Source: Candidatus Formimonas warabiya
GTDB lineage: Bacteria > Bacillota > Dehalobacteriia > Dehalobacteriales > Dehalobacteriaceae
Length of the DNA stretch: 64,000 bases
Direction of reading: 5' to 3'
Assembly: GCF_002777255.1 (NCBI RefSeq)
Contig: NZ_CP017634.1
Location: 186,001-250,000 of the forward strand
Positions 1-64,000 of this stretch are shown one piece after another; the stretch's first letter is position 1; each line of letters begins with the position of its first letter. Below the pieces are notes generated by a model that saw only the letters and a list, made by a program, of their open reading frames with translations, made no database searches and had not been told where the DNA came from. Made by a program: the position numbers and the translations under genes.

Positions 1-203
1 GTGCCCTTGATTTTCTGACATCCCGCTTCATCCTGCAGCTTTTACAGCAGGTGAACCAAAAATACGGGACCACCATTTTGATGATCACCCACAATGCTGC
101 GATAGCCGCTATGGCCAATAGGGTATTTAGGCTCAGGAGCGGTGAAGTTGTGGAAGAATCGGTTAACCAGAATACTGTTCCGGCGGAAAGGATTGAATGG
201 TAA
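1..203 (+). CDS. ABC transporter ATP-binding protein, MacB/LolD type (3' end only)
   Basis: Only the last 67 codons (from base 3) lie in the window. The protein would energise an FtsX/MacB-type permease at the membrane. The visible part carries the D-loop start (ALD), the H-loop (MITHN) and the tail ending AERIEW, and it matches the C-terminus of the complete ATPase at 3184-3882 almost residue for residue, which identifies the family. Its TAA at 201-203 overlaps the start of the downstream permease, so the two genes are translationally coupled, exactly as in the second copy. Walker A, signature and Walker B motifs lie outside the window, so integrity of the gene cannot be judged. Confidence 0.85.
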   Translation, partial: ALDFLTSRFILQLLQQVNQKYGTTILMITHNAAIAAMANRVFRLRSGEVVEESVNQNTVPAERIEW

Positions 204-637
204 TGATCATTAATAAAAGGATCAAACGTGTTTTGCTCGAAAACAAAGCACAATATATCGGCTCCATTTTGCTGGTTGTTTTCAGCTGCTTTTTGTTTAC
301 ATCCATGATCATTGAAGAAAACAAGAACACGATTTCGTTGATGAAGGTTTTCGGATACCGGAAAAAGGAAGTCGATTCCCTGATTCTCAACAGCTCAACG
401 CCTGTCGTCGTACTTGGGTATATCGTTGGCATACCGCTCAGTTTTGCATTAATGGGAGGACTCATGAAAGCGCTTGAAAACAGCCTTACTTTTGCCATGC
501 CCGTGACGATTGATCCGTTTTACATCATAGTCGGATTTGTCATTGTAATGTTTTCCTATGAGCTGTCGAAGCTGCTGTGCAGGAGAAAAGTCACTGCAGT
601 TTCTATGAGCGAGGCGCTGAAGGCAGGGACGGAATAG
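197..637 (+). CDS. Internally deleted FtsX-like ABC permease (146 aa)
   Basis: Residues 1 to about 33 align with the N-terminus and first membrane helix of the 751-residue permease at 3876-6131; from residue 35 (TSMIIEENKN) the protein aligns with residues about 640-751 of that permease without a gap to the shared end SEALKAGTE. About 605 residues, including the extracytoplasmic domain and the other helices, are missing, and the reading frame is preserved. The start (197, or 203) overlaps the ATPase stop. The remaining protein has an N-terminal helix fused to the last FtsX segments (about three helices). It may be a decayed relic or a minimal membrane partner; the clean frame and intact ribosome site leave both options open. 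Confidence 0.75.
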   Translation: MVMIINKRIKRVLLENKAQYIGSILLVVFSCFLFTSMIIEENKNTISLMKVFGYRKKEVDSLILNSSTPVVVLGYIVGIPLSFALMGGLMKALENSLTFAMPVTIDPFYIIVGFVIVMFSYELSKLLCRRKVTAVSMSEALKAGTE

Positions 638-721
638 AAAAGTTATTGCACCCGATTTGAGGCTGCAGTAAAAAGGATTGCGCCTCATTGTGTTGTTCCG
701 AATGACATTTGAATAATTCGG

Positions 722-868
722 GTTAAGGGGCAACCCAGTGGAAAAAGAGGAAGCAGGAAATACTGTCCGCCTAATAAAGCAATTGAAGAAAAACTTCTTG
801 AAGATGCTTTTGTTGAATCATACAAATTGTTATGCGATAATAATTCTGAGTGGAGAAGGTTATTATGA
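722..868 (+). pseudogene. Possible serine recombinase C-terminal remnant
   Basis: An open frame without a usable start reads ...RKYCPPNKAIEEKLLEDAFV followed by ESYKLLCDNN and a stop at 866-868. This resembles the tail after the zinc ribbon in large serine site-specific recombinases of clostridial mobile elements. Nothing else of such a gene is present, so it would be a leftover from an excised or degraded element. It sits between the truncated ABC unit and the flavoprotein gene, a place where a rearrangement breakpoint is plausible. The assignment rests on remembered family similarity only. Confidence 0.35.
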
Positions 869-934
869 AAAAAGAAAATACTCTTTTGTTGTTTTGGGGA
901 GAAAATTGTAAAGTTTTGTTATGGAGAAACTACA

Positions 935-1978
935 ATGTATGATGTAATTGTAATTGGTGCCGGACCTACCGGCAGCAGTGCAGCCAAGGAATTAGCCAGT
1001 AATGGATATAGAGTTTTGTTAGTGGAAAAGTTCAAAATGCCAAGAAACAAATCCTGTTCCGGTATTTTAATAAAGAAATCAATAGATTTGGTGGAGCAAT
1101 ATTTTGGAGAAGCGACGCCAGTTTATACTCAATGCACACCTACAGATCATCGAGGAATGATTTTCACAAATGATAAAGGAAAAGAATACCGATACGAACA
1201 GGAAGGTTTAAATATTTGGAGAAGCTCATTCGATTATTGGTTGGCACAAAAAGCGGTTGAAGCCGGTGCGGAATTTCGCGATGAAACTGTGGCGTTATCT
1301 TGTATTGAGCACCTTAAGGGGATAGAAGTTCAATTAAAGGGAACGATGGAATACACTGAATATGCAAAATTTGTAATTGCCTGCGATGGTGTAGTCGGTT
1401 CAATAAAACGGAAGTTGCTTAATGCGCCCAAAAATTATATCACAACATATCAAACCTTTAACAAAGGATCGATAGATTTAGATGATCATTATTTTTATGC
1501 TTATTTGCAGCCGCAGCTATCAGAGTATGATGCATGGTTTAATGTAAAGGATAACTATTTAATTCTCGGAGTATCTGTTAAAGACATGAGGAATATTGAT
1601 TATTATTATTCTCAGTTTCTTTCTTATATGGAACAACACCATAATCTGAAAATTGAGAAACAAGAACAAGAAGAAAAATGGCTGATAGCACATATTATGC
1701 CCGGCTGTCCGCTTGAATACGGAAAAGGTAAGGTATTGTTTGCAGGAGAAACAGCAGGTTTTCTCAATCCTATGGGTGAAGGTATTTCTGCCGGAATGGA
1801 AAGTGGTTATGCCGCAGCTAAAGCTATTGAACGGTATGGTTTGCATAATTTGAATTCTGATTTAGAAAAGATATATTCAGCATACCGATCCAATACAGCT
1901 TCATTAAAAAGCTATATGGAAAGGCAATGGAACTTTGTGGCAAGTATGGCAAGCACATTTGAACAATTCAAGCTCTAA
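935..1978 (+). CDS. Geranylgeranyl-reductase-like FAD-dependent oxidoreductase
   Basis: A 347-residue flavoprotein of the PHBH/geranylgeranyl reductase group. Residues 4-33 form the dinucleotide fold (VIVIGAGPTGSSAAKEL ... VEK), and residues about 275-300 hold the second FAD motif (FAGETAGFLNPMGEGIS). The CSG near residue 42 fits the family, in which a conserved cysteine near the flavin is common. Such enzymes reduce prenyl chains or hydroxylate or reduce aromatic substrates in the cytoplasm or at the membrane; the substrate here is not evident. The ATG at 935 has a GGAG ribosome site six bases upstream. It stands alone, about 300 bases after the truncated ABC unit, and codon use is more AT-rich than in the ABC genes around it. 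Confidence 0.8.
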   Translation: MYDVIVIGAGPTGSSAAKELASNGYRVLLVEKFKMPRNKSCSGILIKKSIDLVEQYFGEATPVYTQCTPTDHRGMIFTNDKGKEYRYEQEGLNIWRSSFDYWLAQKAVEAGAEFRDETVALSCIEHLKGIEVQLKGTMEYTEYAKFVIACDGVVGSIKRKLLNAPKNYITTYQTFNKGSIDLDDHYFYAYLQPQLSEYDAWFNVKDNYLILGVSVKDMRNIDYYYSQFLSYMEQHHNLKIEKQEQEEKWLIAHIMPGCPLEYGKGKVLFAGETAGFLNPMGEGISAGMESGYAAAKAIERYGLHNLNSDLEKIYSAYRSNTASLKSYMERQWNFVASMASTFEQFKL

Positions 1979-2074
1979 TCAAATACAGACCAAGGTCTGA
2001 TTTGGGTATAAGTTCCTCTATTTGCAATTAGAGATTATTGTTAATCTATCATTAAGAACAGGAGGTACAGAAAG

Positions 2075-2146
2075 ATGTGTAAAACTGAATTAATCGTGAA
2101 GAACTACAAACTAAATTTAAAGATTCAGGAGGAGGCACATCTTTAG
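2075..2146 (+). CDS. Small ORF, 23 aa, unknown
   Basis: ATG at 2075 follows an AGGAGGT ribosome site by seven bases. The peptide is MCKTELIVKNYKLNLK followed by seven residues ending EEAHL. A terminator follows 40 bases later (2188-2219). No family is recognised. It could be a genuine small peptide gene or the 5' end of a gene whose remainder was deleted; only the ribosome site and the terminator speak for expression. Confidence 0.3.
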   Translation: MCKTELIVKNYKLNLKIQEEAHL

Positions 2147-2187
2147 TTGCCGCTGTTTTTTCCTCTATGTAAATCCGGTTAAGAAAC

Positions 2188-2219
2188 AAAGACGAAGATG
2201 TTCTCTATCGTCTTTTTTT
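2188..2219 (+). terminator. Intrinsic terminator
   Basis: The stem AAAGACGA pairs with TCGTCTTT around an 11-14 base loop and runs directly into a T tract (TTTTTTT). It would end transcripts from the flavoprotein gene at 935 or the small ORF at 2075. Confidence 0.7.
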
Positions 2220-2469
2220 GTGCCCTTCTCCATAGATCATCAAAAAAGGAGATAGGGCTAAATGAGTGTACTATTTGAAGGATTATAACCATCAGCAAAA
2301 ATGCTAATGTATATGAACCTGTTGACATGATTGTGAAAAAGTCGTTGTATCAATTTGAAATCCATGAATCTTTGTGGAGGCGGCATAAGCTGCTGCCATA
2401 CCTTAAACATTGCCTTGAAGATCTAATTGGATTCAATAGGGCCATTTCCGTGGTTCCTCCCGGGCGACT

Positions 2470-2518
2470 TGACCACTCTGGTCATTTTGTTATATAATAA
2501 AAATGACCAGAGCGGTCA
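2470..2518 (+). promoter_or_regulatory. Double dyad TetR operator over a -10 element
   Basis: Two 15-bp dyads, TGACCACTCTGGTCA (2470-2484) and TGACCAGAGCGGTCA (2504-2518), share the core TGACC-N5-GGTCA. Together with their flanks they also form a 19-base-arm inverted repeat with one mismatch. The spacer holds TTGTTATATAATAAAA, with a TATAAT at 2493-2498. The site lies 30 bases upstream of the TetR gene and is most simply its autoregulatory operator, also controlling the ABC genes behind it. Confidence 0.8.
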
Positions 2519-2547
2519 TCTGACTTTTACATCAATACAGAAATGGG

Positions 2548-3180
2548 GTGGCTGTCATTTATCCGAAATTTTATAGTTTAGAACCTGAGAAACGGGAACG
2601 TATTATTAATGCAGCTCTTAAAGAGTTTGCCCGCAATGGTTATGAAAAAGCTTCTACAAATGAGATTATTAAGGAAGCAGACATATCTAAAGGATCATTA
2701 TTCAACTATTTTAACAGTAAAAGAGAATTGTATTTATTCTTGTTTGAATATGTCAATGAGATTATCGACAAAATCTACGCTGAAATGGATTGGCATGAAA
2801 CCGATCTTTTTGAAAGAATGAAACAAATTGGATTGATTAAATTTAAAATCATGAGGCAATACCCGCAAGCATTTGATTTTCTTAAGAACTCTCCCAAGGA
2901 AAACGCACCTGAAGTAAAATCTGAAATCGAGACAATAGGTAAAAAACTGATTGAAAACGGTTTGGAAACAGGCTATAAAAACATCGATTTGACAAAATTC
3001 CGCGATGATATGGATAGGAAAAAAATGATGGACATTATTACCTGGACCATAATGAGTTTTGCAGAGCAGCAAATAAGTAAAGTCGGTTCCTTTGAAGATT
3101 TAAGCATGGATCTGCTTAGGGAATGGGATGAATATTTTGATATATTAAAACGGTGTTTCTACAAAAAGGAGGAGCAATAG
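2548..3180 (+). CDS. TetR/AcrR family transcriptional regulator
   Basis: A 210-residue one-component repressor. Residues about 10-57 form the TetR helix-turn-helix (IINAALKEFARNGYEKASTN ... DISKGSLFNYFNSKRELYLF), followed by an all-helical ligand domain. GTG at 2548 is used as start; no in-frame ATG precedes the DNA-binding domain. The stop is followed four bases later by the ABC ATPase gene, and the ribosome site of that gene (AAGGAGGAGC) lies inside this one, so regulator, ATPase and permease form one operon. The double dyad at 2470-2518 is the likely operator. The role would be ligand-induced derepression of an exporter. Confidence 0.93.
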   Translation: MAVIYPKFYSLEPEKRERIINAALKEFARNGYEKASTNEIIKEADISKGSLFNYFNSKRELYLFLFEYVNEIIDKIYAEMDWHETDLFERMKQIGLIKFKIMRQYPQAFDFLKNSPKENAPEVKSEIETIGKKLIENGLETGYKNIDLTKFRDDMDRKKMMDIITWTIMSFAEQQISKVGSFEDLSMDLLREWDEYFDILKRCFYKKEEQ

Positions 3181-3183
3181 GCT

Positions 3184-3882
3184 ATGTTTATTAATGTTTC
3201 AAGTTTGAATAAGAGCTACACATCGGGCCTGGTAAGAAATGAAGTTCTGAAGGGAATCGGGATGAAGTTGGAAAAGGGAGAAATCGGCGTCATCCTCGGA
3301 CCTTCAGGCTCAGGGAAATCCACCCTGATGAATATCATCGGCGGCGTTGACCGCGCCGACAGCGGCCGGATCTCTGTTGACGGGGTTGAAATCAGCAATT
3401 TGAACGACGACCAGTTGACCGATTACCGACGTGAAGACATCGGTTTCGTCTTCCAGTTCTATAATCTGATCCCCAATCTTACAGTCGGGGAAAACATTGA
3501 AGTCGTTTCCAACATCAGCAAAGCGCCTCTGAACATGGACGAAGTTTTAACGGCGGTGGGTATGCAGGATAAAAAGCGCCGCTTCCCCAGGGAACTTAGC
3601 GGCGGCGAGCAGCAAAGGGTCTCCATAGCCAGGGCGGTTGTCAAGAATCCGAAACTCTTGCTATGCGACGAACCGACCGGTGCTCTTGATTATCAGACAT
3701 CCCGTAGTATTTTGCAGCTCTTGCAGCAGGTGAACACTAAATATGGAACAACCATTTTGATGATCACCCATAATGGGGCCATTGCCGCTATGGCGAACAG
3801 GGTATTTAAGCTCAGAAGCGGGGAAATCGTGGAAGAAGTGGTGAACCAGATGACTATTCCGGCGGAAAGGATTGAATGGTAA
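3184..3882 (+). CDS. ABC transporter ATP-binding protein, MacB/LolD type
   Basis: A complete 232-residue ATPase. Walker A is GPSGSGKST (near residue 40), the Q-loop FVFQF, the signature LSGGEQQR, Walker [13 protein letters not shown] and the H-loop MITHN, all intact. The family drives FtsX/MacB-type permeases that move lipids, peptides or drugs, or act mechanically from the outer face of the membrane. The gene follows the TetR regulator by four bases and overlaps the permease start by a few bases (ATGGTAATGG). The C-terminal third is nearly identical to the partial ATPase at 1-203, showing a recent duplication of the unit. Confidence 0.95.
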
Positions 3883-6131
3883 TGGCGCTGAATAAGAGAG
3901 TTTTGCGGATATTGAAAGAAAACGCATTGCGATACCTTGGCGTGCTTATACTCATCATCCTTGGAAGCTATACGTTTGTTGTGGCGACGGGTATATCTCA
4001 CAATCTGGGGACCCTGGTCACCACGTTTACAGAGGGGCATATGCAGGAAGATCTGTCGTTTTCAACGGACAAGGCTATTCCTAATAGCAGAGAATTAGAG
4101 AAAGCGGCTGATGCCATCATCGAAGAGTCCATGAGCTTTGACGCCGCCCTGTCCGACTCGCTTACCCTGCGGCTGCTCAGTGAAACAGAAAAGCTGAACA
4201 TCCCGGCCGTCATAGAGGGACGGGCCCTTTCCGGTCCGGGAGAAATACTGCTTGATCCTGCCTTTGCCAAAGCGAACGGCTATCCTGTGGGAAGCAGGAT
4301 CAGGGCGGCAGGCAAAAACTTCACTGTCGTGGGCTTTGTATCCCTGCCCCACTATATCTATCCCTTAAAAAACGTATACGATATCATGGTATCGCCAAAT
4401 AATTTCGGCGTGGGCGTGATCAACCGCGAGGAATTTGCGGATATAGACAACGCTTCCGCCATTTATTCCGTCAGATTTAATGACAGAGCGCAGAGCATTA
4501 ATCAACAGGCGGCGCAATTTAGGGAACGTTTGCACGCAGAAGGCATCACAGAGTCCGACTGGATTGACATTATGAACAACAAACGTGCCAGAATGGCTTG
4601 GGCGTCTATCACCGGTTTGAAAACCATGAGTGTACCGGTGCCGGCAGCGATGTTTCTTTTGTGCTGCTTAATTATCGGCATCATGATCTGGCGTATGATA
4701 CGCCTTGAATCGGTGATTATCGGGACACTCTATGCGCAAGGTTACCGGCGGCGTGAGTTAATGCGCCACTATATGGCCATTCCTCTGCTGCTTGCTGTGA
4801 CGGGCGGAGTGATAGGAAGCGTGTTGGCGCTGCCGTCCATTGCACCGTCGGTTACGGCTATGGTTTCATACTATAATGTCCCCGTCATTGACATTGAATT
4901 GAGCTTCTTGAATGCCTTAATCGGAATACTGACGCCTGTGCTGTTTTTGGGCCTCAGCAGCTATTTGGTGATTCGTTTGGAGCTGAAACGTTCTCCGGCA
5001 GAGCTAATGAAAGGCGGCGAACAAAAAACTAAGGTTAACGCCCTAGAACGGGCACTTAAACTGGACAGGTTTAAGTTTAGTACAAAATTCCAGTTGCGGG
5101 AGCAGCTTAGAAGCATTTCACGGCTCCTGTTCCTGTTTTTGGGTGTTACCAGTGCCTCGGTACTCATGCTTTTAGGCTTCACGATTATGAACTCTATGGA
5201 CTATGTATTTAAAAACAGCACCACCGACACTTACCGGTTTGAATATGAATACGCCTTTAAGAACACGCAATATGGTGAGGCGCCGGAAGGGGCGGAGGTT
5301 TTTAACGCCGGGAGGTTTTACCCTGAAAACAACGAGGGCATTGAGTTTTATGTAACCGGTGTCGAGCCGGGGTCGACAATTTTAACGCTGACCGACAGCA
5401 AGGGCAATCCACTTCCCAATAACCAAACAAACATTACAAAGCCTTTAGCGGAAAGGCTAGGCATTAAGGCGGGGGACAGCGTTAGCTTTATAAACAAGCA
5501 GGACGGGAAGCCGTACACCTTTCATATTGATGCTGTGGCCAATTCCTATGCGGGGCAGTTTATCTTTATGCCAATCGATGCGTTTAACGGCCAGCTGGGA
5601 TTTCCCCAAAACAGCTACACGGGGCTCTGGAGCACAAAAAAATTAGATATTCCTGACGAGCAGCTTTCAGGAACAAAAAGCTTAAGCGAGACCGCGAACG
5701 CCATGGATGAACTGCTGGGGCCGATGGTATCCATGGTGGTGGCGATGACCCTTATCGCCTGTGTGGTGGGCATGATTATCATCTATCTGGTAACCTCGTT
5801 GATTATCGAGGAAAATAAGAACACCATCTCGCTTTTCAAGATATTTGGCTACAGACGCCGGGAAATCCATTCCCTGATTCTGAACAGCCCGACTTTTGTG
5901 ATCATAGCCGGATTTATCATCGGCATTCCTGTAATGGCCGCATCAATGGGCGCAATGTACGGCTATCTTGGCGCTATGATAAATTTAGTGCTGCCAACGA
6001 TTATTAGTCCGTTTTATGTGGTTGTTTGTTTTGGGGCCATCATGCTAACCTATCAGCTTAGCAAGCTGCTATGTGCAAAGAAGGTAAACACGGTTTCCAT
6101 GAGCGAGGCGCTAAAAGCAGGAACGGAATAG
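3876..6131 (+). CDS. FtsX-like ABC transporter permease
   Basis: A 751-residue membrane protein with two FtsX domains. An N-terminal helix (residues about 15-40) is followed by an extracytoplasmic MacB-PCD-like part, three helices around 255-365, a helix near 410-435, a second extracytoplasmic part, and three terminal helices (about 620-735). It works with the ATPase encoded immediately upstream, whose stop codon overlaps its start. ATG at 3876 has an AAAGG five bases upstream; ATG at 3882 is an alternative. The TetR context suggests inducible efflux of a toxic compound or antimicrobial peptide. The 146-residue protein at 197-637 is an internally deleted paralogue. Confidence 0.93.
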   Translation: MVMALNKRVLRILKENALRYLGVLILIILGSYTFVVATGISHNLGTLVTTFTEGHMQEDLSFSTDKAIPNSRELEKAADAIIEESMSFDAALSDSLTLRLLSETEKLNIPAVIEGRALSGPGEILLDPAFAKANGYPVGSRIRAAGKNFTVVGFVSLPHYIYPLKNVYDIMVSPNNFGVGVINREEFADIDNASAIYSVRFNDRAQSINQQAAQFRERLHAEGITESDWIDIMNNKRARMAWASITGLKTMSVPVPAAMFLLCCLIIGIMIWRMIRLESVIIGTLYAQGYRRRELMRHYMAIPLLLAVTGGVIGSVLALPSIAPSVTAMVSYYNVPVIDIELSFLNALIGILTPVLFLGLSSYLVIRLELKRSPAELMKGGEQKTKVNALERALKLDRFKFSTKFQLREQLRSISRLLFLFLGVTSASVLMLLGFTIMNSMDYVFKNSTTDTYRFEYEYAFKNTQYGEAPEGAEVFNAGRFYPENNEGIEFYVTGVEPGSTILTLTDSKGNPLPNNQTNITKPLAERLGIKAGDSVSFINKQDGKPYTFHIDAVANSYAGQFIFMPIDAFNGQLGFPQNSYTGLWSTKKLDIPDEQLSGTKSLSETANAMDELLGPMVSMVVAMTLIACVVGMIIIYLVTSLIIEENKNTISLFKIFGYRRREIHSLILNSPTFVIIAGFIIGIPVMAASMGAMYGYLGAMINLVLPTIISPFYVVVCFGAIMLTYQLSKLLCAKKVNTVSMSEALKAGTE

Positions 6132-6167
6132 AGAAGGTCTTTGATTCCCGTCCTTATATTCCCCATC

Positions 6168-6207
6168 ATAACCTGACATATTATTGTCAGGTTATGTGTT
6201 TTATAAT
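6168..6207 (+). promoter_or_regulatory. WYL-type operator and -10 (site 1)
   Basis: A perfect inverted repeat ATAACCTGACA (6168-6178), six bases, TGTCAGGTTAT (6185-6195) is followed after exactly six bases by TATAAT (6202-6207). The same layout recurs at 14325-14364, in front of the WYL regulator gene, and at 15299-15338, in front of the Dabb gene. This copy lacks an obvious intact target: the first ORF downstream is the small frame at 6309. The hairpin could also end transcription of the permease gene. Confidence 0.65.
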
Positions 6208-6308
6208 GGAATCAAGGGACAGTCCTAATGATGCTACATACATAATAATCCGGTAAAGCGAATCTGGTCACAGAGCCCAAAAACGGGAACGGAGTAATTG
6301 CAAAACAT

Positions 6309-6473
6309 ATGAAGAGCCGTAATAAGAAAGAAATGCTGGCCGCATATAAGGAACGTAAAGTAATAGGCGGCATATGTGCAATCAAAAATGCAAAATCAAG
6401 AGAAAAATTGCTGAAAATATACAGATATCGACATATAAACTGTCATTCTCTGTTTGCGAATAAATTGCTATAA
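6309..6473 (+). pseudogene. Truncated GIY-YIG-like protein fragment (54 aa)
   Basis: An ATG-started frame reads MKSRNKKEMLAAYKERKVIG then GICAIKNAKSREKLL. This start resembles small GIY-YIG nuclease family proteins of Firmicutes, which begin with a basic helix followed by a G-[IV]-x-x-I-K-N strand. After about 35 residues the similarity stops and the frame ends inside the promoter region of the next gene, so the body of the protein is missing. It lies about 100 bases downstream of WYL site 1, which may once have controlled it. Fold assignment is tentative. Confidence 0.4.
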
Positions 6474-6512
6474 TAGGATATGTATCAATCAGCGAAAGAA
6501 TGGGGAGTTGAG

Positions 6513-9233
6513 ATGGAAGAGAATAAGCGTTTTGATCAAGAACCCGCACAAACAGACTTTCCAATTATAGGTATTGGTGCGTCTGCAGGAGGATTGGAGG
6601 CACTAACCGCTTTTCTGGGCAACGTGCCTCAAAATAGCGGTTTGGCCTTTGTTGTCGTTCAGCACCTGGATCCGACACATAACGGTATTTTGGTGGAGTT
6701 ACTGCAGCGTGCTGCGACTATGAAAGTCGTTCAGGTTAAAGAGAACACCCCCATTCAGCCGGACTGCGTCTATGTAATCCCGCCGGGCAAGGAGATGTCT
6801 ATTACGCACAGGGTGCTGAACCTTAGCGATTATCCCGGGCCCCACGCCCTGAATCTGCCTATAGATTTCTTTTTCCGTTCCCTGGCGGATGACCGGCAGG
6901 AGAAAAGTGTCGGCGTTATTCTCTCCGGCACGGGTACTGACGGGACGTCGGGACTCAAAGCAATCAAGGAAAAAGGCGGAACTGTCTTTATCCAGGAACC
7001 ATCCTCCGCTAAATTTGACGGTATGCCGCGCAGTGCAATTGAAGCGGGCTTGGCAGACGTTGTCTCACCGGCGGAGACTTTACCGTCAAAGATTATTTCC
7101 TTTCTTGAGCATAAGCCATTTGTTGAAAGCGCCGACCGGGACCAGGCAGACCAAGACCTGAATTCCTTTAACCATATTATGAGTATGTTGCGGTCGCAGA
7201 CCGGTCATGATTTTTCGTTTTATAAAACGAACACGGTAAACCGTCGGATTGAGCGGCGTATGGGTATCCATCAGCTGGATAAGATTGCTGACTATGTCCG
7301 TTTTTTGCAGGAGAATCCACAGGACCTGAAATTGTTATTTAAAGAACTATTAATTGGGGTGACCAGCTTTTTTCGCGAACAGGCGGAGTGGGAGCTGTTG
7401 AAGGACAAAGTGATCCCGGCGCTCCTGGCTGAGCGGGCACCCAGTCAACCGCTTCGAGCCTGGGTATCCGGCTGTGCTACCGGTGAAGAGGCTTACTCTT
7501 TGGCGATTGTTTTCAAAGAGGTGCTGGACCGGTTGAAGCTAACCAAAGACTTTTCCATGCAGATTTTTGCTACGGATCTGGACCGTGATGCGATTGATAA
7601 AGCCCGGGAGGGGGTTTTTCCGTTGGGCATCGCGGAAGAGATGTCGCTGGAGCGCCTGAACCGGTATTTCGTTAAAGTGGGTCATGGCTATCAGGTAGCC
7701 AAGACCATTCGGGATATGATCATCTTTGCCCAGCAAAATATGATCAAGGATCCGCCCTTTACCAAGATGGATATCTTGATCTGCCGCAACCTGCTGATTT
7801 ACCTGACCCCGGAAATGCAAAAAAAACTCATACCACTTTTTCACTACAGTCTTAATTCCGGAGGATTTTTGTTTTTAGGAAGTGCCGAGACGATTGGGAA
7901 CTTTAGCAATCTTTTTGAACCACTAGACCGCAAATCACGGCTTTTCCGGCGACTTCACTCCCTACTGCCGCTGGAGCCTGTCGAGTTTCCCGCTCCCTAT
8001 GCCCCCGCTCAGTCTGCGGTGGCCCCGCCGGCGAGAACGATTCAGAACATTCAGTTGTTGGCAGATAAAATGATTTTGCAAAACTATGCGCCGCCTACGG
8101 TGTTAGTTAACACGAAAGGGGATATCCTCTACATCACAGGGAGAACGGGCAAGTACCTGGAACCGGCAGCCGGTAAGGTCAACTGGAATATTTTTGCCAT
8201 GGCCCGTGAAGGTCTGAACTACGAACTAAACAACTTATTCCAGAAAGCGCTCCGGCAAAAAGAACCGGTTACGCTCAAAAATGCTGTTGTGGTCAACGAA
8301 GGCGGGCAGCAGACCGTCGACATCACCGTCAATCCGCTTAAAGAACCGGAGGCAATGCACGGCATGGTCCTGATTGTTTTTACCGACGCGGTCACTCCGA
8401 ATATGATCAAAACATCAGACACAACCGCGACAGACAAGACAGGTCCAACCGGATCAATCCTTGCTGGAAGCGAGCGAGAGCGGGAACTGGAGCGGGAACT
8501 GATGCAAGCCCGCCAGGAATGGCAGGCTGCCAGTACAGCAATGCAGATCGCCCATGAAGAACTCAAATCCGCCAATGAAGAGCTGCAGTCCAGCAATGAA
8601 GAACTACAGTCGACGAATGAGGAACTGACCACAACCAAGGAAGAGATACAGTCCCTAAATGAAGAGCTCAAGACAGTCAATTACGAGCTGCAGGCCAAAG
8701 TCGAAGAGCTGTCGCTGGCCAATAACGATATGAAAAATCTCCTGGACAGTACGGAGATTGCGACTTTATTTTTGGATAACGCGTTGCGCGTGAAGCGCTT
8801 CACCAGCCAAATGTCTGTGGTTTCTAAGCTGATTTCCAGTGACACGGGACGGCCCATCACCGATATCGCCTCTGATCTCTTTTATCCTGAGCTGACGAAG
8901 GATGTCAGGGAAGTGCTGCGGACGCTGAATACTGTGGAAAAACAAGTCTTGGCTGAGAATGGGTATTGGTTTAACGCCCGAATTCTCCCTTACCGGACTT
9001 TAACGGACAAAATAGACGGGGTGGTCATCACCTTTGTCAACATCACGGAATCCAAAGTATTGGAGGCAGAGCTGCGCAAAACCAAAGCGGCTTTGGAACA
9101 ACGCATTTTGGATCAGGATGAAGAGCTGGTGCAGGTAAAAGACAGATTGCTGGATGAAGTACAAAAAGGTCAAAGGGAGGCTGCTGCCGGTAAAGATCCG
9201 GGGCGCAGCGAGAAATCCGGGGGAACTCCGTGA
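6513..9233 (+). CDS. CheB-CheR fusion with coiled coil and PAS domain
   Basis: A 906-residue hybrid signalling protein. Residues about 15-200 form a CheB methylesterase with the catalytic Ser24 (GIGASAGG), His51 (VVQHLDPTH) and Asp143 (GTGTDGTSG). Residues about 215-490 form a CheR SAM-dependent glutamate methyltransferase (AWVSGCATGEEAYSLA). A PAS-like segment follows near 530-630, then a heptad coiled coil of repeated NEEL units (about 680-735) and a C-terminal PAS domain (about 745-850). Such proteins methylate and demethylate receptors or non-chemotaxis targets. No chemoreceptor, cheA or cheW is nearby. ATG 6513 is preferred over the upstream ATG 6480 because GGGGAG sits five bases before it and a TATAAT at 6468-6473 would make 6480 leaderless. 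Confidence 0.93.
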   Translation: MEENKRFDQEPAQTDFPIIGIGASAGGLEALTAFLGNVPQNSGLAFVVVQHLDPTHNGILVELLQRAATMKVVQVKENTPIQPDCVYVIPPGKEMSITHRVLNLSDYPGPHALNLPIDFFFRSLADDRQEKSVGVILSGTGTDGTSGLKAIKEKGGTVFIQEPSSAKFDGMPRSAIEAGLADVVSPAETLPSKIISFLEHKPFVESADRDQADQDLNSFNHIMSMLRSQTGHDFSFYKTNTVNRRIERRMGIHQLDKIADYVRFLQENPQDLKLLFKELLIGVTSFFREQAEWELLKDKVIPALLAERAPSQPLRAWVSGCATGEEAYSLAIVFKEVLDRLKLTKDFSMQIFATDLDRDAIDKAREGVFPLGIAEEMSLERLNRYFVKVGHGYQVAKTIRDMIIFAQQNMIKDPPFTKMDILICRNLLIYLTPEMQKKLIPLFHYSLNSGGFLFLGSAETIGNFSNLFEPLDRKSRLFRRLHSLLPLEPVEFPAPYAPAQSAVAPPARTIQNIQLLADKMILQNYAPPTVLVNTKGDILYITGRTGKYLEPAAGKVNWNIFAMAREGLNYELNNLFQKALRQKEPVTLKNAVVVNEGGQQTVDITVNPLKEPEAMHGMVLIVFTDAVTPNMIKTSDTTATDKTGPTGSILAGSERERELERELMQARQEWQAASTAMQIAHEELKSANEELQSSNEELQSTNEELTTTKEEIQSLNEELKTVNYELQAKVEELSLANNDMKNLLDSTEIATLFLDNALRVKRFTSQMSVVSKLISSDTGRPITDIASDLFYPELTKDVREVLRTLNTVEKQVLAENGYWFNARILPYRTLTDKIDGVVITFVNITESKVLEAELRKTKAALEQRILDQDEELVQVKDRLLDEVQKGQREAAAGKDPGRSEKSGGTP

Positions 9234-9255
9234 AAAAGGAATACGATGCTTTCTA

Positions 9256-9284
9256 GAAAAAAGACCGGATGCGGTCTTTTTTTT
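9256..9284 (+). terminator. Intrinsic terminator
   Basis: AAAAGACCG pairs with CGGTCTTTT around the loop GATG and continues into eight Ts. It follows the CheB-CheR gene by 25 bases. Confidence 0.9.
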
Positions 9285-9402
9285 ATCTTGGCGTCTCCGG
9301 ATGAATATTTTCCAGTCTTTGCTGTTCTTTTACTGCACGAATACGTAGACGTTATTTTACTTATACTAAGATAAGTTTTTTTTACAATTGAGGGGTGAAG
9401 TT

Positions 9403-10386
9403 ATGGATCCAAGCACAATCTCAAAAAAAAAGAAGGGAGACCAGGAACAAATCGACATCCAGGAAGCATTTAATATCTATAACCTTCTTAAAGCAAGATA
9501 TGTCAGCACGCAAACCGTTCAAATATTTAAAAATTTTATTCATGACCAGGACTGGACCAACATCCTCGACAAATTTATGAAACATTTTATTAAGCAAATT
9601 GGCATTCTGGAGGAATTAGGAAACAAATTCCGTATTATCATGCCCGCCAAACCTCCGTTGGACGTTCGGTTTGCCACGAACATTAATGATATTACGGATG
9701 ATTATATCTATAAAAAGATCTACCATGACCACGTAGCACAACTGATGTCCTTAATCCATGCCGTTCGTACAACCAGTACCAATGATCGTTTGCGAAATAT
9801 TATCGTCAAAGATTTGACCAGCCATTTTGCGGATTTTGATGACCTGTATAAATTTGGCAAAGTAAAAAGTTGGGAAGAGCCGTATCCAGTTTACAAGACC
9901 ACTTTGCCCCATCAAAAAGAACAGCTTTCCACTTCCGAAGCGTTTCATATTTGGGACCATATCAACTTACGATATGAACAAATTGAACTGATCGATCTAT
10001 TCGTCAATTTTGCCCATGATTCGGAGTTTAAGGCCATCCTGCAGCATGGCATCTATATTTTTACCAAACAGGTTAAAGAACTGGAACAGTTGGCGCTTAA
10101 GATGAATGTGATGCTGCCGAACAGGCCGACGTCAATCGCTACGTCCCCGATCGATCCGGAAACAATGAAGGATAAATTCATGTACCGCAATATTCTAAGC
10201 TGGGAACTAAATGCTTTGGATACGCATGTCAGAGCCATCATTGAGACGATCAGAAACGACACCCTGCGTAAACTATGGAACGAACTCCTGAATACGGAGT
10301 TGGATTATTACGATAAATATTTAAAGTACGGAAAAATGAAAGGGTGGACAAGAGTAGTGCCGATTTATGGGGAGCCGGTGACCTAA
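9403..10386 (+). CDS. DUF3231 family protein (two ferritin-like repeats)
   Basis: A 327-residue protein built from two similar halves of about 155 residues. Each begins SEAF/QEAF-x-I-W/Y-x-x-x-x-x-RY, continues with a helix carrying FxNFxHD, then K/T-KQ-x-x-x-LE and the strand MP-x-[KR]-P. This is the layout of DUF3231 proteins, predicted all-helical and ferritin-like, found in spore-forming Firmicutes; function unknown. ATG 9403 is chosen because GAGGGGTGA precedes it by about six bases; the upstream TTG at 9388 lies before that site. It stands between the CheB-CheR gene and the sensor kinase with its own upstream region. Confidence 0.85.
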   Translation: MDPSTISKKKKGDQEQIDIQEAFNIYNLLKARYVSTQTVQIFKNFIHDQDWTNILDKFMKHFIKQIGILEELGNKFRIIMPAKPPLDVRFATNINDITDDYIYKKIYHDHVAQLMSLIHAVRTTSTNDRLRNIIVKDLTSHFADFDDLYKFGKVKSWEEPYPVYKTTLPHQKEQLSTSEAFHIWDHINLRYEQIELIDLFVNFAHDSEFKAILQHGIYIFTKQVKELEQLALKMNVMLPNRPTSIATSPIDPETMKDKFMYRNILSWELNALDTHVRAIIETIRNDTLRKLWNELLNTELDYYDKYLKYGKMKGWTRVVPIYGEPVT

Positions 10387-10465
10387 AAGAGAAGACAAAG
10401 CCTCTGTGCAGAGTTTTTCTATTGACATAAAGTTTCATCATTTCGATCTTTGAGGGAGGAGTATT

Positions 10466-10519
10466 TTGGTAAATAACGAATATTATGAGATATCTCATAC
10501 AGGACGAGGAATTTTATGA
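10466..10519 (+). CDS. Possible leader peptide ORF, 17 aa
   Basis: A TTG at 10466 follows GGGAGGA by six bases and opens a 17-codon frame (MVNNEYYEISHTGRGIL) ending at 10519, 38 bases before the sensor-kinase start. It may be a leader or coupling peptide. No family is recognised, and only the ribosome site supports it. Confidence 0.25.
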   Translation: MVNNEYYEISHTGRGIL

Positions 10520-10556
10520 AAATTCATAGTCGTCAATTGTCGAGGAGGTGGCGGCC

Positions 10557-12257
10557 TTGGACATGGATCTCTCTGATCAGGTACAAAAAGCATTCAGCCG
10601 TTTGGAGAATTTATCCCAATATGATTTACCGTCTCAAGAGCTCACGTCTAAACTTTTATCAGAGCTCAATTCTGCACTTCACGAATTACAAGCAACGACT
10701 GCTGAATTACTTGAGCAAAATGGGGAAATGGCAGCCAGCCGCCAGACGTTGGAAGAAGAACGATGTCGTTATCAGGAATTGTTTGAGTTTGCCCCGGACG
10801 GCTATCTGGTTACGGATATGGAAGGTATCATTCTTGAAGCCAATAGTGCCGCTGCCAACCTTTTTAAGGTAAGCAGATCCTGGCTTATTGGCAAGCCGTT
10901 AGTCGTATTTGTCTGCAGAGAAGAACACTTTTCTTTCCGTGCCCGGTTAGCAAAGATAAAAAACGGTAATGTTGTGCAAAACCAGAACTGGGAGCTTGAC
11001 ATGTTATCCGCAAAGAGAACAGCCTTCCCGGTTTCTTTAACGGTGAGCATGGTAATCCCTTCCATGAGAGGAACAGCGGAGCTGCGTTGGCTGCTGCGTG
11101 ATATCACGGAGCGCAGGAAAATGGAAGAAGAGCTGCAAAAAGCGGATAAACTGGAATCTATCGGTGTTCTAGCCGGTGGGATTGCTCACGATCTGAACAA
11201 TTTTCTCATGGTTATCCTCGGTAATCTCACATTAATGAAAAGTTACACCAGAGAGGGCAGCAAGGCTGCCCTGTTTCTTCAAAATATGGAAGAAGCCGTT
11301 AGCCAAACGAAGAATTTGACCATGCAATTGCTAACCTTTGCTAAAGGTGGTAAGCCGTTAACCAAAGCTGTCTCCATTTCCCAATTAATTGAGGAAAACA
11401 GCGCTTTTGCCTTGAGCGGGTCCAAAACGCGCTGCGCAATATCTTTTCAGGAAGACCTGCCGCCGGTTGAGATAGACCCGGGACAAATCACCCAAGTCAT
11501 TACCAACCTACTGATCAATGCTGACCAAGCGATGCCGGAAGGCGGCACAATCGAGATTCACGCCAAGAAACTGGTTATCGGCGAAAACAGCACCTTGCCG
11601 CTTCAACCCGGTAATTATGTGGCCCTAACCATAAAAGATGAGGGACCTGGCATATCCAGCCAGATCCTGCCCAAAATATTTGATCCTTATTTTAGTACAA
11701 AAGAATATGGCAGCGGCCTTGGACTTACAATCTGCTATTCAATCGTTAAAAAACACGGGGGGCATATTTCCGTACAATCGATAGAGAAAAAAGGAACAAG
11801 CTTTACGGTATATCTGCCTGTCTCCAGTGTTCAAACTGAAGATGATGCAGACGAAGATGTTCTCATCTTGGGGGAAGGAAAAGTTTTATTGATGGAAGAT
11901 GAAGAGGATGTACAACAAACAGTACACGAGATGCTGACTTTTCTTGGGTATCATGTAGAGTTGGCCGGAGACGGTGCTGAAGCGGTCAGGCTCTATCAAG
12001 AGGCGCTTGTCTCGGACTCCCCTTTTGATGTTGTGATTGCCGACCTGACGGTTCGTGGCGGTATGGGCGGTAAAATGGCTGTAAGTGAGCTCATTAAAGT
12101 TGATCCGGACGTTAAAGCAATTGTTTCCAGCGGTTACTCCTCAGACGCGCTGTCCGACTGTAAAAAATACGGTTTTTATGACATAATTGCCAAGCCTTAC
12201 AGGCTTCAAGAACTGGGCCAGGTCTTGTCCAGGGTCATGCAGGGAAGCAAAAAATAA
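10557..12257 (+). CDS. PAS hybrid histidine kinase with receiver domain
   Basis: A 566-residue soluble sensor kinase. A short N-terminal coiled coil (to about residue 70) leads into a PAS domain (about 75-190), the HisKA dimerisation helix with the phosphorylated His211 (AGGIAHDLNNF), the ATPase domain with N-box (ITNLLINADQAM), G1 (DEGPGI) and G2 (GSGLGL), and a C-terminal receiver domain with the acceptor Asp496 (VIADLT) and the switch lysine near 546 (AKPY). No membrane segment is visible, so it senses a cytoplasmic signal. TTG 10557 is preferred because AGGAGG ends eight bases before it; GTG 10548 overlaps that site. No separate response regulator gene adjoins; output partners are unknown. 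Confidence 0.93.
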   Translation: MDMDLSDQVQKAFSRLENLSQYDLPSQELTSKLLSELNSALHELQATTAELLEQNGEMAASRQTLEEERCRYQELFEFAPDGYLVTDMEGIILEANSAAANLFKVSRSWLIGKPLVVFVCREEHFSFRARLAKIKNGNVVQNQNWELDMLSAKRTAFPVSLTVSMVIPSMRGTAELRWLLRDITERRKMEEELQKADKLESIGVLAGGIAHDLNNFLMVILGNLTLMKSYTREGSKAALFLQNMEEAVSQTKNLTMQLLTFAKGGKPLTKAVSISQLIEENSAFALSGSKTRCAISFQEDLPPVEIDPGQITQVITNLLINADQAMPEGGTIEIHAKKLVIGENSTLPLQPGNYVALTIKDEGPGISSQILPKIFDPYFSTKEYGSGLGLTICYSIVKKHGGHISVQSIEKKGTSFTVYLPVSSVQTEDDADEDVLILGEGKVLLMEDEEDVQQTVHEMLTFLGYHVELAGDGAEAVRLYQEALVSDSPFDVVIADLTVRGGMGGKMAVSELIKVDPDVKAIVSSGYSSDALSDCKKYGFYDIIAKPYRLQELGQVLSRVMQGSKK

Positions 12258-12461
12258 ACGATGAAACGAGACGCTTTATCTTTGCGTATAATTTATTGAA
12301 TTTTATTTGTAGCCTTGATGTCTCTATTTTTGGAATTACTCGTGTCACTAGGCCATTCTTTGCATAACTTTGAGGTAGAGGTATTTTCTGTTGTGAGCTG
12401 TCTGTAAAATTATTTGGTAAAATTAAACCAAAAAAGCTAGCCTGCTTTGATGGGAGTGACT

Positions 12462-14171
12462 ATGCAAACTTCCGGCATACTATTAATTGCCTCGCTCGGG
12501 GCTATCTCTGTCTTATTAATGCTGTATGTCTATATCTTTACATTTGAACACAAGCTTTTTTTTGGCCTGTGGTTTATTGGCTGGGCCATCATTGCGTTTA
12601 ATTATAGTCTGGATGCCTTTTTCCCTAACTTGTTGAGACAAAATCACCTGATTTTATATCTTAGTCTGAGTTCATATTTCTGTGCAAACCTTTTAATTTC
12701 TTGGGGTACTTTCATATTCCTGAAAATCAGAGCCGGAATATTCCTGTTTTTCAGCATAGGAATAATCTGGTTCTTATTTTTTATCTTTTTCTCAAACCAG
12801 AATTGGTCGGATCTGCACATGATCAAATACACCTATTTAGCGGTATTTGCTCTATCCTCCTGGGTAGGCGCAGCTATGATCAGATCTGCTAAAAGGTACG
12901 GAAACCTCGCTCTTTTTTTAGGTTTATTAAATATAGCTTGGGTTGGCAATACTGTTATTTTTTCTTATATTCTAAAAATACCCCAAATGGCTCCCTATAT
13001 TTTTTCACAAATAATCCTGCTCTTTAACGCAATTGGACTTATTCAGCTTTTTTTTAAAGAGCAAAAGGATGAGAATGAGCGAGGACTGGCTCACATAACT
13101 TACCTCACTTTCCACGATGAATTAACCGGATTGTATAATAAAACTTATTTTGATAAGAAAATACAAGAGCTGGCAAAAAATAATGACTACCTGCCCATCT
13201 CCTTGCTCGTTGGCGATATGAACGGGCTGAAGTTCGTTAATGATGTTTTTGGTCATCAGGAGGGAGATAATTGGCTTAAAAGGATGGCCCTCATTATTCA
13301 ACAATCTTGTCGCCAAAATGATATTATAGCAAGATGGGGCGGCGATGAGTTTGCTATTATTCTTCCAAACACGAATAAGGAAACAGCTCTCGATATTGGA
13401 CATCAGATTACCGCAGCCTGTAAAAGCTATCAGGAGACAGATATTCTTTTAAGTATATCCTTGGGTGCAGCAACTAAAACCGATCGTGAAGCGGATTTGT
13501 CTAAGGTCTTAAAAGAAGCTGAAGAATTAATGTATGAAAATAAACTTATCGAAGGTAAGAAAGCCAGGTGGACCATCGCTGAAACCTTAGGAAAACTGTT
13601 GCAGAAAAAAGATTATGAAGCCAAAGAACACATTGAAAGATTGGAATCTCTCGCTAAAGAGTTCGCACGAATTCTTAATTTTTCCAAGGAAAACCTTAAT
13701 AACCTTGTGCAGGCTATAGATTTACATGACATCGGTAAAATCGGTATGCCTGAAGAGATTATTCTGAAGAAGTCCCCTCTCAATGAATCAGAATGGTTAA
13801 TGATGAAAAAACATGTCGAAATTGGCTATCGCATTGCGCACGCGTCCGGAGAATTTGCCCATCTCGCCGATATTATTTTATATCACCATGAATGGTGGAA
13901 CGGCCAAGGCTATCCTCAGGGACTTAAAGAAGAAGAGATTCCTCTTTTGGCACGTATCATATCCATTTTGGACGCCTTTGATGTCATGACCCACCAGCAG
14001 CCTTATAAACCCGCCAAGACGATAAACGAAGCTCTAGATGAACTTTGCCTCAAAGCAGGAACCCAGTTTGACCCTACTTTAGTTCAGATCTTTATTAAGA
14101 TGATCACCCGGAATGTTGTGTATCAGCCGAAGCCGCCTGCGTGGGGATACCCTGGGGGAGATCAATGTTAA
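12462..14171 (+). CDS. Membrane GGDEF / HD-GYP cyclic-di-GMP protein
   Basis: A 569-residue bifunctional protein of cyclic-di-GMP turnover. Residues about 5-200 hold roughly seven membrane helices. A GGDEF domain (about 205-365) has the intact motif GGDEF near residue 293 (ARWGGDEFAII). A C-terminal HD-GYP domain (about 380-550) has the metal ligands HD at 422-423 (DLHDIGKIG) and the GYP signature as QGYPQGL near 483. Both active sites look competent. ATG 12462 is preserved by a GGGAG five bases upstream; TTG 12447 and ATG 12450 lie further up. The last dozen residues are proline-rich and overlap another open frame (14113-14223), hinting at a rearranged 3' end. Confidence 0.93.
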   Translation: MQTSGILLIASLGAISVLLMLYVYIFTFEHKLFFGLWFIGWAIIAFNYSLDAFFPNLLRQNHLILYLSLSSYFCANLLISWGTFIFLKIRAGIFLFFSIGIIWFLFFIFFSNQNWSDLHMIKYTYLAVFALSSWVGAAMIRSAKRYGNLALFLGLLNIAWVGNTVIFSYILKIPQMAPYIFSQIILLFNAIGLIQLFFKEQKDENERGLAHITYLTFHDELTGLYNKTYFDKKIQELAKNNDYLPISLLVGDMNGLKFVNDVFGHQEGDNWLKRMALIIQQSCRQNDIIARWGGDEFAIILPNTNKETALDIGHQITAACKSYQETDILLSISLGAATKTDREADLSKVLKEAEELMYENKLIEGKKARWTIAETLGKLLQKKDYEAKEHIERLESLAKEFARILNFSKENLNNLVQAIDLHDIGKIGMPEEIILKKSPLNESEWLMMKKHVEIGYRIAHASGEFAHLADIILYHHEWWNGQGYPQGLKEEEIPLLARIISILDAFDVMTHQQPYKPAKTINEALDELCLKAGTQFDPTLVQIFIKMITRNVVYQPKPPAWGYPGGDQC

Positions 14172-14223
14172 AGGCGCGACTCCAGAGGCCGTATTTGAGA
14201 TGTTACAGCACATTAAGAAATAA
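14113..14223 (+). pseudogene. Out-of-frame coding remnant, 36 codons
   Basis: Overlapping the 3' end of the GGDEF/HD-GYP gene in another frame, an ATG-started frame ends GDTLGEINVKGATPEAVFEM plus LQHIKK and a stop. This segment has a protein-like composition and no role in the preceding gene, so it is probably the tail of a lost gene, or the last 3' part of the HD-GYP gene has been shifted. I do not recognise the family. Confidence 0.3.
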
Positions 14224-14324
14224 AATTATTGTTGCTTTGCGTGATGATTAAAATTGAAGCCAAGAACAGGGCAGGAGCCTTTATGGTAGAATAAATTTTT
14301 TACGATCAGGGATATTAAAAACAT

Positions 14325-14364
14325 ATAACCTGACATGTTATTGTCATGTTATGCGTTTTATAAT
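14325..14364 (+). promoter_or_regulatory. WYL-type operator and -10 (site 2, autoregulatory)
   Basis: ATAACCTGACA (14325-14335), six bases, TGTCATGTTAT (14342-14352, one mismatch), six bases, TATAAT (14359-14364). It has the same geometry as the sites at 6168 and 15299. It lies 17 bases before the WYL regulator ATG and is most likely its own operator. Confidence 0.75.
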
Positions 14365-14381
14365 ACTTCTGAGGTGATGAT

Positions 14382-15299
14382 ATGCAGATAAACAGGTTGT
14401 TTGAAATTGTATATATTTTGCTTGATAAGAAAAACATAACAGCTAGAGAACTGGCTAAACGCTTTGAGGTATCCGTAAGAACGATATACCGGGATATCGA
14501 TACACTTTCTTCAGCAGGAATACCTATTTATGCAAGTCAGGGAAAGGGCGGCGGCATAGCCTTATTAGACGATTATATACTCAATAAATCCGTTCTTTCG
14601 GAGAATGAACAAAACGAAATATTGTTTGCCTTGCAGGGCTTAACCGTAACACGTAATCCGGAGACAGACAAAGTACTTGCAAAATTAAGCAGCCTGTTTA
14701 ACAAAAAAAATAAAATCAATTGGATTGAGGTGGACCTCTCTCCCTGGGGCAGCAACAAAAACCAAAGAGGTCAATTTGCTGTCCTCAAAGATGCCATTCT
14801 TAACCGTCAGGTAATTGAATTTGAATACTTTAATACCTCCGGCGAAAAAAGCAGCCGGAAGGTTGAGCCTGTGAGGCTTAGCTTCAAGGTGAATGCATGG
14901 TATCTGCACGGGTTCTGCCTATCCAAAAAGGCCTACAGGACCTTTAAAGTTTCACGGATGTCTGGTATCCGGGTAACGCAAGAGTTCTTTGTAGAGAGAT
15001 TACCGGAAGAATTGCCTGAAGCTGCCCAGGAGCAGAAATCTCAAAAATGGATTGAGGTGCGTTTAAAGATATCTCCCCATGGAGCCTATAGAGTATTTGA
15101 TGAGTTTGATGAAAAAGAAGTTACCAAAAATCAAGATGATTCATTCACTGTTGCCACCTCTTTGCCGGAAAGCAAGTGGCTGACCAGCTATATCCTTTCT
15201 TTTGGAGCCGATGTTGAAGTATTAGCACCTCAGTATATCCGTGAGATGATTCAAAATAAATTGGAAGAGATGATTGGCAAATACAAAAATAAAAGATGA
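14382..15299 (+). CDS. YafY-family WYL-domain transcriptional regulator
   Basis: A 305-residue regulator. Residues 1-60 form an HTH_11 domain (ELAKRFEVSVRTIYRDIDTL), residues about 140-215 the WYL domain (here with NAWYLHGFC), and the C-terminal part (about 225-300) a WCX extension. In this family the WYL domain binds small ligands or nucleotides and the protein represses or activates its own region. ATG at 14382 follows GAGGTGATGAT. Three copies of an ATAACCTGACA-type inverted repeat, each six bases upstream of TATAAT, lie at 6168, 14325 and 15299; two flank this gene, which makes them its probable operators. It is followed by a Dabb-domain gene. Confidence 0.92.
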   Translation: MQINRLFEIVYILLDKKNITARELAKRFEVSVRTIYRDIDTLSSAGIPIYASQGKGGGIALLDDYILNKSVLSENEQNEILFALQGLTVTRNPETDKVLAKLSSLFNKKNKINWIEVDLSPWGSNKNQRGQFAVLKDAILNRQVIEFEYFNTSGEKSSRKVEPVRLSFKVNAWYLHGFCLSKKAYRTFKVSRMSGIRVTQEFFVERLPEELPEAAQEQKSQKWIEVRLKISPHGAYRVFDEFDEKEVTKNQDDSFTVATSLPESKWLTSYILSFGADVEVLAPQYIREMIQNKLEEMIGKYKNKR

Positions 15300-15338
15300 T
15301 AACTTGACCCGATGTCGTCAGGTTATGGCCGGTATAAT
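15299..15338 (+). promoter_or_regulatory. WYL-type operator and -10 (site 3)
   Basis: ATAACTTGACC (15299-15309), six bases, CGTCAGGTTAT (15316-15326), six bases, TATAAT (15333-15338). It is a degenerate copy of the repeat at 6168 and 14325, with identical spacing, and overlaps the stop codon of the WYL gene. It would drive the Dabb gene at 15379. Confidence 0.65.
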
Positions 15339-15378
15339 TAAAATATGGTTAATAGCCAAAAAGGGAGGTTAAGAAAAA

Positions 15379-15666
15379 ATGATCACAAATAATTTGCTCA
15401 TCAAATTAAAGGAACGAAACAATGAAAATGTTGCAAAAGCAAAAGATGTTCTGCTGAGTATGAAAGGAAAAATTGAGGTTCTCAGGGATTTGCAGGTTGA
15501 AGTAAATATCCGTCATGGAGAATCCTCTTATGACATCCTGTTAATCACAAAATTTTCTTGCCTAGAGGATTTGGAGTCTTATCTGGTTCATCCCATTCAT
15601 GTTGAAGTGTCAAAATACATTGCAGGTGTATTGGAATCAGGTGCCGCTGTGTGTTATGAATCATGA
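15379..15666 (+). CDS. Dabb (stress-responsive alpha/beta barrel) protein
   Basis: A 95-residue single-domain protein of the dimeric alpha-beta barrel (Dabb) family. The central helix (AKAKDVLLSMKGKIEVL), the strand SSYDILLITKF, the turn CLEDLESYLVHPIHVEV with the conserved HPxH, and the final strand are all visible. Members are small cytoplasmic proteins tied to stress or to cyclisation of polyketide-like compounds; the role here is unknown. ATG at 15379 follows GGGAGG by nine bases. It is preceded by its own WYL-type promoter (15299-15338) and ends in a terminator at 15707-15747, so it is probably a monocistronic member of the WYL regulon. Confidence 0.85.
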   Translation: MITNNLLIKLKERNNENVAKAKDVLLSMKGKIEVLRDLQVEVNIRHGESSYDILLITKFSCLEDLESYLVHPIHVEVSKYIAGVLESGAAVCYES

Positions 15667-15706
15667 GGGATGTTGACAATGTAGGTCTCAGTATACAATA
15701 AAATCC

Positions 15707-15747
15707 AAAACCTGCCCAATCAATCTTTTGGCAGGTTTTCATTTTTT
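15707..15747 (+). terminator. Intrinsic terminator
   Basis: AAAACCTGCC pairs with GGCAGGTTTT around a 13-base loop, followed by CATTTTTT. It ends the Dabb transcript. Confidence 0.85.
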
Positions 15748-15789
15748 AAAGTTAAGAAAGATGACTGACACAGCCTGAATGATATGCTG

Positions 15790-15841
15790 TTGACAAAATT
15801 ATAGTTTTAAAGTATGATGCATATAGTGTATATACACTATA
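15790..15841 (+). promoter_or_regulatory. MarR promoter with perfect 20-bp palindromic operator
   Basis: TTGACA (15790-15795), 17 bases, TATGAT (15813-15818), then the perfect palindrome TATAGTGTATATACACTATA (15822-15841), which covers the expected transcription start. The core GTGTATATACAC is repeated at 16303-16314, directly after the regulator gene and before the QueG-like gene. This fits autorepression by the MarR protein encoded at 15859. Confidence 0.9.
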
Positions 15842-15858
15842 TTGAGGAGACTTCCTAT

Positions 15859-16290
15859 ATGAAAAACAAGGAGAAGAAGCCGTCAATCTGTAATTGTCTG
15901 AATTTACGGAGGGCTTCTGCAGTGATCACAAAAATATATGATGAAAAGCTGGCCCCAAGCGGATTGACCGTCAGCCAATTTTCGATTTTGAAGCATCTAA
16001 AGCTTTTAGGTGCCGCCAGTGTCAGCGATCTGGCCGTAAAAATCAGGCTGGACAGGACGACTTTAGTCCGTAATTTAAAACCTCTTGAAGCCGTATCCTT
16101 TATTATTGATGTTTCTCAAAAAGGCACTCGAAACCGTGAACTTCAATTAACCGAAAAAGGAATTGAGAAATGCATTGAGGCGGAATGTCTGTGGAAAGAT
16201 GCACAGAATTTCATTGAGCAGAAATTGGGGAAAGAAAATATTGAAAAATTGACATCTCTCCTCTCTATGATTGAGAGCTTGGGAGCTTAA
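15859..16290 (+). CDS. MarR family transcriptional regulator (operator GTGTATATACAC)
   Basis: A 143-residue winged-helix regulator. The recognition region lies at about residues 45-80 (AASVSDLAVKIRLDRTTLVR), followed by the wing (SQKGTRNRELQLTEKG) and a C-terminal dimer helix. The N-terminus has two cysteines (ICNCLNL), which could make it a redox- or metal-responsive type. ATG 15859 is used because GAGGAG lies nine bases upstream; the ATG at 15814 would overlap the promoter and operator. Operator copies flank the gene, so it likely represses itself and the QueG-like iron-sulfur protein 48 bases downstream. Confidence 0.9.
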   Translation: MKNKEKKPSICNCLNLRRASAVITKIYDEKLAPSGLTVSQFSILKHLKLLGAASVSDLAVKIRLDRTTLVRNLKPLEAVSFIIDVSQKGTRNRELQLTEKGIEKCIEAECLWKDAQNFIEQKLGKENIEKLTSLLSMIESLGA

Positions 16291-16302
16291 TTAGCCCTAT
16301 TC

Positions 16303-16314
16303 GTGTATATACAC
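16303..16314 (+). promoter_or_regulatory. Second MarR operator core
   Basis: GTGTATATACAC is identical to the core of the palindrome at 15822-15841. It lies 23 bases before the ATG of the QueG-like gene, just ahead of its ribosome site (AAGGAGA). Binding here would act as a roadblock or as a second operator for a looped complex. Confidence 0.7.
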
Positions 16315-16337
16315 CATAAATAAAGGAGATTAAAATC

Positions 16338-17372
16338 ATGAGTATGGAGAAACTAATTCAGAATAAGGCCTATGAATTCGGTTATGAAAAATGCGGAATT
16401 GTCCGTATTCAAGATTTGGACGGTTATGATGAACGTCTATTGGAACGTATTGATAAAGTCCCCGCCTCAAAGATGTTCTATCAGAACCAAAGCCGGTTGA
16501 CGCATCTGCCGGAGCAGTACCCCTGGGCAAAATCCGTGATCGTCACTGTTTCTCATTATGGACATTACCAAATACCTGGGCAGTTAAAAGGTCGTATTGC
16601 CAAACACTATATATTTGACGGACGTGTCAATGGGGAATCCAAGGAATTCAAGAAAAGTGTGGCGATGGAACAATTTCTGCAGGATCTGGGACTCAAAACA
16701 GCCTCGAACCGGAATTTTGGTATCGTCGGATTACGCTGGGCAGCCATGAAGGCCGGCCTTGGAATCATACGCAGAAACAATTTCTTTTATACGGAATCCG
16801 GCTCCTGGGTGGAACTAGAAGCGTGGATTACCGACAGGGATATGGAGCTGGTGGAATCAACCAATTTACCGGCTTGTCCTGAAGGCTGCACCAATTGTAT
16901 CAAAGCTTGTCCCACCGGCTCTCTTTCATCGCCTTATACGATGAATCCAGTCAGTTGTGTCTCCTTTCTTACCACTTTTGGCGGCCGTGATTTGGCAAAG
17001 GATCCTCTCGGCAAAAGTTTTGGGTCCTGGATCTACGGATGCGATGCCTGCCAGGACGCATGTCCCATGAACAGTGGTAAATGGACGGAAAAGGATGAAT
17101 TCCCCGGTGTTTCGGAAACATCGCTTTGCCTCACACCGGAAAACATGATGGAAATGGAAGAAGAATTTTATCAGCATAATATACAGCCTAAATTCTTTTA
17201 CCTTTCTCCGGCTGAATTATGGAAATGGAAAGTAAACGTACTGAATTTTATGCGGAATAATTATCAGGAAAACTATAAGCAATATATCATGGAGGCATGC
17301 AATCATGAAAATGAAAAGATTCGCGATCTGGCCCGGATGATCCGCCAAGAGCTGTCTCTAACTGATTATTAA
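16338..17372 (+). CDS. QueG-like protein with two 4Fe-4S clusters
   Basis: A 344-residue protein related to epoxyqueuosine reductase and to other double-cluster, possibly corrinoid-using reductases. Cysteine groups CTNCIKACP (from residue 184) and CDACQDACP (from residue 235) would bind two 4Fe-4S clusters; the N-terminal half (KCGIV ... AKSVIVTVSHYG) corresponds to the DUF1730-like region. Unlike a housekeeping QueG, it sits behind a MarR regulator with a shared operator, so it is more likely an inducible reductase, perhaps for detoxification, than the tRNA enzyme. The C-terminus retains a HEAT-like tail (NHENEKIRDLARMIRQEL). Function beyond the family is not resolved. Confidence 0.8.
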   Translation: MSMEKLIQNKAYEFGYEKCGIVRIQDLDGYDERLLERIDKVPASKMFYQNQSRLTHLPEQYPWAKSVIVTVSHYGHYQIPGQLKGRIAKHYIFDGRVNGESKEFKKSVAMEQFLQDLGLKTASNRNFGIVGLRWAAMKAGLGIIRRNNFFYTESGSWVELEAWITDRDMELVESTNLPACPEGCTNCIKACPTGSLSSPYTMNPVSCVSFLTTFGGRDLAKDPLGKSFGSWIYGCDACQDACPMNSGKWTEKDEFPGVSETSLCLTPENMMEMEEEFYQHNIQPKFFYLSPAELWKWKVNVLNFMRNNYQENYKQYIMEACNHENEKIRDLARMIRQELSLTDY

Positions 17373-17745
17373 TTAACACATGACTTATGCGAGGAAATTA
17401 TGACTAAAACTGATGCCTGGTACGAGCGATTATGAGGACCGCCCAAACGGGAAACAGAGCCGGATGGGTGTAATACTGGTCATTTTGGAGGGGTTGTACT
17501 TTCGTTGTTTTGACAAACGTAAATCCAGTTGTTAAAGCAAGATGTTTTTCTGATGAATATTTACTTACATTTAAAGCGTGTGGCCTGTCGGCGTGTATCC
17601 AGCCGACTGACCGCACGCTTATTTTTTGGGAGGAATCCCATGAAATTGAGAAAACTGAACTAAATTATGGACGAAAAGCTTTACATTGATCTGTATCACT
17701 AATTACCCGAATCAGTGGAATCAAACCGTCCCCTGTGATTCCGTC
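17373..17745. other. Gene-poor stretch with mini-ORFs and a large hairpin
   Basis: This stretch holds no gene of normal size. Very short frames with ribosome-site-like sequences occur: 11 codons at 17400 (MTKTDAWYERL), seven codons at 17641 (MKLRKLN) and 11 codons from an ATG near 17667 (MDEKLYIDLYH). They could be remains of deleted genes. The hairpin at 17573-17627 is listed separately. Confidence 0.5.
17573..17627 (+). terminator. Compound hairpin terminator or structured RNA
   Basis: AAGCGTG (17574) pairs with CACGCTT before ATTTTTT, and inside it GTCGGC pairs with GCCGAC around a GTGTATCCA-type loop. The nested stems and the T tract make an unusually long terminator; a small regulatory RNA is an alternative. 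The upstream transcript would be the QueG-like gene, 200 bases away. Confidence 0.6.
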
Positions 17746-17814
17746 TTGACTTCTAAACTATAAAAGGTTAAAATATAAAATGTTTGAGATTAAATAGTTT
17801 AGAACTAAACTATT
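17746..17814 (+). promoter_or_regulatory. Promoter and palindromic operator of MarR/MFS unit
   Basis: TTGACT (17746-17751), 17 bases, TAAAAT (17769-17774) form a good sigma-A promoter. Downstream, AATAGTTTAG-AA-CTAAACTATT (17793-17814) is a perfect 22-bp inverted repeat, and a half-site CTAAACTA lies in the promoter spacer. It is the likely operator of the MarR regulator at 17850. Confidence 0.85.
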
Positions 17815-17849
17815 TTTTATAAGATATTTAGATTTGAAGGAGTAGGGAT

Positions 17850-18266
17850 ATGACGAATCATGAAGAGTTACTAAAACTGTTTTACTGTATCTTAAAAAAA
17901 ATGAAAAAAGAGTGGAGCACTCAACTTCAGGGAATAAACTATTCCCAATATCTGATTTTAAGAATCCTTAACCGTTCAGGCCCTCAAAAAGCGGCCCAGC
18001 TTGCCGAAGTGACGCAAATGACTCCCGGCGCCATTACCAGCGCCACGGATAAACTGGTGGCGGAAGGCTATGCTGAACGCAAAGGGGACAAAGAAGACCG
18101 ACGGGTTGTTTTCCTGGAAATTACAGATAAAGGGAAAGAATTTGTAGAGTCCATGGCCGAGGAGTATAACAAAGTTACCATGAAGTTTTTTCAGGGATTA
18201 CCTGATGAAGATATTCAACACCTCATTCGGATTTACAATAAAATATGGGATAACCTTGAGCAATAA
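17850..18266 (+). CDS. MarR family transcriptional regulator
   Basis: A 138-residue MarR regulator with the recognition helix region GPQKAAQLAEVTQMTPGAIT (about residues 45-70) and the wing DKEDRRVVFLEITDKG. ATG at 17850 follows GAAGGAGTAGGG. It is followed 39 bases later by a DHA2-family drug exporter, the standard pairing of a MarR repressor with the pump it controls. The perfect inverted repeat at 17793-17814, downstream of the promoter, is its probable operator. Its sequence differs from the operator of the other MarR gene at 15859, so the two act on separate targets. Confidence 0.93.
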   Translation: MTNHEELLKLFYCILKKMKKEWSTQLQGINYSQYLILRILNRSGPQKAAQLAEVTQMTPGAITSATDKLVAEGYAERKGDKEDRRVVFLEITDKGKEFVESMAEEYNKVTMKFFQGLPDEDIQHLIRIYNKIWDNLEQ

Positions 18267-18305
18267 GTTTTCTAAGTACACATTAAATGAAGGAGACTAC
18301 CTTAG

Positions 18306-19931
18306 ATGGAGCATTTATCATATCAGCGTAAAGTCACCATTATGGCGGCAATTATCACATCCATGTTCTTTTCTTCGATTAACCAAACAATCGTTGGTGT
18401 GGCTTTACCTCGCATTATCGCCAAATTAGGCGGGATGGAATATTACACCTGGATTATTACCATATATTTTTTAACTTCAACAATCTCAACTATCTTAGTA
18501 GGTAAACTCTCGGATATTTATGGGCGAAAGTACTTTATTTTAGCAGGAATTGTCATCTTTATGGCAGGCGCATTCCTTGCCGGAACTTCAAAAGATATCA
18601 TTCAGTTGATTATTTACAGAGGGGTTCAGGGGACAGGAGCGGGAGTTATCATGGCAACGGCCTTTACTGCTATCGGCGACTTGTTCTCGCCCCGTGAAAG
18701 AGGACGGTGGTCCGGGCTGATGAGTGCGATCTTTGGAATGTCAAGTGTCTTTGGACCCGGTCTCGGGGGATATATTGTTGATCATCTTGAATGGCACTGG
18801 GTATTCTGGCTTTTTCTCCCCCTTGGACTCGTTGCCTTTTTGATGATTTTATTTCTTTTTCCCCAAGTGGAGCGGCAAGAATCCCAGTCCATTGATTATC
18901 TCGGATCCTTATTACTAACCCTGACCATCGTGCCGATGCTGCTTGCCTTCTCATGGGCAGGCACAAAATACCCCTGGAGTTCATCCGTAATAATCGGACT
19001 TTTTGCGTTTACCATAGTAGCTTTAGGGCTCTTTATCTTTACGGAGACGAAGGTAAGAACTCCGGTTCTTCCCTTAGATCTATTTAAAAGCAGTGCGGTC
19101 ACGATTTCTAATATCATCGGCTTCATCATGAATGCCGGTATGATGGGAGCCCTCATGTATATACCGTTTTATGTGCAGGGCGTAATGGGGATTTCTCCAA
19201 CCTATGCCGGTTATGTGACGATGCCGATGTCTATCAGTATGCTTGCCCTGAGTGCTTATGCGGGACGACGGATGACAAAGACAGGCAAGTACAAAAATCT
19301 GGCCCTTACGGGAATGGCAATCATGGTATTTGGCATGTTTTTGATGGTCATCATGAAGAATATCCCGGTGGCCGTACTCAGCATGATTATTTTTGGTTGC
19401 GGCCTTGGCCTCGGCATGCCTGTGTTCATGCTGGCCGTGCAAAATGCCGTTGACTCCAAAGACCTGGGTGTAGCTACAGCTTCGGTTCAATTATTCCGCA
19501 ATCTTGGCGGCACGATCGGTATCGCTGTGATGGGTACTGTTCTTTCTACAAGTATCGCGAATAAAATGAATGGTCTCATTTCCCGCAGCGGTGGGGTTAG
19601 CCTTTCAGGATTGGACCCAGAGATGTCTAAAAAGTTGACTCAGTTGCTAGATCCGCAACTGCTTCTTGACCACTCCAAACTTAGTGTGATCCAAAATGGT
19701 CTTCCTGCACCGGCTCAACCGGTTTTTGCTCATCTCTTAGAAGCATTGAAACAAGCTTTAGCTGGTTCTTTATCAAATGTATTTCTCACGGGAACAATTG
19801 TTCTTGCGGTAGCGCTGATGCTGACATTCTTACTTAAAGAGCTGCCGCTTCGTACCACAGTTCATAAGATAACTAATTCAAGTACAGAAAAACAGCGAGA
19901 CTATCATCAAGTCTCCCTCAACATGAAGTAA
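18306..19931 (+). CDS. MFS drug exporter, DHA2 (EmrB/QacA) family
   Basis: A 541-residue major facilitator protein with about 14 predicted helices. Motif A is visible between helices 2 and 3 (GKLSDIYGRKYF), motif C in helix 5 (GMSSVFGPGLGGYIVD), and LFRNLGGTIG near residue 397. The family exports drugs and dyes with proton motive force at the cytoplasmic membrane. A periplasm-facing loop of about 60 residues before the last helix is typical. The gene is co-transcribed with the MarR regulator upstream and ends about 110 bases before an unrelated gene remnant. Confidence 0.93.
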   Translation: MEHLSYQRKVTIMAAIITSMFFSSINQTIVGVALPRIIAKLGGMEYYTWIITIYFLTSTISTILVGKLSDIYGRKYFILAGIVIFMAGAFLAGTSKDIIQLIIYRGVQGTGAGVIMATAFTAIGDLFSPRERGRWSGLMSAIFGMSSVFGPGLGGYIVDHLEWHWVFWLFLPLGLVAFLMILFLFPQVERQESQSIDYLGSLLLTLTIVPMLLAFSWAGTKYPWSSSVIIGLFAFTIVALGLFIFTETKVRTPVLPLDLFKSSAVTISNIIGFIMNAGMMGALMYIPFYVQGVMGISPTYAGYVTMPMSISMLALSAYAGRRMTKTGKYKNLALTGMAIMVFGMFLMVIMKNIPVAVLSMIIFGCGLGLGMPVFMLAVQNAVDSKDLGVATASVQLFRNLGGTIGIAVMGTVLSTSIANKMNGLISRSGGVSLSGLDPEMSKKLTQLLDPQLLLDHSKLSVIQNGLPAPAQPVFAHLLEALKQALAGSLSNVFLTGTIVLAVALMLTFLLKELPLRTTVHKITNSSTEKQRDYHQVSLNMK

Positions 19932-20068
19932 TCGTTTCATCCTAAATAAACCCAAAGATGTTGATTTATTCCATATAATATAATCCGTTAAGAAAAAAAT
20001 ATAGAATGGGTATAAAATCTTTTTTCACAGGAGACATTGAAATGTGAAAAAAGTTAAACTGTATTGGA

Positions 20069-20140
20069 ATGCTCGGGGCTTCGGTGGGTATATTGCATGT
20101 TGTCATCGGTGGGAATGCTATGGAAGGGTATCGTGTTTAA
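20069..20140 (+). pseudogene. Fragment of a small membrane protein
   Basis: The frame MLGASVGILHVVIGGNAMEG plus YRV and a stop reads like the start of a membrane helix. Upstream codons in frame (KKLNCIG) continue back to a TGA directly after an ATG at 20041, while a GTG-started frame (20044) gives MKKVKL in a different phase. One base of frameshift would join these two into a plausible N-terminus. It is probably a broken gene; family unknown. Confidence 0.3.
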
Positions 20141-20158
20141 AATATTGGAGGAATCAAA

Positions 20159-20873
20159 ATGATAAGCCAAATGAAGGATTTACCACAACGCAATGCTGCA
20201 ATAGTCGCAGGGATCTCATTTCTACTCATGACTATAGCGGCAGGGTTTGCTTATGGTATTGTTCTTGGAAATCTTATTGTGCCGGGAGATGCAACAGCAA
20301 CAGCCAATAAAATTATGGATTCTTTGATGCTCTTCCGCGCCAGTATTTGTAGCTTTCTAATCGTGCTTATTTGTGATGTGGTGGCATGGGCACTTTATGT
20401 TTTTCTTAAACAAGTAAATAAGAGTCTATCATTACTTACGGCATGGTTTAGGTTAGTGTATGCAACTATTTTAGGAATCGCTCTACTCAATCTTGTTAAA
20501 GGTATGCTGCTTTTAAGTGGTGCTGACTACTTGACAGTTTTTTAATACAGACCAGTTGCATGCTCAAGTATTGCTATTTGTCAATGCATTTAATATTGAA
20601 TGGGCGATTGGATTGGTAGTTTTTGCACTTCATCTTTTTTTACTTGGTTATTTGGTTTTCAAATCGGGATACATTCCCAAAATTATAGGCGTTTTGTTGA
20701 TAATTGCAGCTTTGTGCTATCTGGCAACTAATTCTGCAAATTTACTTTTGCCCAGCTACGAAAATTACAAAGCAACGATTGATACGGCGCTCAGTGTGCC
20801 TATGGCTATTGGGGAATTGTCACTTGCCTTATGGCTTTTATTTAAAGGAGGTAAGCGTCCAGCAGGGGAATAA
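20159..20873 (+). pseudogene. DUF4386 membrane protein, split by a T-run frameshift
   Basis: Two frames, 20159-20545 and 20556-20873, together make one DUF4386 protein of about 237 residues with six or seven helices. The first ends ...LLLSGADYLTVF at a six-T run; deleting one T gives TVFNTDQLHAQVLLF and continues straight into the second frame (WAIGLVVFALHLFLLGYLVF ... IGELSLALWLLFKGG), which is the usual family order. ATG 20159 follows TGGAGGAATCAAA. Either the gene is broken, or expression needs slippage at the T run, or the sequence has an error there. DUF4386 proteins have no known function. Confidence 0.8.
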
Positions 20874-20916
20874 CCAGGATATTAGAGAAGGCGATTGTTT
20901 AAAGGAGGATTGGCAA

Positions 20917-22416
20917 TTGAAAAAAGTAATAATTATCGGTTCGGGAATCGGTGGGCTTATTGCCGGCAACCTGCTTGCAAAGAAGGGGCATCAAGTAACT
21001 ATATTTGAAACCCACAGCATGCCTGGCGGCTATATCGCCGGATTTTACAGGAAGGGCTATTATTTTGAAAGCGGCACTCTTTCCTTTGAAGCTTCAGCAT
21101 CGGTATTCAAGGCAATGAAGGACATCGGAGTATTAGAAAAGATAGATTTCGTAAAACAGAGAATACGGCTCGTTTCAGCGGATTTTGACGAAACTCCTGA
21201 GACTTATGATAAGTATAAAAAAATGCTTTACGCTGCTTTTCCATCCGATAAACAAAAACTGGATAAAGCTTTTTCAGATCTGGACAAAATAGTCGGACTG
21301 ATGGGGGACGCAGATAAACCGATGCCCTTTCTTTACAGTGGACTCAAAATGTTAACATCAATGTTTCCCTACATCTTGAACGGCCCAAAGCAGATGAAAC
21401 TATCAAAGTTGTATGGTAACATGACGTCATCGGAGTTTGCCGCCAGATACTTCGAGAAAGACTCCAAGCTGTTCATGCTGTTTAGTGGATTCGGCTATCC
21501 GGATATGCCGGCCATGTTCGTAGGAGGGGCTATATCAGGGATGTTCTCCGACTATTGGACGGTGAAAGGCGGCATGCAATCATGGGCTGACATTCTCACG
21601 GAGAATTTCAAAAAACTGGGCGGGGATTTGAAGCTGAACTCCTATGTCGACAAGATAATCACCAAAAACGGGACCGCAGTTGGAGTCTCATGCCAAAATA
21701 CCGTTTATGACACGGATTATGTTATTTCTGCCGGGGATTATAAGAAAACCTTCCTGAAGCTTTTAGACGACAAGAGCCTTATTCCGCAAGCGCTCCAGGA
21801 TAGGATCAACGGAGCTTCCGTTTCTGAGGGCTTCTTCACAATATATCTGGGATTAAATATGTCTACCGAAGAACTTGGTAAATATATGAAGGTTCCTCAT
21901 GTATTTACTTTTAATGATAAACCCGGTTACGACATTTACAATTCCGAAGACGGTGAGTTTTTCAGCAAGACATCTGTTTCATTTTATTCGCCGTCAATGG
22001 TAAACCCCAAACATGCTCCTCAAGGGAAATCCTCATTAATGCTTCAGACCATGGTGCCTTACCATTGGATGAACAACTGGGGTGGCGGAGATAAGGAGAG
22101 ATATGGACAATTGAAGAAAAAAGCAATGGATGCCCTGATAGAGAGCGCATCCAGGCTGATTCCCGGCCTGAAGGAATGTATTGAATATAAGGATGCCGCA
22201 ACTCCGCTCACTTATGAAAAATTCACCCATAATACCGATGGAGCAAGCTCCGCATGGAGCTGGAACCCTAAGAAGAAGTTCTATGAAAACACGATGAGCG
22301 TGAATATAAAAACACCGGTGAGAAACCTTTACATGGGCTCCTGCTGGGCAATGCAGATCGGCGGTGTACCCGGTGCCCTTGCAGCTGCTTACCAGTGTGC
22401 CAAAAAGATAACGTAA
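20917..22416 (+). CDS. CrtI-like phytoene-desaturase-family flavoprotein (copy 1)
   Basis: A 499-residue FAD oxidoreductase of the carotenoid desaturase/isomerase superfamily. Residues 3-32 are the dinucleotide fold (VIIIGSGIGGLIAGNLLAKK), followed by MPGGYIAGFYRKGYYFESG, the family's flavin-side motif. The C-terminal FAD motif is NLYMGSCWAMQIGGVPGALAA. No carotenoid genes are near, so the substrate is open; related proteins act as all-trans-retinol or polyprenyl saturases and isomerases. TTG 20917 is the start, with AAGGAGG eight bases upstream. The protein is highly similar along its full length to the one at 52675-54174, and about 30 bases after the stop are also alike. Confidence 0.85.
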   Translation: MKKVIIIGSGIGGLIAGNLLAKKGHQVTIFETHSMPGGYIAGFYRKGYYFESGTLSFEASASVFKAMKDIGVLEKIDFVKQRIRLVSADFDETPETYDKYKKMLYAAFPSDKQKLDKAFSDLDKIVGLMGDADKPMPFLYSGLKMLTSMFPYILNGPKQMKLSKLYGNMTSSEFAARYFEKDSKLFMLFSGFGYPDMPAMFVGGAISGMFSDYWTVKGGMQSWADILTENFKKLGGDLKLNSYVDKIITKNGTAVGVSCQNTVYDTDYVISAGDYKKTFLKLLDDKSLIPQALQDRINGASVSEGFFTIYLGLNMSTEELGKYMKVPHVFTFNDKPGYDIYNSEDGEFFSKTSVSFYSPSMVNPKHAPQGKSSLMLQTMVPYHWMNNWGGGDKERYGQLKKKAMDALIESASRLIPGLKECIEYKDAATPLTYEKFTHNTDGASSAWSWNPKKKFYENTMSVNIKTPVRNLYMGSCWAMQIGGVPGALAAAYQCAKKIT

Positions 22417-22458
22417 ATGGCTCACGTGGCAAAAGGATGTTGAGGCTCAGCTGATTAT

Positions 22459-22503
22459 CATGCCCTTATAGGGCTAGAGCAAACCACCCGCTAAGCGGGT
22501 GGT
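22459..22503. repeat. Double hairpin resembling an IS200/IS605 end
   Basis: GCCCT-TAT-AGGGC and then ACCACCCGCT-A-AGCGGGTGGT (22483-22503, perfect 10-bp stem) stand side by side between convergent genes. Subterminal hairpins of this kind mark the ends of IS200/IS605 elements and derived REP-like repeats; the second stem would also terminate transcription from either side. No transposase is near, so this would be a solo end or miniature derivative. The mobile-element link is inferred from form only. Confidence 0.45.
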
Positions 22504-22519
22504 CATGATTAACGCTATC

Positions 22520-23389
22520 TTATTTTTTTACAACGGGAATCCAAATCTCACTTTTGTAGTTGGGGAGACTGGTATCCTTACTCTCATTCCACAATATTTC
22601 CGGTCCTCCGATTAATTCATAACCAGATGTGGGAAACCATTCGGCGTAAATTCTCGCCCACGTGTCTTGTAACGCTTTAGGAAATTCTCCTACTGCGCTG
22701 AATACTGCCCACGTAGACGCCTCTACCGGCAAAACACTCCAGCGCTTTGGAACAGTCTTTGTAGTGGCAACCCCGATATACTGATCCAACTCTGTACCTT
22801 CCACAATCCGCTCTTCAAAGTTTGCGGAAACAGATAAAATCCCTGCCGGTTCTGTGTTGGACAAAGCTTTGAGTTCTTTGATATCCTCCGTAGTCAAACT
22901 TTGCCACATGGACTCCATTTGGGGATTAACCCCCTCAAAAATGAGTGTAATCCGCTTTTTGATACCAACTATTTGAAAAGCGCCCTTTTCCTCGATGCGA
23001 TAGTTCATTTGATTTCCTCCTTTTATTGTCAGCTGGAAAGTCATAGGTGGGACCGCTTTTAAAGAAGTGCCGTTTTTTCTTGCCTCGTTGGGTGTTACGC
23101 CATGAAAGCCTTGAAACGCCCTTGTAAAAGAATCCGGTGAATCATATCCATATTTAACAGCAAGGTCGATGATTTTCACATGATGATCAGGAAGCTCCAA
23201 TGCCGCCAGGGTGAGCCTTCTAAGACGGATATATTCGCTTAGTGTATAGCCGGATAAAAATGAAAACATCCTCCTAAAATGATATTCGGAACAGCAAGCA
23301 AGCCTTGCCACTTGTTGGAAGTCGATTTCTCCGGTTAAATTCTCTTCAATATAGTACATAGCAAGATTCATCTGTTTTAGCCCATCCAT
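22520..23389 (-). CDS. AraC family regulator with GyrI-like effector domain
   Basis: A 289-residue regulator of the Rob/SoxS-GyrI type. The N-terminal AraC DNA-binding domain (about residues 1-105) shows two helix-turn-helix units ([16 protein letters not shown] and [20 protein letters not shown]). The C-terminal part (about 125-289) is the GyrI-like effector domain that binds hydrophobic or cationic small molecules (ends [10 protein letters not shown]). ATG at 23389 follows AGGAGG by eight bases; the frame extends upstream to 23491 without a ribosome site. It converges on the CrtI-like gene across a hairpin. It probably activates genes in response to a toxic compound; no clear target adjoins. 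Confidence 0.92.
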
Positions 23390-23524
23390 GCTTTGACCTC
23401 CTTTCTTCTGCATTATATCAAAGATAAAAGAGACATATCCGACATTATCGGTGCCGATTTTGCATGGTGTGGTATGAGAAATACATTTCATAATGACTTG
23501 ATCAATCCGCCGTCAGGCAAGAAC

Positions 23525-23746
23525 TTATGAGGCTATGTTCTTATTAATTGAAAGGCATAGCCTCTTTTTATTGTCTGTTAAATCAAGTGCATTTGAAAAG
23601 CACAGAGAACTATCGCCCTCTGTGCTTTTCTTTACGTTTTTCCTGCCGCAATAGAAATTGTCGTTCTTTTTCCGCTCACGTTCGTAAACACCAACCCATA
23701 ATGGTTCCTCAAAAGAGACAGTAAGTTTTGATGCAGCCTGATCCAT
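23525..23746 (-). CDS. DUF2992 (YjdF-like) protein, truncated
   Basis: ATG at 23746 follows AGGAGG by seven bases. Residues about 6-24 (SKLTVSFEEPLWVGVYERE) are the typical start of DUF2992/YjdF proteins, which normally run to about 140 residues. After that the family sequence is lost, the frame continues with unrelated residues and stops at 73 residues, and a strong hairpin (AAAAGCACAGAG, 23597-23630) lies inside the frame. The gene is therefore truncated or broken. YjdF proteins have no firm function but are often controlled by the yjdF riboswitch; the structured leader upstream (23747-23860) fits that. Confidence 0.6.
   Translation of the reverse strand: MDQAASKLTVSFEEPLWVGVYERERKKNDNFYCGRKNVKKSTEGDSSLCFSNALDLTDNKKRLCLSINKNIAS
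23529..23570 (+). terminator. Hairpin with T tract, 3' of DUF2992 remnant
   Basis: GAGGCTATG pairs with CATAGCCTC around an 18-base loop and is followed on the plus strand by TTTTTATT. A second hairpin, AGCACAGAG/CTCTGTGCT, lies at 23597-23630. The T tract faces the plus direction although no plus-strand gene is close, which suggests that a plus-strand gene or element has been lost here. Confidence 0.5.
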
Positions 23747-23860
23747 AAATATTCCTCCTTTATGTCTGCCTTGCAAAGAACGGACAACCAAGGAGGCAGG
23801 TTACTGACAGTTTGCACTGCGTCCGGACTACCAACCGGAACTGTGTTTTCATCTTTGCAT
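23747..23860 (-). ncRNA. Structured leader, candidate yjdF riboswitch
   Basis: On the minus strand a promoter at 23865-23892 is followed by a leader of about 110 bases before the DUF2992 start. It folds into nested stems: ACAGTT with AACTGT, and inside it CCGG-TTGGTAGT-CCGG. Leaders before DUF2992 genes in Firmicutes commonly hold the yjdF motif, a riboswitch for azaaromatic compounds. The assignment rests on gene context, length and fold; I could not align it to the motif. Confidence 0.45.
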
Positions 23861-23864
23861 TTTT

Positions 23865-23892
23865 ATTATATCGTATTTGTTAATCGCGTCAA
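23865..23892 (-). promoter_or_regulatory. Promoter of the DUF2992 leader
   Basis: On the minus strand TTGACG (23887-23892), 16 bases, TATAAT (23865-23870). It is nearly a consensus sigma-A promoter and starts the structured leader. Confidence 0.75.
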
Positions 23893-24098
23893 CCAGTGGG
23901 CAAAGCAGAAGAGGCCGGGATTATGAGGAATAGCTGCTGCAGATTCAGGTCCTATTCGGTGCGTAGATCCCGGATTGAGCTGCCGGCGCCCCGCGTATAA
24001 TGGCCTGCTCAGCACTACCGCGGCAACCGTGCCCAAGATCGGGCAAGGTATCAATTGTTAGGCAGATTATTAGCATCGTTAAATAAATGAAACATCTT

Positions 24099-24713
24099 TC
24101 AGTTAACTTCCGTCCCTTCCTGTGTTTCAGGTGCCACGAGTTGATTGTTCTGCCACATCGGAGGAGTTAATATATATAAAACTTTTACTACTTTGTTGGT
24201 CAGATTGACAAAATTGTGTGGTACATCGCCGAAACCGTGATAACTATCACCTGGGTAGAGTACGTGCTCTTGCCCATCAAGGTAAAAAGTTAGCACACCC
24301 TCAAGCACATAGGTGATCTCCTCACCGCTATGCTTGAACTGGATGACGTCTTCCTCCTTTTGTCCTGGCAGCAATTCGACCAATATCGGATCCATTACAA
24401 ATTCCTTATTTCCGTTTGCTAGGTTGTAATAGATGTATTCTCCGTTAATACTACGGATTTTCCGGTTATAGCTGCGGCAGAATGTGTGACGGTTATCCAA
24501 TTCCTGTGTATCGGCACCAGTAAAAAAGTTGGAAATATTCTCATTTAGCGCATCTGCAATCTTCTTCAATGTCATCAGTGCAATTGTAGTACGACCGTTT
24601 TCCACCATGGATAGGAAGCCGACCGAAAGGTCAGTTTTTTCTGAGATATCCTTTAAAGTCAAGCCCTTCGCCGAACGAAGGGCTTTTATTTTTTGCCCAA
24701 TTTCTTTTTGCAT
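24099..24713 (-). CDS. XRE regulator with C-terminal cupin domain
   Basis: A 204-residue regulator. Residues about 8-62 form a Cro/C1-type HTH (LKDISEKTDLSVGFLSMVEN), and residues about 125-192 a cupin_2 barrel (IQFKHSGEEITYVLEGVLTF with the usual H and E metal ligands). This architecture regulates amino acid, amine and aromatic catabolism (PuuR-like). ATG at 24713 follows GGAGGAAC on the minus strand. It is divergent from the racemase and molybdenum hydroxylase genes, across a 450-base AT-rich region, and is the obvious candidate regulator of that cluster. Confidence 0.92.
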   Translation of the reverse strand: MQKEIGQKIKALRSAKGLTLKDISEKTDLSVGFLSMVENGRTTIALMTLKKIADALNENISNFFTGADTQELDNRHTFCRSYNRKIRSINGEYIYYNLANGNKEFVMDPILVELLPGQKEEDVIQFKHSGEEITYVLEGVLTFYLDGQEHVLYPGDSYHGFGDVPHNFVNLTNKVVKVLYILTPPMWQNNQLVAPETQEGTEVN

Positions 24714-25162
24714 GTACGGCAGTTCCTCCTGTTTTCCAGAGTATCAAACTGTTCAACATGAAATATTGTGCTTTTGCCCAATTATATCATCTAATCACCT
24801 GTTATGCTAGACTGATTTTTAAATAATACTAAAGTTTTCCTAAATAAAACTTAACTTTCAAGACATAAAAAAATAGAGTAAACCATAACAAATTGCGTAG
24901 GAAATGAAGTGAAAAAAGTAAACCTGTATAATTATATGCTTTGAACAAGAAGCCTAGGCGAATCAAGAAAAAATAGTGTTTAACTCGGATATTCAGGTTT
25001 TAAAAAATATTTGGATTAAAAAAATTAAGTATTGTAATAGGTATTCATTATATTTATCAGTATTGCATAACTTAAAAAGATATGATACATTTAAGACATA
25101 CTTAAAAAATAAACAAATTGTTACGGTTAATATAATTACTATTGAAAAAAAGAGAGGTAATT
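24714..25162. other. AT-rich divergent regulatory region
   Basis: About 450 bases between the XRE-cupin gene and the DapF-like gene. An inverted repeat AAGTTTT-N7-AAAACTT lies at 24832-24852, about 120 bases before the XRE start, and is a possible operator. A TATAAT occurs near 24929 without a clear -35. Open frames here are AT-rich chance frames. Confidence 0.5.
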
Positions 25163-25996
25163 ATGAAACTGCATTTTTTAAAAGTAAATCCCAGCGGAAA
25201 TACGACTGTGTTTGTGCTTGATCCCATACCCAGGGAGCAATATGCGAAGGTAGCTGGAAAGATTATGCAGCAGTGCTGCGTTGGAGCGGAGCAGGTCGGT
25301 TTTATCGGTGAGGCAACTATTCTTTATGCGGTGGGCCGTATGGATATGGCTGGTGGTGAATTTTGTGGTAATGCCTCACGCAGCTTTGCCGCATGGATGG
25401 CGTTAAAGGATGAAACTGGGCTAGATGTACATAATTTTAGGGAAGTTGAACGTAAGGTTATCATCGAGGTTTCCGGATACAAGGGCACGCTGGAGGCCTC
25501 TCTGGGTAATCTGGACGCTGACAATAAATGTATTGCCAGTGTTTCCATGCCTATCCCTAAACGGATTTTGCGTGGAACAGACAGGTATTTTGGTAGATAC
25601 AGTCTTGTGATCTTTGAAGGGATAAGCCATCTCATACTTTGGGGACGTGATCCCAAAGATGGGGATATCCAAGCAGCGCAGGCTTTTCTGGCAGCCCAAG
25701 GAGCAGACTTTTCCTCATTTGGCATTATGTATTACAGTTATGAAACGAATTTCATGCGTCCAGTCGTTTATATTAATGCGGCACAGACCTTGGTGTGGGA
25801 AAACAGTTGCGGTTCGGGATCCTGTGCGTTAGCCGCCTCTCTGGCCGATCAGCAGCAGGCTGGAATATCCGCCTTGACACTTCATCAGCCCGGAGGCGAT
25901 CTTACTGTTGATGTGGTCTGGGAACAGGGAATTAAAGATATTGTTTTGAGTGGTGTGGTAGAAATTACCGCCATCGGTATTGCGTATATCGACTAA
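25163..25996 (+). CDS. DapF-like cofactor-independent amino acid epimerase/racemase
   Basis: A 277-residue protein of the diaminopimelate-epimerase fold, with two catalytic cysteines in the expected places: Cys68 in GGEFCGNASRSFA and Cys216 in ENSCGSGSCALAA. The GGEFCGNASRS form is closer to the histidine-racemase (CntK) branch than to housekeeping DapF, which has a CGNG motif. It should invert an alpha-carbon by two-base chemistry in the cytoplasm. ATG 25163 is chosen for the GAGAGGT eight bases upstream; the frame opens further up at 25142. As first gene of the catabolic run, it probably interconverts L and D forms of an amino acid feeding the downstream enzymes. Confidence 0.8.
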   Translation: MKLHFLKVNPSGNTTVFVLDPIPREQYAKVAGKIMQQCCVGAEQVGFIGEATILYAVGRMDMAGGEFCGNASRSFAAWMALKDETGLDVHNFREVERKVIIEVSGYKGTLEASLGNLDADNKCIASVSMPIPKRILRGTDRYFGRYSLVIFEGISHLILWGRDPKDGDIQAAQAFLAAQGADFSSFGIMYYSYETNFMRPVVYINAAQTLVWENSCGSGSCALAASLADQQQAGISALTLHQPGGDLTVDVVWEQGIKDIVLSGVVEITAIGIAYID

Positions 25997-26075
25997 GTTT
26001 GATCTTTTCCCGGAGAAAGCAATTGAAAAATAAAACGATTGGTCATAAAATACAACTTTTTTGGAGGATTATACA

Positions 26076-26801
26076 ATGCATAATGCTATCGATCAAAGAC
26101 GCATCGGGCTGATTCTGCCTTCGGTGAATATTCGGATGGAACCAGAGTTTTACCGCTGTGCAGCGTTGAAGGATTTAAATTTTTATACCACCCGGGTGTT
26201 GTTGAATGACACTACTGAGGAAACATTAAAAGCTATGGAGCGGGACCTGGATCATGCGGCCAAAATGCTGGCTACCGTGTTTCCGGAGGCGGTTGTCTAT
26301 GCATGTACCAGCGGGAGCTTCATTTCAGGTTTGAATGGTAACTCGCATATTGTTCAGACGATCGAAGGACACTGCCATTGTCCGGTGGTGACTGCTTCCC
26401 AGGCCATGATTGATTCTATGAAGGAATTAGGTGTTAGTACAATCACTCTGGTAACCCCTTATACGGATGATATCAACGAAAAAGAAAAGGATTTCTTTGA
26501 GAACAACGGTATCAGGGTTTCAGCGCTGAAGGGTCTACAAATAGTGGAAGCCGAGACGTTACGCACACAGTCGGTAGAGGCCATTACTGATTTGGCGATG
26601 CATACTGATGTGTCTGAATCTGGTGCTGTTTTCATCAGCTGCACCAATGTTGAAGGTCTCTATATCGCGGATGGTTTGGAACAAAAGTTAGGTAAGCCCG
26701 TGGTATCTAGCAATATTGCCTGCCTATGGAGCCTTTTAAAGGTGCTTGGTTACTCGGGCGGGATTAAAGGCCACGGTGTACTGCTAAGGGAACATCTATA
26801 A
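26076..26801 (+). CDS. Maleate isomerase / arylmalonate decarboxylase-like enzyme
   Basis: A 241-residue member of the Asp/Glu racemase superfamily, nearest to maleate cis-trans isomerase and arylmalonate decarboxylase. The start RIGLILPSVNIRMEPEF is the family's N-terminal motif. Both cysteines are present, Cys77 (YACTSGS) and Cys189 (ISCTNVEG); arylmalonate decarboxylase lacks the first, so isomerase or racemase activity is more likely. ATG 26076 follows TGGAGG by nine bases. It ends in a terminator (26834-26885), so with the DapF-like gene it forms a two-gene unit ahead of the molybdenum hydroxylase operon. Nicotinate-type pathways use such an isomerase on maleate, one possible parallel. 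Confidence 0.8.
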   Translation: MHNAIDQRRIGLILPSVNIRMEPEFYRCAALKDLNFYTTRVLLNDTTEETLKAMERDLDHAAKMLATVFPEAVVYACTSGSFISGLNGNSHIVQTIEGHCHCPVVTASQAMIDSMKELGVSTITLVTPYTDDINEKEKDFFENNGIRVSALKGLQIVEAETLRTQSVEAITDLAMHTDVSESGAVFISCTNVEGLYIADGLEQKLGKPVVSSNIACLWSLLKVLGYSGGIKGHGVLLREHL

Positions 26802-26833
26802 TTAAACAACTTTTTTAAGGCTTGGTTGCAAAT

Positions 26834-26885
26834 AAGCACGGAACAAAATACGAACCTGCCCGGTTCGGCTGCTTCTTCCGTGCTT
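26834..26885 (+). terminator. Intrinsic terminator with inner hairpin
   Basis: AAGCACGGAA pairs with TTCCGTGCTT around a loop that itself folds (CGAACC/GGTTCG), followed by GTTATTTATTT. It closes the racemase/isomerase unit. Confidence 0.75.
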
Positions 26886-27092
26886 GTTATTTATTTCTCC
26901 ACAAGATATTTTGCATTCTGGAGGAGGGCAGCTTTGATTATTAATATTTATGAAAAAAATTTAATGATTACTAAAGTTGTTCGACGTTATAGTTTTATCT
27001 GGGAAATTAATATCAATAGTACATCTACAGATCTTACCGGTAAATAAATGGTTACTATTGTATAAATATAGCTGAAATTATGAATAATCATA

Positions 27093-27132
27093 TTGACATA
27101 TTACTGAAATTTAGCTATATTAAATTTAGCTA
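27093..27132 (+). promoter_or_regulatory. Promoter of the molybdenum hydroxylase operon, with direct repeats
   Basis: TTGACA (27093-27098), 17 bases, TATATT (27116-27121). The 11-mer AAATTTAGCTA occurs at 27107-27117 and again at 27122-27132, so one copy lies across the -10 and one just after it, 15 bp apart. This is a likely regulator site. The start of transcription near 27128 leaves a leader of about 480 bases before the first gene. Confidence 0.7.
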
Positions 27133-27607
27133 CATAGAACAAACACTTGACATTTCAAATCGGCACTTCACAACAGACATGTTAATTAAGGCAATCTTAC
27201 CATTGGTGATGTTAAGTTATTGTGAACGAACTTTCAGGATTGTAAGATTAAATTGATAGAACTGCATAAGAATTTCCATAAAGAGGATAAGTTATTAGTA
27301 ATAACAAAGCCCTATGGCTTTTACAAATTATAAGCCAATTATATTGTAACCACCATGCCTCCTAGGCATAATTAATAATGAAAATGGGTAAAAGTATTTT
27401 CTTGTTAATAAAAAAGAAAGAAGGTTGAGAACGTAAGGTAACAAAAAAATTTGGAAAGGAGGATATTTGGAGGATTAAGGCGGTGTTAAGACAACGAGGT
27501 AAAGGAAAAATCTGTTATAGATCCTTCTAATATCAGACTCGGTTGGTTGGGACTGTCCCAACCGGCTTAAACTAAGCTGGTTTTGAGCTTGGAGGTGTTT
27601 CTCATTC
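27133..27607 (+). promoter_or_regulatory. Long untranslated leader with exclusive hairpins
   Basis: No gene is seen in these 475 bases. Hairpins occur at AAAGCC-CTAT-GGCTTT (about 27305-27321) and ATGCCT-CCT-AGGCAT (27355-27369). Near the end, GGTTGGGA-CTG-TCCCAACC (27545-27563) and AACCGGCTT-N5-AAGCTGGTT (27560-27582) compete for the same bases 27560-27563, the second running into TTTTG. Such exclusive stems are typical of attenuators or riboswitch expression platforms. AAAGGAGG near 27456 has no useful frame behind it. Confidence 0.5.
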
Positions 27608-29875
27608 ATGAGTGTGATTGGTAAGAATATTACGCGTGTTGATGCGCTTGAAAAAGCCAATGGCACGGCAAGCTTTTGCGATGATATTTATTTCCGCAAC
27701 ATGGTTTACGGTAGGATGGTGCACAGTCCCCATGCCCATGCACGGATCATGAATATTGATACTTCTGCTGCACGGGCGCTGCCGGGCGTCCGTGCTGTAC
27801 TGACAGCCAAAGATATTCCGGATAACAGCAATCTTGGCGAAGAGCATGGGTGGATGCTTGCTGATAAAGAAGTATGCTATATCGGCGATCCTGTTGCTGT
27901 TGTAGCTGCGGATAGCGAGGCAATCGCGGCGGAAGCCGTTAAGCTGGTAAAGGTAGACTATGAGGTATTACCCGGTGTGTTTTATCTGGAGGATGCATTG
28001 AGGGAAGGAGCTCCTTTAGCCTGTCCGGACACAGACAGTAATCTCCTCATGGATCTTCATTCCGTGCGGGGTGATGTAGAGGATGATTTTGCCAAAGCCG
28101 ACTTGATTGTTTCCGAAACCTTTCACTTTCCCCATATTTTTCAAGGATATTTAGAACCTAATAGTGCGACTGCGACATTTATCAATGGTGAACTGACGGT
28201 TTACTGCGGTTCTCAAGCATGGCATCGTTTGAAAAAAGACATCGCCAAACGTTGTAATTTACCTTTGAATAAAGTGATCCTGCGCCCGATGACTATGGGT
28301 GGTGCTTTTGGTGGAAAGAGTGAACAGATCACACCGATCATCGCAGCTCTTTTGGCTATGGAAACCCATCGCCCCGCTAAATTCACGCGTACCCGGGAGG
28401 AAGAATTCTATGATTCCCATCCTTCAGTAGAAATGATTGTAAAAGTGACAATGGCGGTAGATAAGGAAGGTCATTTTCTTTCCCGCAAAACTGAATATTT
28501 GGGTGATGTGGGTGCTTACGGTGTAGCCGGTACCTGGGTATTAGGGGTGGCCAGCTATCGCGCTGATACGACATATAAATTTAATTCGGTGGAGGTATCC
28601 ACCAAGGGCGTTCGGCTCAATCGTACGCCTACTGCGGCATACCGGGGATATGGCAACCCTCAGGCGCACTTTGCCCTGGAGAGTATGATTGACATTTTGG
28701 CAGAAAAATTGGGTATGGATCCTACTGAACTACGCTTGAAGAATTATATCGAACCAAATTCGATCAGTATCCACGGTTATCATATCAGTAGCTGCGGCCT
28801 TCCGGAGTGTATGAACCGGGCCAAGGAACTCATTAACTGGGATAAGATGCGCGGCTCGAGCCATCGCTATGGTCATGGTGTCGGTTGTGCTTCTTTGGTT
28901 CATGCGGCAGGCAGCCGTGCGGGGGATCCAGAGTTTCCCGGTGACAGCGCCTTATTACAATGTGATATGGACGGCCAGCTGACCGTGTTTACCGGGGAAG
29001 CGGAATTTGGACAGGGTGCCAAGACAGTCATGGCCCAGGTTGTGGCAGAGGAATTCGGCGTAGATCCAAAATCAGTGCGGGTGATTATGGGCGATACCCA
29101 GCACACACCGTTTGCCACCGGTACCCATGGCAGCAAGTTGACGACTATTTTAGCCAACGCCCTTTTGGCAGCCTGTACTGAAGCGAAAAAAGAAATTCTG
29201 GATAGTATCATCTTAATCACCGGTAGTGGCAGACTCACTATCGAACAGGGCAAAATTTTGAACTACCGCGGCGATGTTCTAATGACATTGGAAGAGGCAT
29301 TGCACAAGGTTTGCCTGAAGCGCAGCGGTGCGCCTATTATTGCCATGGGTGAATACCGTCCCGCCGCAGTGATGCTTGATACAACCGGTTATGGCAATTT
29401 GGCACCGACCTACCCCTTTGGCGTGCAAGCGGCTGAGGTGGAGGTAGACGTAGAGACCGGCCGTATTCATGTGAAGAAGATTGTTTCTGTGCATGATAGT
29501 GGAACGGTGTTCAATCGGCAGATGGCAGAAGGAGAAGTTTACGGCGGGGTAACGCAGGCATTTGGCTTTACTACAATGGAACAATTGGCCATTAACAATC
29601 AGGGTTTGCTGCATGGTGGTACTTTTCTTGAATATAAGATGCCGACCATGCTAGACATACCGGAACTAGTAGCGGATTTTGTGGAGACCTGTGATCCCCA
29701 TGGACCTTACGGCGCAAAATCGCTTGGTGAACCACCGATTGTTTCTGTACTACCCGCTATTGCGAATGCCGTGTATCATGCCATCGGTCTTCGCTTGACA
29801 GATGCGCCTTTTACGCCGCAAAAGGTGCTGAAAGCAATAAAAGAACCGAAAGCAAAGGAAGGAAGAAGCAAATGA
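27608..29875 (+). CDS. Molybdenum hydroxylase large (Mo-cofactor) subunit, set 1
   Basis: A 755-residue xanthine-dehydrogenase-family large subunit. The N-terminal a/b hammerhead domain (about 1-125) begins IGKNITRVDALEKANGTASF; the Mo-cofactor domains follow with MGGAFGGKSE (about 233) and AYRGYGNPQAHFALE, and the catalytic Glu708 lies in SLGEPP. It hydroxylates (or in reverse dehydroxylates) an aromatic or heteroaromatic carbon with water as oxygen source. The partner subunits are at 31925 (2Fe-2S) and 32422 (FAD plus extra 4Fe-4S), and unusually etfB and etfA lie between. ATG 27608 follows TTGGAGGTG, and the stop overlaps the etfB start (ATGA). Substrate cannot be read from the sequence. 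Confidence 0.9.
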   Translation: MSVIGKNITRVDALEKANGTASFCDDIYFRNMVYGRMVHSPHAHARIMNIDTSAARALPGVRAVLTAKDIPDNSNLGEEHGWMLADKEVCYIGDPVAVVAADSEAIAAEAVKLVKVDYEVLPGVFYLEDALREGAPLACPDTDSNLLMDLHSVRGDVEDDFAKADLIVSETFHFPHIFQGYLEPNSATATFINGELTVYCGSQAWHRLKKDIAKRCNLPLNKVILRPMTMGGAFGGKSEQITPIIAALLAMETHRPAKFTRTREEEFYDSHPSVEMIVKVTMAVDKEGHFLSRKTEYLGDVGAYGVAGTWVLGVASYRADTTYKFNSVEVSTKGVRLNRTPTAAYRGYGNPQAHFALESMIDILAEKLGMDPTELRLKNYIEPNSISIHGYHISSCGLPECMNRAKELINWDKMRGSSHRYGHGVGCASLVHAAGSRAGDPEFPGDSALLQCDMDGQLTVFTGEAEFGQGAKTVMAQVVAEEFGVDPKSVRVIMGDTQHTPFATGTHGSKLTTILANALLAACTEAKKEILDSIILITGSGRLTIEQGKILNYRGDVLMTLEEALHKVCLKRSGAPIIAMGEYRPAAVMLDTTGYGNLAPTYPFGVQAAEVEVDVETGRIHVKKIVSVHDSGTVFNRQMAEGEVYGGVTQAFGFTTMEQLAINNQGLLHGGTFLEYKMPTMLDIPELVADFVETCDPHGPYGAKSLGEPPIVSVLPAIANAVYHAIGLRLTDAPFTPQKVLKAIKEPKAKEGRSK

Positions 29876-30651
29876 AAATTGTTGCTTGTATCAAACAAGT
29901 ACCGGACACTGTTGAAATAACTATTGATAAGGAAACCGGCGTTCTGGTTCGTGATAATGTTCCTGCCATCCTTAATCCCTTTGATGCCTATGCCATTGAA
30001 GAAGCTGTCTTGATCAAAGATAGTTGCGGCGGCGAAGTCACAGCAATTACCATGGGCCCGCCACAGGCTATCGCTGTGTTACATGACGCCTTTTCCGTGG
30101 GTGTTGACCATGCCGTGCATATATGTGACAGTGCTTTCCGTGGTTCCGACACCTTCGTTACAGCCAAAATCCTTGCTGCCGCCATAAAAAAGCTGGGCGG
30201 CGTGGATCTGATCCTTTGTGGCAAACAGGCCATCGATGGGGATACCGCCCAGGTTGGTCCGGAGATTGCCGAATTTCTTGATATCCCGCATGTAGCCTAT
30301 GTCAAAAAGATCCGTGAGGTCAGTGAGGATGCTATTTTATTAGAAAGAATGACCGAAACCGGGATCGAAGTTATCCAGGTGAAGCTGCCTGCAATGTTAA
30401 CGGTTTTAAAGGATATCAATACACCCAGATTGCCTTCTTTCAAGTTAAAACGTGCTGCAAAAGAGAAGGCAATTCCGGTTTGGGGGATCCAAGAACTTGG
30501 CCTATGTGAAGAAGAGGTTGGATTGCAAGGCTCTCCGACAACCGTGATGAAAACATTTACGCCCAAAGCCCGCGGCAATTGCCAGATGCTTTCCGGATTA
30601 GATGAAGATATAATTGACGCCCTGTTTTTACAGATCGACTCGGCGCTTTAA
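29872..30651 (+). CDS. etfB: Electron transfer flavoprotein beta subunit
   Basis: A 259-residue EtfB. The start MKIVACIKQVPDT, NPFDAYAIEEAV and the long motif GKQAIDGDTAQVGPEIAEF are present; the DGDTAQVGP form belongs to the clostridial, bifurcation-type group rather than to the mitochondrial group. It overlaps the molybdenum subunit stop by four bases and is followed 15 bases later by EtfA, so all are co-translated. The heterodimer carries FAD and shuttles electrons between a dehydrogenase, NAD(H) and ferredoxin. Its position inside the subunit genes of a molybdenum hydroxylase suggests that this enzyme is its partner. Bifurcation itself is inferred. Confidence 0.93.
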   Translation: MKIVACIKQVPDTVEITIDKETGVLVRDNVPAILNPFDAYAIEEAVLIKDSCGGEVTAITMGPPQAIAVLHDAFSVGVDHAVHICDSAFRGSDTFVTAKILAAAIKKLGGVDLILCGKQAIDGDTAQVGPEIAEFLDIPHVAYVKKIREVSEDAILLERMTETGIEVIQVKLPAMLTVLKDINTPRLPSFKLKRAAKEKAIPVWGIQELGLCEEEVGLQGSPTTVMKTFTPKARGNCQMLSGLDEDIIDALFLQIDSAL

Positions 30652-30666
30652 GAGGGGGAAAACTTC

Positions 30667-31881
30667 ATGCTTGGTATTCAGATATTAAGAGATAAATGCA
30701 TCGGTTGCGGTATATGCATGGATGCTTGCCTGCAAAATGCCATTGAACTGGATGATGAAAATACTGCCGTAATCGGTGCTGCCTGTAATATGTGCGGGTC
30801 CTGTGTTCCGGAGTGTCCCAGCGAAGCCATTCGGAAATCAGGCGCCGGTGCGGAAAACCTGGATTACCTTGATGTGTCTCATCTGGCCGGTTGCCGTGAT
30901 ATTTGGGTGATTACTGAGCTTCGTGATGGTCGTATCGCTTCCTGCACCATGGAGCTGCTGGGTGAAGCACACCGGTTGGTTAAAGGGACAGCCCACAGCG
31001 TGGCTGCTGTATTGCTTTGCAAGGAGGTTGGTTTATATCCTTCCGAGTTGATTGCCGCCGGTGCGGACAAAGTCTATACAATACAAAACAAAATGTTTAA
31101 ACAATTTAAGGATCAGCCTTATAAAGAAGCGATCTTGCGTCTGGTCAAAGAAGAAAAGCCGCTGGCGATACTCTTTTCTGCTACGGCTATGGGCCGTTCG
31201 CTGGCGCCACGTCTAGCTGCGGCACTTAAAACCGGTCTGAGTGCTGATTGTACTCAGTTAGAGCTGCGTGATAACGGCATCCTAATTCAGACCCGGCCTG
31301 CTTTTGGTGGTAACCTCTTCGCCAGCATTCTGTGTCCGTATACCTGGCCTCAGATGGCAACCGTACGCCCTAAGGTGATGAAGCCGCTAGAGCCGGACGC
31401 TAAACGTCAAGGTAAAGTTATTGAAAAAAACTATCATCTTGATGAGAATGCAGTAATGACGAATATCATCGATTATATAGCAGAGATCAGCGAAGCCTCA
31501 GTGGACGATGCTGAAATCGTGGTCGCCGCCGGTTATGGTGCGGCAACTGAGAAGGGGCTCGCCCTTGTCTCCGAGCTGGCCAAAGTCTTTGGCGGCGCCT
31601 TAGGCGTGTCTCGCAAGGTCGTTGACGCCGGCCTAATCTCCTATAAACATCAGATCGGCCAAACAGGTAAGACTATTAGTCCCAAGTTATATATCACCTG
31701 TGGTATTTCCGGAGCTATACAACACATCGTGGGTATGAGTTCGGCCAAGAAGATCGTGGCTATTGACCTAGACCCCAATGCTCCTATCTTTCATATGGCA
31801 GATGTTGGCATTGTAGCTGACCTCTATGAGTTTATCCCCAAACTAATTACTGCACAGAATGAACGTAAAAAACAAGTTTGA
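30667..31881 (+). CDS. etfA: Electron transfer flavoprotein alpha subunit with N-terminal ferredoxin domain
   Basis: A 404-residue EtfA preceded by a two-cluster ferredoxin domain. Cys11, 14, 17, 21 and Cys40, 43, 46, 50 form two classical 4Fe-4S sites (CIGCGICMDAC, CNMCGSCVPEC). The Etf core follows from about residue 65, with the FAD-binding region SRKVVDAGLISYKHQIGQTG and the C-terminal GISGAIQHIVGM ... DPNAPIF. Ferredoxin-EtfA fusions occur in anaerobes whose Etf passes electrons to or from ferredoxin. The ATG at 30667 follows AGAGGGGG. With EtfB it would connect the molybdenum hydroxylase, or the DAO flavoprotein, to the ferredoxin/NADH pool. Confidence 0.93.
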   Translation: MLGIQILRDKCIGCGICMDACLQNAIELDDENTAVIGAACNMCGSCVPECPSEAIRKSGAGAENLDYLDVSHLAGCRDIWVITELRDGRIASCTMELLGEAHRLVKGTAHSVAAVLLCKEVGLYPSELIAAGADKVYTIQNKMFKQFKDQPYKEAILRLVKEEKPLAILFSATAMGRSLAPRLAAALKTGLSADCTQLELRDNGILIQTRPAFGGNLFASILCPYTWPQMATVRPKVMKPLEPDAKRQGKVIEKNYHLDENAVMTNIIDYIAEISEASVDDAEIVVAAGYGAATEKGLALVSELAKVFGGALGVSRKVVDAGLISYKHQIGQTGKTISPKLYITCGISGAIQHIVGMSSAKKIVAIDLDPNAPIFHMADVGIVADLYEFIPKLITAQNERKKQV

Positions 31882-31924
31882 CCGGTTCTCGAATACACCG
31901 TAATTGAGAAATGAGGGTAAACGT

Positions 31925-32407
31925 ATGATAAATGATAAAAGAAAGCTTCTAAAAATAACCGTGAACGGCGAAGAACGTACGGATATGATTGACGGGGATA
32001 TGACGTTACTTGATTATCTGCGTGACTACCTCGGCTTGTTTGGTACCAAGCGATCGTGCAATTGTGGGGAATGTGGCTCCTGCACGGTTTTAATGGATGG
32101 GCGGGCTATTTATTCTTGTGTGACTTTGGCGTTGCAGGCGTACGGAAAAACTGTGCTTACCATTGAAGGCCTGGCCGCACCGGGTGAGGTACATCCCATC
32201 CAGGCCGCGTTTATCGAATCCGGTGCTGTGCATTGTGGCTTTTGCACACCTGGTTTTATCATGAGCACCAAAGCACTGTTGGATCGTAAACATTATCCCG
32301 GCGATGATGAGATCAAGGAAGCTTTGGCGGGTAATTTATGCCGTTGTACCGGCTATGTGCAGATTATCAATGCAGTTAAGCTGGCTTCTAAGAAGCTTTA
32401 TGGCTAA
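31925..32407 (+). CDS. Molybdenum hydroxylase 2Fe-2S subunit, set 1
   Basis: A 160-residue small subunit of the xanthine dehydrogenase family. The plant-type 2Fe-2S cluster is bound by CNCGECGSC plus a later cysteine (YSC), and the second, all-helical cluster by CGFCTPGF and CRCTGY. It passes electrons from the Mo site to FAD. ATG 31925 is preferred since GAGGG lies eight bases upstream; the TTG at 31904 has no ribosome site. It lies between etfA and the FAD subunit, 14 bases before the latter, in the same operon. Confidence 0.93.
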   Translation: MINDKRKLLKITVNGEERTDMIDGDMTLLDYLRDYLGLFGTKRSCNCGECGSCTVLMDGRAIYSCVTLALQAYGKTVLTIEGLAAPGEVHPIQAAFIESGAVHCGFCTPGFIMSTKALLDRKHYPGDDEIKEALAGNLCRCTGYVQIINAVKLASKKLYG

Positions 32408-32421
32408 GGGAGGAAAAGAAG

Positions 32422-33396
32422 ATGTCATATCAAGTGTTTAAAGCCCATTCTTTGGCGGAGCTGTGGCAAATCTTTGCGGATCGTCCCGATGCATATCCCA
32501 TTGCCGGAGGTACGGATATTATCCCTCGTGTAAATCAAGGAATTGAGTTCCATCCACTGTTTGTTTGCCTGGATGAGATTTTAGAGCTGTACGGTGTTGT
32601 TTGGCTGCCGGATGGTTCACTGCAGATTGGTGCATTAAGTAAACTAGTAGAGTTAGCCGAGAATAAACGGTTATCTGAATATCACGCGCTGCAGCAGGCA
32701 TGCTCCCGTGTGGCGTCTCCGCAGATTCGTAATCAGGCAACGATCGGTGGCAATGTCCTGCAGGAGAACCGCTGTATCTATTTTAACCAATCAGTTAGCT
32801 GGCGCAGAGAAGAACCTTGTTTTAAACTGGGGGGAAAACGTTGCTACCAATATACGCGTAGCCCGCAGTGCGTTGCTTTGTTTCAGTCTGATGTGGCGCC
32901 GGTGCTGATGTCTTATCATGCGGTCGCTTGTTGGCAGGGTCCCCGCGGCATACGGCAAACACCGCTCGCTGAACTTTATCTTGATGCCGGCAAGAAAGCC
33001 AAAGGGACCGATGAAATCCTAATTGCACTTGTAATCCCCCCCATAGATGGTGTTATGCGTTCTGCTTATACTAGGGAGACGATCCGGGGCTCCTTTGATT
33101 TTCCGCTGATTAGTTGTGCTATGACCTTCGTGGAGCAAGATGGGCGGATCACACAAGCCACGGTTGTTATAGGCAGTGCCGGTGTGAAACCGCAGTATGT
33201 GGATGATATCAAACCGCTGTTACAGGGGAAGACCCCTGCAGAAGCGGTGAAACTGATGGAGGAAGTTCAGACGCTTGCTACAAAAAAGATCGCGCCGTTT
33301 CGCGATAGCCGGGTTGATGCTGTAACCAGAAAGGCACTGGGCAAATCCGCAGTCAAACGTGCATTGTTACAGGTTTGTGGGCAGGATCGACAATAA
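32422..33396 (+). CDS. Molybdenum hydroxylase FAD subunit with extra 4Fe-4S insertion (HcrB-like)
   Basis: A 324-residue FAD-binding subunit. FAD motifs are AGGTDIIPR (28-36) and ATIGGNV (106-112). Between residues 118 and 150 it has Cys118, Cys133, Cys141 and Cys150, spaced 15, 8 and 9. This matches, with one residue less in the first gap, the loop that binds an additional 4Fe-4S cluster in 4-hydroxybenzoyl-CoA reductase beta, including the NQS...W segment. In that enzyme the cluster lets low-potential ferredoxin electrons drive reductive dehydroxylation. The paralogous FAD subunit at 39466 lacks the loop. Together with the Etf-ferredoxin genes this suggests low-potential electron exchange in this complex. 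Confidence 0.9.
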   Translation: MSYQVFKAHSLAELWQIFADRPDAYPIAGGTDIIPRVNQGIEFHPLFVCLDEILELYGVVWLPDGSLQIGALSKLVELAENKRLSEYHALQQACSRVASPQIRNQATIGGNVLQENRCIYFNQSVSWRREEPCFKLGGKRCYQYTRSPQCVALFQSDVAPVLMSYHAVACWQGPRGIRQTPLAELYLDAGKKAKGTDEILIALVIPPIDGVMRSAYTRETIRGSFDFPLISCAMTFVEQDGRITQATVVIGSAGVKPQYVDDIKPLLQGKTPAEAVKLMEEVQTLATKKIAPFRDSRVDAVTRKALGKSAVKRALLQVCGQDRQ

Positions 33397-33438
33397 TTAA
33401 GGCAACAAAATATCGATTATATAATTGGGGGTATTAAG

Positions 33439-34617
33439 ATGAAAAATTATGATGTAGTCTTTGTTGGCGGATCCCTAATGGCGTGCGCGGCTGCGTACAC
33501 GATGTTAAACGAAAACCCGAACACAAAGATCTTGATGATCGAAAAGGATCCCACCTATAAGCTTGCCGCCACGCCTCTCGCTTTAGGCGGGATCCGACAG
33601 CAATTCAGTGAACGTGTTAATATCCGTCTGGCTAAGATCAGCGTTGACACCTTTGAGAATTTTGGTGAACTAATGGAGACAAAAACTTTTGGGAAACCTG
33701 AGATTGATCTGCGCCAGGGTGGTTACCTTTTCCTGGTGGATGAGAGCAAATGGCCGGTAGCGCAGGAAAATGCCAAGGTACAAAAAGAAGAAGGGGTTGA
33801 TATTCGACTGCTCACCCCCGGCGATTTGGAAACTATGCTGCCTGAAACGGATTTATCGGGTATCGTTGGCGGTACCATATGCCCAAGAGAAGGCATCCTC
33901 GATCCACAGTCCGTATTAACCGGCTATCTGCGTAAGGTCAGAGAACTGGGCGCGGAGTTAATCACCGATGAAGTGGTGGGCATGAAGATGACTGGGGATA
34001 AGATCAGGGAAATAAACTGTAAATCCGGTGAGGCCTTTAGCGCGGATGTGATCGTTAATGCAGCCGGTCCATGGGCAAAAGAGATTGGCAAGATGATCGG
34101 TCTCGACATTCCCGTGGAGCCAATGGCCCATGACCTTTATGTAGCCAAAATGCCGATGGAAGCAAATGTGGGTCATTCCTATACAACGCTGCCCACCACG
34201 ACATGGTGGTATAGGGAGCATCAAACCGGAGATACGCTGCTGTGCGGGAAAACTAAACTTGATTTCAGCTTTGGTTTTGACTTTAATGTCGATGTGCCGT
34301 ATTTCGAAGAGGAGGTCTGGCCCGATCTTGCTGAACGTATGGAAAAGCTGGATAACCTGAGGCTGTTAAAATACTGGCGCGGCTGCTACGAGTATAACCC
34401 GATAGACTTTAACGCCATCATCGGCCAGCATCCTGATGTGACGAACTTTTATCTGATCAATGGTTTTTCCGGTCATGGTATGATGCAGGCGCCGGCTGCA
34501 GGACAGGGTCTTGCTGAGTACATTCTGTACGGCGAATACCGGACACTGGATTTGAGTGCGATGAATATGCGCCGTTTCCGTGAAAATAGGTTAATCGTTG
34601 AAAAAGCGATCATTTAA
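33439..34617 (+). CDS. DAO-family FAD-dependent oxidoreductase
   Basis: A 392-residue flavoprotein of the D-amino acid/sarcosine oxidase family. The N-terminal Rossmann motif is slightly unusual (VVFVGGSLMACAAAYTML, with a GGSxxA core), followed by MIEKD and LGGIRQQFSE; VNAAGPWAKEIG and the C-terminal NGFSGHGMMQAPAAGQGLAEY are typical of the family. It should oxidise a C-N bond of an amino or imino acid, perhaps a D-amino acid supplied by the epimerase at 25163. In an anaerobe the acceptor would be a carrier rather than oxygen, and the EtfAB three genes upstream is the natural candidate. ATG 33439 follows a GGGGG ribosome site. Confidence 0.85.
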   Translation: MKNYDVVFVGGSLMACAAAYTMLNENPNTKILMIEKDPTYKLAATPLALGGIRQQFSERVNIRLAKISVDTFENFGELMETKTFGKPEIDLRQGGYLFLVDESKWPVAQENAKVQKEEGVDIRLLTPGDLETMLPETDLSGIVGGTICPREGILDPQSVLTGYLRKVRELGAELITDEVVGMKMTGDKIREINCKSGEAFSADVIVNAAGPWAKEIGKMIGLDIPVEPMAHDLYVAKMPMEANVGHSYTTLPTTTWWYREHQTGDTLLCGKTKLDFSFGFDFNVDVPYFEEEVWPDLAERMEKLDNLRLLKYWRGCYEYNPIDFNAIIGQHPDVTNFYLINGFSGHGMMQAPAAGQGLAEYILYGEYRTLDLSAMNMRRFRENRLIVEKAII

Positions 34618-34641
34618 ACACAAACAGCAGGAGGCTGACTT

Positions 34642-35976
34642 ATGAAAGATTTACGTCAATTGCTTAGGTGGCTGGATGCACGCGGGCAGATTGCGCATGT
34701 AACGCGGGAGGTCGCTCCGGATTACGAATTGGTCGCGGTTGCCAAAAAGATTAATGAACGGTACGGCAAAGCTGTCTATTTTGAGCACGTAAAGGGCTCC
34801 AAATATCCTGTTCTTTCTTATGCGCTGTCATCCAGAGAGGGGATCGCGGAATCCTTGAATATGGAGCCGCAGCGGATGGTGCATCAGTGGAGTTGCCGCG
34901 AAGCACAGCAGAAGCCTTATCGCATCGTTGAGAGCGGCTCGGTACAAGAGGTAGTGGAGGCTAACCCTGATTTGTTTGATCTGCCCCTCTGCTTGCACAG
35001 TGATGGAAACAATGGCCGTTATATCACCGGCGGCGTGCTGGTGGCGCGTCACCCAGGGCTTGGCATGATGAACGCCTCCTTCAATCGTTGCCAACTGGTA
35101 GATAAAGATAAGCTGCGTGTGCGGATGATGCCTCCGCAACATTTGGGGGTGATTTATGAAGAGGCGGAAGCATTGAACAAACCGCTGGAAGTAGCGATTG
35201 TTATCGGCGCTTCTCCAGCGGTAATGTACAGCGCCGCTTCCAAAATCCCCATAGACCGTGATGAACTGGAATTTGCCGGCGCCCTGTCAAATGAACAACT
35301 GGACGTGGTGCGCGGCAAGAGTATCGACGTATTGATCCCTGCAAATGCAGAAATTGTCATAGAGGGAAAGGTACTGCCCCATGTACGCGAGGATGAAGGG
35401 CCTTTCGGTGAATTTACGGATTCCTATGTACCGGTGATGCAAAACCATGTATTTCAAATGACCGCGATTACCCACCGCAAGGACGCATTCTGGCATGATA
35501 TCTATGCGGGCGGCACGGAGGATCTTAATTTGCTTGGTTTGCCGATAGAATCAGAGGTTTTCAATCATATCCGAAAGTTCGCAAACCCCGAGGATATCAT
35601 AGATGTAGTAACATCACCCTTTGTGTTCGGTTGTTTCATCCGTTTACGCAAACGTAACGAACAGCAGCCGAAAAACATTCTCCTCTCGGCACTGGCTTCT
35701 TACGCTTGGATCAAGTTCGCAGTAGTGGTGGACGAGGACGTAGATATTCGCAAACCCAACGACGTTTTTTGGGCGATCCAGACACGGTGCTGCCCGGATA
35801 AGGGTGTTATGGTTATCCCCGGTGTATCCTCCTATACCAGAGAAGATGTAAAAGACGAGAATATCGGCAAATTCGGAATAGATGCCACGGCCCCACTGCA
35901 CAAGAGCCATATTTACAGACGCCGCACCAACAGAATGTACGACCAGATCAGAATCGATGATTATTATAAATCGTAA
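34642..35976 (+). CDS. UbiD-family decarboxylase (prenylated-FMN enzyme)
   Basis: A 444-residue UbiD-family protein. These enzymes use prenylated FMN for reversible decarboxylation of aromatic, heteroaromatic or acrylic acids. The catalytic Glu pair of the E-R-E triad is visible in DEGPFGEFTDSY (Glu and Glu five residues apart, residues about 253-258), and the N-terminal DLRQLLRWLDARGQI and late WHDIYAGGTEDLNLLGLP are family signatures. The cofactor-making UbiX is not encoded in the window. ATG 34642 follows CAGGAGG. It is flanked by the DAO flavoprotein and the DUF4392 gene, co-directional with small gaps, so it belongs to the same pathway, removing or adding a carboxyl group on the ring substrate. 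Confidence 0.9.
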   Translation: MKDLRQLLRWLDARGQIAHVTREVAPDYELVAVAKKINERYGKAVYFEHVKGSKYPVLSYALSSREGIAESLNMEPQRMVHQWSCREAQQKPYRIVESGSVQEVVEANPDLFDLPLCLHSDGNNGRYITGGVLVARHPGLGMMNASFNRCQLVDKDKLRVRMMPPQHLGVIYEEAEALNKPLEVAIVIGASPAVMYSAASKIPIDRDELEFAGALSNEQLDVVRGKSIDVLIPANAEIVIEGKVLPHVREDEGPFGEFTDSYVPVMQNHVFQMTAITHRKDAFWHDIYAGGTEDLNLLGLPIESEVFNHIRKFANPEDIIDVVTSPFVFGCFIRLRKRNEQQPKNILLSALASYAWIKFAVVVDEDVDIRKPNDVFWAIQTRCCPDKGVMVIPGVSSYTREDVKDENIGKFGIDATAPLHKSHIYRRRTNRMYDQIRIDDYYKS

Positions 35977-36005
35977 GAACATAAGGGAAAAGGGGATTAT
36001 TTTAT

Positions 36006-37076
36006 ATGGATTATCGTTTTATCGGCGAAGCAGTTGACCGCTTAGTCACGGTGCCGATGTCCAACTGGACGATTTTAAAAGGCTTGCCGCTTACAAAAAC
36101 CTATGAAGCTGCGCGTGCCAAAGCAGGCGGCGAACCACTGACACTAAAGGCAGCGCGCCTGCTGACCGAGCGGGTGAAAAAAGGTGATACGGTGCTTCTT
36201 CTTTCCGGCTTTGTCATTCTCAACTGGAACCGGCCGGAAACAGATGGTCCTATCGGCGCAGCAGCTTTGGCGCGAAGTCTTGATCTAGCACTGGGTGCCG
36301 TTCCGGTGATCCTGACTGAAGACATTCTAGTTGACAATCTGGCTGCAACGACAGAGGCAGCAGGCATGGTTGTTTGTGATCATGAAGAAGAGCTTCATCG
36401 TGGCGGTCGGGGCCGAAAGGCATTGGTGATGGGCTTTCCGCTGGAACATGAAGAAGCGAAGAAGCGGACTATTGAGATTCTCGACCGGCTCAATCCCAAA
36501 GCTGTCATTGCAGTTGAACGTCCCGGATGGAATGAATATCAAGTCCATCACAGCGGCATGGGCTATAATATTTCCGATGTTACAGCCAAACTTGATTACC
36601 TTTTCCTTGAAGCGCAGAAGCGCGGCATACTCACTATCGGTGTGGGTGATTTGGGTAATGAGATGGGTATGGGTTCTGTGGAAGAAGAGGTCAAAGCCGG
36701 TATCCCTAATGGAGCAACTTGTTTGTGCGGGTGTGGCGGCGGCATCGCTTGCAACATCTCTGCTGATGTAGGCTTGATCTGCAATATTTCCAACTGGGGC
36801 GCTTATGGTATCTGTGCTTGTCTCGCTGCATTGGCCGGCGAGGAGGAAGTTCTGCATGACGGGAAACTGGAAAGTCGTATGATCAGTGCCTGTGTGGAAG
36901 CTGGTGCACTCGATCCGGTTAGCGGTATGCTTATCCCCTGTGTGGACGGTGAGCCGGATACGATTAACGCATACATCGTGGAAATGCTGCGTGGGATTGT
37001 GCGTCATATTACCAAAGGGAGTATCTTTACTCGTAGCTACCGGGAGACAGGTAAAAAGAGGATTGAAAACTTGTAG
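36006..37076 (+). CDS. DUF4392 protein (D-glutamate-cyclase-like)
   Basis: A 356-residue protein of the DUF4392 family, the domain also found at the C-terminus of D-glutamate cyclase, which turns D-glutamate into 5-oxo-D-proline. Family features are ETDGPIGAAALARSL, IAVERPGWNEYQVHHSGMGY, TIGVGDLGNEMGMG and the glycine/cysteine-rich CLCGCGGGIACNISADVG. The cysteine-rich stretch (CLCGCGGGIAC) is notable. In this cluster it could open or close a lactam ring such as 5-oxoproline. It follows UbiD by 29 bases and precedes the second molybdenum hydroxylase by 94 bases. Family call is firm, reaction is inferred. Confidence 0.8.
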   Translation: MDYRFIGEAVDRLVTVPMSNWTILKGLPLTKTYEAARAKAGGEPLTLKAARLLTERVKKGDTVLLLSGFVILNWNRPETDGPIGAAALARSLDLALGAVPVILTEDILVDNLAATTEAAGMVVCDHEEELHRGGRGRKALVMGFPLEHEEAKKRTIEILDRLNPKAVIAVERPGWNEYQVHHSGMGYNISDVTAKLDYLFLEAQKRGILTIGVGDLGNEMGMGSVEEEVKAGIPNGATCLCGCGGGIACNISADVGLICNISNWGAYGICACLAALAGEEEVLHDGKLESRMISACVEAGALDPVSGMLIPCVDGEPDTINAYIVEMLRGIVRHITKGSIFTRSYRETGKKRIENL

Positions 37077-37170
37077 CTTTTAAATGAGACTACATCATTA
37101 GGGCTGTACCTTGTAACATCGTTTATCTAAAAACAAACGGATCCCTGGGTAAATAAATGGGGGGTATGAA

Positions 37171-39450
37171 ATGGTAATCGGAAAAAGTATTAATCGTGTA
37201 GATGCGATTGATAAAGTGCTGGGACGTGCAAAATTTACAGAAGACTTAATACCGGCTAATGCTTTGGTAGGTCGGGTGATGCATAGCACCATCGCCAATG
37301 GCCTGGTGAAAACCATTGATACAAGTAAGGCGTTGTTAATGGACGGCGTTATCAAGGTAGTCTCTTGCTTCGACGTGCCAAATATCCAGTTTCCGACTGC
37401 CGGCCACCCTTGGTCTCTCGATGAAAGCCATCAGGATGTACGTGACCGTAAAATATTGAATCAAAGAGTACGTCATTACGGCGACTGCATTGCCGCTGTA
37501 TTGGCCAAAGATGAGATCATTGCCGCGCGCGCAATAGCCGCGCTGAACGTAGAGTATGAAGAATATCCTGTGCTGCTGGATCCTGCAGCTGCCCTTGAGT
37601 CCGAGGCCGATGCGATTCACTTGGAATACCCAGATAATATCTTAAAAAAGACAAATTATACAGATGGTGACTGGCAGGCAGCCGTACACCAGGAAGGTTT
37701 GCTGCAGCTGAAAAAAAAATATCTTACAGTTCCAGTACAGCATTGCCACATTGAGAATCCAGTATGTTTCGCTTATATGGAGGGGGATCGCATCGTAGTA
37801 GTAAGTTCCACACAAATTCCCCACATCGTACGACGGGTAGTCAGTCAGGCGTTGGGGATTCCCTTGGGTAGAATCCGGGTTATTAAACCGTATGTTGGCG
37901 GCGGTTTCGGTAATAAGCAGGACGTGATCTATGAACCCCTGGCAGCCTATTTGACTATGGTGGCGGGCGGTCACTGCGTTTGTCTCAACATGAGCAGAGA
38001 GGAGACTTTTTCATCCAGCCGTACCCGTCATGGTATGGAGTTTTATTTACACAGCTGGGTTGACCGCAAGGGAAATCTGGCGGCGCGTTATGTTAAAGGC
38101 GTCTCCAATCAGGGTGGCTATGCCTCGCACGGCCATACAGTTTTAGCTAATGCCATCAGTGGGTACCGCAATCTATATCATCAACAAGCGATCCGACAGG
38201 AAGCAGTCACAGTTTACACCAATATCTGCAGCGGCGGCGCCATGCGCGCTTATGGCATACCTCAAATTAATTTTGCCATGGAATCCCATATGGATGATCT
38301 AGCCCAAAAGCTTTGTATTGATCCAATCGACTTTAGAAAACGAAATATGATGCGCGTGGGAGACGTTGATCCCGGGACGGGGATTATCTGCCATAGTAAC
38401 GGGCTGGAGGAATGCCTTAATGTGGGCAAGAGCTATATAGATTGGCAGAAAAAACGAGAGTTATACCGTGAACAGAGCGGTGATATCCGTCGTGGAGTAG
38501 GGATGGCGATCTTCAGTTACAAGACCGGTGCTTATCCCAGTGCTATGGAGATTGGCAGTGCCAGGGTGATCCTTAACCAGGATGGCTCTGTTCAGGTGCA
38601 GATGGGTGCAACAGAGATCGGGCAAGGCGCAGATACGGTCTTCTCACAAATGGCAGCAGAAACGATTGGTATTGAGCCCGATCAGGTACATGTGATCAGT
38701 ACACAGGATACCGACACGACACCCTTTGATACTGGTGCCTATGGTTCCCGCCAGTCCTATGTTTCGGGTGCCGCATTGAAGCAGACATGTCTATTGTTTC
38801 TGGAGAGGATCTTTTGTTATGCCGCTGAGCGGTGGGGTTGTAACAGCATTGATCTTGATCTTCGCAAAGGGATGCTTCAGAGCAAAGTAACCGGACAAAC
38901 TGTAGTGTCATTGAAGCAATTGGCAATGAATGCGTTCTACAGCAGAGAACATGCAATGCATATCACCGCGGAATCCTCCTACCAGTGTAAGGATAACACC
39001 TATGCATTGGGATGCTGTTTTGCGGAGATAGAGGTGGATATTCGTCTGGGCAGGATTAAGATTCTTGATATCGTCAATGTACATGATAGCGGACGAATTA
39101 TCAATCCCATGTTGGCGAAAGCACAAGTACATGGCGGTATGGCGATGGGACTGGGCTATGCCCTTTCTGAACAAATGCTGTATAACAGAGAAGGAAAATT
39201 ATTGAACGGAAATTTCTTGGATTATAAGCTGCCTACAGCGATGGATATACCGCCGCTGCAGGTGAGATTTGTAGAAACATATGACCCTAGCAGTCCTTAT
39301 GGGAATAAATCTCTAGGTGAACCTCCAGTAATCCCTGTCGCCGCTGCGGTTCGTAATGCCTTGCTTTGTGCCACCGGTGTCGCAATCGATCAGCTGCCTA
39401 TGAATCCGCCATGTCTGATCAAAGCTTTTCAGGCGGCAGGATTGATATAG
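37171..39450 (+). CDS. Molybdenum hydroxylase large (Mo-cofactor) subunit, set 2
   Basis: A 759-residue xanthine-dehydrogenase-family large subunit, related to but clearly different from the one at 27608. It has the hammerhead start IGKSINRVDAIDKVLGRAKF, the Mo-cofactor motif VGGGFGNKQD (where set 1 has MGGAFGGKSE), MRAYGIPQINFAME and the catalytic Glu717 in SLGEPP. A run of cysteines near 610-640 is odd but not a known motif. Its partners follow directly: FAD subunit 15 bases later and 2Fe-2S subunit overlapping that, the classical order. Two different large subunits in one run imply two successive hydroxylations, or oxidation and reduction at different ring positions. Confidence 0.9.
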   Translation: MVIGKSINRVDAIDKVLGRAKFTEDLIPANALVGRVMHSTIANGLVKTIDTSKALLMDGVIKVVSCFDVPNIQFPTAGHPWSLDESHQDVRDRKILNQRVRHYGDCIAAVLAKDEIIAARAIAALNVEYEEYPVLLDPAAALESEADAIHLEYPDNILKKTNYTDGDWQAAVHQEGLLQLKKKYLTVPVQHCHIENPVCFAYMEGDRIVVVSSTQIPHIVRRVVSQALGIPLGRIRVIKPYVGGGFGNKQDVIYEPLAAYLTMVAGGHCVCLNMSREETFSSSRTRHGMEFYLHSWVDRKGNLAARYVKGVSNQGGYASHGHTVLANAISGYRNLYHQQAIRQEAVTVYTNICSGGAMRAYGIPQINFAMESHMDDLAQKLCIDPIDFRKRNMMRVGDVDPGTGIICHSNGLEECLNVGKSYIDWQKKRELYREQSGDIRRGVGMAIFSYKTGAYPSAMEIGSARVILNQDGSVQVQMGATEIGQGADTVFSQMAAETIGIEPDQVHVISTQDTDTTPFDTGAYGSRQSYVSGAALKQTCLLFLERIFCYAAERWGCNSIDLDLRKGMLQSKVTGQTVVSLKQLAMNAFYSREHAMHITAESSYQCKDNTYALGCCFAEIEVDIRLGRIKILDIVNVHDSGRIINPMLAKAQVHGGMAMGLGYALSEQMLYNREGKLLNGNFLDYKLPTAMDIPPLQVRFVETYDPSSPYGNKSLGEPPVIPVAAAVRNALLCATGVAIDQLPMNPPCLIKAFQAAGLI

Positions 39451-39465
39451 AAGGAGGCGTGATTT

Positions 39466-40341
39466 GTGTTCGATATTGCGCAAAATGATCTGGCATATCG
39501 TGTAGATCAGGCGATCGCTTTTCTGGACGCCGATCCGAATGCCATTGTGATCGCCGGAGGAACAGATGTCTTAATTAAGGTAAGAGATGGGAAACTGGCA
39601 GGCTGCCATCTCGTTAGCATTAATGGTATTAAGGAATTGAAGGGTGTGCGCTTAAATGAGAATAACGAAATAGTGATTGGTTCCCTGACCACCTTCAGGG
39701 AATTGGAAGAAGATGAAACGATTCAAAGGCATATGCCGATTTTAGCCGGCGCCGCAGGCGCAGTAGGCGGGCCGCAGATCCGAGCCGTAGGTACGATTGG
39801 TGGTAACATCAGTAACGGTGTAACGAGTGCCGATACCGCATCTACTCTGCTGACTCTAAATGCGGAGCTAACCTTAACCTCTTCTGCCGGTCATCGGTTA
39901 CTGCCTATCGAAGCATATTACCTAAGCGCCGGAAAGGTGGCACTTCGTCATGGCGAGCTGTTGACGGCCATAACCATAAAACCCGCTGATTATCGGGGCT
40001 ATCACGGAAAATATATCAAATACGCGATGCGCAATGCTATGGATATCGCCATACTGGGCTGTGCGGTGCTGATAAAAACTGATGTGCCGTCTCGATTTAT
40101 CGAGGATATCCGAATCGCATTAGGCGTGGCCGGGCCTGTTCCAATGAGAGCATTAAAGACGGAGGCTGCTTTGATCGGTTTACCATTAGAGGAGGCGCTG
40201 TGCATAGGGCCGGATATATTGCGTAAGGAGATTACCCCGCGTGATTCCTGGCGGGCCTCGCGGGCCTTTCGTCTGCATGTGGCTGGAGAGATTTTTCGCC
40301 AGGCATTAGCGAGCGCGTGGCAAGAAGGAGTTGAGCGGTAA
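39466..40341 (+). CDS. Molybdenum hydroxylase FAD subunit, set 2
   Basis: A 291-residue CoxM/XdhB-type FAD subunit with AGGTDVLIK (residues about 31-39) and VGTIGGNISNG (about 106-116). It lacks the four-cysteine insertion of the set 1 subunit, so this enzyme passes electrons from the 2Fe-2S centres to FAD only, and probably on to NAD. GTG at 39466 follows AAGGAGG. Its stop overlaps the start of the 2Fe-2S subunit (TAATG), showing coupled translation. Confidence 0.92.
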   Translation: MFDIAQNDLAYRVDQAIAFLDADPNAIVIAGGTDVLIKVRDGKLAGCHLVSINGIKELKGVRLNENNEIVIGSLTTFRELEEDETIQRHMPILAGAAGAVGGPQIRAVGTIGGNISNGVTSADTASTLLTLNAELTLTSSAGHRLLPIEAYYLSAGKVALRHGELLTAITIKPADYRGYHGKYIKYAMRNAMDIAILGCAVLIKTDVPSRFIEDIRIALGVAGPVPMRALKTEAALIGLPLEEALCIGPDILRKEITPRDSWRASRAFRLHVAGEIFRQALASAWQEGVER

Positions 40342-40826
40342 TGATACGCATCGTCCATTTGTCTGTCAACGGCAGAGAAGAGGAATTGGCTGTGGATGTT
40401 AGAGAAACGTTAGCGGATACGCTTCGTAACCGTCTGGGTTTAACGAGCGTGAAAAAGGGGTGTGGCGTTGGAGAATGTGGTGCCTGTACCGTACTAATTG
40501 ACGGTATCGCTATCAATAGCTGCATCTATTTGGCGACATGGGCGGAAGGTAAGCAGATCCTGACAGTGGAAGGCTTGCAGCAGAATCCCGGCCAATTACA
40601 TCCAATTCAGCGTGCTTTTGTAGAGGAAGCAGCAATTCAATGTGGTTTTTGTACACCGGGTATGATAATGACCGCGGTAGAAATCGTGAGAAGCGGTAAA
40701 AAATACACACGTGATGAATTGCGCAGGTTGATCTCCGGGCATCTTTGCCGCTGTACTGGATATGAGAATATATTAAATGCCATTCAGCGTTCACTTACAG
40801 AAGCTGGATTCAATGAACTTGGATAG
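40341..40826 (+). CDS. Molybdenum hydroxylase 2Fe-2S subunit, set 2
   Basis: A 161-residue small subunit. Cluster ligands are CGVGECGACTV with a later NSC for the first 2Fe-2S, and CGFCTPGM with CRCTGY for the second. It completes the three-subunit hydroxylase of genes 37171, 39466 and 40341. The start overlaps the FAD-subunit stop by one base. It is followed by 220 bases without a gene before the NhaC-type carrier. Confidence 0.93.
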   Translation: MIRIVHLSVNGREEELAVDVRETLADTLRNRLGLTSVKKGCGVGECGACTVLIDGIAINSCIYLATWAEGKQILTVEGLQQNPGQLHPIQRAFVEEAAIQCGFCTPGMIMTAVEIVRSGKKYTRDELRRLISGHLCRCTGYENILNAIQRSLTEAGFNELG

Positions 40827-41046
40827 CCAATAGGGACACCATGGCAAAATGCAGTTATGAACCGTGAGCTTTCCCAATGTGTGTTAAGAAAGGCTAAATT
40901 TAAGTTATTAAGGTGGTATTTGTTGAAGGGAGGTGAAACGGCATGGTCTAAGTTAAATGGGTGGAAATAGGCTGCACTATTCTGTTAATGGACAAAAGAT
41001 TCGGCATAAGACAAGGAAAAAAGAAAATATGAATGGAGGTAAGTTT

Positions 41047-42645
41047 ATGGAGCACTATGGCCTGCTTTCCATATTGCCACCGCTCGTTGCTATTGGTCTG
41101 TGTATTGCAAGCAGACAGTTAATCCTTTCTTTGTTTGTGGGGGTTTTTTCCGGAGCGTTAGTATTGTCAAATTTTAATCCTATTATGGGATTTGTGAAAA
41201 CCGTTAAAATTTCTATTTCCACCCTTGCTAGTGAATGGAATGCTGGAATTGTGATATTTACTTTACTATTAGGAGGCTTAATTGGTATTCTCAGCAAATC
41301 TGGAGGAGCTCAGGGATTAGTAAACCTGGTAATCTCTAAAGTAAATAATGGTAAGCGGGGACAAATAATTACCGCATTATTAAGTATTCTTCTCTTTTTT
41401 GATGATTATACTAGTATCATTCTTTCAGGTTCAGTAATGAGGCCTCTTACTGATAAACTTAGGATTTCTCGGGAAAAACTAAGTTACATAGTTGACAGCG
41501 CAGGCGCAGGAGTTGCGGCAACTGCTCCGATTTCCAATTGGACTGCATTTGAGGTTGGCGTAATTGGGGAGGTAATCGCGACCATTGGCATTACATCCAG
41601 CGCGTATATTGTATTCTTACAGTCAATTCCTTTCAGATTCTATTGCATTTTCAGTATTGCTTTTGTATTTATGATTGCCTTACAGCGTAGAGATTTTGGG
41701 CCGATGTACCATGCGGAAAAAAGAGCTTTAACAACTGGAAAAGTTATCAAAGATGGGGCTACTCCTATGGCCGGTATTTCAGACGCAGAATTTGCTCCTC
41801 CTGAAGGTATTCCCCTCCGGGCTTCAAACTTCTTTGTACCAATTATTACCTTCTTTATAGCAGCAATTATTGGTTTTTATGTGAGCGGAGGCGGTGCTGC
41901 AGCCGGGGGAATTGCAGAAATTCTTGGCAAAGCCGATGCTCTGGGCGTTCTGGTAGTAGCTGTAGTAGTTGCGACAGGTATTTCTGGTATCATGTTATTA
42001 GCTCAAAAGATCCTAAAAATTGATCAAATTGTGGACGCTTGGACCAATGGTCTGAAAGCTATTGTTTTTACTATTGCATTTATTGTACTAGCCTGGGCAG
42101 TTGCAGCTGTTTGTAAAGAATTAGGTACGGCAAAATATGTGGTACAGGCATTAGTTGCGATGCATTTTCCTCCCGGTATGCTTCCTTTTGGAACTTTTAT
42201 CATTGCCTGTCTAATTGCATTTGCCACGGGTACTTCTTGGGGGACAATGGCTTTAGTATTACCTCTTGCTCTTCCGGCCGCTCATTCAATAGATGCTTCT
42301 ATGATTGCCACTCTTGGTGCAGTTTTGACGGGAGCAACCTTTGGTGACCACTGTTCGCCCATTTCAGAAAGTGTGGTATTATCTTCTATGGCTGCGGCCA
42401 GTGACCACATGGATCACGTGGTAACACAAATTCCTTATGCGTTAACCGCAGCCGCTATATCTGCTGTTGTTGGTTTTATTCCAGCGGGATATGGTGTGTC
42501 TCCATGGATTACCATACCTGCAGGGTTAATTGTAGCTTGGGTTGTGATACGGCTAGTTGGTAAGAAGACTGATGAAAAATCCCTTGGGGTTTCTCATCTA
42601 GTTGATTTAAATGAGAGTGCAGTTAATTCTGGACAAAGTATTTAA
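41047..42645 (+). CDS. NhaC-family Na+/H+ antiporter-like carrier
   Basis: A 532-residue membrane protein with about 11-12 helices. The family motifs DDYTSIILSGSVMRPLTDK, TGTSWGTMALVLPLALP and GDHCSPISESVVLSS are intact. NhaC members exchange Na+ and H+, and some (MleN-like) exchange carboxylic acids with Na+ or H+. ATG 41047 is used because TGGAGGT lies seven bases upstream; the longer frame from 40957 has no such site and a charged, non-membrane start. It closes the catabolic run and could import the substrate or export a carboxylate product. Confidence 0.88.
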   Translation: MEHYGLLSILPPLVAIGLCIASRQLILSLFVGVFSGALVLSNFNPIMGFVKTVKISISTLASEWNAGIVIFTLLLGGLIGILSKSGGAQGLVNLVISKVNNGKRGQIITALLSILLFFDDYTSIILSGSVMRPLTDKLRISREKLSYIVDSAGAGVAATAPISNWTAFEVGVIGEVIATIGITSSAYIVFLQSIPFRFYCIFSIAFVFMIALQRRDFGPMYHAEKRALTTGKVIKDGATPMAGISDAEFAPPEGIPLRASNFFVPIITFFIAAIIGFYVSGGGAAAGGIAEILGKADALGVLVVAVVVATGISGIMLLAQKILKIDQIVDAWTNGLKAIVFTIAFIVLAWAVAAVCKELGTAKYVVQALVAMHFPPGMLPFGTFIIACLIAFATGTSWGTMALVLPLALPAAHSIDASMIATLGAVLTGATFGDHCSPISESVVLSSMAAASDHMDHVVTQIPYALTAAAISAVVGFIPAGYGVSPWITIPAGLIVAWVVIRLVGKKTDEKSLGVSHLVDLNESAVNSGQSI

Positions 42646-43215
42646 AGGATTATAACATTGGGAATAAAGAGGGGGCTCGTTTGAATGCATGTCGGAAAGG
42701 GTTTATTTAGGAGCCTACTATTAAGGTGGGCAAAGCCTTTATGCAAGATCTAGCGATCCCCTCAATAGTTTTTGGCGCATGATAAGAAGCCGCAGGAAAG
42801 CACAGATTCTACCACAGTTTAACAGATAATTAAGGCAGAAAACTCTTGAACGTTAGAATATTCAAGGGTTTTCATTTAAATAAGGAAAGAATAAAGTGTA
42901 AAATTGTATTCCAAATCACCGCAATGCATACAAAAACTTCAAACAATCCCCGAGCGGTCAAAAGAATACTTCAACTTGCGTAAATCGCTGATGGCCGGCA
43001 AGCGCAGGTCAGCATGGATATATTGAATGATTCCAGAACCAGCTTCAGGTTATCAGAAAGCTTGGATAGGCGACAGCGTCCGCCAGGCCAGAATATCGGC
43101 CCGAAAGTCGGCCAGTGCCTTCTTGATTCGCTCCACCTACTCCTGATTCCCAACCGTCTTCATTCATGTCACCTTTGCCCTGATGTTTCAAGATCCTGTA
43201 TGAAAAATGAATGAC
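42646..43215. other. Gene-free stretch with decayed sequence
   Basis: No intact gene. A terminator-like hairpin is at 42838-42875. Between about 42900 and 43210 short minus-strand pieces (RIKKALADFRADILAWR and HADLRLPAISDLRKLKYSF) look like coding remnants. They precede the IS1634 remnant and probably belong to the same or another dead mobile element. Confidence 0.4.
42838..42875 (+). terminator. Intrinsic terminator
   Basis: AAAACTCTTGAA pairs with TTCAAGGGTTTT around a 10-base loop, then CATTT. It is about 190 bases after the NhaC-type gene and may end the whole catabolic transcript. Confidence 0.6.
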
Positions 43216-43650
43216 TTACTCCAGGTACTCGATAAACTTGGCATTTTCCTTAACCTCCCGGTCATAATGCTTCTTGCTCCAATAGCAGATCAGCTTTTCT
43301 GCGATTTCCACCCTCTCCCCATTCTCATCCTTTATCATCTGCTTTCTTATTCAATGCATCCAGCGCCCGGTAAACCTAATCAGGCTCTCCGATGCGGTAA
43401 CGTCAAAAACATATCCCTTGTACCCTTTAAAGGTTTCCAGCTTAGAGTCGGGATTCAATACCCGCCCAAACACCAAAAGCTTGGCAAGCCCGTTCAGGTC
43501 GTACGCAATTCTCGTCATGGATTTGTGTTTACTAAGCACATCACCAATTCCAAGCACATCATAAACGGAATCAAGCAGAAAGTAGCCCATGTTCTTGGGG
43601 CCACTGAAACAATTACCCTCGTTGTCGAGGTCGTATTCCACTGTAACATT
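43216..43650 (-). pseudogene. IS1634-family transposase remnant
   Basis: On the minus strand, pieces in three frames line up as a transposase of the IS1634 type: KNMGYFLLDSVYDVLGIGDV, IAYDLNGLAKLLVFGRVLNP, DSKLETFKGYKGYVFDVTAS; then, one frame on, VYRALDALNKKADDKG; then DENGERVEIAEKLICYWSKK and YDREVKENAKFIEYLE with a stop at 43216-43218. At least two frameshifts and a loss of internal sequence separate the parts, so it is dead. It marks an insertion between the catabolic cluster and the alcohol dehydrogenase. Confidence 0.7.
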
Positions 43651-43722
43651 ACCTAAAAAAACGCTTGCTTTAGAGTGCAGTCTATGGTTTATAGTGAAGT
43701 AGGTATAGGAAAGGCAGGGGAA

Positions 43723-43932
43723 ATGATAAATTATTTAACGAAGGAGGTTACTGAAAAATTCAATCTTTGCATGCAGCGCTGCGTCATTATAAAATAGAAG
43801 GCCTGCTTCCACCGACAAAACGTGATAAAAATGAATCACGTGAAATATAACGAAATTGACCTTGAGTGGTTAACTTTTGATTTGCTGCATGACAGCGGCA
43901 GGTATGAAAGTATGTTAGAAAAGGAGGAATGA
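43723..43932 (+). pseudogene. MerR family regulator, degraded
   Basis: ATG 43723 follows GGGG and opens NYLTKEVTEKFNLCM; one frame later the sequence continues ALRHYKIEGLLPPTKRDKNE SREI in MerR style, and another frame gives NEIDLEWLTFDLLHDSGRYE to a stop at 43930. This is the HTH_MerR start plus the next helices with two frameshifts and an internal loss. MerR genes often precede iron alcohol dehydrogenases, and one follows here by four bases, so its regulator has decayed. Confidence 0.7.
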
Positions 43933-43936
43933 GATC

Positions 43937-45097
43937 ATGAACAATTTTTATTATCAGATTCCTACTGAAGTTTATTTCGGAAAAGGCCAGATCGGGCAAC
44001 TTGAAAGGGAGCTTCCTAAATACGGAAAGAAGGTATTACTGGTTTATGGGGGCGGAAGCATCAAACGAATGGGTCTCTATCAAACCATTTATGCCATCTT
44101 CGAACGGATTGGCATTGAAGTCATAGAGCTTCCCGGAGTAGAACCAAACCCTAGAATTGAAACCGTACGTGCCGGCGTTGAACTGTGCAAAAATAATCAC
44201 ATTGAAGTGATCCTGGCAGTAGGCGGCGGAAGTACCATTGACTGTGCCAAGGTAATTTCTGCCGGGGCTAAATATGCAGGTGATTCATGGGATATCGTAA
44301 CCGGATCTGTGCCCGTTACGGATACACTGCCCATTATTACAGTTCTTACACTGGCTGCTACCGGCTCGGAAATGGATCGGTTTGCTGTCATCTCCAATAT
44401 GAAGACCAATGACAAACTGGGTGTTTTCAGCCCGCTGTTTTATCCCAAAGTGTCTATTTTAGATCCGGAATACACCTTCACTGTGCCTAAAAATCAAACA
44501 GCAGCCGGAACAGCAGATATCATGTCCCATATTTTTGAGCATTACTTTAACAATGTCAAAGGGGCATATGTACAGAACCGTATTGCAGAGGGGCTGTTGA
44601 AAACCTGTATCCACTATGGGCCTATTGCCTCTCATAAACCGGATAATTATGAAGCCAGAGCCAATCTGATGTGGGTATCGAGCCTGGCCATTGACGGCAT
44701 TACATGGCGGGGAAATGATGTGATTCCTTCTGTACACCCAATGGAGCACGAACTTAGCGCCTATTATGATATTACCCATGGTGTGGGTCTTGCTATTTTG
44801 ACACCCCACTGGATGAAGCACGTTTTAAATGATAAAACAGTAGACCGTTTTGTAGAATATGGGGTTAACGTATGGGGAATCGATCCTTCCCAGGATAAGT
44901 TTCAGATCGCTAATCAAGCGATTGAGATGACCGCGAATTTTTATAAAGTGCTGGAAATACCTGTTACGCTGAGAGAAGTCGGTATTGATGATACCCATCT
45001 GGAAATTATGGCAGAAAAGGCATCCAGAGGACTTGAGGATGCATTTTATCCGCTGACCGGCAAGGATGTTTTGGACATATTTAAGGCATCCTTATAA
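43937..45097 (+). CDS. Iron-containing alcohol dehydrogenase, BDH type
   Basis: A 386-residue group III alcohol dehydrogenase, like NADPH-dependent butanol dehydrogenases. Cofactor motif GGGSIKRMG (about 37-45) and GGGSTIDCAKVIS (about 96-108) are present; metal ligands lie in TAGTADIMSHIFEHYF and SVHPMEHELSAYYDITHGVGLAIL. It reduces aldehydes to alcohols or the reverse in the cytoplasm. ATG 43937 follows AAGGAGGAATGAG. The regulator fragment directly upstream is a degraded MerR gene, so regulation may now be constitutive. It may serve aldehyde clearance and need not belong to the catabolic cluster beyond the dead transposase. Confidence 0.93.
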   Translation: MNNFYYQIPTEVYFGKGQIGQLERELPKYGKKVLLVYGGGSIKRMGLYQTIYAIFERIGIEVIELPGVEPNPRIETVRAGVELCKNNHIEVILAVGGGSTIDCAKVISAGAKYAGDSWDIVTGSVPVTDTLPIITVLTLAATGSEMDRFAVISNMKTNDKLGVFSPLFYPKVSILDPEYTFTVPKNQTAAGTADIMSHIFEHYFNNVKGAYVQNRIAEGLLKTCIHYGPIASHKPDNYEARANLMWVSSLAIDGITWRGNDVIPSVHPMEHELSAYYDITHGVGLAILTPHWMKHVLNDKTVDRFVEYGVNVWGIDPSQDKFQIANQAIEMTANFYKVLEIPVTLREVGIDDTHLEIMAEKASRGLEDAFYPLTGKDVLDIFKASL

Positions 45098-45263
45098 GGA
45101 AGGTTTTAATTTTTATCCTTTTACAATAGTTCTCCAGGATTGTTTTCAAGCAACAGATGCGTAAACATAAGTTTAAGATTACTCAGGCAGCAGAAAAGGA
45201 TTTAGTTGTGATATAATAGCTCAATAGTTGTAAAACATATGAAATATTTTTGAGGTGAATAAG

Positions 45264-46796
45264 ATGCTTTGGAATTTTCATGAAATGATGCGGTTATTTG
45301 CCAACAGTGACAAGAGCAAGCTGCTGAGAAAAGGAAATTTTGGGTTGGAACTGGAGTCGCAAAGGATTACGCCATCGGGAGACCTTGCTTTGACGCCGCA
45401 TCCTTTAATATTTGGGGACAAATGTCAGAATCCGCGTATTACCACCGACTTTGCCGAGAGCCAGGTCGAAATGATTACTCCCACGTATGGCTCACTGAGC
45501 GAGGTTTATGCGTCTTTACAAGAGATACGTGCTGAAGTGGAATACGGTATTCAGGATGAACTGCTTTGGCCTCTCAGCATGCCGCCAAGGCTTCCCAGTG
45601 AAGAGCAAATTCCCATTGCGCGGTTTTCCGATTCCAAGATCGGGCGGCATAAAGAAATATACAGAAGAGGACTGGCGCTGCGTTACGGTAAAAAGATGCA
45701 GATGATCTCAGGAATCCATTATAATTTTTCTTTTAGTGACGAACTGCTGGATTATCTCTTCGTACAATATGGATCCGAAAATGAGAAACGTGAATTTATG
45801 GACCGGGTCTATTTGGCGCTGAGCAGAAATTTTCTGCGCAACCGCTGGCTGCTGATTTATCTTTTTGGCGCATCTCCTTTTTGTGATCCGACCTACTATT
45901 CAGTCATCGAGAAGGAATTAAAAGTGATCAGTCAGTACTGTACGTGCTGCTGTAATGCCAGTAAAGATTTATATCAATACACCACGTCTTTGCGTGTGAG
46001 CCGGTTTGGCTACTCTAATACTTCCCAAAACAGTTATAACGTATTTTTCAACAGCTTGGAGGAATACGCAGATAAATTGCGCCAGATGCTGAAAAGAGAG
46101 AACCCTCAATATACCAAGTTGGGTTTGTTTGAAAATGGCGTGCCGATTCAATTAAATGGCAATGTACTGCAAAATGAAAGTGAATTTTACTCATCGATTC
46201 GCTTAAAAAGGAAAACGGCCGAGGGAGAAACACAGCTGGATGCCCTTACGGAAAGAGGCGTGCAATACATCGAGGTCAGAATGCTGGATCTCAACCCCTT
46301 TGAACAGCTGGGGATAAGTCAGGGCCAATTGTATTTCCTGCAGGTATTTATGCTGTACTGTTTATTTGAGCAAAGTGAAAAAATGACTGCCGGTGAACTG
46401 GAGCAAATCAATGCCAACCACCATCTGGTCGCCCTGTATGGCAGGAAAAACAGTTTAATGCTCCGTAGTGAGAAAGAGGAAATGATTTCTTTACAGGACT
46501 TTGGCGAAATGATATTTCAGAAGCTAAAGCCTGTAGCCCGGTTGATGGATGAGCATACAGGAAATTGCCTTTACCAGCAAAGTGTACAGGCTGAATATAA
46601 TAAGCTGATGGATATTTCTTTGTTGCCGTCGGCGCGGATGGAGCGGGAAAGGCAGGAGAACAAGGAGAGTTTTTTGGAATTCGGCATCCGGCAGGCTGTC
46701 AAGCACTCCCTGAAAGACTCCGCCCTAGCCTATGATCCGGTGATCCAGTTTTCCCGATCTCCCCATGAAGAAACGTGTGGAGGAAATATATGCTGA
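45264..46796 (+). CDS. gshA: Glutamate-cysteine ligase (GshA type)
   Basis: A 510-residue protein of the proteobacterial-type glutamate-cysteine ligase family. Typical parts are GNFGLELESQRI with the following acid residues, TDFAESQVEMIT, SGIHYNFSFS, and IEVRMLDLNPFEQLG. It would join glutamate and cysteine through the gamma-carboxyl using ATP. No glutathione synthetase or GshAB fusion is present; an ATP-grasp enzyme of another type lies at 48490. ATG 45264 follows GAGGTGA; GTG 45255 overlaps that site. Its end overlaps the ABC ATPase start (ATGCTGA), so ligase and exporter are coupled, which suggests a gamma-glutamyl product that is exported. Confidence 0.85.
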   Translation: MLWNFHEMMRLFANSDKSKLLRKGNFGLELESQRITPSGDLALTPHPLIFGDKCQNPRITTDFAESQVEMITPTYGSLSEVYASLQEIRAEVEYGIQDELLWPLSMPPRLPSEEQIPIARFSDSKIGRHKEIYRRGLALRYGKKMQMISGIHYNFSFSDELLDYLFVQYGSENEKREFMDRVYLALSRNFLRNRWLLIYLFGASPFCDPTYYSVIEKELKVISQYCTCCCNASKDLYQYTTSLRVSRFGYSNTSQNSYNVFFNSLEEYADKLRQMLKRENPQYTKLGLFENGVPIQLNGNVLQNESEFYSSIRLKRKTAEGETQLDALTERGVQYIEVRMLDLNPFEQLGISQGQLYFLQVFMLYCLFEQSEKMTAGELEQINANHHLVALYGRKNSLMLRSEKEEMISLQDFGEMIFQKLKPVARLMDEHTGNCLYQQSVQAEYNKLMDISLLPSARMERERQENKESFLEFGIRQAVKHSLKDSALAYDPVIQFSRSPHEETCGGNIC

Positions 46797-47695
46797 ACAT
46801 CAGCAACTTGTCGAAGACCTACCTGCCGGAAAAGAAAGAGGCCTTAAAGAATATCCATCTCCAGATCCAAAAAGGGGAATTTACCGCACTGTTAGGACAA
46901 AACGGGGCCGGGAAGACGACTTTGATCAATATCCTGGCAGGCAATGTCCTTAAGACAGCAGGTATGGTCACGATCGGCGGATACAATCTGGACACCCACG
47001 CCCTGGAGACGAAAAGAATCATCGGCATCGTGCCCCAAGAGACGGGCTATGATTCTACCTTCCCGGTATATGAAACTTTAAAAAAGCAATCCGGTTATTT
47101 TGGGATGCGCCATAACGGGGCCACGATCGATGAATTGTTGGAAGCCCTGTATTTAACAGAAAAAAGAAATTCTAATATCCGGGAACTTTCCGGAGGGATG
47201 AAAAAAAGATTTTTAATCGCCAAGGCCCTGGTGCACCGGCCTAAAATACTTGTTCTGGATGAACCGACGGCCGGAGTCGACATTGAAATGCGGCACACCT
47301 TGTATGACTTTTTACTCAGGCTGCACCAAGAGGGAACGACGATCATCCTCACGACCCATTATATTGAGGAAGCAGAAAAGCTCTGCGACCGGGTCGTGAT
47401 TATCGACAGCGGCAGGATCATTGCGGACGAACCGAAGACGCAGCTGATGGAGAACTTCTCCCGGGAAGTTACGGTAGAATTTCAATTTGATTTCGAATTG
47501 GAACTTGCCGATATGGCGTTTTTAAACATGTACCACCCTCAAATAGAGGAAAAGACAAGGCTTCAGCTTAGAGTACCGAAAAAGGATCTGCCCAAGGTCG
47601 TGCACATGATCGCACAGAAAAATATGGCTTTCGTTGATCTCGGTATAGAGAAACCAAAGCTGGAAGATATCTATTTAAGTCTGATTCACCGTTAG
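46790..47695 (+). CDS. ABC-2 type transporter ATP-binding protein
   Basis: A 301-residue ATPase of the drug/polysaccharide export (DRA/CcmA) class. Walker A GQNGAGKTT, signature LSGGMKKR, Walker B ILVLDEPTAGVD and H-loop LTTHY are intact; a C-terminal extension of about 90 residues (LMENFSREVTVEFQ ...) is typical of this class. ATG 46790 follows TGGAGGAA and overlaps the gshA stop by seven bases. The permease follows nine bases later. It would energise export of a small molecule connected with the gshA product. Confidence 0.93.
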   Translation: MLNISNLSKTYLPEKKEALKNIHLQIQKGEFTALLGQNGAGKTTLINILAGNVLKTAGMVTIGGYNLDTHALETKRIIGIVPQETGYDSTFPVYETLKKQSGYFGMRHNGATIDELLEALYLTEKRNSNIRELSGGMKKRFLIAKALVHRPKILVLDEPTAGVDIEMRHTLYDFLLRLHQEGTTIILTTHYIEEAEKLCDRVVIIDSGRIIADEPKTQLMENFSREVTVEFQFDFELELADMAFLNMYHPQIEEKTRLQLRVPKKDLPKVVHMIAQKNMAFVDLGIEKPKLEDIYLSLIHR

Positions 47696-47704
47696 GAGAC
47701 AGAA

Positions 47705-48484
47705 ATGGAAAAATTTTTTTATAACAGAGTTGGTTTTGTCACGCTTTTGAGCAGAGAAATACAGCGCTTTATGAAGGTGCCTGTCCAAACGATTCTTGCG
47801 CCGCTGATTTCCAATATCCTGTATCTGGGGATTTTCGGCGGCATGTTAAAAACACAGCAGGCGGGTATTGACGGGGTCAACTATCTGCAGTTCCTGGTGC
47901 CGGGCCTGGCTTCCATGGGTGCCATTTTTGCCGCCTTTCAGAATCCGTCCTTCTCCCTCATCTCCCAGAAGTTTCAAAATACCATCCAGGATATCAACAG
48001 CTATCCCATGTCCAATATGGAAAAATCGCTGGCCTTTATTCTCGGGGGTACGTTCAGAGGGGTTTTGGTAGGCGTTTTGACCTATGCTTCAACCATTGTC
48101 TTTATTGGTTTCCATCTTGAGCACCCTTTCCTTTTCCTGGGCGCGCTAGGAGCAACCTCTTTTCTTTTCGCTTCCTTGGGTTTGATTGCCGGCCTTGTCC
48201 TGGACAATTTTGAGAAGATGAATTTTTTGCTGACAATTATTATTACACCGCTTGCCTATTTGGGCGGCGTATTTTTCGAGATCGCCAGACTACCCGGTTT
48301 GCTTTCAGCCATCCGTTTCATCAATCCCATTTATCCCCTTGTGACGATCACACGGGCATTTTATTTGGATATTTTTTCAGGAAGTATTTATTGGCTTATG
48401 GGCATTGGGGCTGTAATGATTATTGCCTCATTCCTGGTTGCCGTTTTGGTTTTTAAGAACGGTATCGGCATCAAAATCAGATAA
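47705..48484 (+). CDS. ABC-2 type transporter permease
   Basis: A 259-residue membrane protein with six helices, the standard single-domain ABC-2 permease. The segment YLQFLVPGLASMGAIFAAFQ and the late FFEIARLPGLLSAIRFINPI, resembling the ABC-2 signature around a conserved P-x-x-L, are present. It pairs with the ATPase upstream to make an exporter. The gene ends five bases before the convergent ATP-grasp gene, and no good terminator separates them, so antisense overlap of transcripts is likely. Confidence 0.92.
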   Translation: MEKFFYNRVGFVTLLSREIQRFMKVPVQTILAPLISNILYLGIFGGMLKTQQAGIDGVNYLQFLVPGLASMGAIFAAFQNPSFSLISQKFQNTIQDINSYPMSNMEKSLAFILGGTFRGVLVGVLTYASTIVFIGFHLEHPFLFLGALGATSFLFASLGLIAGLVLDNFEKMNFLLTIIITPLAYLGGVFFEIARLPGLLSAIRFINPIYPLVTITRAFYLDIFSGSIYWLMGIGAVMIIASFLVAVLVFKNGIGIKIR

Positions 48485-48489
48485 CGATA

Positions 48490-49821
48490 TCAAAGGGATT
48501 TTACCACAAAATTAGGGACGGTAAAGCATTCAACAATACTGCCGATGATGTTTTTTGTTCCTGACCGGGTATATATGCCCTGGAACCTTCCATCATACAT
48601 ATATAAGCCGATAATGTAATTACTATTGATAAATTCTACTTTCTCCTCACTAAAAAACGCCATCGGTATTTGAGGAACCCTGCAGAATTCCTGCATGAGA
48701 TATTCTTCTTTTGCTTCCCCTAACATAATGTTACGCCATTCCTCCGGGGTATAGTCCCGGCCGACCCGGACACCCCGGGAAGCATATTTATCCATCGGCT
48801 TTAGCACCAATTGATCTTTATTTTCCATGGTATAATTCAGCAGATCCGCATGATTAACATCAAAGATGGTCGTAAAGGGGATGTGTTCTTTGACAAACTG
48901 TCTTTCTTCCTCCGTCAGAAAAGGGGTTTTTTCCTGATCATGGAGCAGGGCAAAAATGATTTTATTATGGGCGATTTGCGAGCGGAAGGGTCCGATGGTA
49001 CAAACATCACCATTTAAATACGCATCGATAAAATTCTTAATCGAAGCGGCGTTTTCGATGGCTTCCCAGGTTACGACCCGGCGGTAAATACAATCTATTC
49101 TGAAGTCCTGAAGATACAATTTGCCCTCGCGGTATTCCAGTGATCTGGGATCGGCAATCACAGTTTTGCACCCGGCTCTCTCAAAGGCCTTCTGAAATTC
49201 TACAAATTCACTGGGAATCTTCCCTTCGATCCAGTCAACAATGGCTACCTGGGGAATTTCCTCGCTGCCGCTAAATTCTGCGTATTTGTTTTGCACGATT
49301 TTTACCCAAGAATCAAACAACTCGAAATCATGGAGGTCATAATCTTTCGCCAATTCCTCCATCGCCAAAGAATGTTTAAAAATCCGGGCTAATTCCTGTT
49401 GTTCGATCATTCCGGAGGACCCATCCGTATTTAATTCACAAAATTGAAATTTTCCCCTGTCAAAATCATAAAAGATATCAAATCGGCCGATGGGGATATC
49501 TGTTTGATAGCCTGGATCCTTGAGAATCAATTCTTCCAAGAGCGGAGAAAATCCAAAATGAGCGCGAAAACTTTTATTTTCCAGATAGTGCTGAATAACT
49601 TTCTCCAGAATGCGATACAATTGTTGGGTCAGGTGATCAAAGCGTTGGATGTCGGCCTCCGTTAAGAACATAGGTTGATAAAGAAACTCTACAGGTTTAT
49701 CCTTATACTGGGCTACAGAATGCTGGACCTCTTGAAATACCTGCTTGTAAGAATCTATATAGCTGCCAGGGTTTGCCAGTACCTGTTCCTGGTACTGATC
49801 AAATAATATTTTTGTCAGCAT
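48490..49821 (-). CDS. Glutathionylspermidine-synthase-like ATP-grasp ligase
   Basis: A 443-residue protein resembling the circularly permuted ATP-grasp group of glutathionylspermidine synthase. Visible are PIGRFDIFYDFDRGKFQFCE, ELNTDGSSGMIE, VLKPMDKYASRGVRVGRDYT (nucleotide-binding lysine region) and YIIGLYMYDGRFQGIYTRSG. Such enzymes form amide bonds with ATP, joining a carboxyl group to an amine. It has no amidase domain. ATG 49821 follows GGGAGGTAATTTTTC. Convergent to the gshA-exporter genes, it may complete the same product, for example by adding an amino acid or amine to gamma-glutamylcysteine; that is inference. Confidence 0.8.
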   Translation of the reverse strand: MLTKILFDQYQEQVLANPGSYIDSYKQVFQEVQHSVAQYKDKPVEFLYQPMFLTEADIQRFDHLTQQLYRILEKVIQHYLENKSFRAHFGFSPLLEELILKDPGYQTDIPIGRFDIFYDFDRGKFQFCELNTDGSSGMIEQQELARIFKHSLAMEELAKDYDLHDFELFDSWVKIVQNKYAEFSGSEEIPQVAIVDWIEGKIPSEFVEFQKAFERAGCKTVIADPRSLEYREGKLYLQDFRIDCIYRRVVTWEAIENAASIKNFIDAYLNGDVCTIGPFRSQIAHNKIIFALLHDQEKTPFLTEEERQFVKEHIPFTTIFDVNHADLLNYTMENKDQLVLKPMDKYASRGVRVGRDYTPEEWRNIMLGEAKEEYLMQEFCRVPQIPMAFFSEEKVEFINSNYIIGLYMYDGRFQGIYTRSGTKNIIGSIVECFTVPNFVVKSL

Positions 49822-49943
49822 GAAAAATTACCTCCCGTATCCGATGGTTTAAAGTCCTTGAAATTATACTTCATTCTTTACCCTGATTATTTCCAATTTT
49901 ATACTGATAATGGTATTTGTGCAAGTTTGATCAAATAAGCTTT

Positions 49944-51089
49944 TTAATGAAGCACCATCTTTCCTGTTACTGATTCTGTTTCTCCTCCTAATTCCGTATG
50001 AACCTGTTTGAGCAATTCGGGAATTTTCAGCTCCTGTGGGCAGTGCTGCATGCAAAGCCCGCAGGATACGCACTGATCCGCCCCGAAACCTGAGGGAACA
50101 AAAGTTCTCTGGTAGACAACCGGGTCGATCGGATTGTCCTTTGCAAGCTGATAGCTGTTATAAAGCTTGAAAACTTCCGGAATCCTTACACCGCGGGGAC
50201 ATGGCATGCAATACCTGCACCCTGTACAGCCAATGCTTTTTTTCGCTTCAAAGGCTTCCCTAATTTTTACAATCAGGTTTTGCTCTTCCTCTGTCATGAC
50301 ACCAGGCTCAGCATGGTCAAAGATTCTCAGATTATCCTTCAACTGTTCAAGGGTGCTTGTCCCGCTCAAGATGACCGATACTTCCGGCATATTGTAGAGC
50401 CAGCGGAAGTACCATTCAGCGAGGGAACGTTTTTCGGGATAGGCGTTGACGAGGTCATAAACTTCTGCTGGAGCATTAGTAATGAGAGACCCTCCGCGCA
50501 GGGGCTCCATGATGTTTATCGCCAGGCCCTTCTTGGCTGCGTATTTTAGCCCTTCCACGCCGACCTGCTGGTGTTCGTCCAGAATATTAAGCTGGAGTTG
50601 GGCCATCTCCCAGTCAAAGGAATCTACAATTTTCTTGAAGGCCGCAAGCGTGCTGTGGATCGAGAACGCCTTATGCAGGATTTTCCCTTTTTCGATCATT
50701 TTGTCGAGGAAGGTCAGCCCGTTATATTTCCGGACCCTCTCCCAGTTGCCGGGGTAAAGATTGTGCAGAAGATAGACATCAATGTGATCGGTTCCAAGAC
50801 GTATTAATTCCTCATCAAGATATTTTTCAAAATCCTCATGTTTCGTGATATTCCAGATTGGGCTTTTGGTGGCCAAATAGGTTTTATTTCGATAGCCGTC
50901 TTTCAGCGCTTTTCCGGTGATAACCTCGCTGTCTTTATAGAGATAGGCGGTATCAAGATAATTGACGCCGTTGTCAATCGCATACCGCACCATCGCCATC
51001 GCTTCTTTTTCGTCTGTGGGAAACCTCATGCAGCCAAGTCCGAATTTTGACACTTTTAACCCTGTTTTCCCATATTGTGTATATTCCAT
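49944..51089 (-). CDS. Aldo/keto reductase with C-terminal 4Fe-4S domain
   Basis: A 381-residue protein. Residues 1 to about 275 form an aldo/keto reductase barrel with the family's DxxxxY and K (NYLDTAYLYKDSE, LATKSP) and HIDVYLLHNLY. The C-terminal part binds two clusters through CTGCRYCMPCPRGVRIPEVF and CVSCGLCMQHCPQELKIPELL. This ferredoxin-linked AKR type is frequent in clostridia; the substrate is unknown. ATG 51089 follows GGAG by eight bases; GTG 51098 is upstream. It is transcribed away from the LUD gene and stands alone. Confidence 0.93.
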   Translation of the reverse strand: MEYTQYGKTGLKVSKFGLGCMRFPTDEKEAMAMVRYAIDNGVNYLDTAYLYKDSEVITGKALKDGYRNKTYLATKSPIWNITKHEDFEKYLDEELIRLGTDHIDVYLLHNLYPGNWERVRKYNGLTFLDKMIEKGKILHKAFSIHSTLAAFKKIVDSFDWEMAQLQLNILDEHQQVGVEGLKYAAKKGLAINIMEPLRGGSLITNAPAEVYDLVNAYPEKRSLAEWYFRWLYNMPEVSVILSGTSTLEQLKDNLRIFDHAEPGVMTEEEQNLIVKIREAFEAKKSIGCTGCRYCMPCPRGVRIPEVFKLYNSYQLAKDNPIDPVVYQRTFVPSGFGADQCVSCGLCMQHCPQELKIPELLKQVHTELGGETESVTGKMVLH

Positions 51090-51291
51090 GAATCTCACTC
51101 CGTTTCTTCACCAAATATAGTATATAAGTTAAAGTTCACTCTAAGTCAAGCAAAAAAAGGATTCTTTAAATGCAAAATGGGAAATATAGACTTATTAATT
51201 TTTTACTCTACCGTTAAAATATAATCATCATCATCTGTTGTTATTCTTTGAACGCTCGATTGATATCATCAAATTTATGGGAGGAATACTT

Positions 51292-51915
51292 GTGGAACCT
51301 AAAGAATGCTATCATGCCTTATTAGCGCAGAAGCTAATCGAAGAATTAAAAAAACGGAATATGGAAGGATTTTATTGTGAGACAAAAGAAGATGCCCTAA
51401 AAAAAGTTCTTGAGCTGATCCCCAAAGACAGTACGGTTTCTTGCGGAGGTTCTGCAACTCTTCATGAAATTGGCTTGCGGGCCGCGTTAAAAAAGGGAGG
51501 GTACAATTTTCTGGATCCGAATGGCGTACAGGGAGGGATCGCAAAGGATAAAGTTGCCCACCAGGCATTAAGCGCAGATTACTATTTAATGAGCTCGAAT
51601 GCTATATCTGCAACAGGTGAGCTGGTGAATATCGATGGATACGGCAACAGGGTCGCCGCACTGATCTTTGGTCCGAAAAATGTAATAGTAATAGCAGGTC
51701 TCAATAAAGTAGCGCCAAATTTAGATGCGGCTATCCTGCGGGCAAAAAACTATGCGGCACCGATTACCATGCTGATATTTAAGCGGGACTACGCTTCTTT
51801 TGATGAACTTTCTCAAGCAGCCGAAGGTGCATGCAGCCAGCTTGTCATTACCGGTATGTCCATGACGAAAGGCCGAATTAAAGTAATACTTGTGGGAGAA
51901 AGTTTAGGTTTTTAA
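51292..51915 (+). CDS. LUD domain protein (LutC/YkgG-like)
   Basis: A 207-residue single LUD-domain protein. The family features KEDALKKVLELIPKDSTVSC GGSAT, LHEIGLR, LMSSNAISATGELVNIDGYG and PKNVIVIAGLNKV are clear. LUD proteins include LutC, part of the iron-sulfur lactate oxidation complex, but this stand-alone version has no lutA or lutB next to it, so a lactate role is uncertain. GTG 51292 is chosen because GGGAGG lies seven bases upstream; the earlier ATG in frame lacks one. It is divergent from the aldo/keto reductase and followed by the TetR promoter at 51983. Confidence 0.85.
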   Translation: MEPKECYHALLAQKLIEELKKRNMEGFYCETKEDALKKVLELIPKDSTVSCGGSATLHEIGLRAALKKGGYNFLDPNGVQGGIAKDKVAHQALSADYYLMSSNAISATGELVNIDGYGNRVAALIFGPKNVIVIAGLNKVAPNLDAAILRAKNYAAPITMLIFKRDYASFDELSQAAEGACSQLVITGMSMTKGRIKVILVGESLGF

Positions 51916-51982
51916 ACTATGCACAGGCGGGTAGACAGAAAGAAGGGTACTTACGCTCTGTCTTGGTTATTCTAGAAATCCA

Positions 51983-52037
51983 TTGACAGGGAAATATCGT
52001 CATGGTACAATATGAATGAATAAAAAATGATTCATTC
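51983..52037 (+). promoter_or_regulatory. Promoter and inverted-repeat operator of the TetR operon
   Basis: TTGACA (51983-51988), 17 bases, TACAAT (52006-52011), followed by GAATGAAT-N8-ATTCATTC (52014-52037), a perfect inverted repeat across the expected start of transcription. Outer bases CATGGT and ACCATG extend the symmetry. It is the likely autoregulatory operator of the TetR protein at 52059. Confidence 0.85.
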
Positions 52038-52058
52038 ACCATGACGGAGGTAAGTGAA

Positions 52059-52640
52059 TTGAACGATAAAAAAGCAGATATCTTTAATTGTGGGAAAGTG
52101 TTATTCAGCTCCAAAGGCTTTAAAGACACCAATGTTTCTGACATTACCAAAATGGCTGGAATTGGGGTAGGTACGTTTTATAACTATTATTCCTCGAAAG
52201 AGAAGCTTTTTATGGAGATTTTTTTAGAAGAAAACGTAAAACTTAAAAAAAGCATTATGGAATCTCTCGACCTGAATGAGGAACCATTAAAGACCGTTAA
52301 AGAATTAATGCTGCTGAACGTCAATGGCATGAATTCAAATCCCATCCTGAGGGAATGGTATAACAGGGATGTCTTCAGCAAGCTGGAACAGCATTACCGT
52401 GAGGAGAACGGCATCAAACATGTTGACTTCTTATATCATAGTTTTCTAGAGTTAATCAAAAAATGGCAGATGGAAGGGAAAATGAGGGACGATATTGATT
52501 GTGAGCTGATAATGGCTATTTTTACTGCGCTTATCAATATCGACACTCATAAGGAAGAAATTGGCATTCAATATTTCCCCCAGATTTTAGATTACTTGGC
52601 TGAATTTGTCATGAAAGGCCTCACTGATGATCAAAAATAG
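52059..52640 (+). CDS. TetR family transcriptional regulator
   Basis: A 193-residue repressor. The HTH covers about residues 8-50 (VLFSSKGFKDTNVSDITKMA, GIGVGTFYNYYSSKEKLFM) and a helical ligand domain follows. TTG 52059 is preferred because GGAGG lies nine bases upstream; ATG 52041 has no ribosome site and lies just behind the operator. The inverted repeat at 52014-52037 is its probable target. It is first in an operon with the CrtI-like flavoprotein, radical SAM protein, membrane protein, ATC-hydrolase-like protein and GMC flavoprotein, all co-directional with short gaps, so it likely controls that pathway. Confidence 0.93.
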   Translation: MNDKKADIFNCGKVLFSSKGFKDTNVSDITKMAGIGVGTFYNYYSSKEKLFMEIFLEENVKLKKSIMESLDLNEEPLKTVKELMLLNVNGMNSNPILREWYNRDVFSKLEQHYREENGIKHVDFLYHSFLELIKKWQMEGKMRDDIDCELIMAIFTALINIDTHKEEIGIQYFPQILDYLAEFVMKGLTDDQK

Positions 52641-52674
52641 CATGAACGAGTTCATGTCAAAGGGGATGGGGCAA

Positions 52675-54174
52675 GTGAAAAAAATAATCATCATCGGTTC
52701 AGGAATCGGCGGGCTGATTTTAGGGAACCTTCTGGCAAAGAAGGGGCACCAAGTAACCCTATTTGAAGCCCACAGTATGCCCGGCGGCTATACCGCCGGG
52801 TTTTACAGGAAGGGTTACTATTTTGAAAGCGGCACGGTTGCCTTTGAAGCTTCCGCATCGGTATTTCAGGCCATGCAGGACATCGGCGTATTTGAAAAGA
52901 TAGACTTCATAAAACAGAGATTTCGTTTTGTCTCGGCGGATTTTGACGGCATTCCGGAAAATTACCACGATTATAAAAACATGATTTACCGTGCTTTTCC
53001 AGCCGAACAAGAAAAGCTGGATCGGGTTTTTTCAGATTTGGACAAAATAGTTAGCCTGATGGGCCCCATGAATGGACCGATGCCCTTTCTTTACAGCGGG
53101 CGTGCCATGTTAACATCAATGCTCCCTTACATCGTTAACGGCCCAAAGCTGATAAAATTATCAAAGCAATATGGCAACATCACATCATCCGAGTTTGCCG
53201 CACGATATTTTGAAAAAGACTCCAAACTGTTCCGGCTGTTCAGTGGATTTGGCTATCCGGATATGTCCGCTATGTTGGTTGGGAGCGCTTTGGGGGGGGT
53301 ATTTACAGAATTATGGACTGTGAAGGATGGGATGCAGTCCTGGGCAGACATTCTGGCAGAAAACTTCAGAAAACTGGGCGGGGACTTGAAGCTGAACTCC
53401 TATGTGGACAAGATCATCACAAAAGACGGGGCGGCAGTTGGGGTCTCATGCAAAAATACCGTTTATCACGCAGATGCTGTGATTTCTGCCGGGGATTATA
53501 AGAAAACCCTCTTGCGGCTTTTAGACGATAAGAGCCTGATCCCGCAGACGCTCCGGAACCGTATCGACAAGGCTTCCGTTTCGGAGGGTTACTGCACCGT
53601 ATACCTGGGCCTGAATATGCCCAACGAAGAACTTGGCAAATATATGAAGGTTCCGCATGTATTTTTTCTTAACAGTACACCTGGCTGCGACATTTACAAT
53701 GCTGAAGACAGAGAGTTTTTCACTAAAACATCTGCAGAACTGTATGCCCCATCAATGGTAAACCCCAAACTGGCTCCTGAAGGGAAATCCTCCTTGATGC
53801 TTCAGATCAAGGCGCCTTACCGTTGGATGCACAACTGGGGCGGCGACGATAAGAAGGTGTATGGACAATTGAAGGAAAAAGCGATGGATGCAATGATCGA
53901 CAATGCATCCAGGCTGATTCCCGGATTGAAGGAATCTATCGCATATCAGGATGCCGCAACGCCACGCACCTATGAAAGATTTACCCATAATACCGATGGA
54001 GCAAGCTCTGCATGGAGTTGGAACCCGAAGAAGGGGTTCTATAAAAATACGATGGGTGTGCATATAAAAACACCGGTAAAAAACCTTTACATCGGCTCCT
54101 GCTGGGCGATGCAGATCGGCGGTGTGCCCGGTGCCCTTGCCGCAGCTTACCAGTGTGCCAAAAATATAAAGTGA
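52675..54174 (+). CDS. CrtI-like phytoene-desaturase-family flavoprotein (copy 2)
   Basis: A 499-residue FAD oxidoreductase, a close paralogue of the protein at 20917. It has the same dinucleotide fold (IIIIGSGIGGLILGNLLAKK), MPGGYTAGFYRKGYYFESG and C-terminal NLYIGSCWAMQIGGVPGALAA. GTG 52675 corresponds to the TTG start of copy 1; the frame reaches back to 52627 with an ATG at 52654. Unlike copy 1, it is embedded in a TetR-controlled operon with a radical SAM protein and a GMC flavoprotein. Together they probably modify a lipid or polyprenyl-type substrate; no carotenoid synthase is visible. About 30 bases after the stop are still similar to copy 1. Confidence 0.87.
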   Translation: MKKIIIIGSGIGGLILGNLLAKKGHQVTLFEAHSMPGGYTAGFYRKGYYFESGTVAFEASASVFQAMQDIGVFEKIDFIKQRFRFVSADFDGIPENYHDYKNMIYRAFPAEQEKLDRVFSDLDKIVSLMGPMNGPMPFLYSGRAMLTSMLPYIVNGPKLIKLSKQYGNITSSEFAARYFEKDSKLFRLFSGFGYPDMSAMLVGSALGGVFTELWTVKDGMQSWADILAENFRKLGGDLKLNSYVDKIITKDGAAVGVSCKNTVYHADAVISAGDYKKTLLRLLDDKSLIPQTLRNRIDKASVSEGYCTVYLGLNMPNEELGKYMKVPHVFFLNSTPGCDIYNAEDREFFTKTSAELYAPSMVNPKLAPEGKSSLMLQIKAPYRWMHNWGGDDKKVYGQLKEKAMDAMIDNASRLIPGLKESIAYQDAATPRTYERFTHNTDGASSAWSWNPKKGFYKNTMGVHIKTPVKNLYIGSCWAMQIGGVPGALAAAYQCAKNIK

Positions 54175-54250
54175 ATGACTCATGCGGCAAAAGGATGTTT
54201 TGACGATATGAGCGTATAATTGGATGATCATTTTTGGGGAGAATGAACAT

Positions 54251-55444
54251 ATGACTGTGTTTAAGAATAAGATTGCCTTGGTGAAAGCACTATTGTCCAA
54301 CATGCAGATCATCAGGGCCAAACCGGCGCTCAATTGGTTCCTGACGAAATATATGGGAAAGTTCCATTTATTGAATATAGACGGACAGCTGATTATTCAT
54401 TCCCATCTGCCGGCGATAAACAGCAAAGCCTTTACCCGCTTTATCAATGAGCATCTGCTGGCAAGGAGTTCGGGACCCTCCCACGCGCAAATCAGCTTGA
54501 CCAATGCCTGTCCCCAGAATTGCCGGTATTGTTACAACAAGAATAGAAGGGGAGAGCTTTTAAATACGGCTGAAATCAAGGCGCTGATCCAGGAATTGAA
54601 GAAAATGGGCGTTTTCTGGCTGGGTTTCACCGGGGGGGAGCCCCTTTTAAATAAAGATATTGTTGAGATTATAAAAAGTGTGGGGGATGATTGTGCCATA
54701 AAGCTGTTTACCACAGGCGCCAACCTCACGGAACAACTGGCCGCGGATCTAAAGAAAGCCGGTCTTTTGTATGTCTCAATCAGCCTGGACCATTGGGAAG
54801 AAGAAAAACATGATAGGATCAGAGGGTGCGTGGGGGCCTTCCGGACCGCGCTTAGGGCGATAGAGATATTTAAAAGCGCAGGCGTCCATGTAGGCGTATC
54901 AGCGGTCCTATCCAGAGAGATGCTTCAAGAAAATCAGGTAGAGGAATTTCTAAAGTTCCTGATCAGCCTTAATATCCATGAAGCCTGGTTGAGTGAAACC
55001 AAGCCGTCGGTCGAAGCCTTCTGGAACAAGGGTGCCGTCATTACCGAAGAAGAAAGGCTAAGCCTGGTCAGCTTACAGGATCAATACAATAAAGAGGGAA
55101 AAATCACGGTCAACTATCTGGGCCATTTTGAGGGAGGAGAGCACTTCGGCTGTAATGCCGGCAATAAAATGATCTATATCGATGCATTTGGAGAGGTAAG
55201 CCCCTGTGTATTTGCGCCCATCACCTTTGGAAATGTACGGGATAAGTCGGTGCACGCCGTTTTTTCAGAGATGAAAGCGCATTTTCCCTCGGAAAGCTGC
55301 TGCTTTATTAACAAAAACTATGAATTGTTGAAAAAATATTATCAGGGACAGTCTCCCATCAGTAAAGAAGATACCCTGGAGCTGATGAAGGAAGTCCGGT
55401 TTAGCCCGCTGTCCCAATTTTCCCGATTGTATCATGAACGATAA
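54251..55444 (+). CDS. Radical SAM protein with SPASM-like C-terminus
   Basis: A 397-residue radical SAM enzyme. The cluster motif is Cys87, Cys91, Cys94 (NACPQNCRYCYN), preceded by an N-terminal extension of about 80 residues. GGEPLLNKDI is the SAM-binding GGE motif. C-terminal cysteines (HFGCNAGNKMIYIDAFGEVS PCVF and SESCCF) fit an extra iron-sulfur site as in SPASM/twitch proteins, which modify peptides or quinone-like cofactors. ATG 54251 has GGGGAG about ten bases upstream. It is the third gene of the TetR operon, 19 bases before a small membrane protein. No precursor peptide is seen nearby, so a non-peptide substrate is possible. Confidence 0.9.
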   Translation: MTVFKNKIALVKALLSNMQIIRAKPALNWFLTKYMGKFHLLNIDGQLIIHSHLPAINSKAFTRFINEHLLARSSGPSHAQISLTNACPQNCRYCYNKNRRGELLNTAEIKALIQELKKMGVFWLGFTGGEPLLNKDIVEIIKSVGDDCAIKLFTTGANLTEQLAADLKKAGLLYVSISLDHWEEEKHDRIRGCVGAFRTALRAIEIFKSAGVHVGVSAVLSREMLQENQVEEFLKFLISLNIHEAWLSETKPSVEAFWNKGAVITEEERLSLVSLQDQYNKEGKITVNYLGHFEGGEHFGCNAGNKMIYIDAFGEVSPCVFAPITFGNVRDKSVHAVFSEMKAHFPSESCCFINKNYELLKKYYQGQSPISKEDTLELMKEVRFSPLSQFSRLYHER

Positions 55445-55462
55445 AGGTATGGGGGTATCTGT

Positions 55463-55864
55463 GTGAGATTATATAAACTGTTCAGTCTTAGCGCCGCAGC
55501 ATTATTTGCCCTTGTCGGCCTGGTTTTTCTGTTTTTCCCTGATGCCGCCCTGATTTTTTTCAACCGCTTTTCGGTTTATTTCGGATTGCCCCGAGCGCCC
55601 CTGCCAGGCACCGGCTTTTATCTGATCCTGGCTTCGGCTTATATGTATCTGGTTGCTTTGCTGGCAATCCTGATGTACCGCTACCCGGAGCAGAATATTT
55701 ATCCGTTTTTATTGGCCCAGGGCAAACTGGCCTCTTCTGTCATTTCGATTTATCTATTCTTGATGCACCAGCCTTACCTGATCTATTTTGTCAACTTTGT
55801 TGTGGACGGTCTCATAGGCATTGCCGCACTATATCTGATGAAAATGAAAAAAACAGAGGTTTGA
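55463..55864 (+). CDS. Four-helix membrane protein, unknown
   Basis: A 133-residue protein with four predicted membrane helices (about residues 7-30, 50-72, 80-100 and 104-125) and a basic C-terminal end. GTG 55463 follows GGGGGTATCT. No family is recognised with certainty; the layout resembles small DoxX-like or UbiA-unrelated four-helix proteins. Its stop overlaps the ribosome-site region of the next gene, so the two are coupled. It may anchor the operon's redox enzymes at the membrane or handle a lipophilic substrate. Confidence 0.75.
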   Translation: MRLYKLFSLSAAALFALVGLVFLFFPDAALIFFNRFSVYFGLPRAPLPGTGFYLILASAYMYLVALLAILMYRYPEQNIYPFLLAQGKLASSVISIYLFLMHQPYLIYFVNFVVDGLIGIAALYLMKMKKTEV

Positions 55865-55866
55865 GT

Positions 55867-56400
55867 ATGCTTCTGAAAATCATCCAGTTTTACATGCCTG
55901 AATTTATAAAGAAGAAAAAGCTGAATGAATTGTTCCGCTTGACCGCCGATGCCTTTCAAAGTGAGCTGCCGGAGCTCCAGGGGTTTTCTTTTGCCGCGTG
56001 CTTGACGAAATACGCTTTATTTACAAAGGAACAGGCTGAGCGTTATGTGCAGAGCGGATGCCCCCTTGAAGAAGTAAAACACCGGTTGTATCAAAATTCT
56101 TGGATTTTTGGCCAAAAGCTGAGAAAAAGCCTTCAGATCGGAACCTGGGAAGAGGCTGTTACGGCACTTAAGGCTATCTATAAGGTTATCGGCATCGATT
56201 TTCAATATGACAGGCAGGGTGAAATCATCATCAAACAGTGCTTTTTCAGTAAATATTATTCCGGAGAAGTGTGCAGTCTTGTTTCTTCCCTGGATGAAGG
56301 ACTGGCAGCGGGACTTTCCGGGGGCGGAAGGCTCTGCTTTTATCAAAGGATCACGGAAGGCGGCAGCTGCTGTAAAGGATATTTTAGCGGGGGGCTTTGA
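55867..56400 (+). CDS. ATC-hydrolase-like protein
   Basis: A 177-residue protein, helical in its first half and cysteine-rich in its second (KQCFFSKYYSGEVCSLVSSL, then LCFYQRITEGGSCCKGYF). The pattern resembles L-2-amino-thiazoline-4-carboxylate hydrolase-like proteins (a family often seen beside redox genes), but the match is by memory and moderate. ATG 55867 follows AGAGGT; TTG 55861 is also possible. It ends one base before the GMC flavoprotein start, so the genes are coupled. A role as small accessory or thiol-dependent protein in the pathway is inferred. Confidence 0.55.
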   Translation: MLLKIIQFYMPEFIKKKKLNELFRLTADAFQSELPELQGFSFAACLTKYALFTKEQAERYVQSGCPLEEVKHRLYQNSWIFGQKLRKSLQIGTWEEAVTALKAIYKVIGIDFQYDRQGEIIIKQCFFSKYYSGEVCSLVSSLDEGLAAGLSGGGRLCFYQRITEGGSCCKGYFSGGL

Positions 56401-56401
56401 G

Positions 56402-57682
56402 ATGAAAAGAGTGATTGTGGTGGGCAGCGGTGCGGGCGGAGCAGCCGCTGCCGAGAAGCTGCAAGGGAAATTTCAAGTGACTGTCCTGGAAGCAGGCCGA
56501 GAGTTCAAGCCCTTTTCCTTTAGCTTGTCTGTCTTGGAAAAGCTAAAAAAGACCGGACTGTTCTTTGATGAAAGAGAAATACAACTAATCTTTCCGTCCA
56601 TGAGGGTGCAGAAAACGGAAAATAAGATGGTGATGGTCAGTGGGACCGGTCTGGGTGGGACTACTACACTTTCCGCAGGGAATGCCCTGCGCATGGACAG
56701 TGGGCTGAAGGAACTGGGAATTGATCTGGACGATGAATTCGATGAGCTTTATCGGCAAATTCCCATTACCAATGATCATCAAAATAAATGGAGCGATGCT
56801 ACAAAGAGATTGTTTGAAATCTGCAGGGAAATGGACCTAAATCCCCAGCCTATTCCCAAGCTGGGAGATTATGAGCGCTGTACTAACTGCGGCAGGTGCG
56901 TACTGGGCTGTCCATCCGGTGTGAAATGGGACAGCCGTCAATTTCTTAAGGCTGCCTTTGATAAGGGAGCAAAGCTGGTTACCAAGTGCAAGGTTTTGAA
57001 GGTAATTATAGAAAATGGGTCGGTCAAAGGAGTACAGGCGCAAAAAGGATCCAATGTCATCTTCTATCCGGCTGAGCTTGTCATTCTGGCGGCAGGCGGC
57101 TTTTCAACCCCTGTCATCCTTCAGAATTCGGATATTGAATGTGAAAGCAGACTGTTTGTTGATCCGGTCCTCTGCGTAGCTGCGAAGCAGAAGGGAAGCC
57201 TTCAGAACAAAGAGTTTTCCATGCCCTTCGCCGTACAGAGGGAGCATTATATCTTATCCCCCTATTTTGATTATCTAAGCTTCTTTTTTAATAAAAGCTG
57301 GCGGTATCCTGCCCCGGATACCCTGACACTGATGATCAAACTGGCAGATTCCAGTACCGGAAGTGTTGATCACAAAAGTATCAAAAAAACACTTACCGGA
57401 ATTGATAAAGAAAGACTGCAGGAGGGCGTCGAGCTCTGCAAAGAGATACTGAGCAGGTATGGGATCAGAAAGGACTGTTTTTTTCTGGGCACGATCAATG
57501 CCGGTCATCCCGGCGGCATGCTGCCCCTGACAAGAGAGGAAGCGAAAACCCTTCATAATTCTAGGCTCCCTGGAAACTTGTATGTTGCCGATGCAACGCT
57601 GTTTCCCAAGTCTTTGGGAAATCCGCCCATCCTCACTATCATGGCTCTGGCCAAGAAAATCAGCAAAATTATCATGGCGTGA
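56402..57682 (+). CDS. GMC-type flavoprotein with embedded 4Fe-4S motif
   Basis: A 426-residue oxidoreductase. Residues 3-30 are the FAD fold (VIVVGSGAGGAAAAEKLQGK); TGLGGTTTLSAGNALRMD fits the GMC family's first signature and the C-terminal NAGHPGGMLPLTREEAKTLH with NLYVADATLFPKSLGNPPIL its active-site end. In the middle, Cys160, 163, 166 and 170 (CTNCGRCVLGCPSG) form a classical 4Fe-4S motif, unusual for the GMC family and suggesting electron exchange with ferredoxin. ATG 56402 starts exactly at the FAD fold; the open frame upstream to 56207 overlaps the previous gene. Substrate: an alcohol or aldehyde, not specified. Confidence 0.85.
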   Translation: MKRVIVVGSGAGGAAAAEKLQGKFQVTVLEAGREFKPFSFSLSVLEKLKKTGLFFDEREIQLIFPSMRVQKTENKMVMVSGTGLGGTTTLSAGNALRMDSGLKELGIDLDDEFDELYRQIPITNDHQNKWSDATKRLFEICREMDLNPQPIPKLGDYERCTNCGRCVLGCPSGVKWDSRQFLKAAFDKGAKLVTKCKVLKVIIENGSVKGVQAQKGSNVIFYPAELVILAAGGFSTPVILQNSDIECESRLFVDPVLCVAAKQKGSLQNKEFSMPFAVQREHYILSPYFDYLSFFFNKSWRYPAPDTLTLMIKLADSSTGSVDHKSIKKTLTGIDKERLQEGVELCKEILSRYGIRKDCFFLGTINAGHPGGMLPLTREEAKTLHNSRLPGNLYVADATLFPKSLGNPPILTIMALAKKISKIIMA

Positions 57683-57711
57683 TGATGAAAGATTATTGGA
57701 GATGGTATCGC

Positions 57712-58278
57712 ATGACGATTTATATCGCCCTATTACGAGGCATTAATGTAGGTGGAAAAAACAAGGTTAAGATGCCAGATTTAAAACGCATATTTGAAGC
57801 AATGGGTTTTAGTCGGGTGGAAACCTATATTCAAAGCGGCAATGTTCTCTTTGAATCAAATGAAAAAGAAGATACCCTGGGTAAGAAAATTGAAGATGAG
57901 ATTAAAAAAAATTTTGGATTTTCCGTCGCTGTCGTTTTGAGAACAGCCGCCGAGTTAGAATGGATGATCCGCGCTTGTCCATTTTCGGAAGAAGAAATCA
58001 GGGAAGCAGAGTCGTCAAATTCAGAAGGAGAAAGCCTGTATGTCTCCTTGTTGACCCAAGCCCCGACACAAGAAAAAATTGAGTACTTGGATACTTTCAA
58101 AAGTGAAAGCGATGAGTACCGGATCATAAATCGGGATATGTATCTTTTATTTCGTCATAGTATTCGAAATTCGAAGCTTGCCAATCATCTTCAGAAGCTG
58201 GACGTACCGGCAACTGTGCGTAACTGGAAAACAATTAACAAACTTTATACATTCGTGAAAGATAGGGCAGATAGCTGA
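57712..58278 (+). CDS. DUF1697 family protein
   Basis: A 188-residue DUF1697 protein with the family start TIYIALLRGINVGGKNKVKM, the motif VETYIQSGNVLF, and the end TVRNWKTINKLYTF. These small cytoplasmic proteins have a two-domain alpha/beta fold and no known activity. ATG 57712 is used because GGAG lies about nine bases upstream and because the family start coincides with it. It follows the GMC gene by 29 bases and may be read through from the TetR operon, though it is probably not part of that pathway. Confidence 0.9.
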   Translation: MTIYIALLRGINVGGKNKVKMPDLKRIFEAMGFSRVETYIQSGNVLFESNEKEDTLGKKIEDEIKKNFGFSVAVVLRTAAELEWMIRACPFSEEEIREAESSNSEGESLYVSLLTQAPTQEKIEYLDTFKSESDEYRIINRDMYLLFRHSIRNSKLANHLQKLDVPATVRNWKTINKLYTFVKDRADS

Positions 58279-58279
58279 T

Positions 58280-58744
58280 TTAGATATTTTGATTCCTAAA
58301 AGGCAGATGAAATTTTGCCTCTTGGTGATTTTTAAGAAAAAGTGGAACTTTGATCAGCTGGATAGCCGTAATGACAAGCAAAAGCATAACGGCAACATAG
58401 TAAGTACGCATGGCATCCACACTGCTCTTTGCAATAAAGACGGCACTGCCGCCGGCAATAAGGGCGAATGAAAAAAGTTGCATATGTCCATAAAAGCAAA
58501 ATGCTTTCGTTTTGACAACCCATATGAAAAGAAAAAGAATCGCAAGAACCGCAAGGACACCCAGCATCATTTGGCAGTCCCCAAGCAGCCTGTCCAAAGG
58601 TAGTTCCGCCTCCCAGGTACGGTTTTTGAATAAGGCAATTCTCATCATAGTCATATACTTATGGGATAATCTTTCTACAACAAAAATGCATATAAAAAGC
58701 AGGATTTGGATCACAGTAAAAAAAGCAAATACGGATTTCTTCAT
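58280..58744 (-). CDS. Four-helix membrane protein, unknown
   Basis: A 154-residue integral membrane protein with helices at about residues 5-25, 60-80, 88-108 and 114-135, and a hydrophilic C-terminal tail (KNHQEAKFHLPFRN). No family is recognised. ATG 58744 has GAGGTG six bases upstream; the TTG at 58756 overlaps that site. It converges on the DUF1697 gene with one base between the stops and is divergent from the rhodanese gene. Confidence 0.7.
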   Translation of the reverse strand: MKKSVFAFFTVIQILLFICIFVVERLSHKYMTMMRIALFKNRTWEAELPLDRLLGDCQMMLGVLAVLAILFLFIWVVKTKAFCFYGHMQLFSFALIAGGSAVFIAKSSVDAMRTYYVAVMLLLVITAIQLIKVPLFLKNHQEAKFHLPFRNQNI

Positions 58745-58877
58745 AAAGCACCTCAATCATAAGATAAGTACAGCTTTCATTTATCAATATATCTTAATTA
58801 TAGCTTTGAATCAAACAGAATCGATGGGATGGGATCATAAATAAACAGGTCTTTTACGAATATAAAATAATTTTTTG

Positions 58878-58895
58878 AATGATAAGTTTATCATT
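58878..58895 (+). promoter_or_regulatory. 18-bp palindrome upstream of the rhodanese gene
   Basis: AATGATAA-GT-TTATCATT is a perfect inverted repeat, 87 bases before the rhodanese start, in an AT-rich divergent promoter region. It looks like a regulator site for the rhodanese gene or for the membrane protein on the other strand. The regulator is not known. Confidence 0.5.
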
Positions 58896-58981
58896 TAAAT
58901 TATTGATTGGACAAGATTTATGTTTGGTCGTAAAGTGGAAACGTTATTGGTTTTTACAATTATAAAAAAGAAAGAGGTAAG

Positions 58982-60052
58982 ATGATGTTTAAGAAAAAAG
59001 AGATACTATTATTGCTCATTCTGATAGTAGCGGTATTCGTTCTGTCTGGGTGCGGCGAAAAAGCAGAGACTTCAGCCGATCAAACTACTGACCAAACTCA
59101 GGATCAAACCGCGGCTCCGGTCCCTGTCAATACCAGCGACTGGGCAAGCGCGCCGAACGGTCGGATCTTGGTTTCCCCTCAATGGCTGAATGCAGTAATA
59201 AAAGGTGAACCGGCTGATACTTACCAAAACAACAAATACATGATTTTGGAAGCCTCCTGGGGACCCACTTCGGATGATTATAAAGCAGGTCATATACCTG
59301 GTGCTTATCATTTTAATACCGACAACATTGAAACGGAAGAGAATTTCTGGAACATTGGGCCTATTGATCATGTGAAAGCCAGCTTAACCGCTGCGGGTAT
59401 TACAAGTGATACCACGGTGATTGTTTATGGGAATAATCCTACAGATCTTGCCGGTGCTGCCCGGGTGGTATTTGCTTTGATGTGGGCCGGTGTTCAGGAT
59501 GTACGTTTATTAGACGGCGGATTAACTACTTGGAAATCTGCAGGTTATCCAACCGAAACGAAGGATAATCAGCCTACCCCGGTAGCTGATTTTGGTGTAG
59601 AAATACCGCAACATCCGGAATATATTATTGCCACTCCTAAAGAAGTATTAGAAGCGCAAAAAGATAAGAATTTCCGTTTAATCAGTATTAGAACCTGGGA
59701 AGAGTTTATCGGAGAAACCAGTGGTTATGATTACATAAAAGGGGCAGGCGAACCGAAAGGTGCGGTATGGGGCCATTGTGGCAAAGATACTTTTGGCGTG
59801 ATGACAGATTATGTTCATGACGATGGAACTTTCAAATCCTTTAGCGAAATCGAGCCGATGTGGGCAGACTGGGATATATCTAAGGATACTATCAACAGTT
59901 TTTACTGCGGGACAGGTTGGAGGGCTTGTGTACCTTGGTTAATGGCGTATATGCAAGGTTGGGATAATATCACGCTATATGACGGCGGTTGGTATATGTG
60001 GGAAATGGATAAGAGCCTGCCCGTACAAAAAGGAGATCCCAGAACAGAATAA
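58982..60052 (+). CDS. Lipoprotein with two rhodanese domains (sulfurtransferase)
   Basis: A 356-residue exported lipoprotein. Residues 4-24 form a signal peptide ending in the lipobox LSGC with Cys24, followed by a flexible Thr/Gln-rich linker. Two rhodanese domains follow: the N-terminal one (about 60-195) lacks the catalytic cysteine (VIVYGNN), and the C-terminal one (about 215-350) has Cys309 in the active loop CGTGWRA, as in 3-mercaptopyruvate or thiosulfate sulfurtransferases. It would transfer sulfane sulfur outside the cell membrane. ATG 58982 follows GAAAGAGGTA; ATG 58985 is an alternative. It is monocistronic, ending in the terminator at 60067. Confidence 0.92.
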   Translation: MMFKKKEILLLLILIVAVFVLSGCGEKAETSADQTTDQTQDQTAAPVPVNTSDWASAPNGRILVSPQWLNAVIKGEPADTYQNNKYMILEASWGPTSDDYKAGHIPGAYHFNTDNIETEENFWNIGPIDHVKASLTAAGITSDTTVIVYGNNPTDLAGAARVVFALMWAGVQDVRLLDGGLTTWKSAGYPTETKDNQPTPVADFGVEIPQHPEYIIATPKEVLEAQKDKNFRLISIRTWEEFIGETSGYDYIKGAGEPKGAVWGHCGKDTFGVMTDYVHDDGTFKSFSEIEPMWADWDISKDTINSFYCGTGWRACVPWLMAYMQGWDNITLYDGGWYMWEMDKSLPVQKGDPRTE

Positions 60053-60066
60053 TTTTTACGCTTATC

Positions 60067-60110
60067 AAAAGCAGATGCGTTGGACCAGATTCTACGCCTC
60101 TGCTTTTTTT
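60067..60110 (+). terminator. Intrinsic terminator
   Basis: AAGCAGATGCGT pairs with ACGCCTCTGCTT with a small bulge around a 14-base loop, then TTTTT. It ends the rhodanese transcript. Confidence 0.8.
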
Positions 60111-60147
60111 AAATTCCATGAAATGCTGCCGGAAGAAGAGGAGTTTT

Positions 60148-60285
60148 ATGCTTTGTGTAGAAATATTGTGGAAATATATTGAAGTTTATCAAGCGCTGAG
60201 CAGCTTTAAACGTTTCCTGAATGGGCTTGTGGCAGAGGAGATTGTGGCAGGTTTAGATAAATCGGCACAGGGTAGTCATCTCTAA
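60148..60285 (+). CDS. Small ORF, 45 aa, unknown
   Basis: ATG 60148 follows GAAGAAGAGGAG and opens 45 codons (MLCVEILWKYIEVYQALSSF then KRFLNGLVAEEIVAGLDKSA). The peptide is helical in character. It lies behind the rhodanese terminator and ahead of the riboswitch promoter, without a promoter of its own that I can see. It may be a remnant. No family recognised. Confidence 0.25.
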   Translation: MLCVEILWKYIEVYQALSSFKRFLNGLVAEEIVAGLDKSAQGSHL

Positions 60286-60360
60286 TGGGCACCTTTTGGT
60301 CCAGCCTTCAGATCAGGTAGCTGAGGTTTTTGAAAAAATACCAATAATCAGATTTTTTTA

Positions 60361-60390
60361 TTGACCTTGAGTGTATTTTGATAGTAGTAT
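60361..60390 (+). promoter_or_regulatory. Promoter ahead of the glycine riboswitches
   Basis: TTGACC (60361-60366), 18 bases, TAGTAT (60385-60390), with a second AT-rich -10-like TATATAAG at 60388. Transcription would begin near 60397, about 45 bases before the first aptamer. Confidence 0.55.
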
Positions 60391-60442
60391 ATAAGTAAGA
60401 ATTATCAATAACTGGAATAAAAATGAGTATGTGAGTATGATG

Positions 60443-60608
60443 GATGCGGGAGAGTTTTTCGAGACACCGAAGGAGCAAACTGCTGAACAGCCAAATCAGC
60501 GGTGAAACTTTCAGGTTTCAGGACCGTATCCGGACTCGACTCTGGAAAGTCGGAAGACACCGAAGGAGCAAACCGGAAACGGTTAATCTCTCAGGTCAGA
60601 AGACAGAG
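60443..60608 (+). ncRNA. Tandem glycine riboswitch, first unit (two aptamers)
   Basis: Two glycine aptamers in tandem. The first (60443 to about 60530) has CACCGAAGGAGCAA and later ACTTTCAGG; the second (60540-60608) has CACCGAAGGAGCAA and CTCTCAGG, closed by the P1 stem CTCTG/CAGAG. These are the conserved glycine-binding cores of the gcvT motif. The 3' side of the last P1 touches the 5' arm of the terminator at 60606, so glycine binding would favour read-through. Confidence 0.93.
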
Positions 60609-60645
60609 GCACGGCGGCGAGTGTATGCTGCTGTGCCTTTTTATT
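60606..60645 (+). terminator. Terminator of the first glycine riboswitch
   Basis: AGGCACGGCGGC (60607-60618) pairs with GCTGCTGTGCCT (60627-60638) and runs into TTTTATTTT. It directly follows the second aptamer and is its expression platform. No gene lies between it and the next riboswitch. Confidence 0.88.
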
Positions 60646-60673
60646 TTATAAATCCAAATATAAAATCAAAAAT

Positions 60674-60864
60674 GTCTGGATGAAGGATTTCGGGAGATAC
60701 CCTTTGGGGAGCCGAAGAAGCAAGTTGTGAAACCGTCTTTTCACAATGAACCTTTCAGGCAAAAAGACCGGATCTAGACAGGTCTCTGAAAAGCCGGACC
60801 ACCGGCACCGAAGGAGCAACACTTCACCAGATGGGGTGGAATCTCTCAGGTTAGAAAACAGAGA
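60674..60864 (+). ncRNA. Tandem glycine riboswitch, second unit (two aptamers)
   Basis: A second tandem pair. The aptamer at 60674-60779 has the variant core GCCGAAGAAGCAA and CCTTTCAGG; the aptamer at 60783-60864 has the standard GCACCGAAGGAGCAA and CTCTCAGG and a P1 stem TCTCTG/CAGAGA. The P1 3' strand (60859-60864) lies fully inside the 5' arm of the following terminator, a clear ON-switch layout. It precedes serA by about 150 bases. Confidence 0.93.
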
Positions 60865-60897
60865 AATGACGAAATAATGTCATTCTCTGTTTTTTTA
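60858..60897 (+). terminator. Terminator of the second glycine riboswitch
   Basis: ACAGAGAAATGAC (60858-60870) pairs with GTCATTCTCTGT (60879-60890), then seven Ts. Its 5' arm includes the P1 strand of the fourth aptamer, so ligand binding and termination exclude each other. Confidence 0.92.
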
Positions 60898-61018
60898 TTT
60901 CAAGAAAACATGGAGATTAGCTGGGGGAAGGGGGAGGATCGGGACCGACAATTGTTTTATTTTTTAAAAATTTTTAAACAGTAGAGCGTTTTTAATGGTA
61001 AAATTGGGAGGGAGATTA

Positions 61019-61936
61019 ATGAAAAGAATCCTTATTACAGACGGTTTGGAACAAGACGCAGTGGCACAATTAAGAGACAACGGTTTTGAGGTAGTGGAAC
61101 AATTTTATCCGGAAGAGGAGTTAAAGGAAGAGATTAAGAAATATGATGCCGTGGTGGTACGATCGGCAACCAAAATTAGAAAACCTGTGATTGACGCTGC
61201 CCTGGAAACCGGCCGGCTTCAGTTGATTATTCGAGGCGGCGTAGGGACGGATAATATCGATGTGGCGTACGCCAATGAAAAGGGAATTGCCGTAAAAAAC
61301 ACGCCGAATGCCAGCAGTGCCTCTGTAGCAGAACTTGTGATCGGCCATATGTTTAATATTGCCCGGTTTATCCATGCGTCAAATTATTCCATGAGACTGG
61401 GGCAGTGGAATAAAAAGGCTTACGAAGGAATTGAACTGGCCGGCAAGACTCTGGGACTGATCGGCTTTGGACGCATCGCCAAGGAAACGGCAAAAAAAGC
61501 GGATGCCCTGGGGATGAAAGTGGTTTATACCGACTTATTGGGGCCTGATCCCAATTATCCCCAGTATCAATATCTGCCCATGGAAGAGCTGATGCAGGTT
61601 GCAGACTTTATTTCGGTGCATGTTCCGGGCTCAAAGGATAAAACCCCTCTGATTGGTGAAAAGGAATTTAATAAGATGAAAGACGGGGTTTATGTGATTA
61701 ATGCGGCTAGAGGCGGGGTCGTATGCGAGGAGGCGCTGCTTTCCGCCTTGGATTCCGGAAAGGTTGCTGCCGCCGCCCTTGATGTCTATCAAGAAGAGCC
61801 CACAAAAAATGAGAAGATCTGTACACATGAAAGGATTTCCCTGACCCCTCATTTGGGCGCATCGACCAATGAGGCCCAGCAGAGAGTGGGCAAAGAAGTA
61901 GTCCAGATCATCACAAACCATTTTAGCTGCAAATGA
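61019..61936 (+). CDS. serA: D-3-phosphoglycerate dehydrogenase (short form)
   Basis: A 305-residue 2-hydroxyacid dehydrogenase. The NAD fold is GKTLGLIGFGRIAKETA (about residues 141-157), and catalytic residues lie in RGGVGTDNID, NAARGGVVCEEAL, YQEEPTKNE and HLGASTNEAQ. It oxidises 3-phosphoglycerate to 3-phosphohydroxypyruvate, the first step of serine synthesis. It lacks the C-terminal ACT domain, so serine feedback at the protein is unlikely; control instead comes from the glycine riboswitches upstream. ATG 61019 follows GGGAGGGAGATTA. DUF1015 and serC follow, which supports the serine pathway over other hydroxyacid dehydrogenases. Confidence 0.92.
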   Translation: MKRILITDGLEQDAVAQLRDNGFEVVEQFYPEEELKEEIKKYDAVVVRSATKIRKPVIDAALETGRLQLIIRGGVGTDNIDVAYANEKGIAVKNTPNASSASVAELVIGHMFNIARFIHASNYSMRLGQWNKKAYEGIELAGKTLGLIGFGRIAKETAKKADALGMKVVYTDLLGPDPNYPQYQYLPMEELMQVADFISVHVPGSKDKTPLIGEKEFNKMKDGVYVINAARGGVVCEEALLSALDSGKVAAAALDVYQEEPTKNEKICTHERISLTPHLGASTNEAQQRVGKEVVQIITNHFSCK

Positions 61937-61968
61937 TGATGTGATCAAAAAAGAAAAGGAGTGACAAA

Positions 61969-63216
61969 ATGGCAGTTCTCAAACCCTTTAGAGCGCTTAG
62001 GCCGATCCCTTCCCTGGCAAGCAAGGTGGCCGCTTTACCATATGATGTCATGGACAGCGCCGAGGCTCGTCTGATGGTAAAAGGAAATCCCTATTCCTTT
62101 CTTCATGTGGATAAAGCGGAAATAGACCTGGATCCGGCTGTTGACCTGTATGATGGTCAAGTATATGAAAAAGCAAAAAAAAATCTGCACAAGATGGTTG
62201 ACGCAGGAACCCTGGTTCAGGATGACCAGAGATGTTTCTATATCTATCAGCAAACAATGGATGGCCGGGCGCAAACCGGTTTGGTGGGCTGTACTTCCAT
62301 TGATGATTATCTGAATAATATCATTAAAAAGCATGAACTTACCCGGGCAGAAAAGGAGCAGGACCGGATCCGTCACGTGGATTGCTGCAACGCCAATACG
62401 GGGCCCATCTTTTTGACCTACCGGGCCCAAGGGGAAATCAATCAAATCATCGAAGATTGGATGGGCGGGCACAGCCCGGTTTGCGATTTTGTTTCGGAAG
62501 ACGAAATTGGTCACCGGGTCTGGGTGATCGACCATGCTTCCACCATTACCCAGCTGATCAGGGCCTTTGAGCAAATAGAAACTTTGTATATTGCGGATGG
62601 GCATCACCGGGCTGCTTCCGCTGTGAAAGTGGGTTTGAAAAGAAGAACACAATTTCCGCAATTCCGGGGCGATGAGGAGTTCAACTTTTTCCTGGCAGTG
62701 CTCTTTCCCGATGAACAGCTACATATTATGGACTACAACAGGGTGGTCAAAGATCTAAACGGCCATACACCGGATCAGTTTCTGGAAAAGGTAAAGGAGA
62801 AGTTCACTGTTTTGGCTTACCAGGGAACCGGGCCATGCCGACCTCCGGAAAAGCATTCCTTTGGCATGTATCTTGGGGGTCAGTGGTATTTATTAAAGGC
62901 AAATGAGGGAACATACCAAGAAAATGATCCTATGGACAGGTTGGATGTCTCTATTTTGCAAAACAATATCTTGACTCCCATCTTAGGAATAGAGGATCCC
63001 CGGACCGATAAAAGGATCGATTTCGTGGGCGGCATAAGAGGACTGGAGGAATTGGAACGGCGGGTCCAGGCAGGGATGCAGGTGGCTTTCTCCATGTTTC
63101 CCACGACCATTGACGATTTAATGGCCATTGCCGATGCCGGGGCAGTAATGCCGCCAAAATCTACCTGGTTTGAGCCCAAATTGAGAAGTGGTTTGTTTAT
63201 CCATGAATTATCATAA
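61969..63216 (+). CDS. DUF1015 family protein
   Basis: A 415-residue DUF1015 (SerB-linked, HipA-independent) protein. The start FRALRPIPSLASKVAALPYD VM, the motif YIADGHHRAASAVKVG, and the end FVGGIRGLEELERRV ... PPKSTWFEPKLRSGLFIHEL are the family hallmarks. Its position between serA and serC is conserved in many anaerobes, which points to a role in serine metabolism, possibly phosphoserine handling or serine kinase activity as shown for the related archaeal SerK family; the exact reaction here is not proven. ATG 61969 follows AAGGAG. Confidence 0.88.
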   Translation: MAVLKPFRALRPIPSLASKVAALPYDVMDSAEARLMVKGNPYSFLHVDKAEIDLDPAVDLYDGQVYEKAKKNLHKMVDAGTLVQDDQRCFYIYQQTMDGRAQTGLVGCTSIDDYLNNIIKKHELTRAEKEQDRIRHVDCCNANTGPIFLTYRAQGEINQIIEDWMGGHSPVCDFVSEDEIGHRVWVIDHASTITQLIRAFEQIETLYIADGHHRAASAVKVGLKRRTQFPQFRGDEEFNFFLAVLFPDEQLHIMDYNRVVKDLNGHTPDQFLEKVKEKFTVLAYQGTGPCRPPEKHSFGMYLGGQWYLLKANEGTYQENDPMDRLDVSILQNNILTPILGIEDPRTDKRIDFVGGIRGLEELERRVQAGMQVAFSMFPTTIDDLMAIADAGAVMPPKSTWFEPKLRSGLFIHELS

Positions 63217-63240
63217 AAAATTTAAAAAAGGAGAATGATC

Positions 63241-64000
63241 ATGAGTAGAGTTTATAATTTTTCCGCAGGTCCCGCCATGCTTCCGGAACCCGTGTTGATG
63301 AAAGCGGCGGAAGAGATGCTGGACTACAATGGATCCGGGATGTCCGTAATGGAAATGAGCCACCGGTCAAAAGTTTATCTCTCCATTATTGAAAACGCTG
63401 AAGCACTGCTCAGAAAACTGATGCATATTTCGGACGACTATACGGTATTGTTCCTTCAGGGCGGAGCTTCCCAGCAATTTGCCATGATTCCCATGAACCT
63501 GCTGGGCGGGAACCGAAAAGTTGATTTTATCCATACCGGGACCTGGACGAAAAAAGCGATGACGGAAGCGAAGCTTGTTGCTAACGTCCATGTGGCGGCT
63601 TCCTCAGAAGATAAGAATTTTTCTTATATCCCGGAAAATTATACCTTTTCCCCCGATGCCGATTATGTCCATATCTGTACCAATAATACGATTGAGGGCA
63701 CGGTATTCACCCACATTCCCGACACGGGAAATATTCCTTTAGTCGCCGACATGTCCAGCAACATAATGTCGGAGGAAATCGACGTAACAAAATTTGGCCT
63801 GATCTTCGCCGGCGCTCAGAAAAATTTGGGACCTTCCGGACTGACGGTGGTGATTGTCCGGAATGATCTGGTGGGCAAGCACGGGGAGAATACGCCGGTG
63901 TTTTTCCGCTATGAAACCCATGCCAAAGAAAAGTCCATGTACAATACACCCCCCTGCTATAGTATTTATATTGCCGGTTTGGTGTTTGAGTGGATGGATC
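63241..64000 (+). CDS. serC: Phosphoserine aminotransferase (5' part, cut by window end)
   Basis: The first 253 residues of a class V aminotransferase. The start VYNFSAGPAMLPEPVLMKAA, the glycine-rich LFLQGGASQQFAMIPMNLL and the PLP lysine region FGLIFAGAQKNLGPSGLTVV are diagnostic of SerC, which converts 3-phosphohydroxypyruvate and glutamate to phosphoserine. ATG 63241 follows AAGGAGAATGATC. The family length is about 360 residues, so about 110 residues lie beyond the window. It is the third gene of the glycine-riboswitch-controlled serA operon. Confidence 0.96.
   Translation, partial: MSRVYNFSAGPAMLPEPVLMKAAEEMLDYNGSGMSVMEMSHRSKVYLSIIENAEALLRKLMHISDDYTVLFLQGGASQQFAMIPMNLLGGNRKVDFIHTGTWTKKAMTEAKLVANVHVAASSEDKNFSYIPENYTFSPDADYVHICTNNTIEGTVFTHIPDTGNIPLVADMSSNIMSEEIDVTKFGLIFAGAQKNLGPSGLTVVIVRNDLVGKHGENTPVFFRYETHAKEKSMYNTPPCYSIYIAGLVFEWMD

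What the first reader, a model, noticed from the sequence alone, without database searches (positions are those of the whole stretch)
27608..33396. Molybdenum hydroxylase with Etf-ferredoxin genes inside its operon and an HcrB-type extra 4Fe-4S cluster
Seen: etfB and etfA (with two 4Fe-4S sites) lie between the Mo large subunit and its 2Fe-2S and FAD subunits, with a four-base overlap and short gaps. The FAD subunit has Cys118, 133, 141, 150 in the spacing of the 4Fe-4S loop of 4-hydroxybenzoyl-CoA reductase. Known: in that enzyme the cluster lets ferredoxin electrons drive a reductive reaction; EtfB with DGDTAQVGP belongs to the bifurcating type. Inference: a complex coupling a molybdenum hydroxylase to flavin-based electron bifurcation or confurcation, which I do not know as a described arrangement.
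Basis: partly seen in the sequence, partly recalled or inferred. Interest (0 to 1): 0.85.

Follow-up and report, generated by a model that had tools for sequence, protein, structure and literature searches.

The report
Bifurcating Etf paired with amine dehydrogenase
In one bacterial gene cluster a molybdenum enzyme with an extra predicted iron-sulfur site sits beside a flavoprotein of the predicted electron-splitting type, which is likely the partner of a neighbouring predicted amine dehydrogenase rather than of the molybdenum enzyme, so the two would share electrons only through ferredoxin, and that would be a new kind of partner for this energy-saving device.

Summary
MoL1, etfB, etfA with eight ferredoxin Cys, a 2Fe-2S subunit and a FAD subunit with Cys118/133/141/150 lie in this order at 27608-33396. 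The four Cys align one to one with 4-hydroxybenzoyl-CoA reductase beta (1rm6) and are invariant in 44 of 44 aligned rows. The Etf has the bifurcation marks Gly123 (EtfB) and Arg210 (EtfA; CarE Arg203).

Direct coupling of Etf to the hydroxylase is not well supported. In the 5 loci whose neighbourhood can be read, Etf and DAO are both present (2) or both absent (3), while the hydroxylase is always there. In the other positive locus a different DAO and a different EtfAB sit side by side.

I conclude that EtfAB probably serves the DAO, likely like LctBCD: amine oxidation to NADH paid for with reduced ferredoxin, which the hydroxylase would supply. Partner choice is inferred (about 0.55), direction and substrate more weakly. 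A DAO partner is not among the four EtfAB complexes of a 2018 review table.

The parts
27608..29875 (+). MoL1, molybdenum-binding large subunit (755 aa)
   Evidence: Pfam MoCoBD_1/2, Ald_Xan_dh_C; best PDB match 1rm6_A; below the cut-offs of all 13 NCBIfam families it matched
29872..30651 (+). EtfB of the bifurcating type (259 aa), 4-base overlap with MoL1
   Evidence: best PDB match CarD 6fah_B; Gly123 in DGDTAQVGP
30667..31881 (+). EtfA with N-terminal 2x[4Fe-4S] domain (404 aa)
   Evidence: best PDB match CarE 6fah_A over residues 3-395; 8 Cys; Arg210 aligned with CarE Arg203, invariant in A4
31925..32407 (+). 2Fe-2S subunit of the molybdenum enzyme
   Evidence: Fer2, Fer2_2; TIGR03193 190.7 bits, cut-off 257.8
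32422..33396 (+). FAD subunit with HcrB-type 4Fe-4S cysteines 118, 133, 141, 150
33439..34617 (+). DAO: sarcosine/proline-dehydrogenase-like FAD oxidoreductase, proposed partner of EtfAB
34642..35976 (+). UbiD-family (de)carboxylase
   Evidence: TIGR00148 303.6 bits, above its cut-off; best PDB match 6h6v
36006..37076 (+). glutamate-cyclase-like protein (PF14336)
   Evidence: 75% identical in L011, 51% beside UbiD on a Pseudohalocynthiibacter plasmid
37171..40826 (+). second molybdenum hydroxylase, xanthine-dehydrogenase type (XdhA, XdhB, XdhC order)
   Evidence: all three above NCBIfam equivalog cut-offs
41053..42645 (+). NhaC-family transporter (ORF may start at 40957)
   Evidence: Pfam PF03553
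26073..26801 (+). arylmalonate decarboxylase/Asp-Glu racemase family protein, upstream unit
   Evidence: homologue in L011 and on the plasmid
25163..25996 (+). DapF-fold histidine-racemase-like protein, upstream unit
   Evidence: NF052224 168 bits, cut-off 400; 42% in L011
24099..24713 (-). divergent XRE-cupin regulator
27093..27121 (+). promoter-like site, 11 of 12 consensus bases, about 480 bases before MoL1
   Evidence: 33 such sites in the region against 34.3 in shuffles, so weak

Best explanation
The gene cluster encodes a 4-hydroxybenzoyl-CoA-reductase-like molybdenum enzyme, a ferredoxin-fused EtfAB with bifurcation signatures and a sarcosine/proline-dehydrogenase-like flavoenzyme (DAO), and the EtfAB most likely exchanges electrons with the DAO and not with the molybdenum enzyme, which would be linked to it only through ferredoxin. 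Shown: genes, cofactor motifs, and joint presence or absence of DAO and EtfAB in the five loci read. Inferred: the DAO oxidises an amine (probably a cyclic or secondary amino acid) and passes electrons to the alpha-FAD of EtfA; EtfAB adds electrons from reduced ferredoxin taken up by its fused ferredoxin domain and reduces NAD+, as LctBCD does for lactate (confurcation); the molybdenum enzyme hydroxylates an N-heteroaromatic acid at low potential and delivers electrons through its HcrB-type 4Fe-4S site to ferredoxin, thus paying for the amine oxidation. UbiD, the glutamate-cyclase-like and racemase-like proteins would carry the carbon steps. The reverse direction (NADH-driven reduction of an imine or alkene, ferredoxin made for a reductive dehydroxylation) is the main variant within this reading.
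For: (1) Joint presence: window and L010 have both DAO and EtfAB; L009, L011 and L012 have neither in the stretch read, while MoL1-2Fe2S-FAD and a UbiD are in all five. EtfA at E <= 1e-20 is absent from 3 of the 5 relatives' genomes (L011, L012, L013). (2) In L010 the order is UbiD-DAO-EtfB-EtfA-MoL1-2Fe2S-FAD, the DAO holding the place before etfB. L010's EtfA lies outside the window clade (100/100 split), and its DAO too (25% to the window DAO; 27-31% to the best 11 other rows; window clade 100/100): another DAO came with another EtfAB to a homologous hydroxylase. (3) Contig-length matches among metagenome proteins (contigs of 10 kb or more): 7 EtfA-DAO, 6 EtfA-FAD, 5 DAO-FAD, 0.01-0.03 expected; 3 contigs hold all three. 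(4) DAO kin (sarcosine and dimethylglycine dehydrogenases) are Etf donors (PMC12630350, passages). (5) Etf bifurcation marks and LctBCD as precedent for confurcation (PMC5861303, passages).
Against: MoL1 and EtfB overlap by four bases, and etfAB split the hydroxylase genes, so co-translation with MoL1 is possible. By the usual rule the partner is the gene directly upstream of etfB (18 of 20); here that is MoL1. Only five loci could be read, the three with neither gene are MAGs, and MAGs can miss genes. The contig-length matches pair Etf with the FAD subunit about as often as with DAO; contigs 39877, 26465 and 27422 matched Etf and FAD subunit but no DAO, and 26688 and 19617 matched DAO and FAD subunit but no Etf. 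No search for DAO in the whole genomes of L009, L011 and L012 was made. L010 is one case with long branches. Nothing in sequence shows that this DAO gives electrons to an Etf; its nearest kin in the phylum (41 and 38%) have no Etf beside them. Neither substrate nor direction is known.
Confidence: 0.55

Rival explanations
1. One reading: EtfAB docks on the FAD (4Fe-4S) subunit, and the hydroxylase itself is coupled to flavin-based bifurcation or confurcation.
For: etfAB lie inside the hydroxylase genes with a 4-base overlap; MoL1 takes the place upstream of etfB that a partner dehydrogenase takes in 18 of 20 loci; hydroxylase and Etf stay together in L010 and on 6 metagenome contigs of 10 kb or more.
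Against: The same hydroxylase occurs without Etf in the stretch read in three loci, and without EtfA in three whole genomes. In the five loci read, Etf comes and goes with the DAO.
Confidence: 0.17
2. EtfAB is an electron bridge between two partners: DAO gives electrons by EtfAB to the FAD subunit of the molybdenum enzyme, or the reverse, as the Fusobacterium ETF joins lactate and butyryl-CoA dehydrogenases.
For: Precedent in PMC12630350 (passages); all three units on three metagenome contigs and in two readable loci.
Against: The Fusobacterium ETF is canonical; here the bifurcation Gly123, Arg210 and a fused ferredoxin domain are kept, which such a bridge would not need.
Confidence: 0.13
3. 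EtfAB serves an acyl-CoA dehydrogenase encoded elsewhere in the genome and lies here only by operon history.
For: Relatives in the phylum mostly sit beside acyl-CoA dehydrogenases (17 of the 20 best-scoring places read).
Against: The window EtfA is in a clade apart from the acyl-CoA-dehydrogenase-linked ones (100/100). The three other etfA places of this genome found at E <= 1e-20 have neighbours of their own, by eye: an acyl-CoA-dehydrogenase-like ORF before etfB in two, other flavoenzyme-like ORFs in the third. Clade members share metagenome contigs with DAO and hydroxylase.
Confidence: 0.07
4. Canonical, non-bifurcating use: EtfAB only carries DAO electrons onward to a quinone or other acceptor.
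For: DAO kin use canonical ETF in mitochondria (PMC12630350, passages). ORFs that look like ETF-quinone oxidoreductase by eye lie beside two other Etf sets of this genome (L142, L143).
Against: Gly123 and the ferredoxin domain argue for beta-FAD and ferredoxin exchange; no ETF-quinone oxidoreductase is among the family hits of this cluster.
Confidence: 0.08

Closest known systems
Caffeyl-CoA reductase-Etf complex CarCDE (Acetobacterium woodii)
   Same: EtfB and ferredoxin-fused EtfA match it best among solved structures over nearly full length; Arg203 and eight Cys kept
   Different: no acyl-CoA dehydrogenase CarC; a DAO-family flavoenzyme and a molybdenum hydroxylase are in the cluster instead
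Lactate dehydrogenase-Etf LctBCD
   Same: proposed working mode: high-potential oxidation driven by ferredoxin confurcation (PMC5861303, passages)
   Different: dehydrogenase is DAO type, not the FAD_binding_4/FAD-oxidase_C type (type of LctD recalled); two ferredoxin-type clusters instead of one
4-Hydroxybenzoyl-CoA reductase HcrABC (Thauera)
   Same: best PDB match for MoL1 and FAD subunit; four cluster cysteines aligned
   Different: all three subunits below the equivalog cut-offs; no CoA ligase among the family hits of the cluster
Urolithin C dehydroxylase Ucdh (Enterocloster)
   Same: another xanthine-oxidase-family dehydroxylase that its authors compare with 4-HBCR (PMC12771579, passages)
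   Different: uses NADH as donor (same passages); no sequence comparison made here
Sarcosine and dimethylglycine dehydrogenases; archaeal L-proline dehydrogenase beta
   Same: DAO fold and sequence kin; the first two are Etf donors
   Different: 392 aa, against 841 residues in the dimethylglycine dehydrogenase chain; Etf here is the bifurcating type

Membership tests
Bifurcating EtfAB | conserved Gly123 in EtfB that leaves room for beta-FAD | tested here: met
   Gly123 in DGDTAQVGP; criterion from PMC12630350, passages
Bifurcating EtfAB | Arg equivalent to CarE Arg203 | tested here: met
   Arg210 in the aligned QTRPAFGG, invariant in A4, 24 of 24 rows; criterion from PMC5861303, passages
Bifurcating EtfAB | NADH- and ferredoxin-dependent activity, two FAD | not testable with these tools
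   needs protein
CarCDE-type complex | acyl-CoA dehydrogenase gene beside etfBA | tested here: not met
   none among family hits for the cluster
CarCDE-type complex | ferredoxin domain with eight Cys at the N-terminus of EtfA | tested here: met
4-Hydroxybenzoyl-CoA reductase | four Cys of the beta-subunit 4Fe-4S loop | tested here: met
4-Hydroxybenzoyl-CoA reductase | NCBIfam equivalog cut-offs TIGR03193/4/5 | tested here: not met
   190.7 of 257.8, 494.2 of 994.55, 188.3 of 404.55 bits
4-Hydroxybenzoyl-CoA reductase | acts on a CoA thioester | not testable with these tools
   no ligase family hit in the cluster, rest of genome not searched
Sarcosine/dimethylglycine dehydrogenase | PF01266 FAD fold with DMGDH/SoxB-type match | tested here: met
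Sarcosine/dimethylglycine dehydrogenase | full-length two-part enzyme of about 840 residues | tested here: not met
   392 aa; the DMGDH rows of the listing match only up to chain residue 454
Xanthine dehydrogenase (second set, 37171-40826) | NCBIfam XdhA/B/C equivalog cut-offs | tested here: met
   1162.4, 370.1, 250.3 bits

The most novel reading that the evidence does not exclude
EtfAB forms one complex with the 4Fe-4S-bearing FAD subunit (and perhaps with the DAO as well), making the first molybdenum hydroxylase wired directly into flavin-based electron bifurcation, so that an aromatic hydroxylation or reductive dehydroxylation and an amine oxidation are coupled through one flavin switch.
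Probability: 0.17. Interest if true: 0.88.

Novelty: new variant of a known kind. Interest (0 to 1): 0.52.

Why it matters
The EtfAB-containing bifurcating complexes tabulated in the 2018 review have butyryl-CoA dehydrogenase, caffeyl-CoA reductase, lactate dehydrogenase or FixCX as partner (PMC5861303, passages); a 2020 paper names the same kinds (PMC7948398, passages). A sarcosine/proline-dehydrogenase-type partner would open amino-acid and amine oxidation to this mechanism and would explain how an anaerobe could oxidise an amine with NAD+. The cluster would also show a ferredoxin-making and a ferredoxin-using enzyme encoded together. The pairing is testable with three purified parts.

Tried and rejected
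Purine breakdown as the pathway: the XdhABC set passes the xanthine dehydrogenase cut-offs, but I noticed no purine-ring hydrolase in the window or in L009-L012; by eye only, no search made, so set aside rather than excluded. Pyrrole- or hydroxyproline-type pathways, and an indole pathway suggested by a tryptophanase-family gene upstream in the L010 contig, remain ideas without a test. A first thought that the DAO stands out by lacking carrier genes was dropped as evidence: flavin/iron-sulfur ORFs lie, by eye, beside some of its kin at about 30% identity, but not beside the two nearest (L119, L120). Scans of viral contigs with three alignments gave no relative. Homologues of the L010 DAO at E <= 1e-60: 0 of 398 genomes, an empty answer without positive control. 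Relatives of the FAD subunit: own genome and G003 (L010's contig) in 2 of 4 and 2 of 43 genomes of order and class; at E <= 1e-75 only the centre genome in 1 of 103 and 1 of 25; at E <= 1e-45 in the phylum 10 of 398, the window's own among them, the other nine at 160-206 bits, probably other HcrB-like enzymes. Rfam: no match at gathering scores between 23863 and 60436.

Paper searches, of which I saw listings: searches returned nothing; some searches returned 6, 4, 3, 7, 6 and 2 papers, none of whose titles or abstract starts describes Etf with a molybdenum hydroxylase or a bifurcating Etf with a DAO-type dehydrogenase. I read passages of four of them and nothing of the rest. The library holds open-licence PMC papers only.

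The contig-length method uses the length of the longest contig as a name for it. It can show presence only, since a cluster may be represented by another contig. Rows left out or misplaced: P0199 (a 74% EtfA piece on a 940-base contig) was not typed, and P0336 (a 63% DAO piece, contig 30458) was put in the outer group, so the DAO clade has 20 and not 19 contigs of 10 kb or more; neither changes a match. One match between a clade DAO and an Etf of the outer group (11021 bases) may be chance.


Full report
What is there. The window is bases 186001-250000 of a 6.44-Mb single-contig genome. The run does not end there: DAO (33439-34617), UbiD (34642-35976), a glutamate-cyclase-like protein (36006-37076) and a second molybdenum hydroxylase that passes the xanthine dehydrogenase cut-offs (37171-40826) follow with gaps of at most 94 bases; an NhaC-family transporter comes next after 130 bases or more. 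Upstream, behind an 806-base gap with a promoter-like site, lie a racemase-like and an arylmalonate-decarboxylase-like gene. That these genes form one operon is inferred from strand and gaps.

The Etf. EtfB and EtfA match CarD and CarE best among solved structures, EtfA from residue 3 to 395, the ferredoxin domain included. Gly123 of EtfB, given as invariant in bifurcating Etf by PMC12630350 (passages), and the Arg that PMC5861303 reports as crucial in CarE (passages) are present. No activity can be shown from sequence.

Who is the Etf's partner? Of 398 genomes sampled from the phylum, 31 have an EtfA at E <= 1e-100, the window's own included, at 32 listed places. I fetched the 20 best-scoring of the 31 places outside the window. 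The ORF of 250 aa or more directly before etfB is an acyl-CoA dehydrogenase in 17 of 20, a FAD-oxidase_C (GlcD-like) protein in 1, a urocanase in 1 and an M20 peptidase in 1; none is a molybdenum hydroxylase or a DAO. So such Etfs sit beside their dehydrogenase.

Against that stand the relatives of the hydroxylase. The scan of genome contigs gave ten loci, five of them close relatives at 42-55%; four can be read around the hydroxylase and one (L013) is cut short. The reach is at most 10 kb on each side, less at contig ends (L011 7.3 kb upstream, L012 4.9 kb downstream). L011 has racemase-like, UbiX, MoL1, 2Fe2S, FAD, UbiD (71%), glutamate cyclase (75%) and arylmalonate-type genes and no Etf or DAO. 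L009 and L012 have two UbiD and the hydroxylase, again with neither. L010 (the same contig as G003:C186, counted once) has UbiD-DAO-EtfB-EtfA-MoL1-2Fe2S-FAD. A search of the five whole genomes found no EtfA at E <= 1e-20 for L011, L012 and L013, one distant EtfA (34%, match from residue 77 on) for L009, and L010's own. All are MAGs and may be incomplete.

Trees. The window's EtfA and its 16 sampled kin form one side of a 100/100 branch; L010's EtfA falls among the acyl-CoA-dehydrogenase-type ones, on a long branch. The window's DAO and 14 kin form a 100/100 clade; L010's DAO is far off (25% to the window's; best 31% among the rows shown). So a second DAO and a second EtfAB stand together beside a homologous hydroxylase. 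The simplest reading is that DAO and EtfAB are gained and lost as a pair.

Metagenome support. Using the longest-contig length as a name, 27 EtfA-clade, 19 DAO-clade (20 with one piece that I misplaced) and 46 FAD-clade contigs of 10 kb or more gave 7 EtfA-DAO, 6 EtfA-FAD and 5 DAO-FAD matches, with 0.01 to 0.03 expected after jittering lengths. Three contigs (12266, 14345, 11929) carry all three; three match Etf and FAD subunit only, two DAO and FAD subunit only, four Etf and DAO only. This shows association but does not choose between the partners.

Mechanism. By analogy with LctBCD, which oxidises lactate (-190 mV) with NAD+ at the cost of reduced ferredoxin (-420 mV) (PMC5861303, passages), the DAO would oxidise an amine and EtfAB would add ferredoxin electrons to make NADH. 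Reduced ferredoxin could come from the molybdenum enzyme, whose 4Fe-4S site fits ferredoxin exchange. This explains why a ferredoxin-linked hydroxylase and a ferredoxin-linked Etf share a gene cluster without a physical complex. The direction is a guess; the reverse (NADH-driven reduction, as in CarCDE) is not excluded.

Pathway. UbiD, glutamate-cyclase-like and arylmalonate-type genes also stand together on a Pseudohalocynthiibacter plasmid, with an aminotransferase, a transporter and UbiX, without molybdenum or Etf genes in the 18-kb stretch read. RidA-type imine deaminases lie near the L010 and L012 hydroxylases. Four UbiX-like genes are elsewhere in this genome. An azaaromatic riboswitch lies about 1.3 kb before the racemase-like gene on the other strand. 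All this points to an N-containing ring acid, but the substrate is unknown.

Novelty. Ten paper searches listed no paper whose title or abstract start describes Etf with a molybdenum hydroxylase or a bifurcating Etf with a DAO-type dehydrogenase; the library holds open-licence papers only, and I read passages of four papers. I rate it a new variant of a known kind.

Noticed in passing
window 23764-23862 (-): Azaaromatic (yjdF) riboswitch, 82.7 bits, upstream of an AraC/GyrI-like regulator gene (22520-23395, -), about 1.3 kb from the racemase-like gene; may report on N-heteroaromatic compounds.
   Followed up: no
window 27122-27607: About 480 bases without a labelled gene between the best promoter-like site and MoL1; no Rfam match.
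   Followed up: partly
window 60437-60871 (+): Two glycine riboswitch aptamers before an ORF at 60995 that looks by eye like phosphoglycerate dehydrogenase.
   Followed up: no
window 20704-22416 and 52627-54174: Two very similar FAD proteins (phytoene-desaturase-like by eye) on either side of the cluster.
   Followed up: no
G000 genome: 33 matches of the FAD subunit at 19 places by my count: many molybdenum hydroxylases in one 6.4-Mb genome.
   Followed up: no
contig of 39877 bases (P0004, P0041, P0122): One metagenome contig length fits two FAD subunits, of the window type and of the L010 type, plus a window-type EtfA.
   Followed up: partly
L031 3227-6186: A tryptophanase-family lyase (below TnaA and tyrosine phenol-lyase cut-offs) and an AstE-like hydrolase lie upstream of the L010 cluster.
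   Followed up: partly
L137 10001-13081: UbiD, glutamate cyclase and Asp/Glu-racemase family genes adjoin or overlap on a conjugative Pseudohalocynthiibacter plasmid: a possible catabolic trio.
   Followed up: partly
L083 9349-11004 (-): A urocanase gene directly upstream of an EtfBA pair related to the window's.
   Followed up: no
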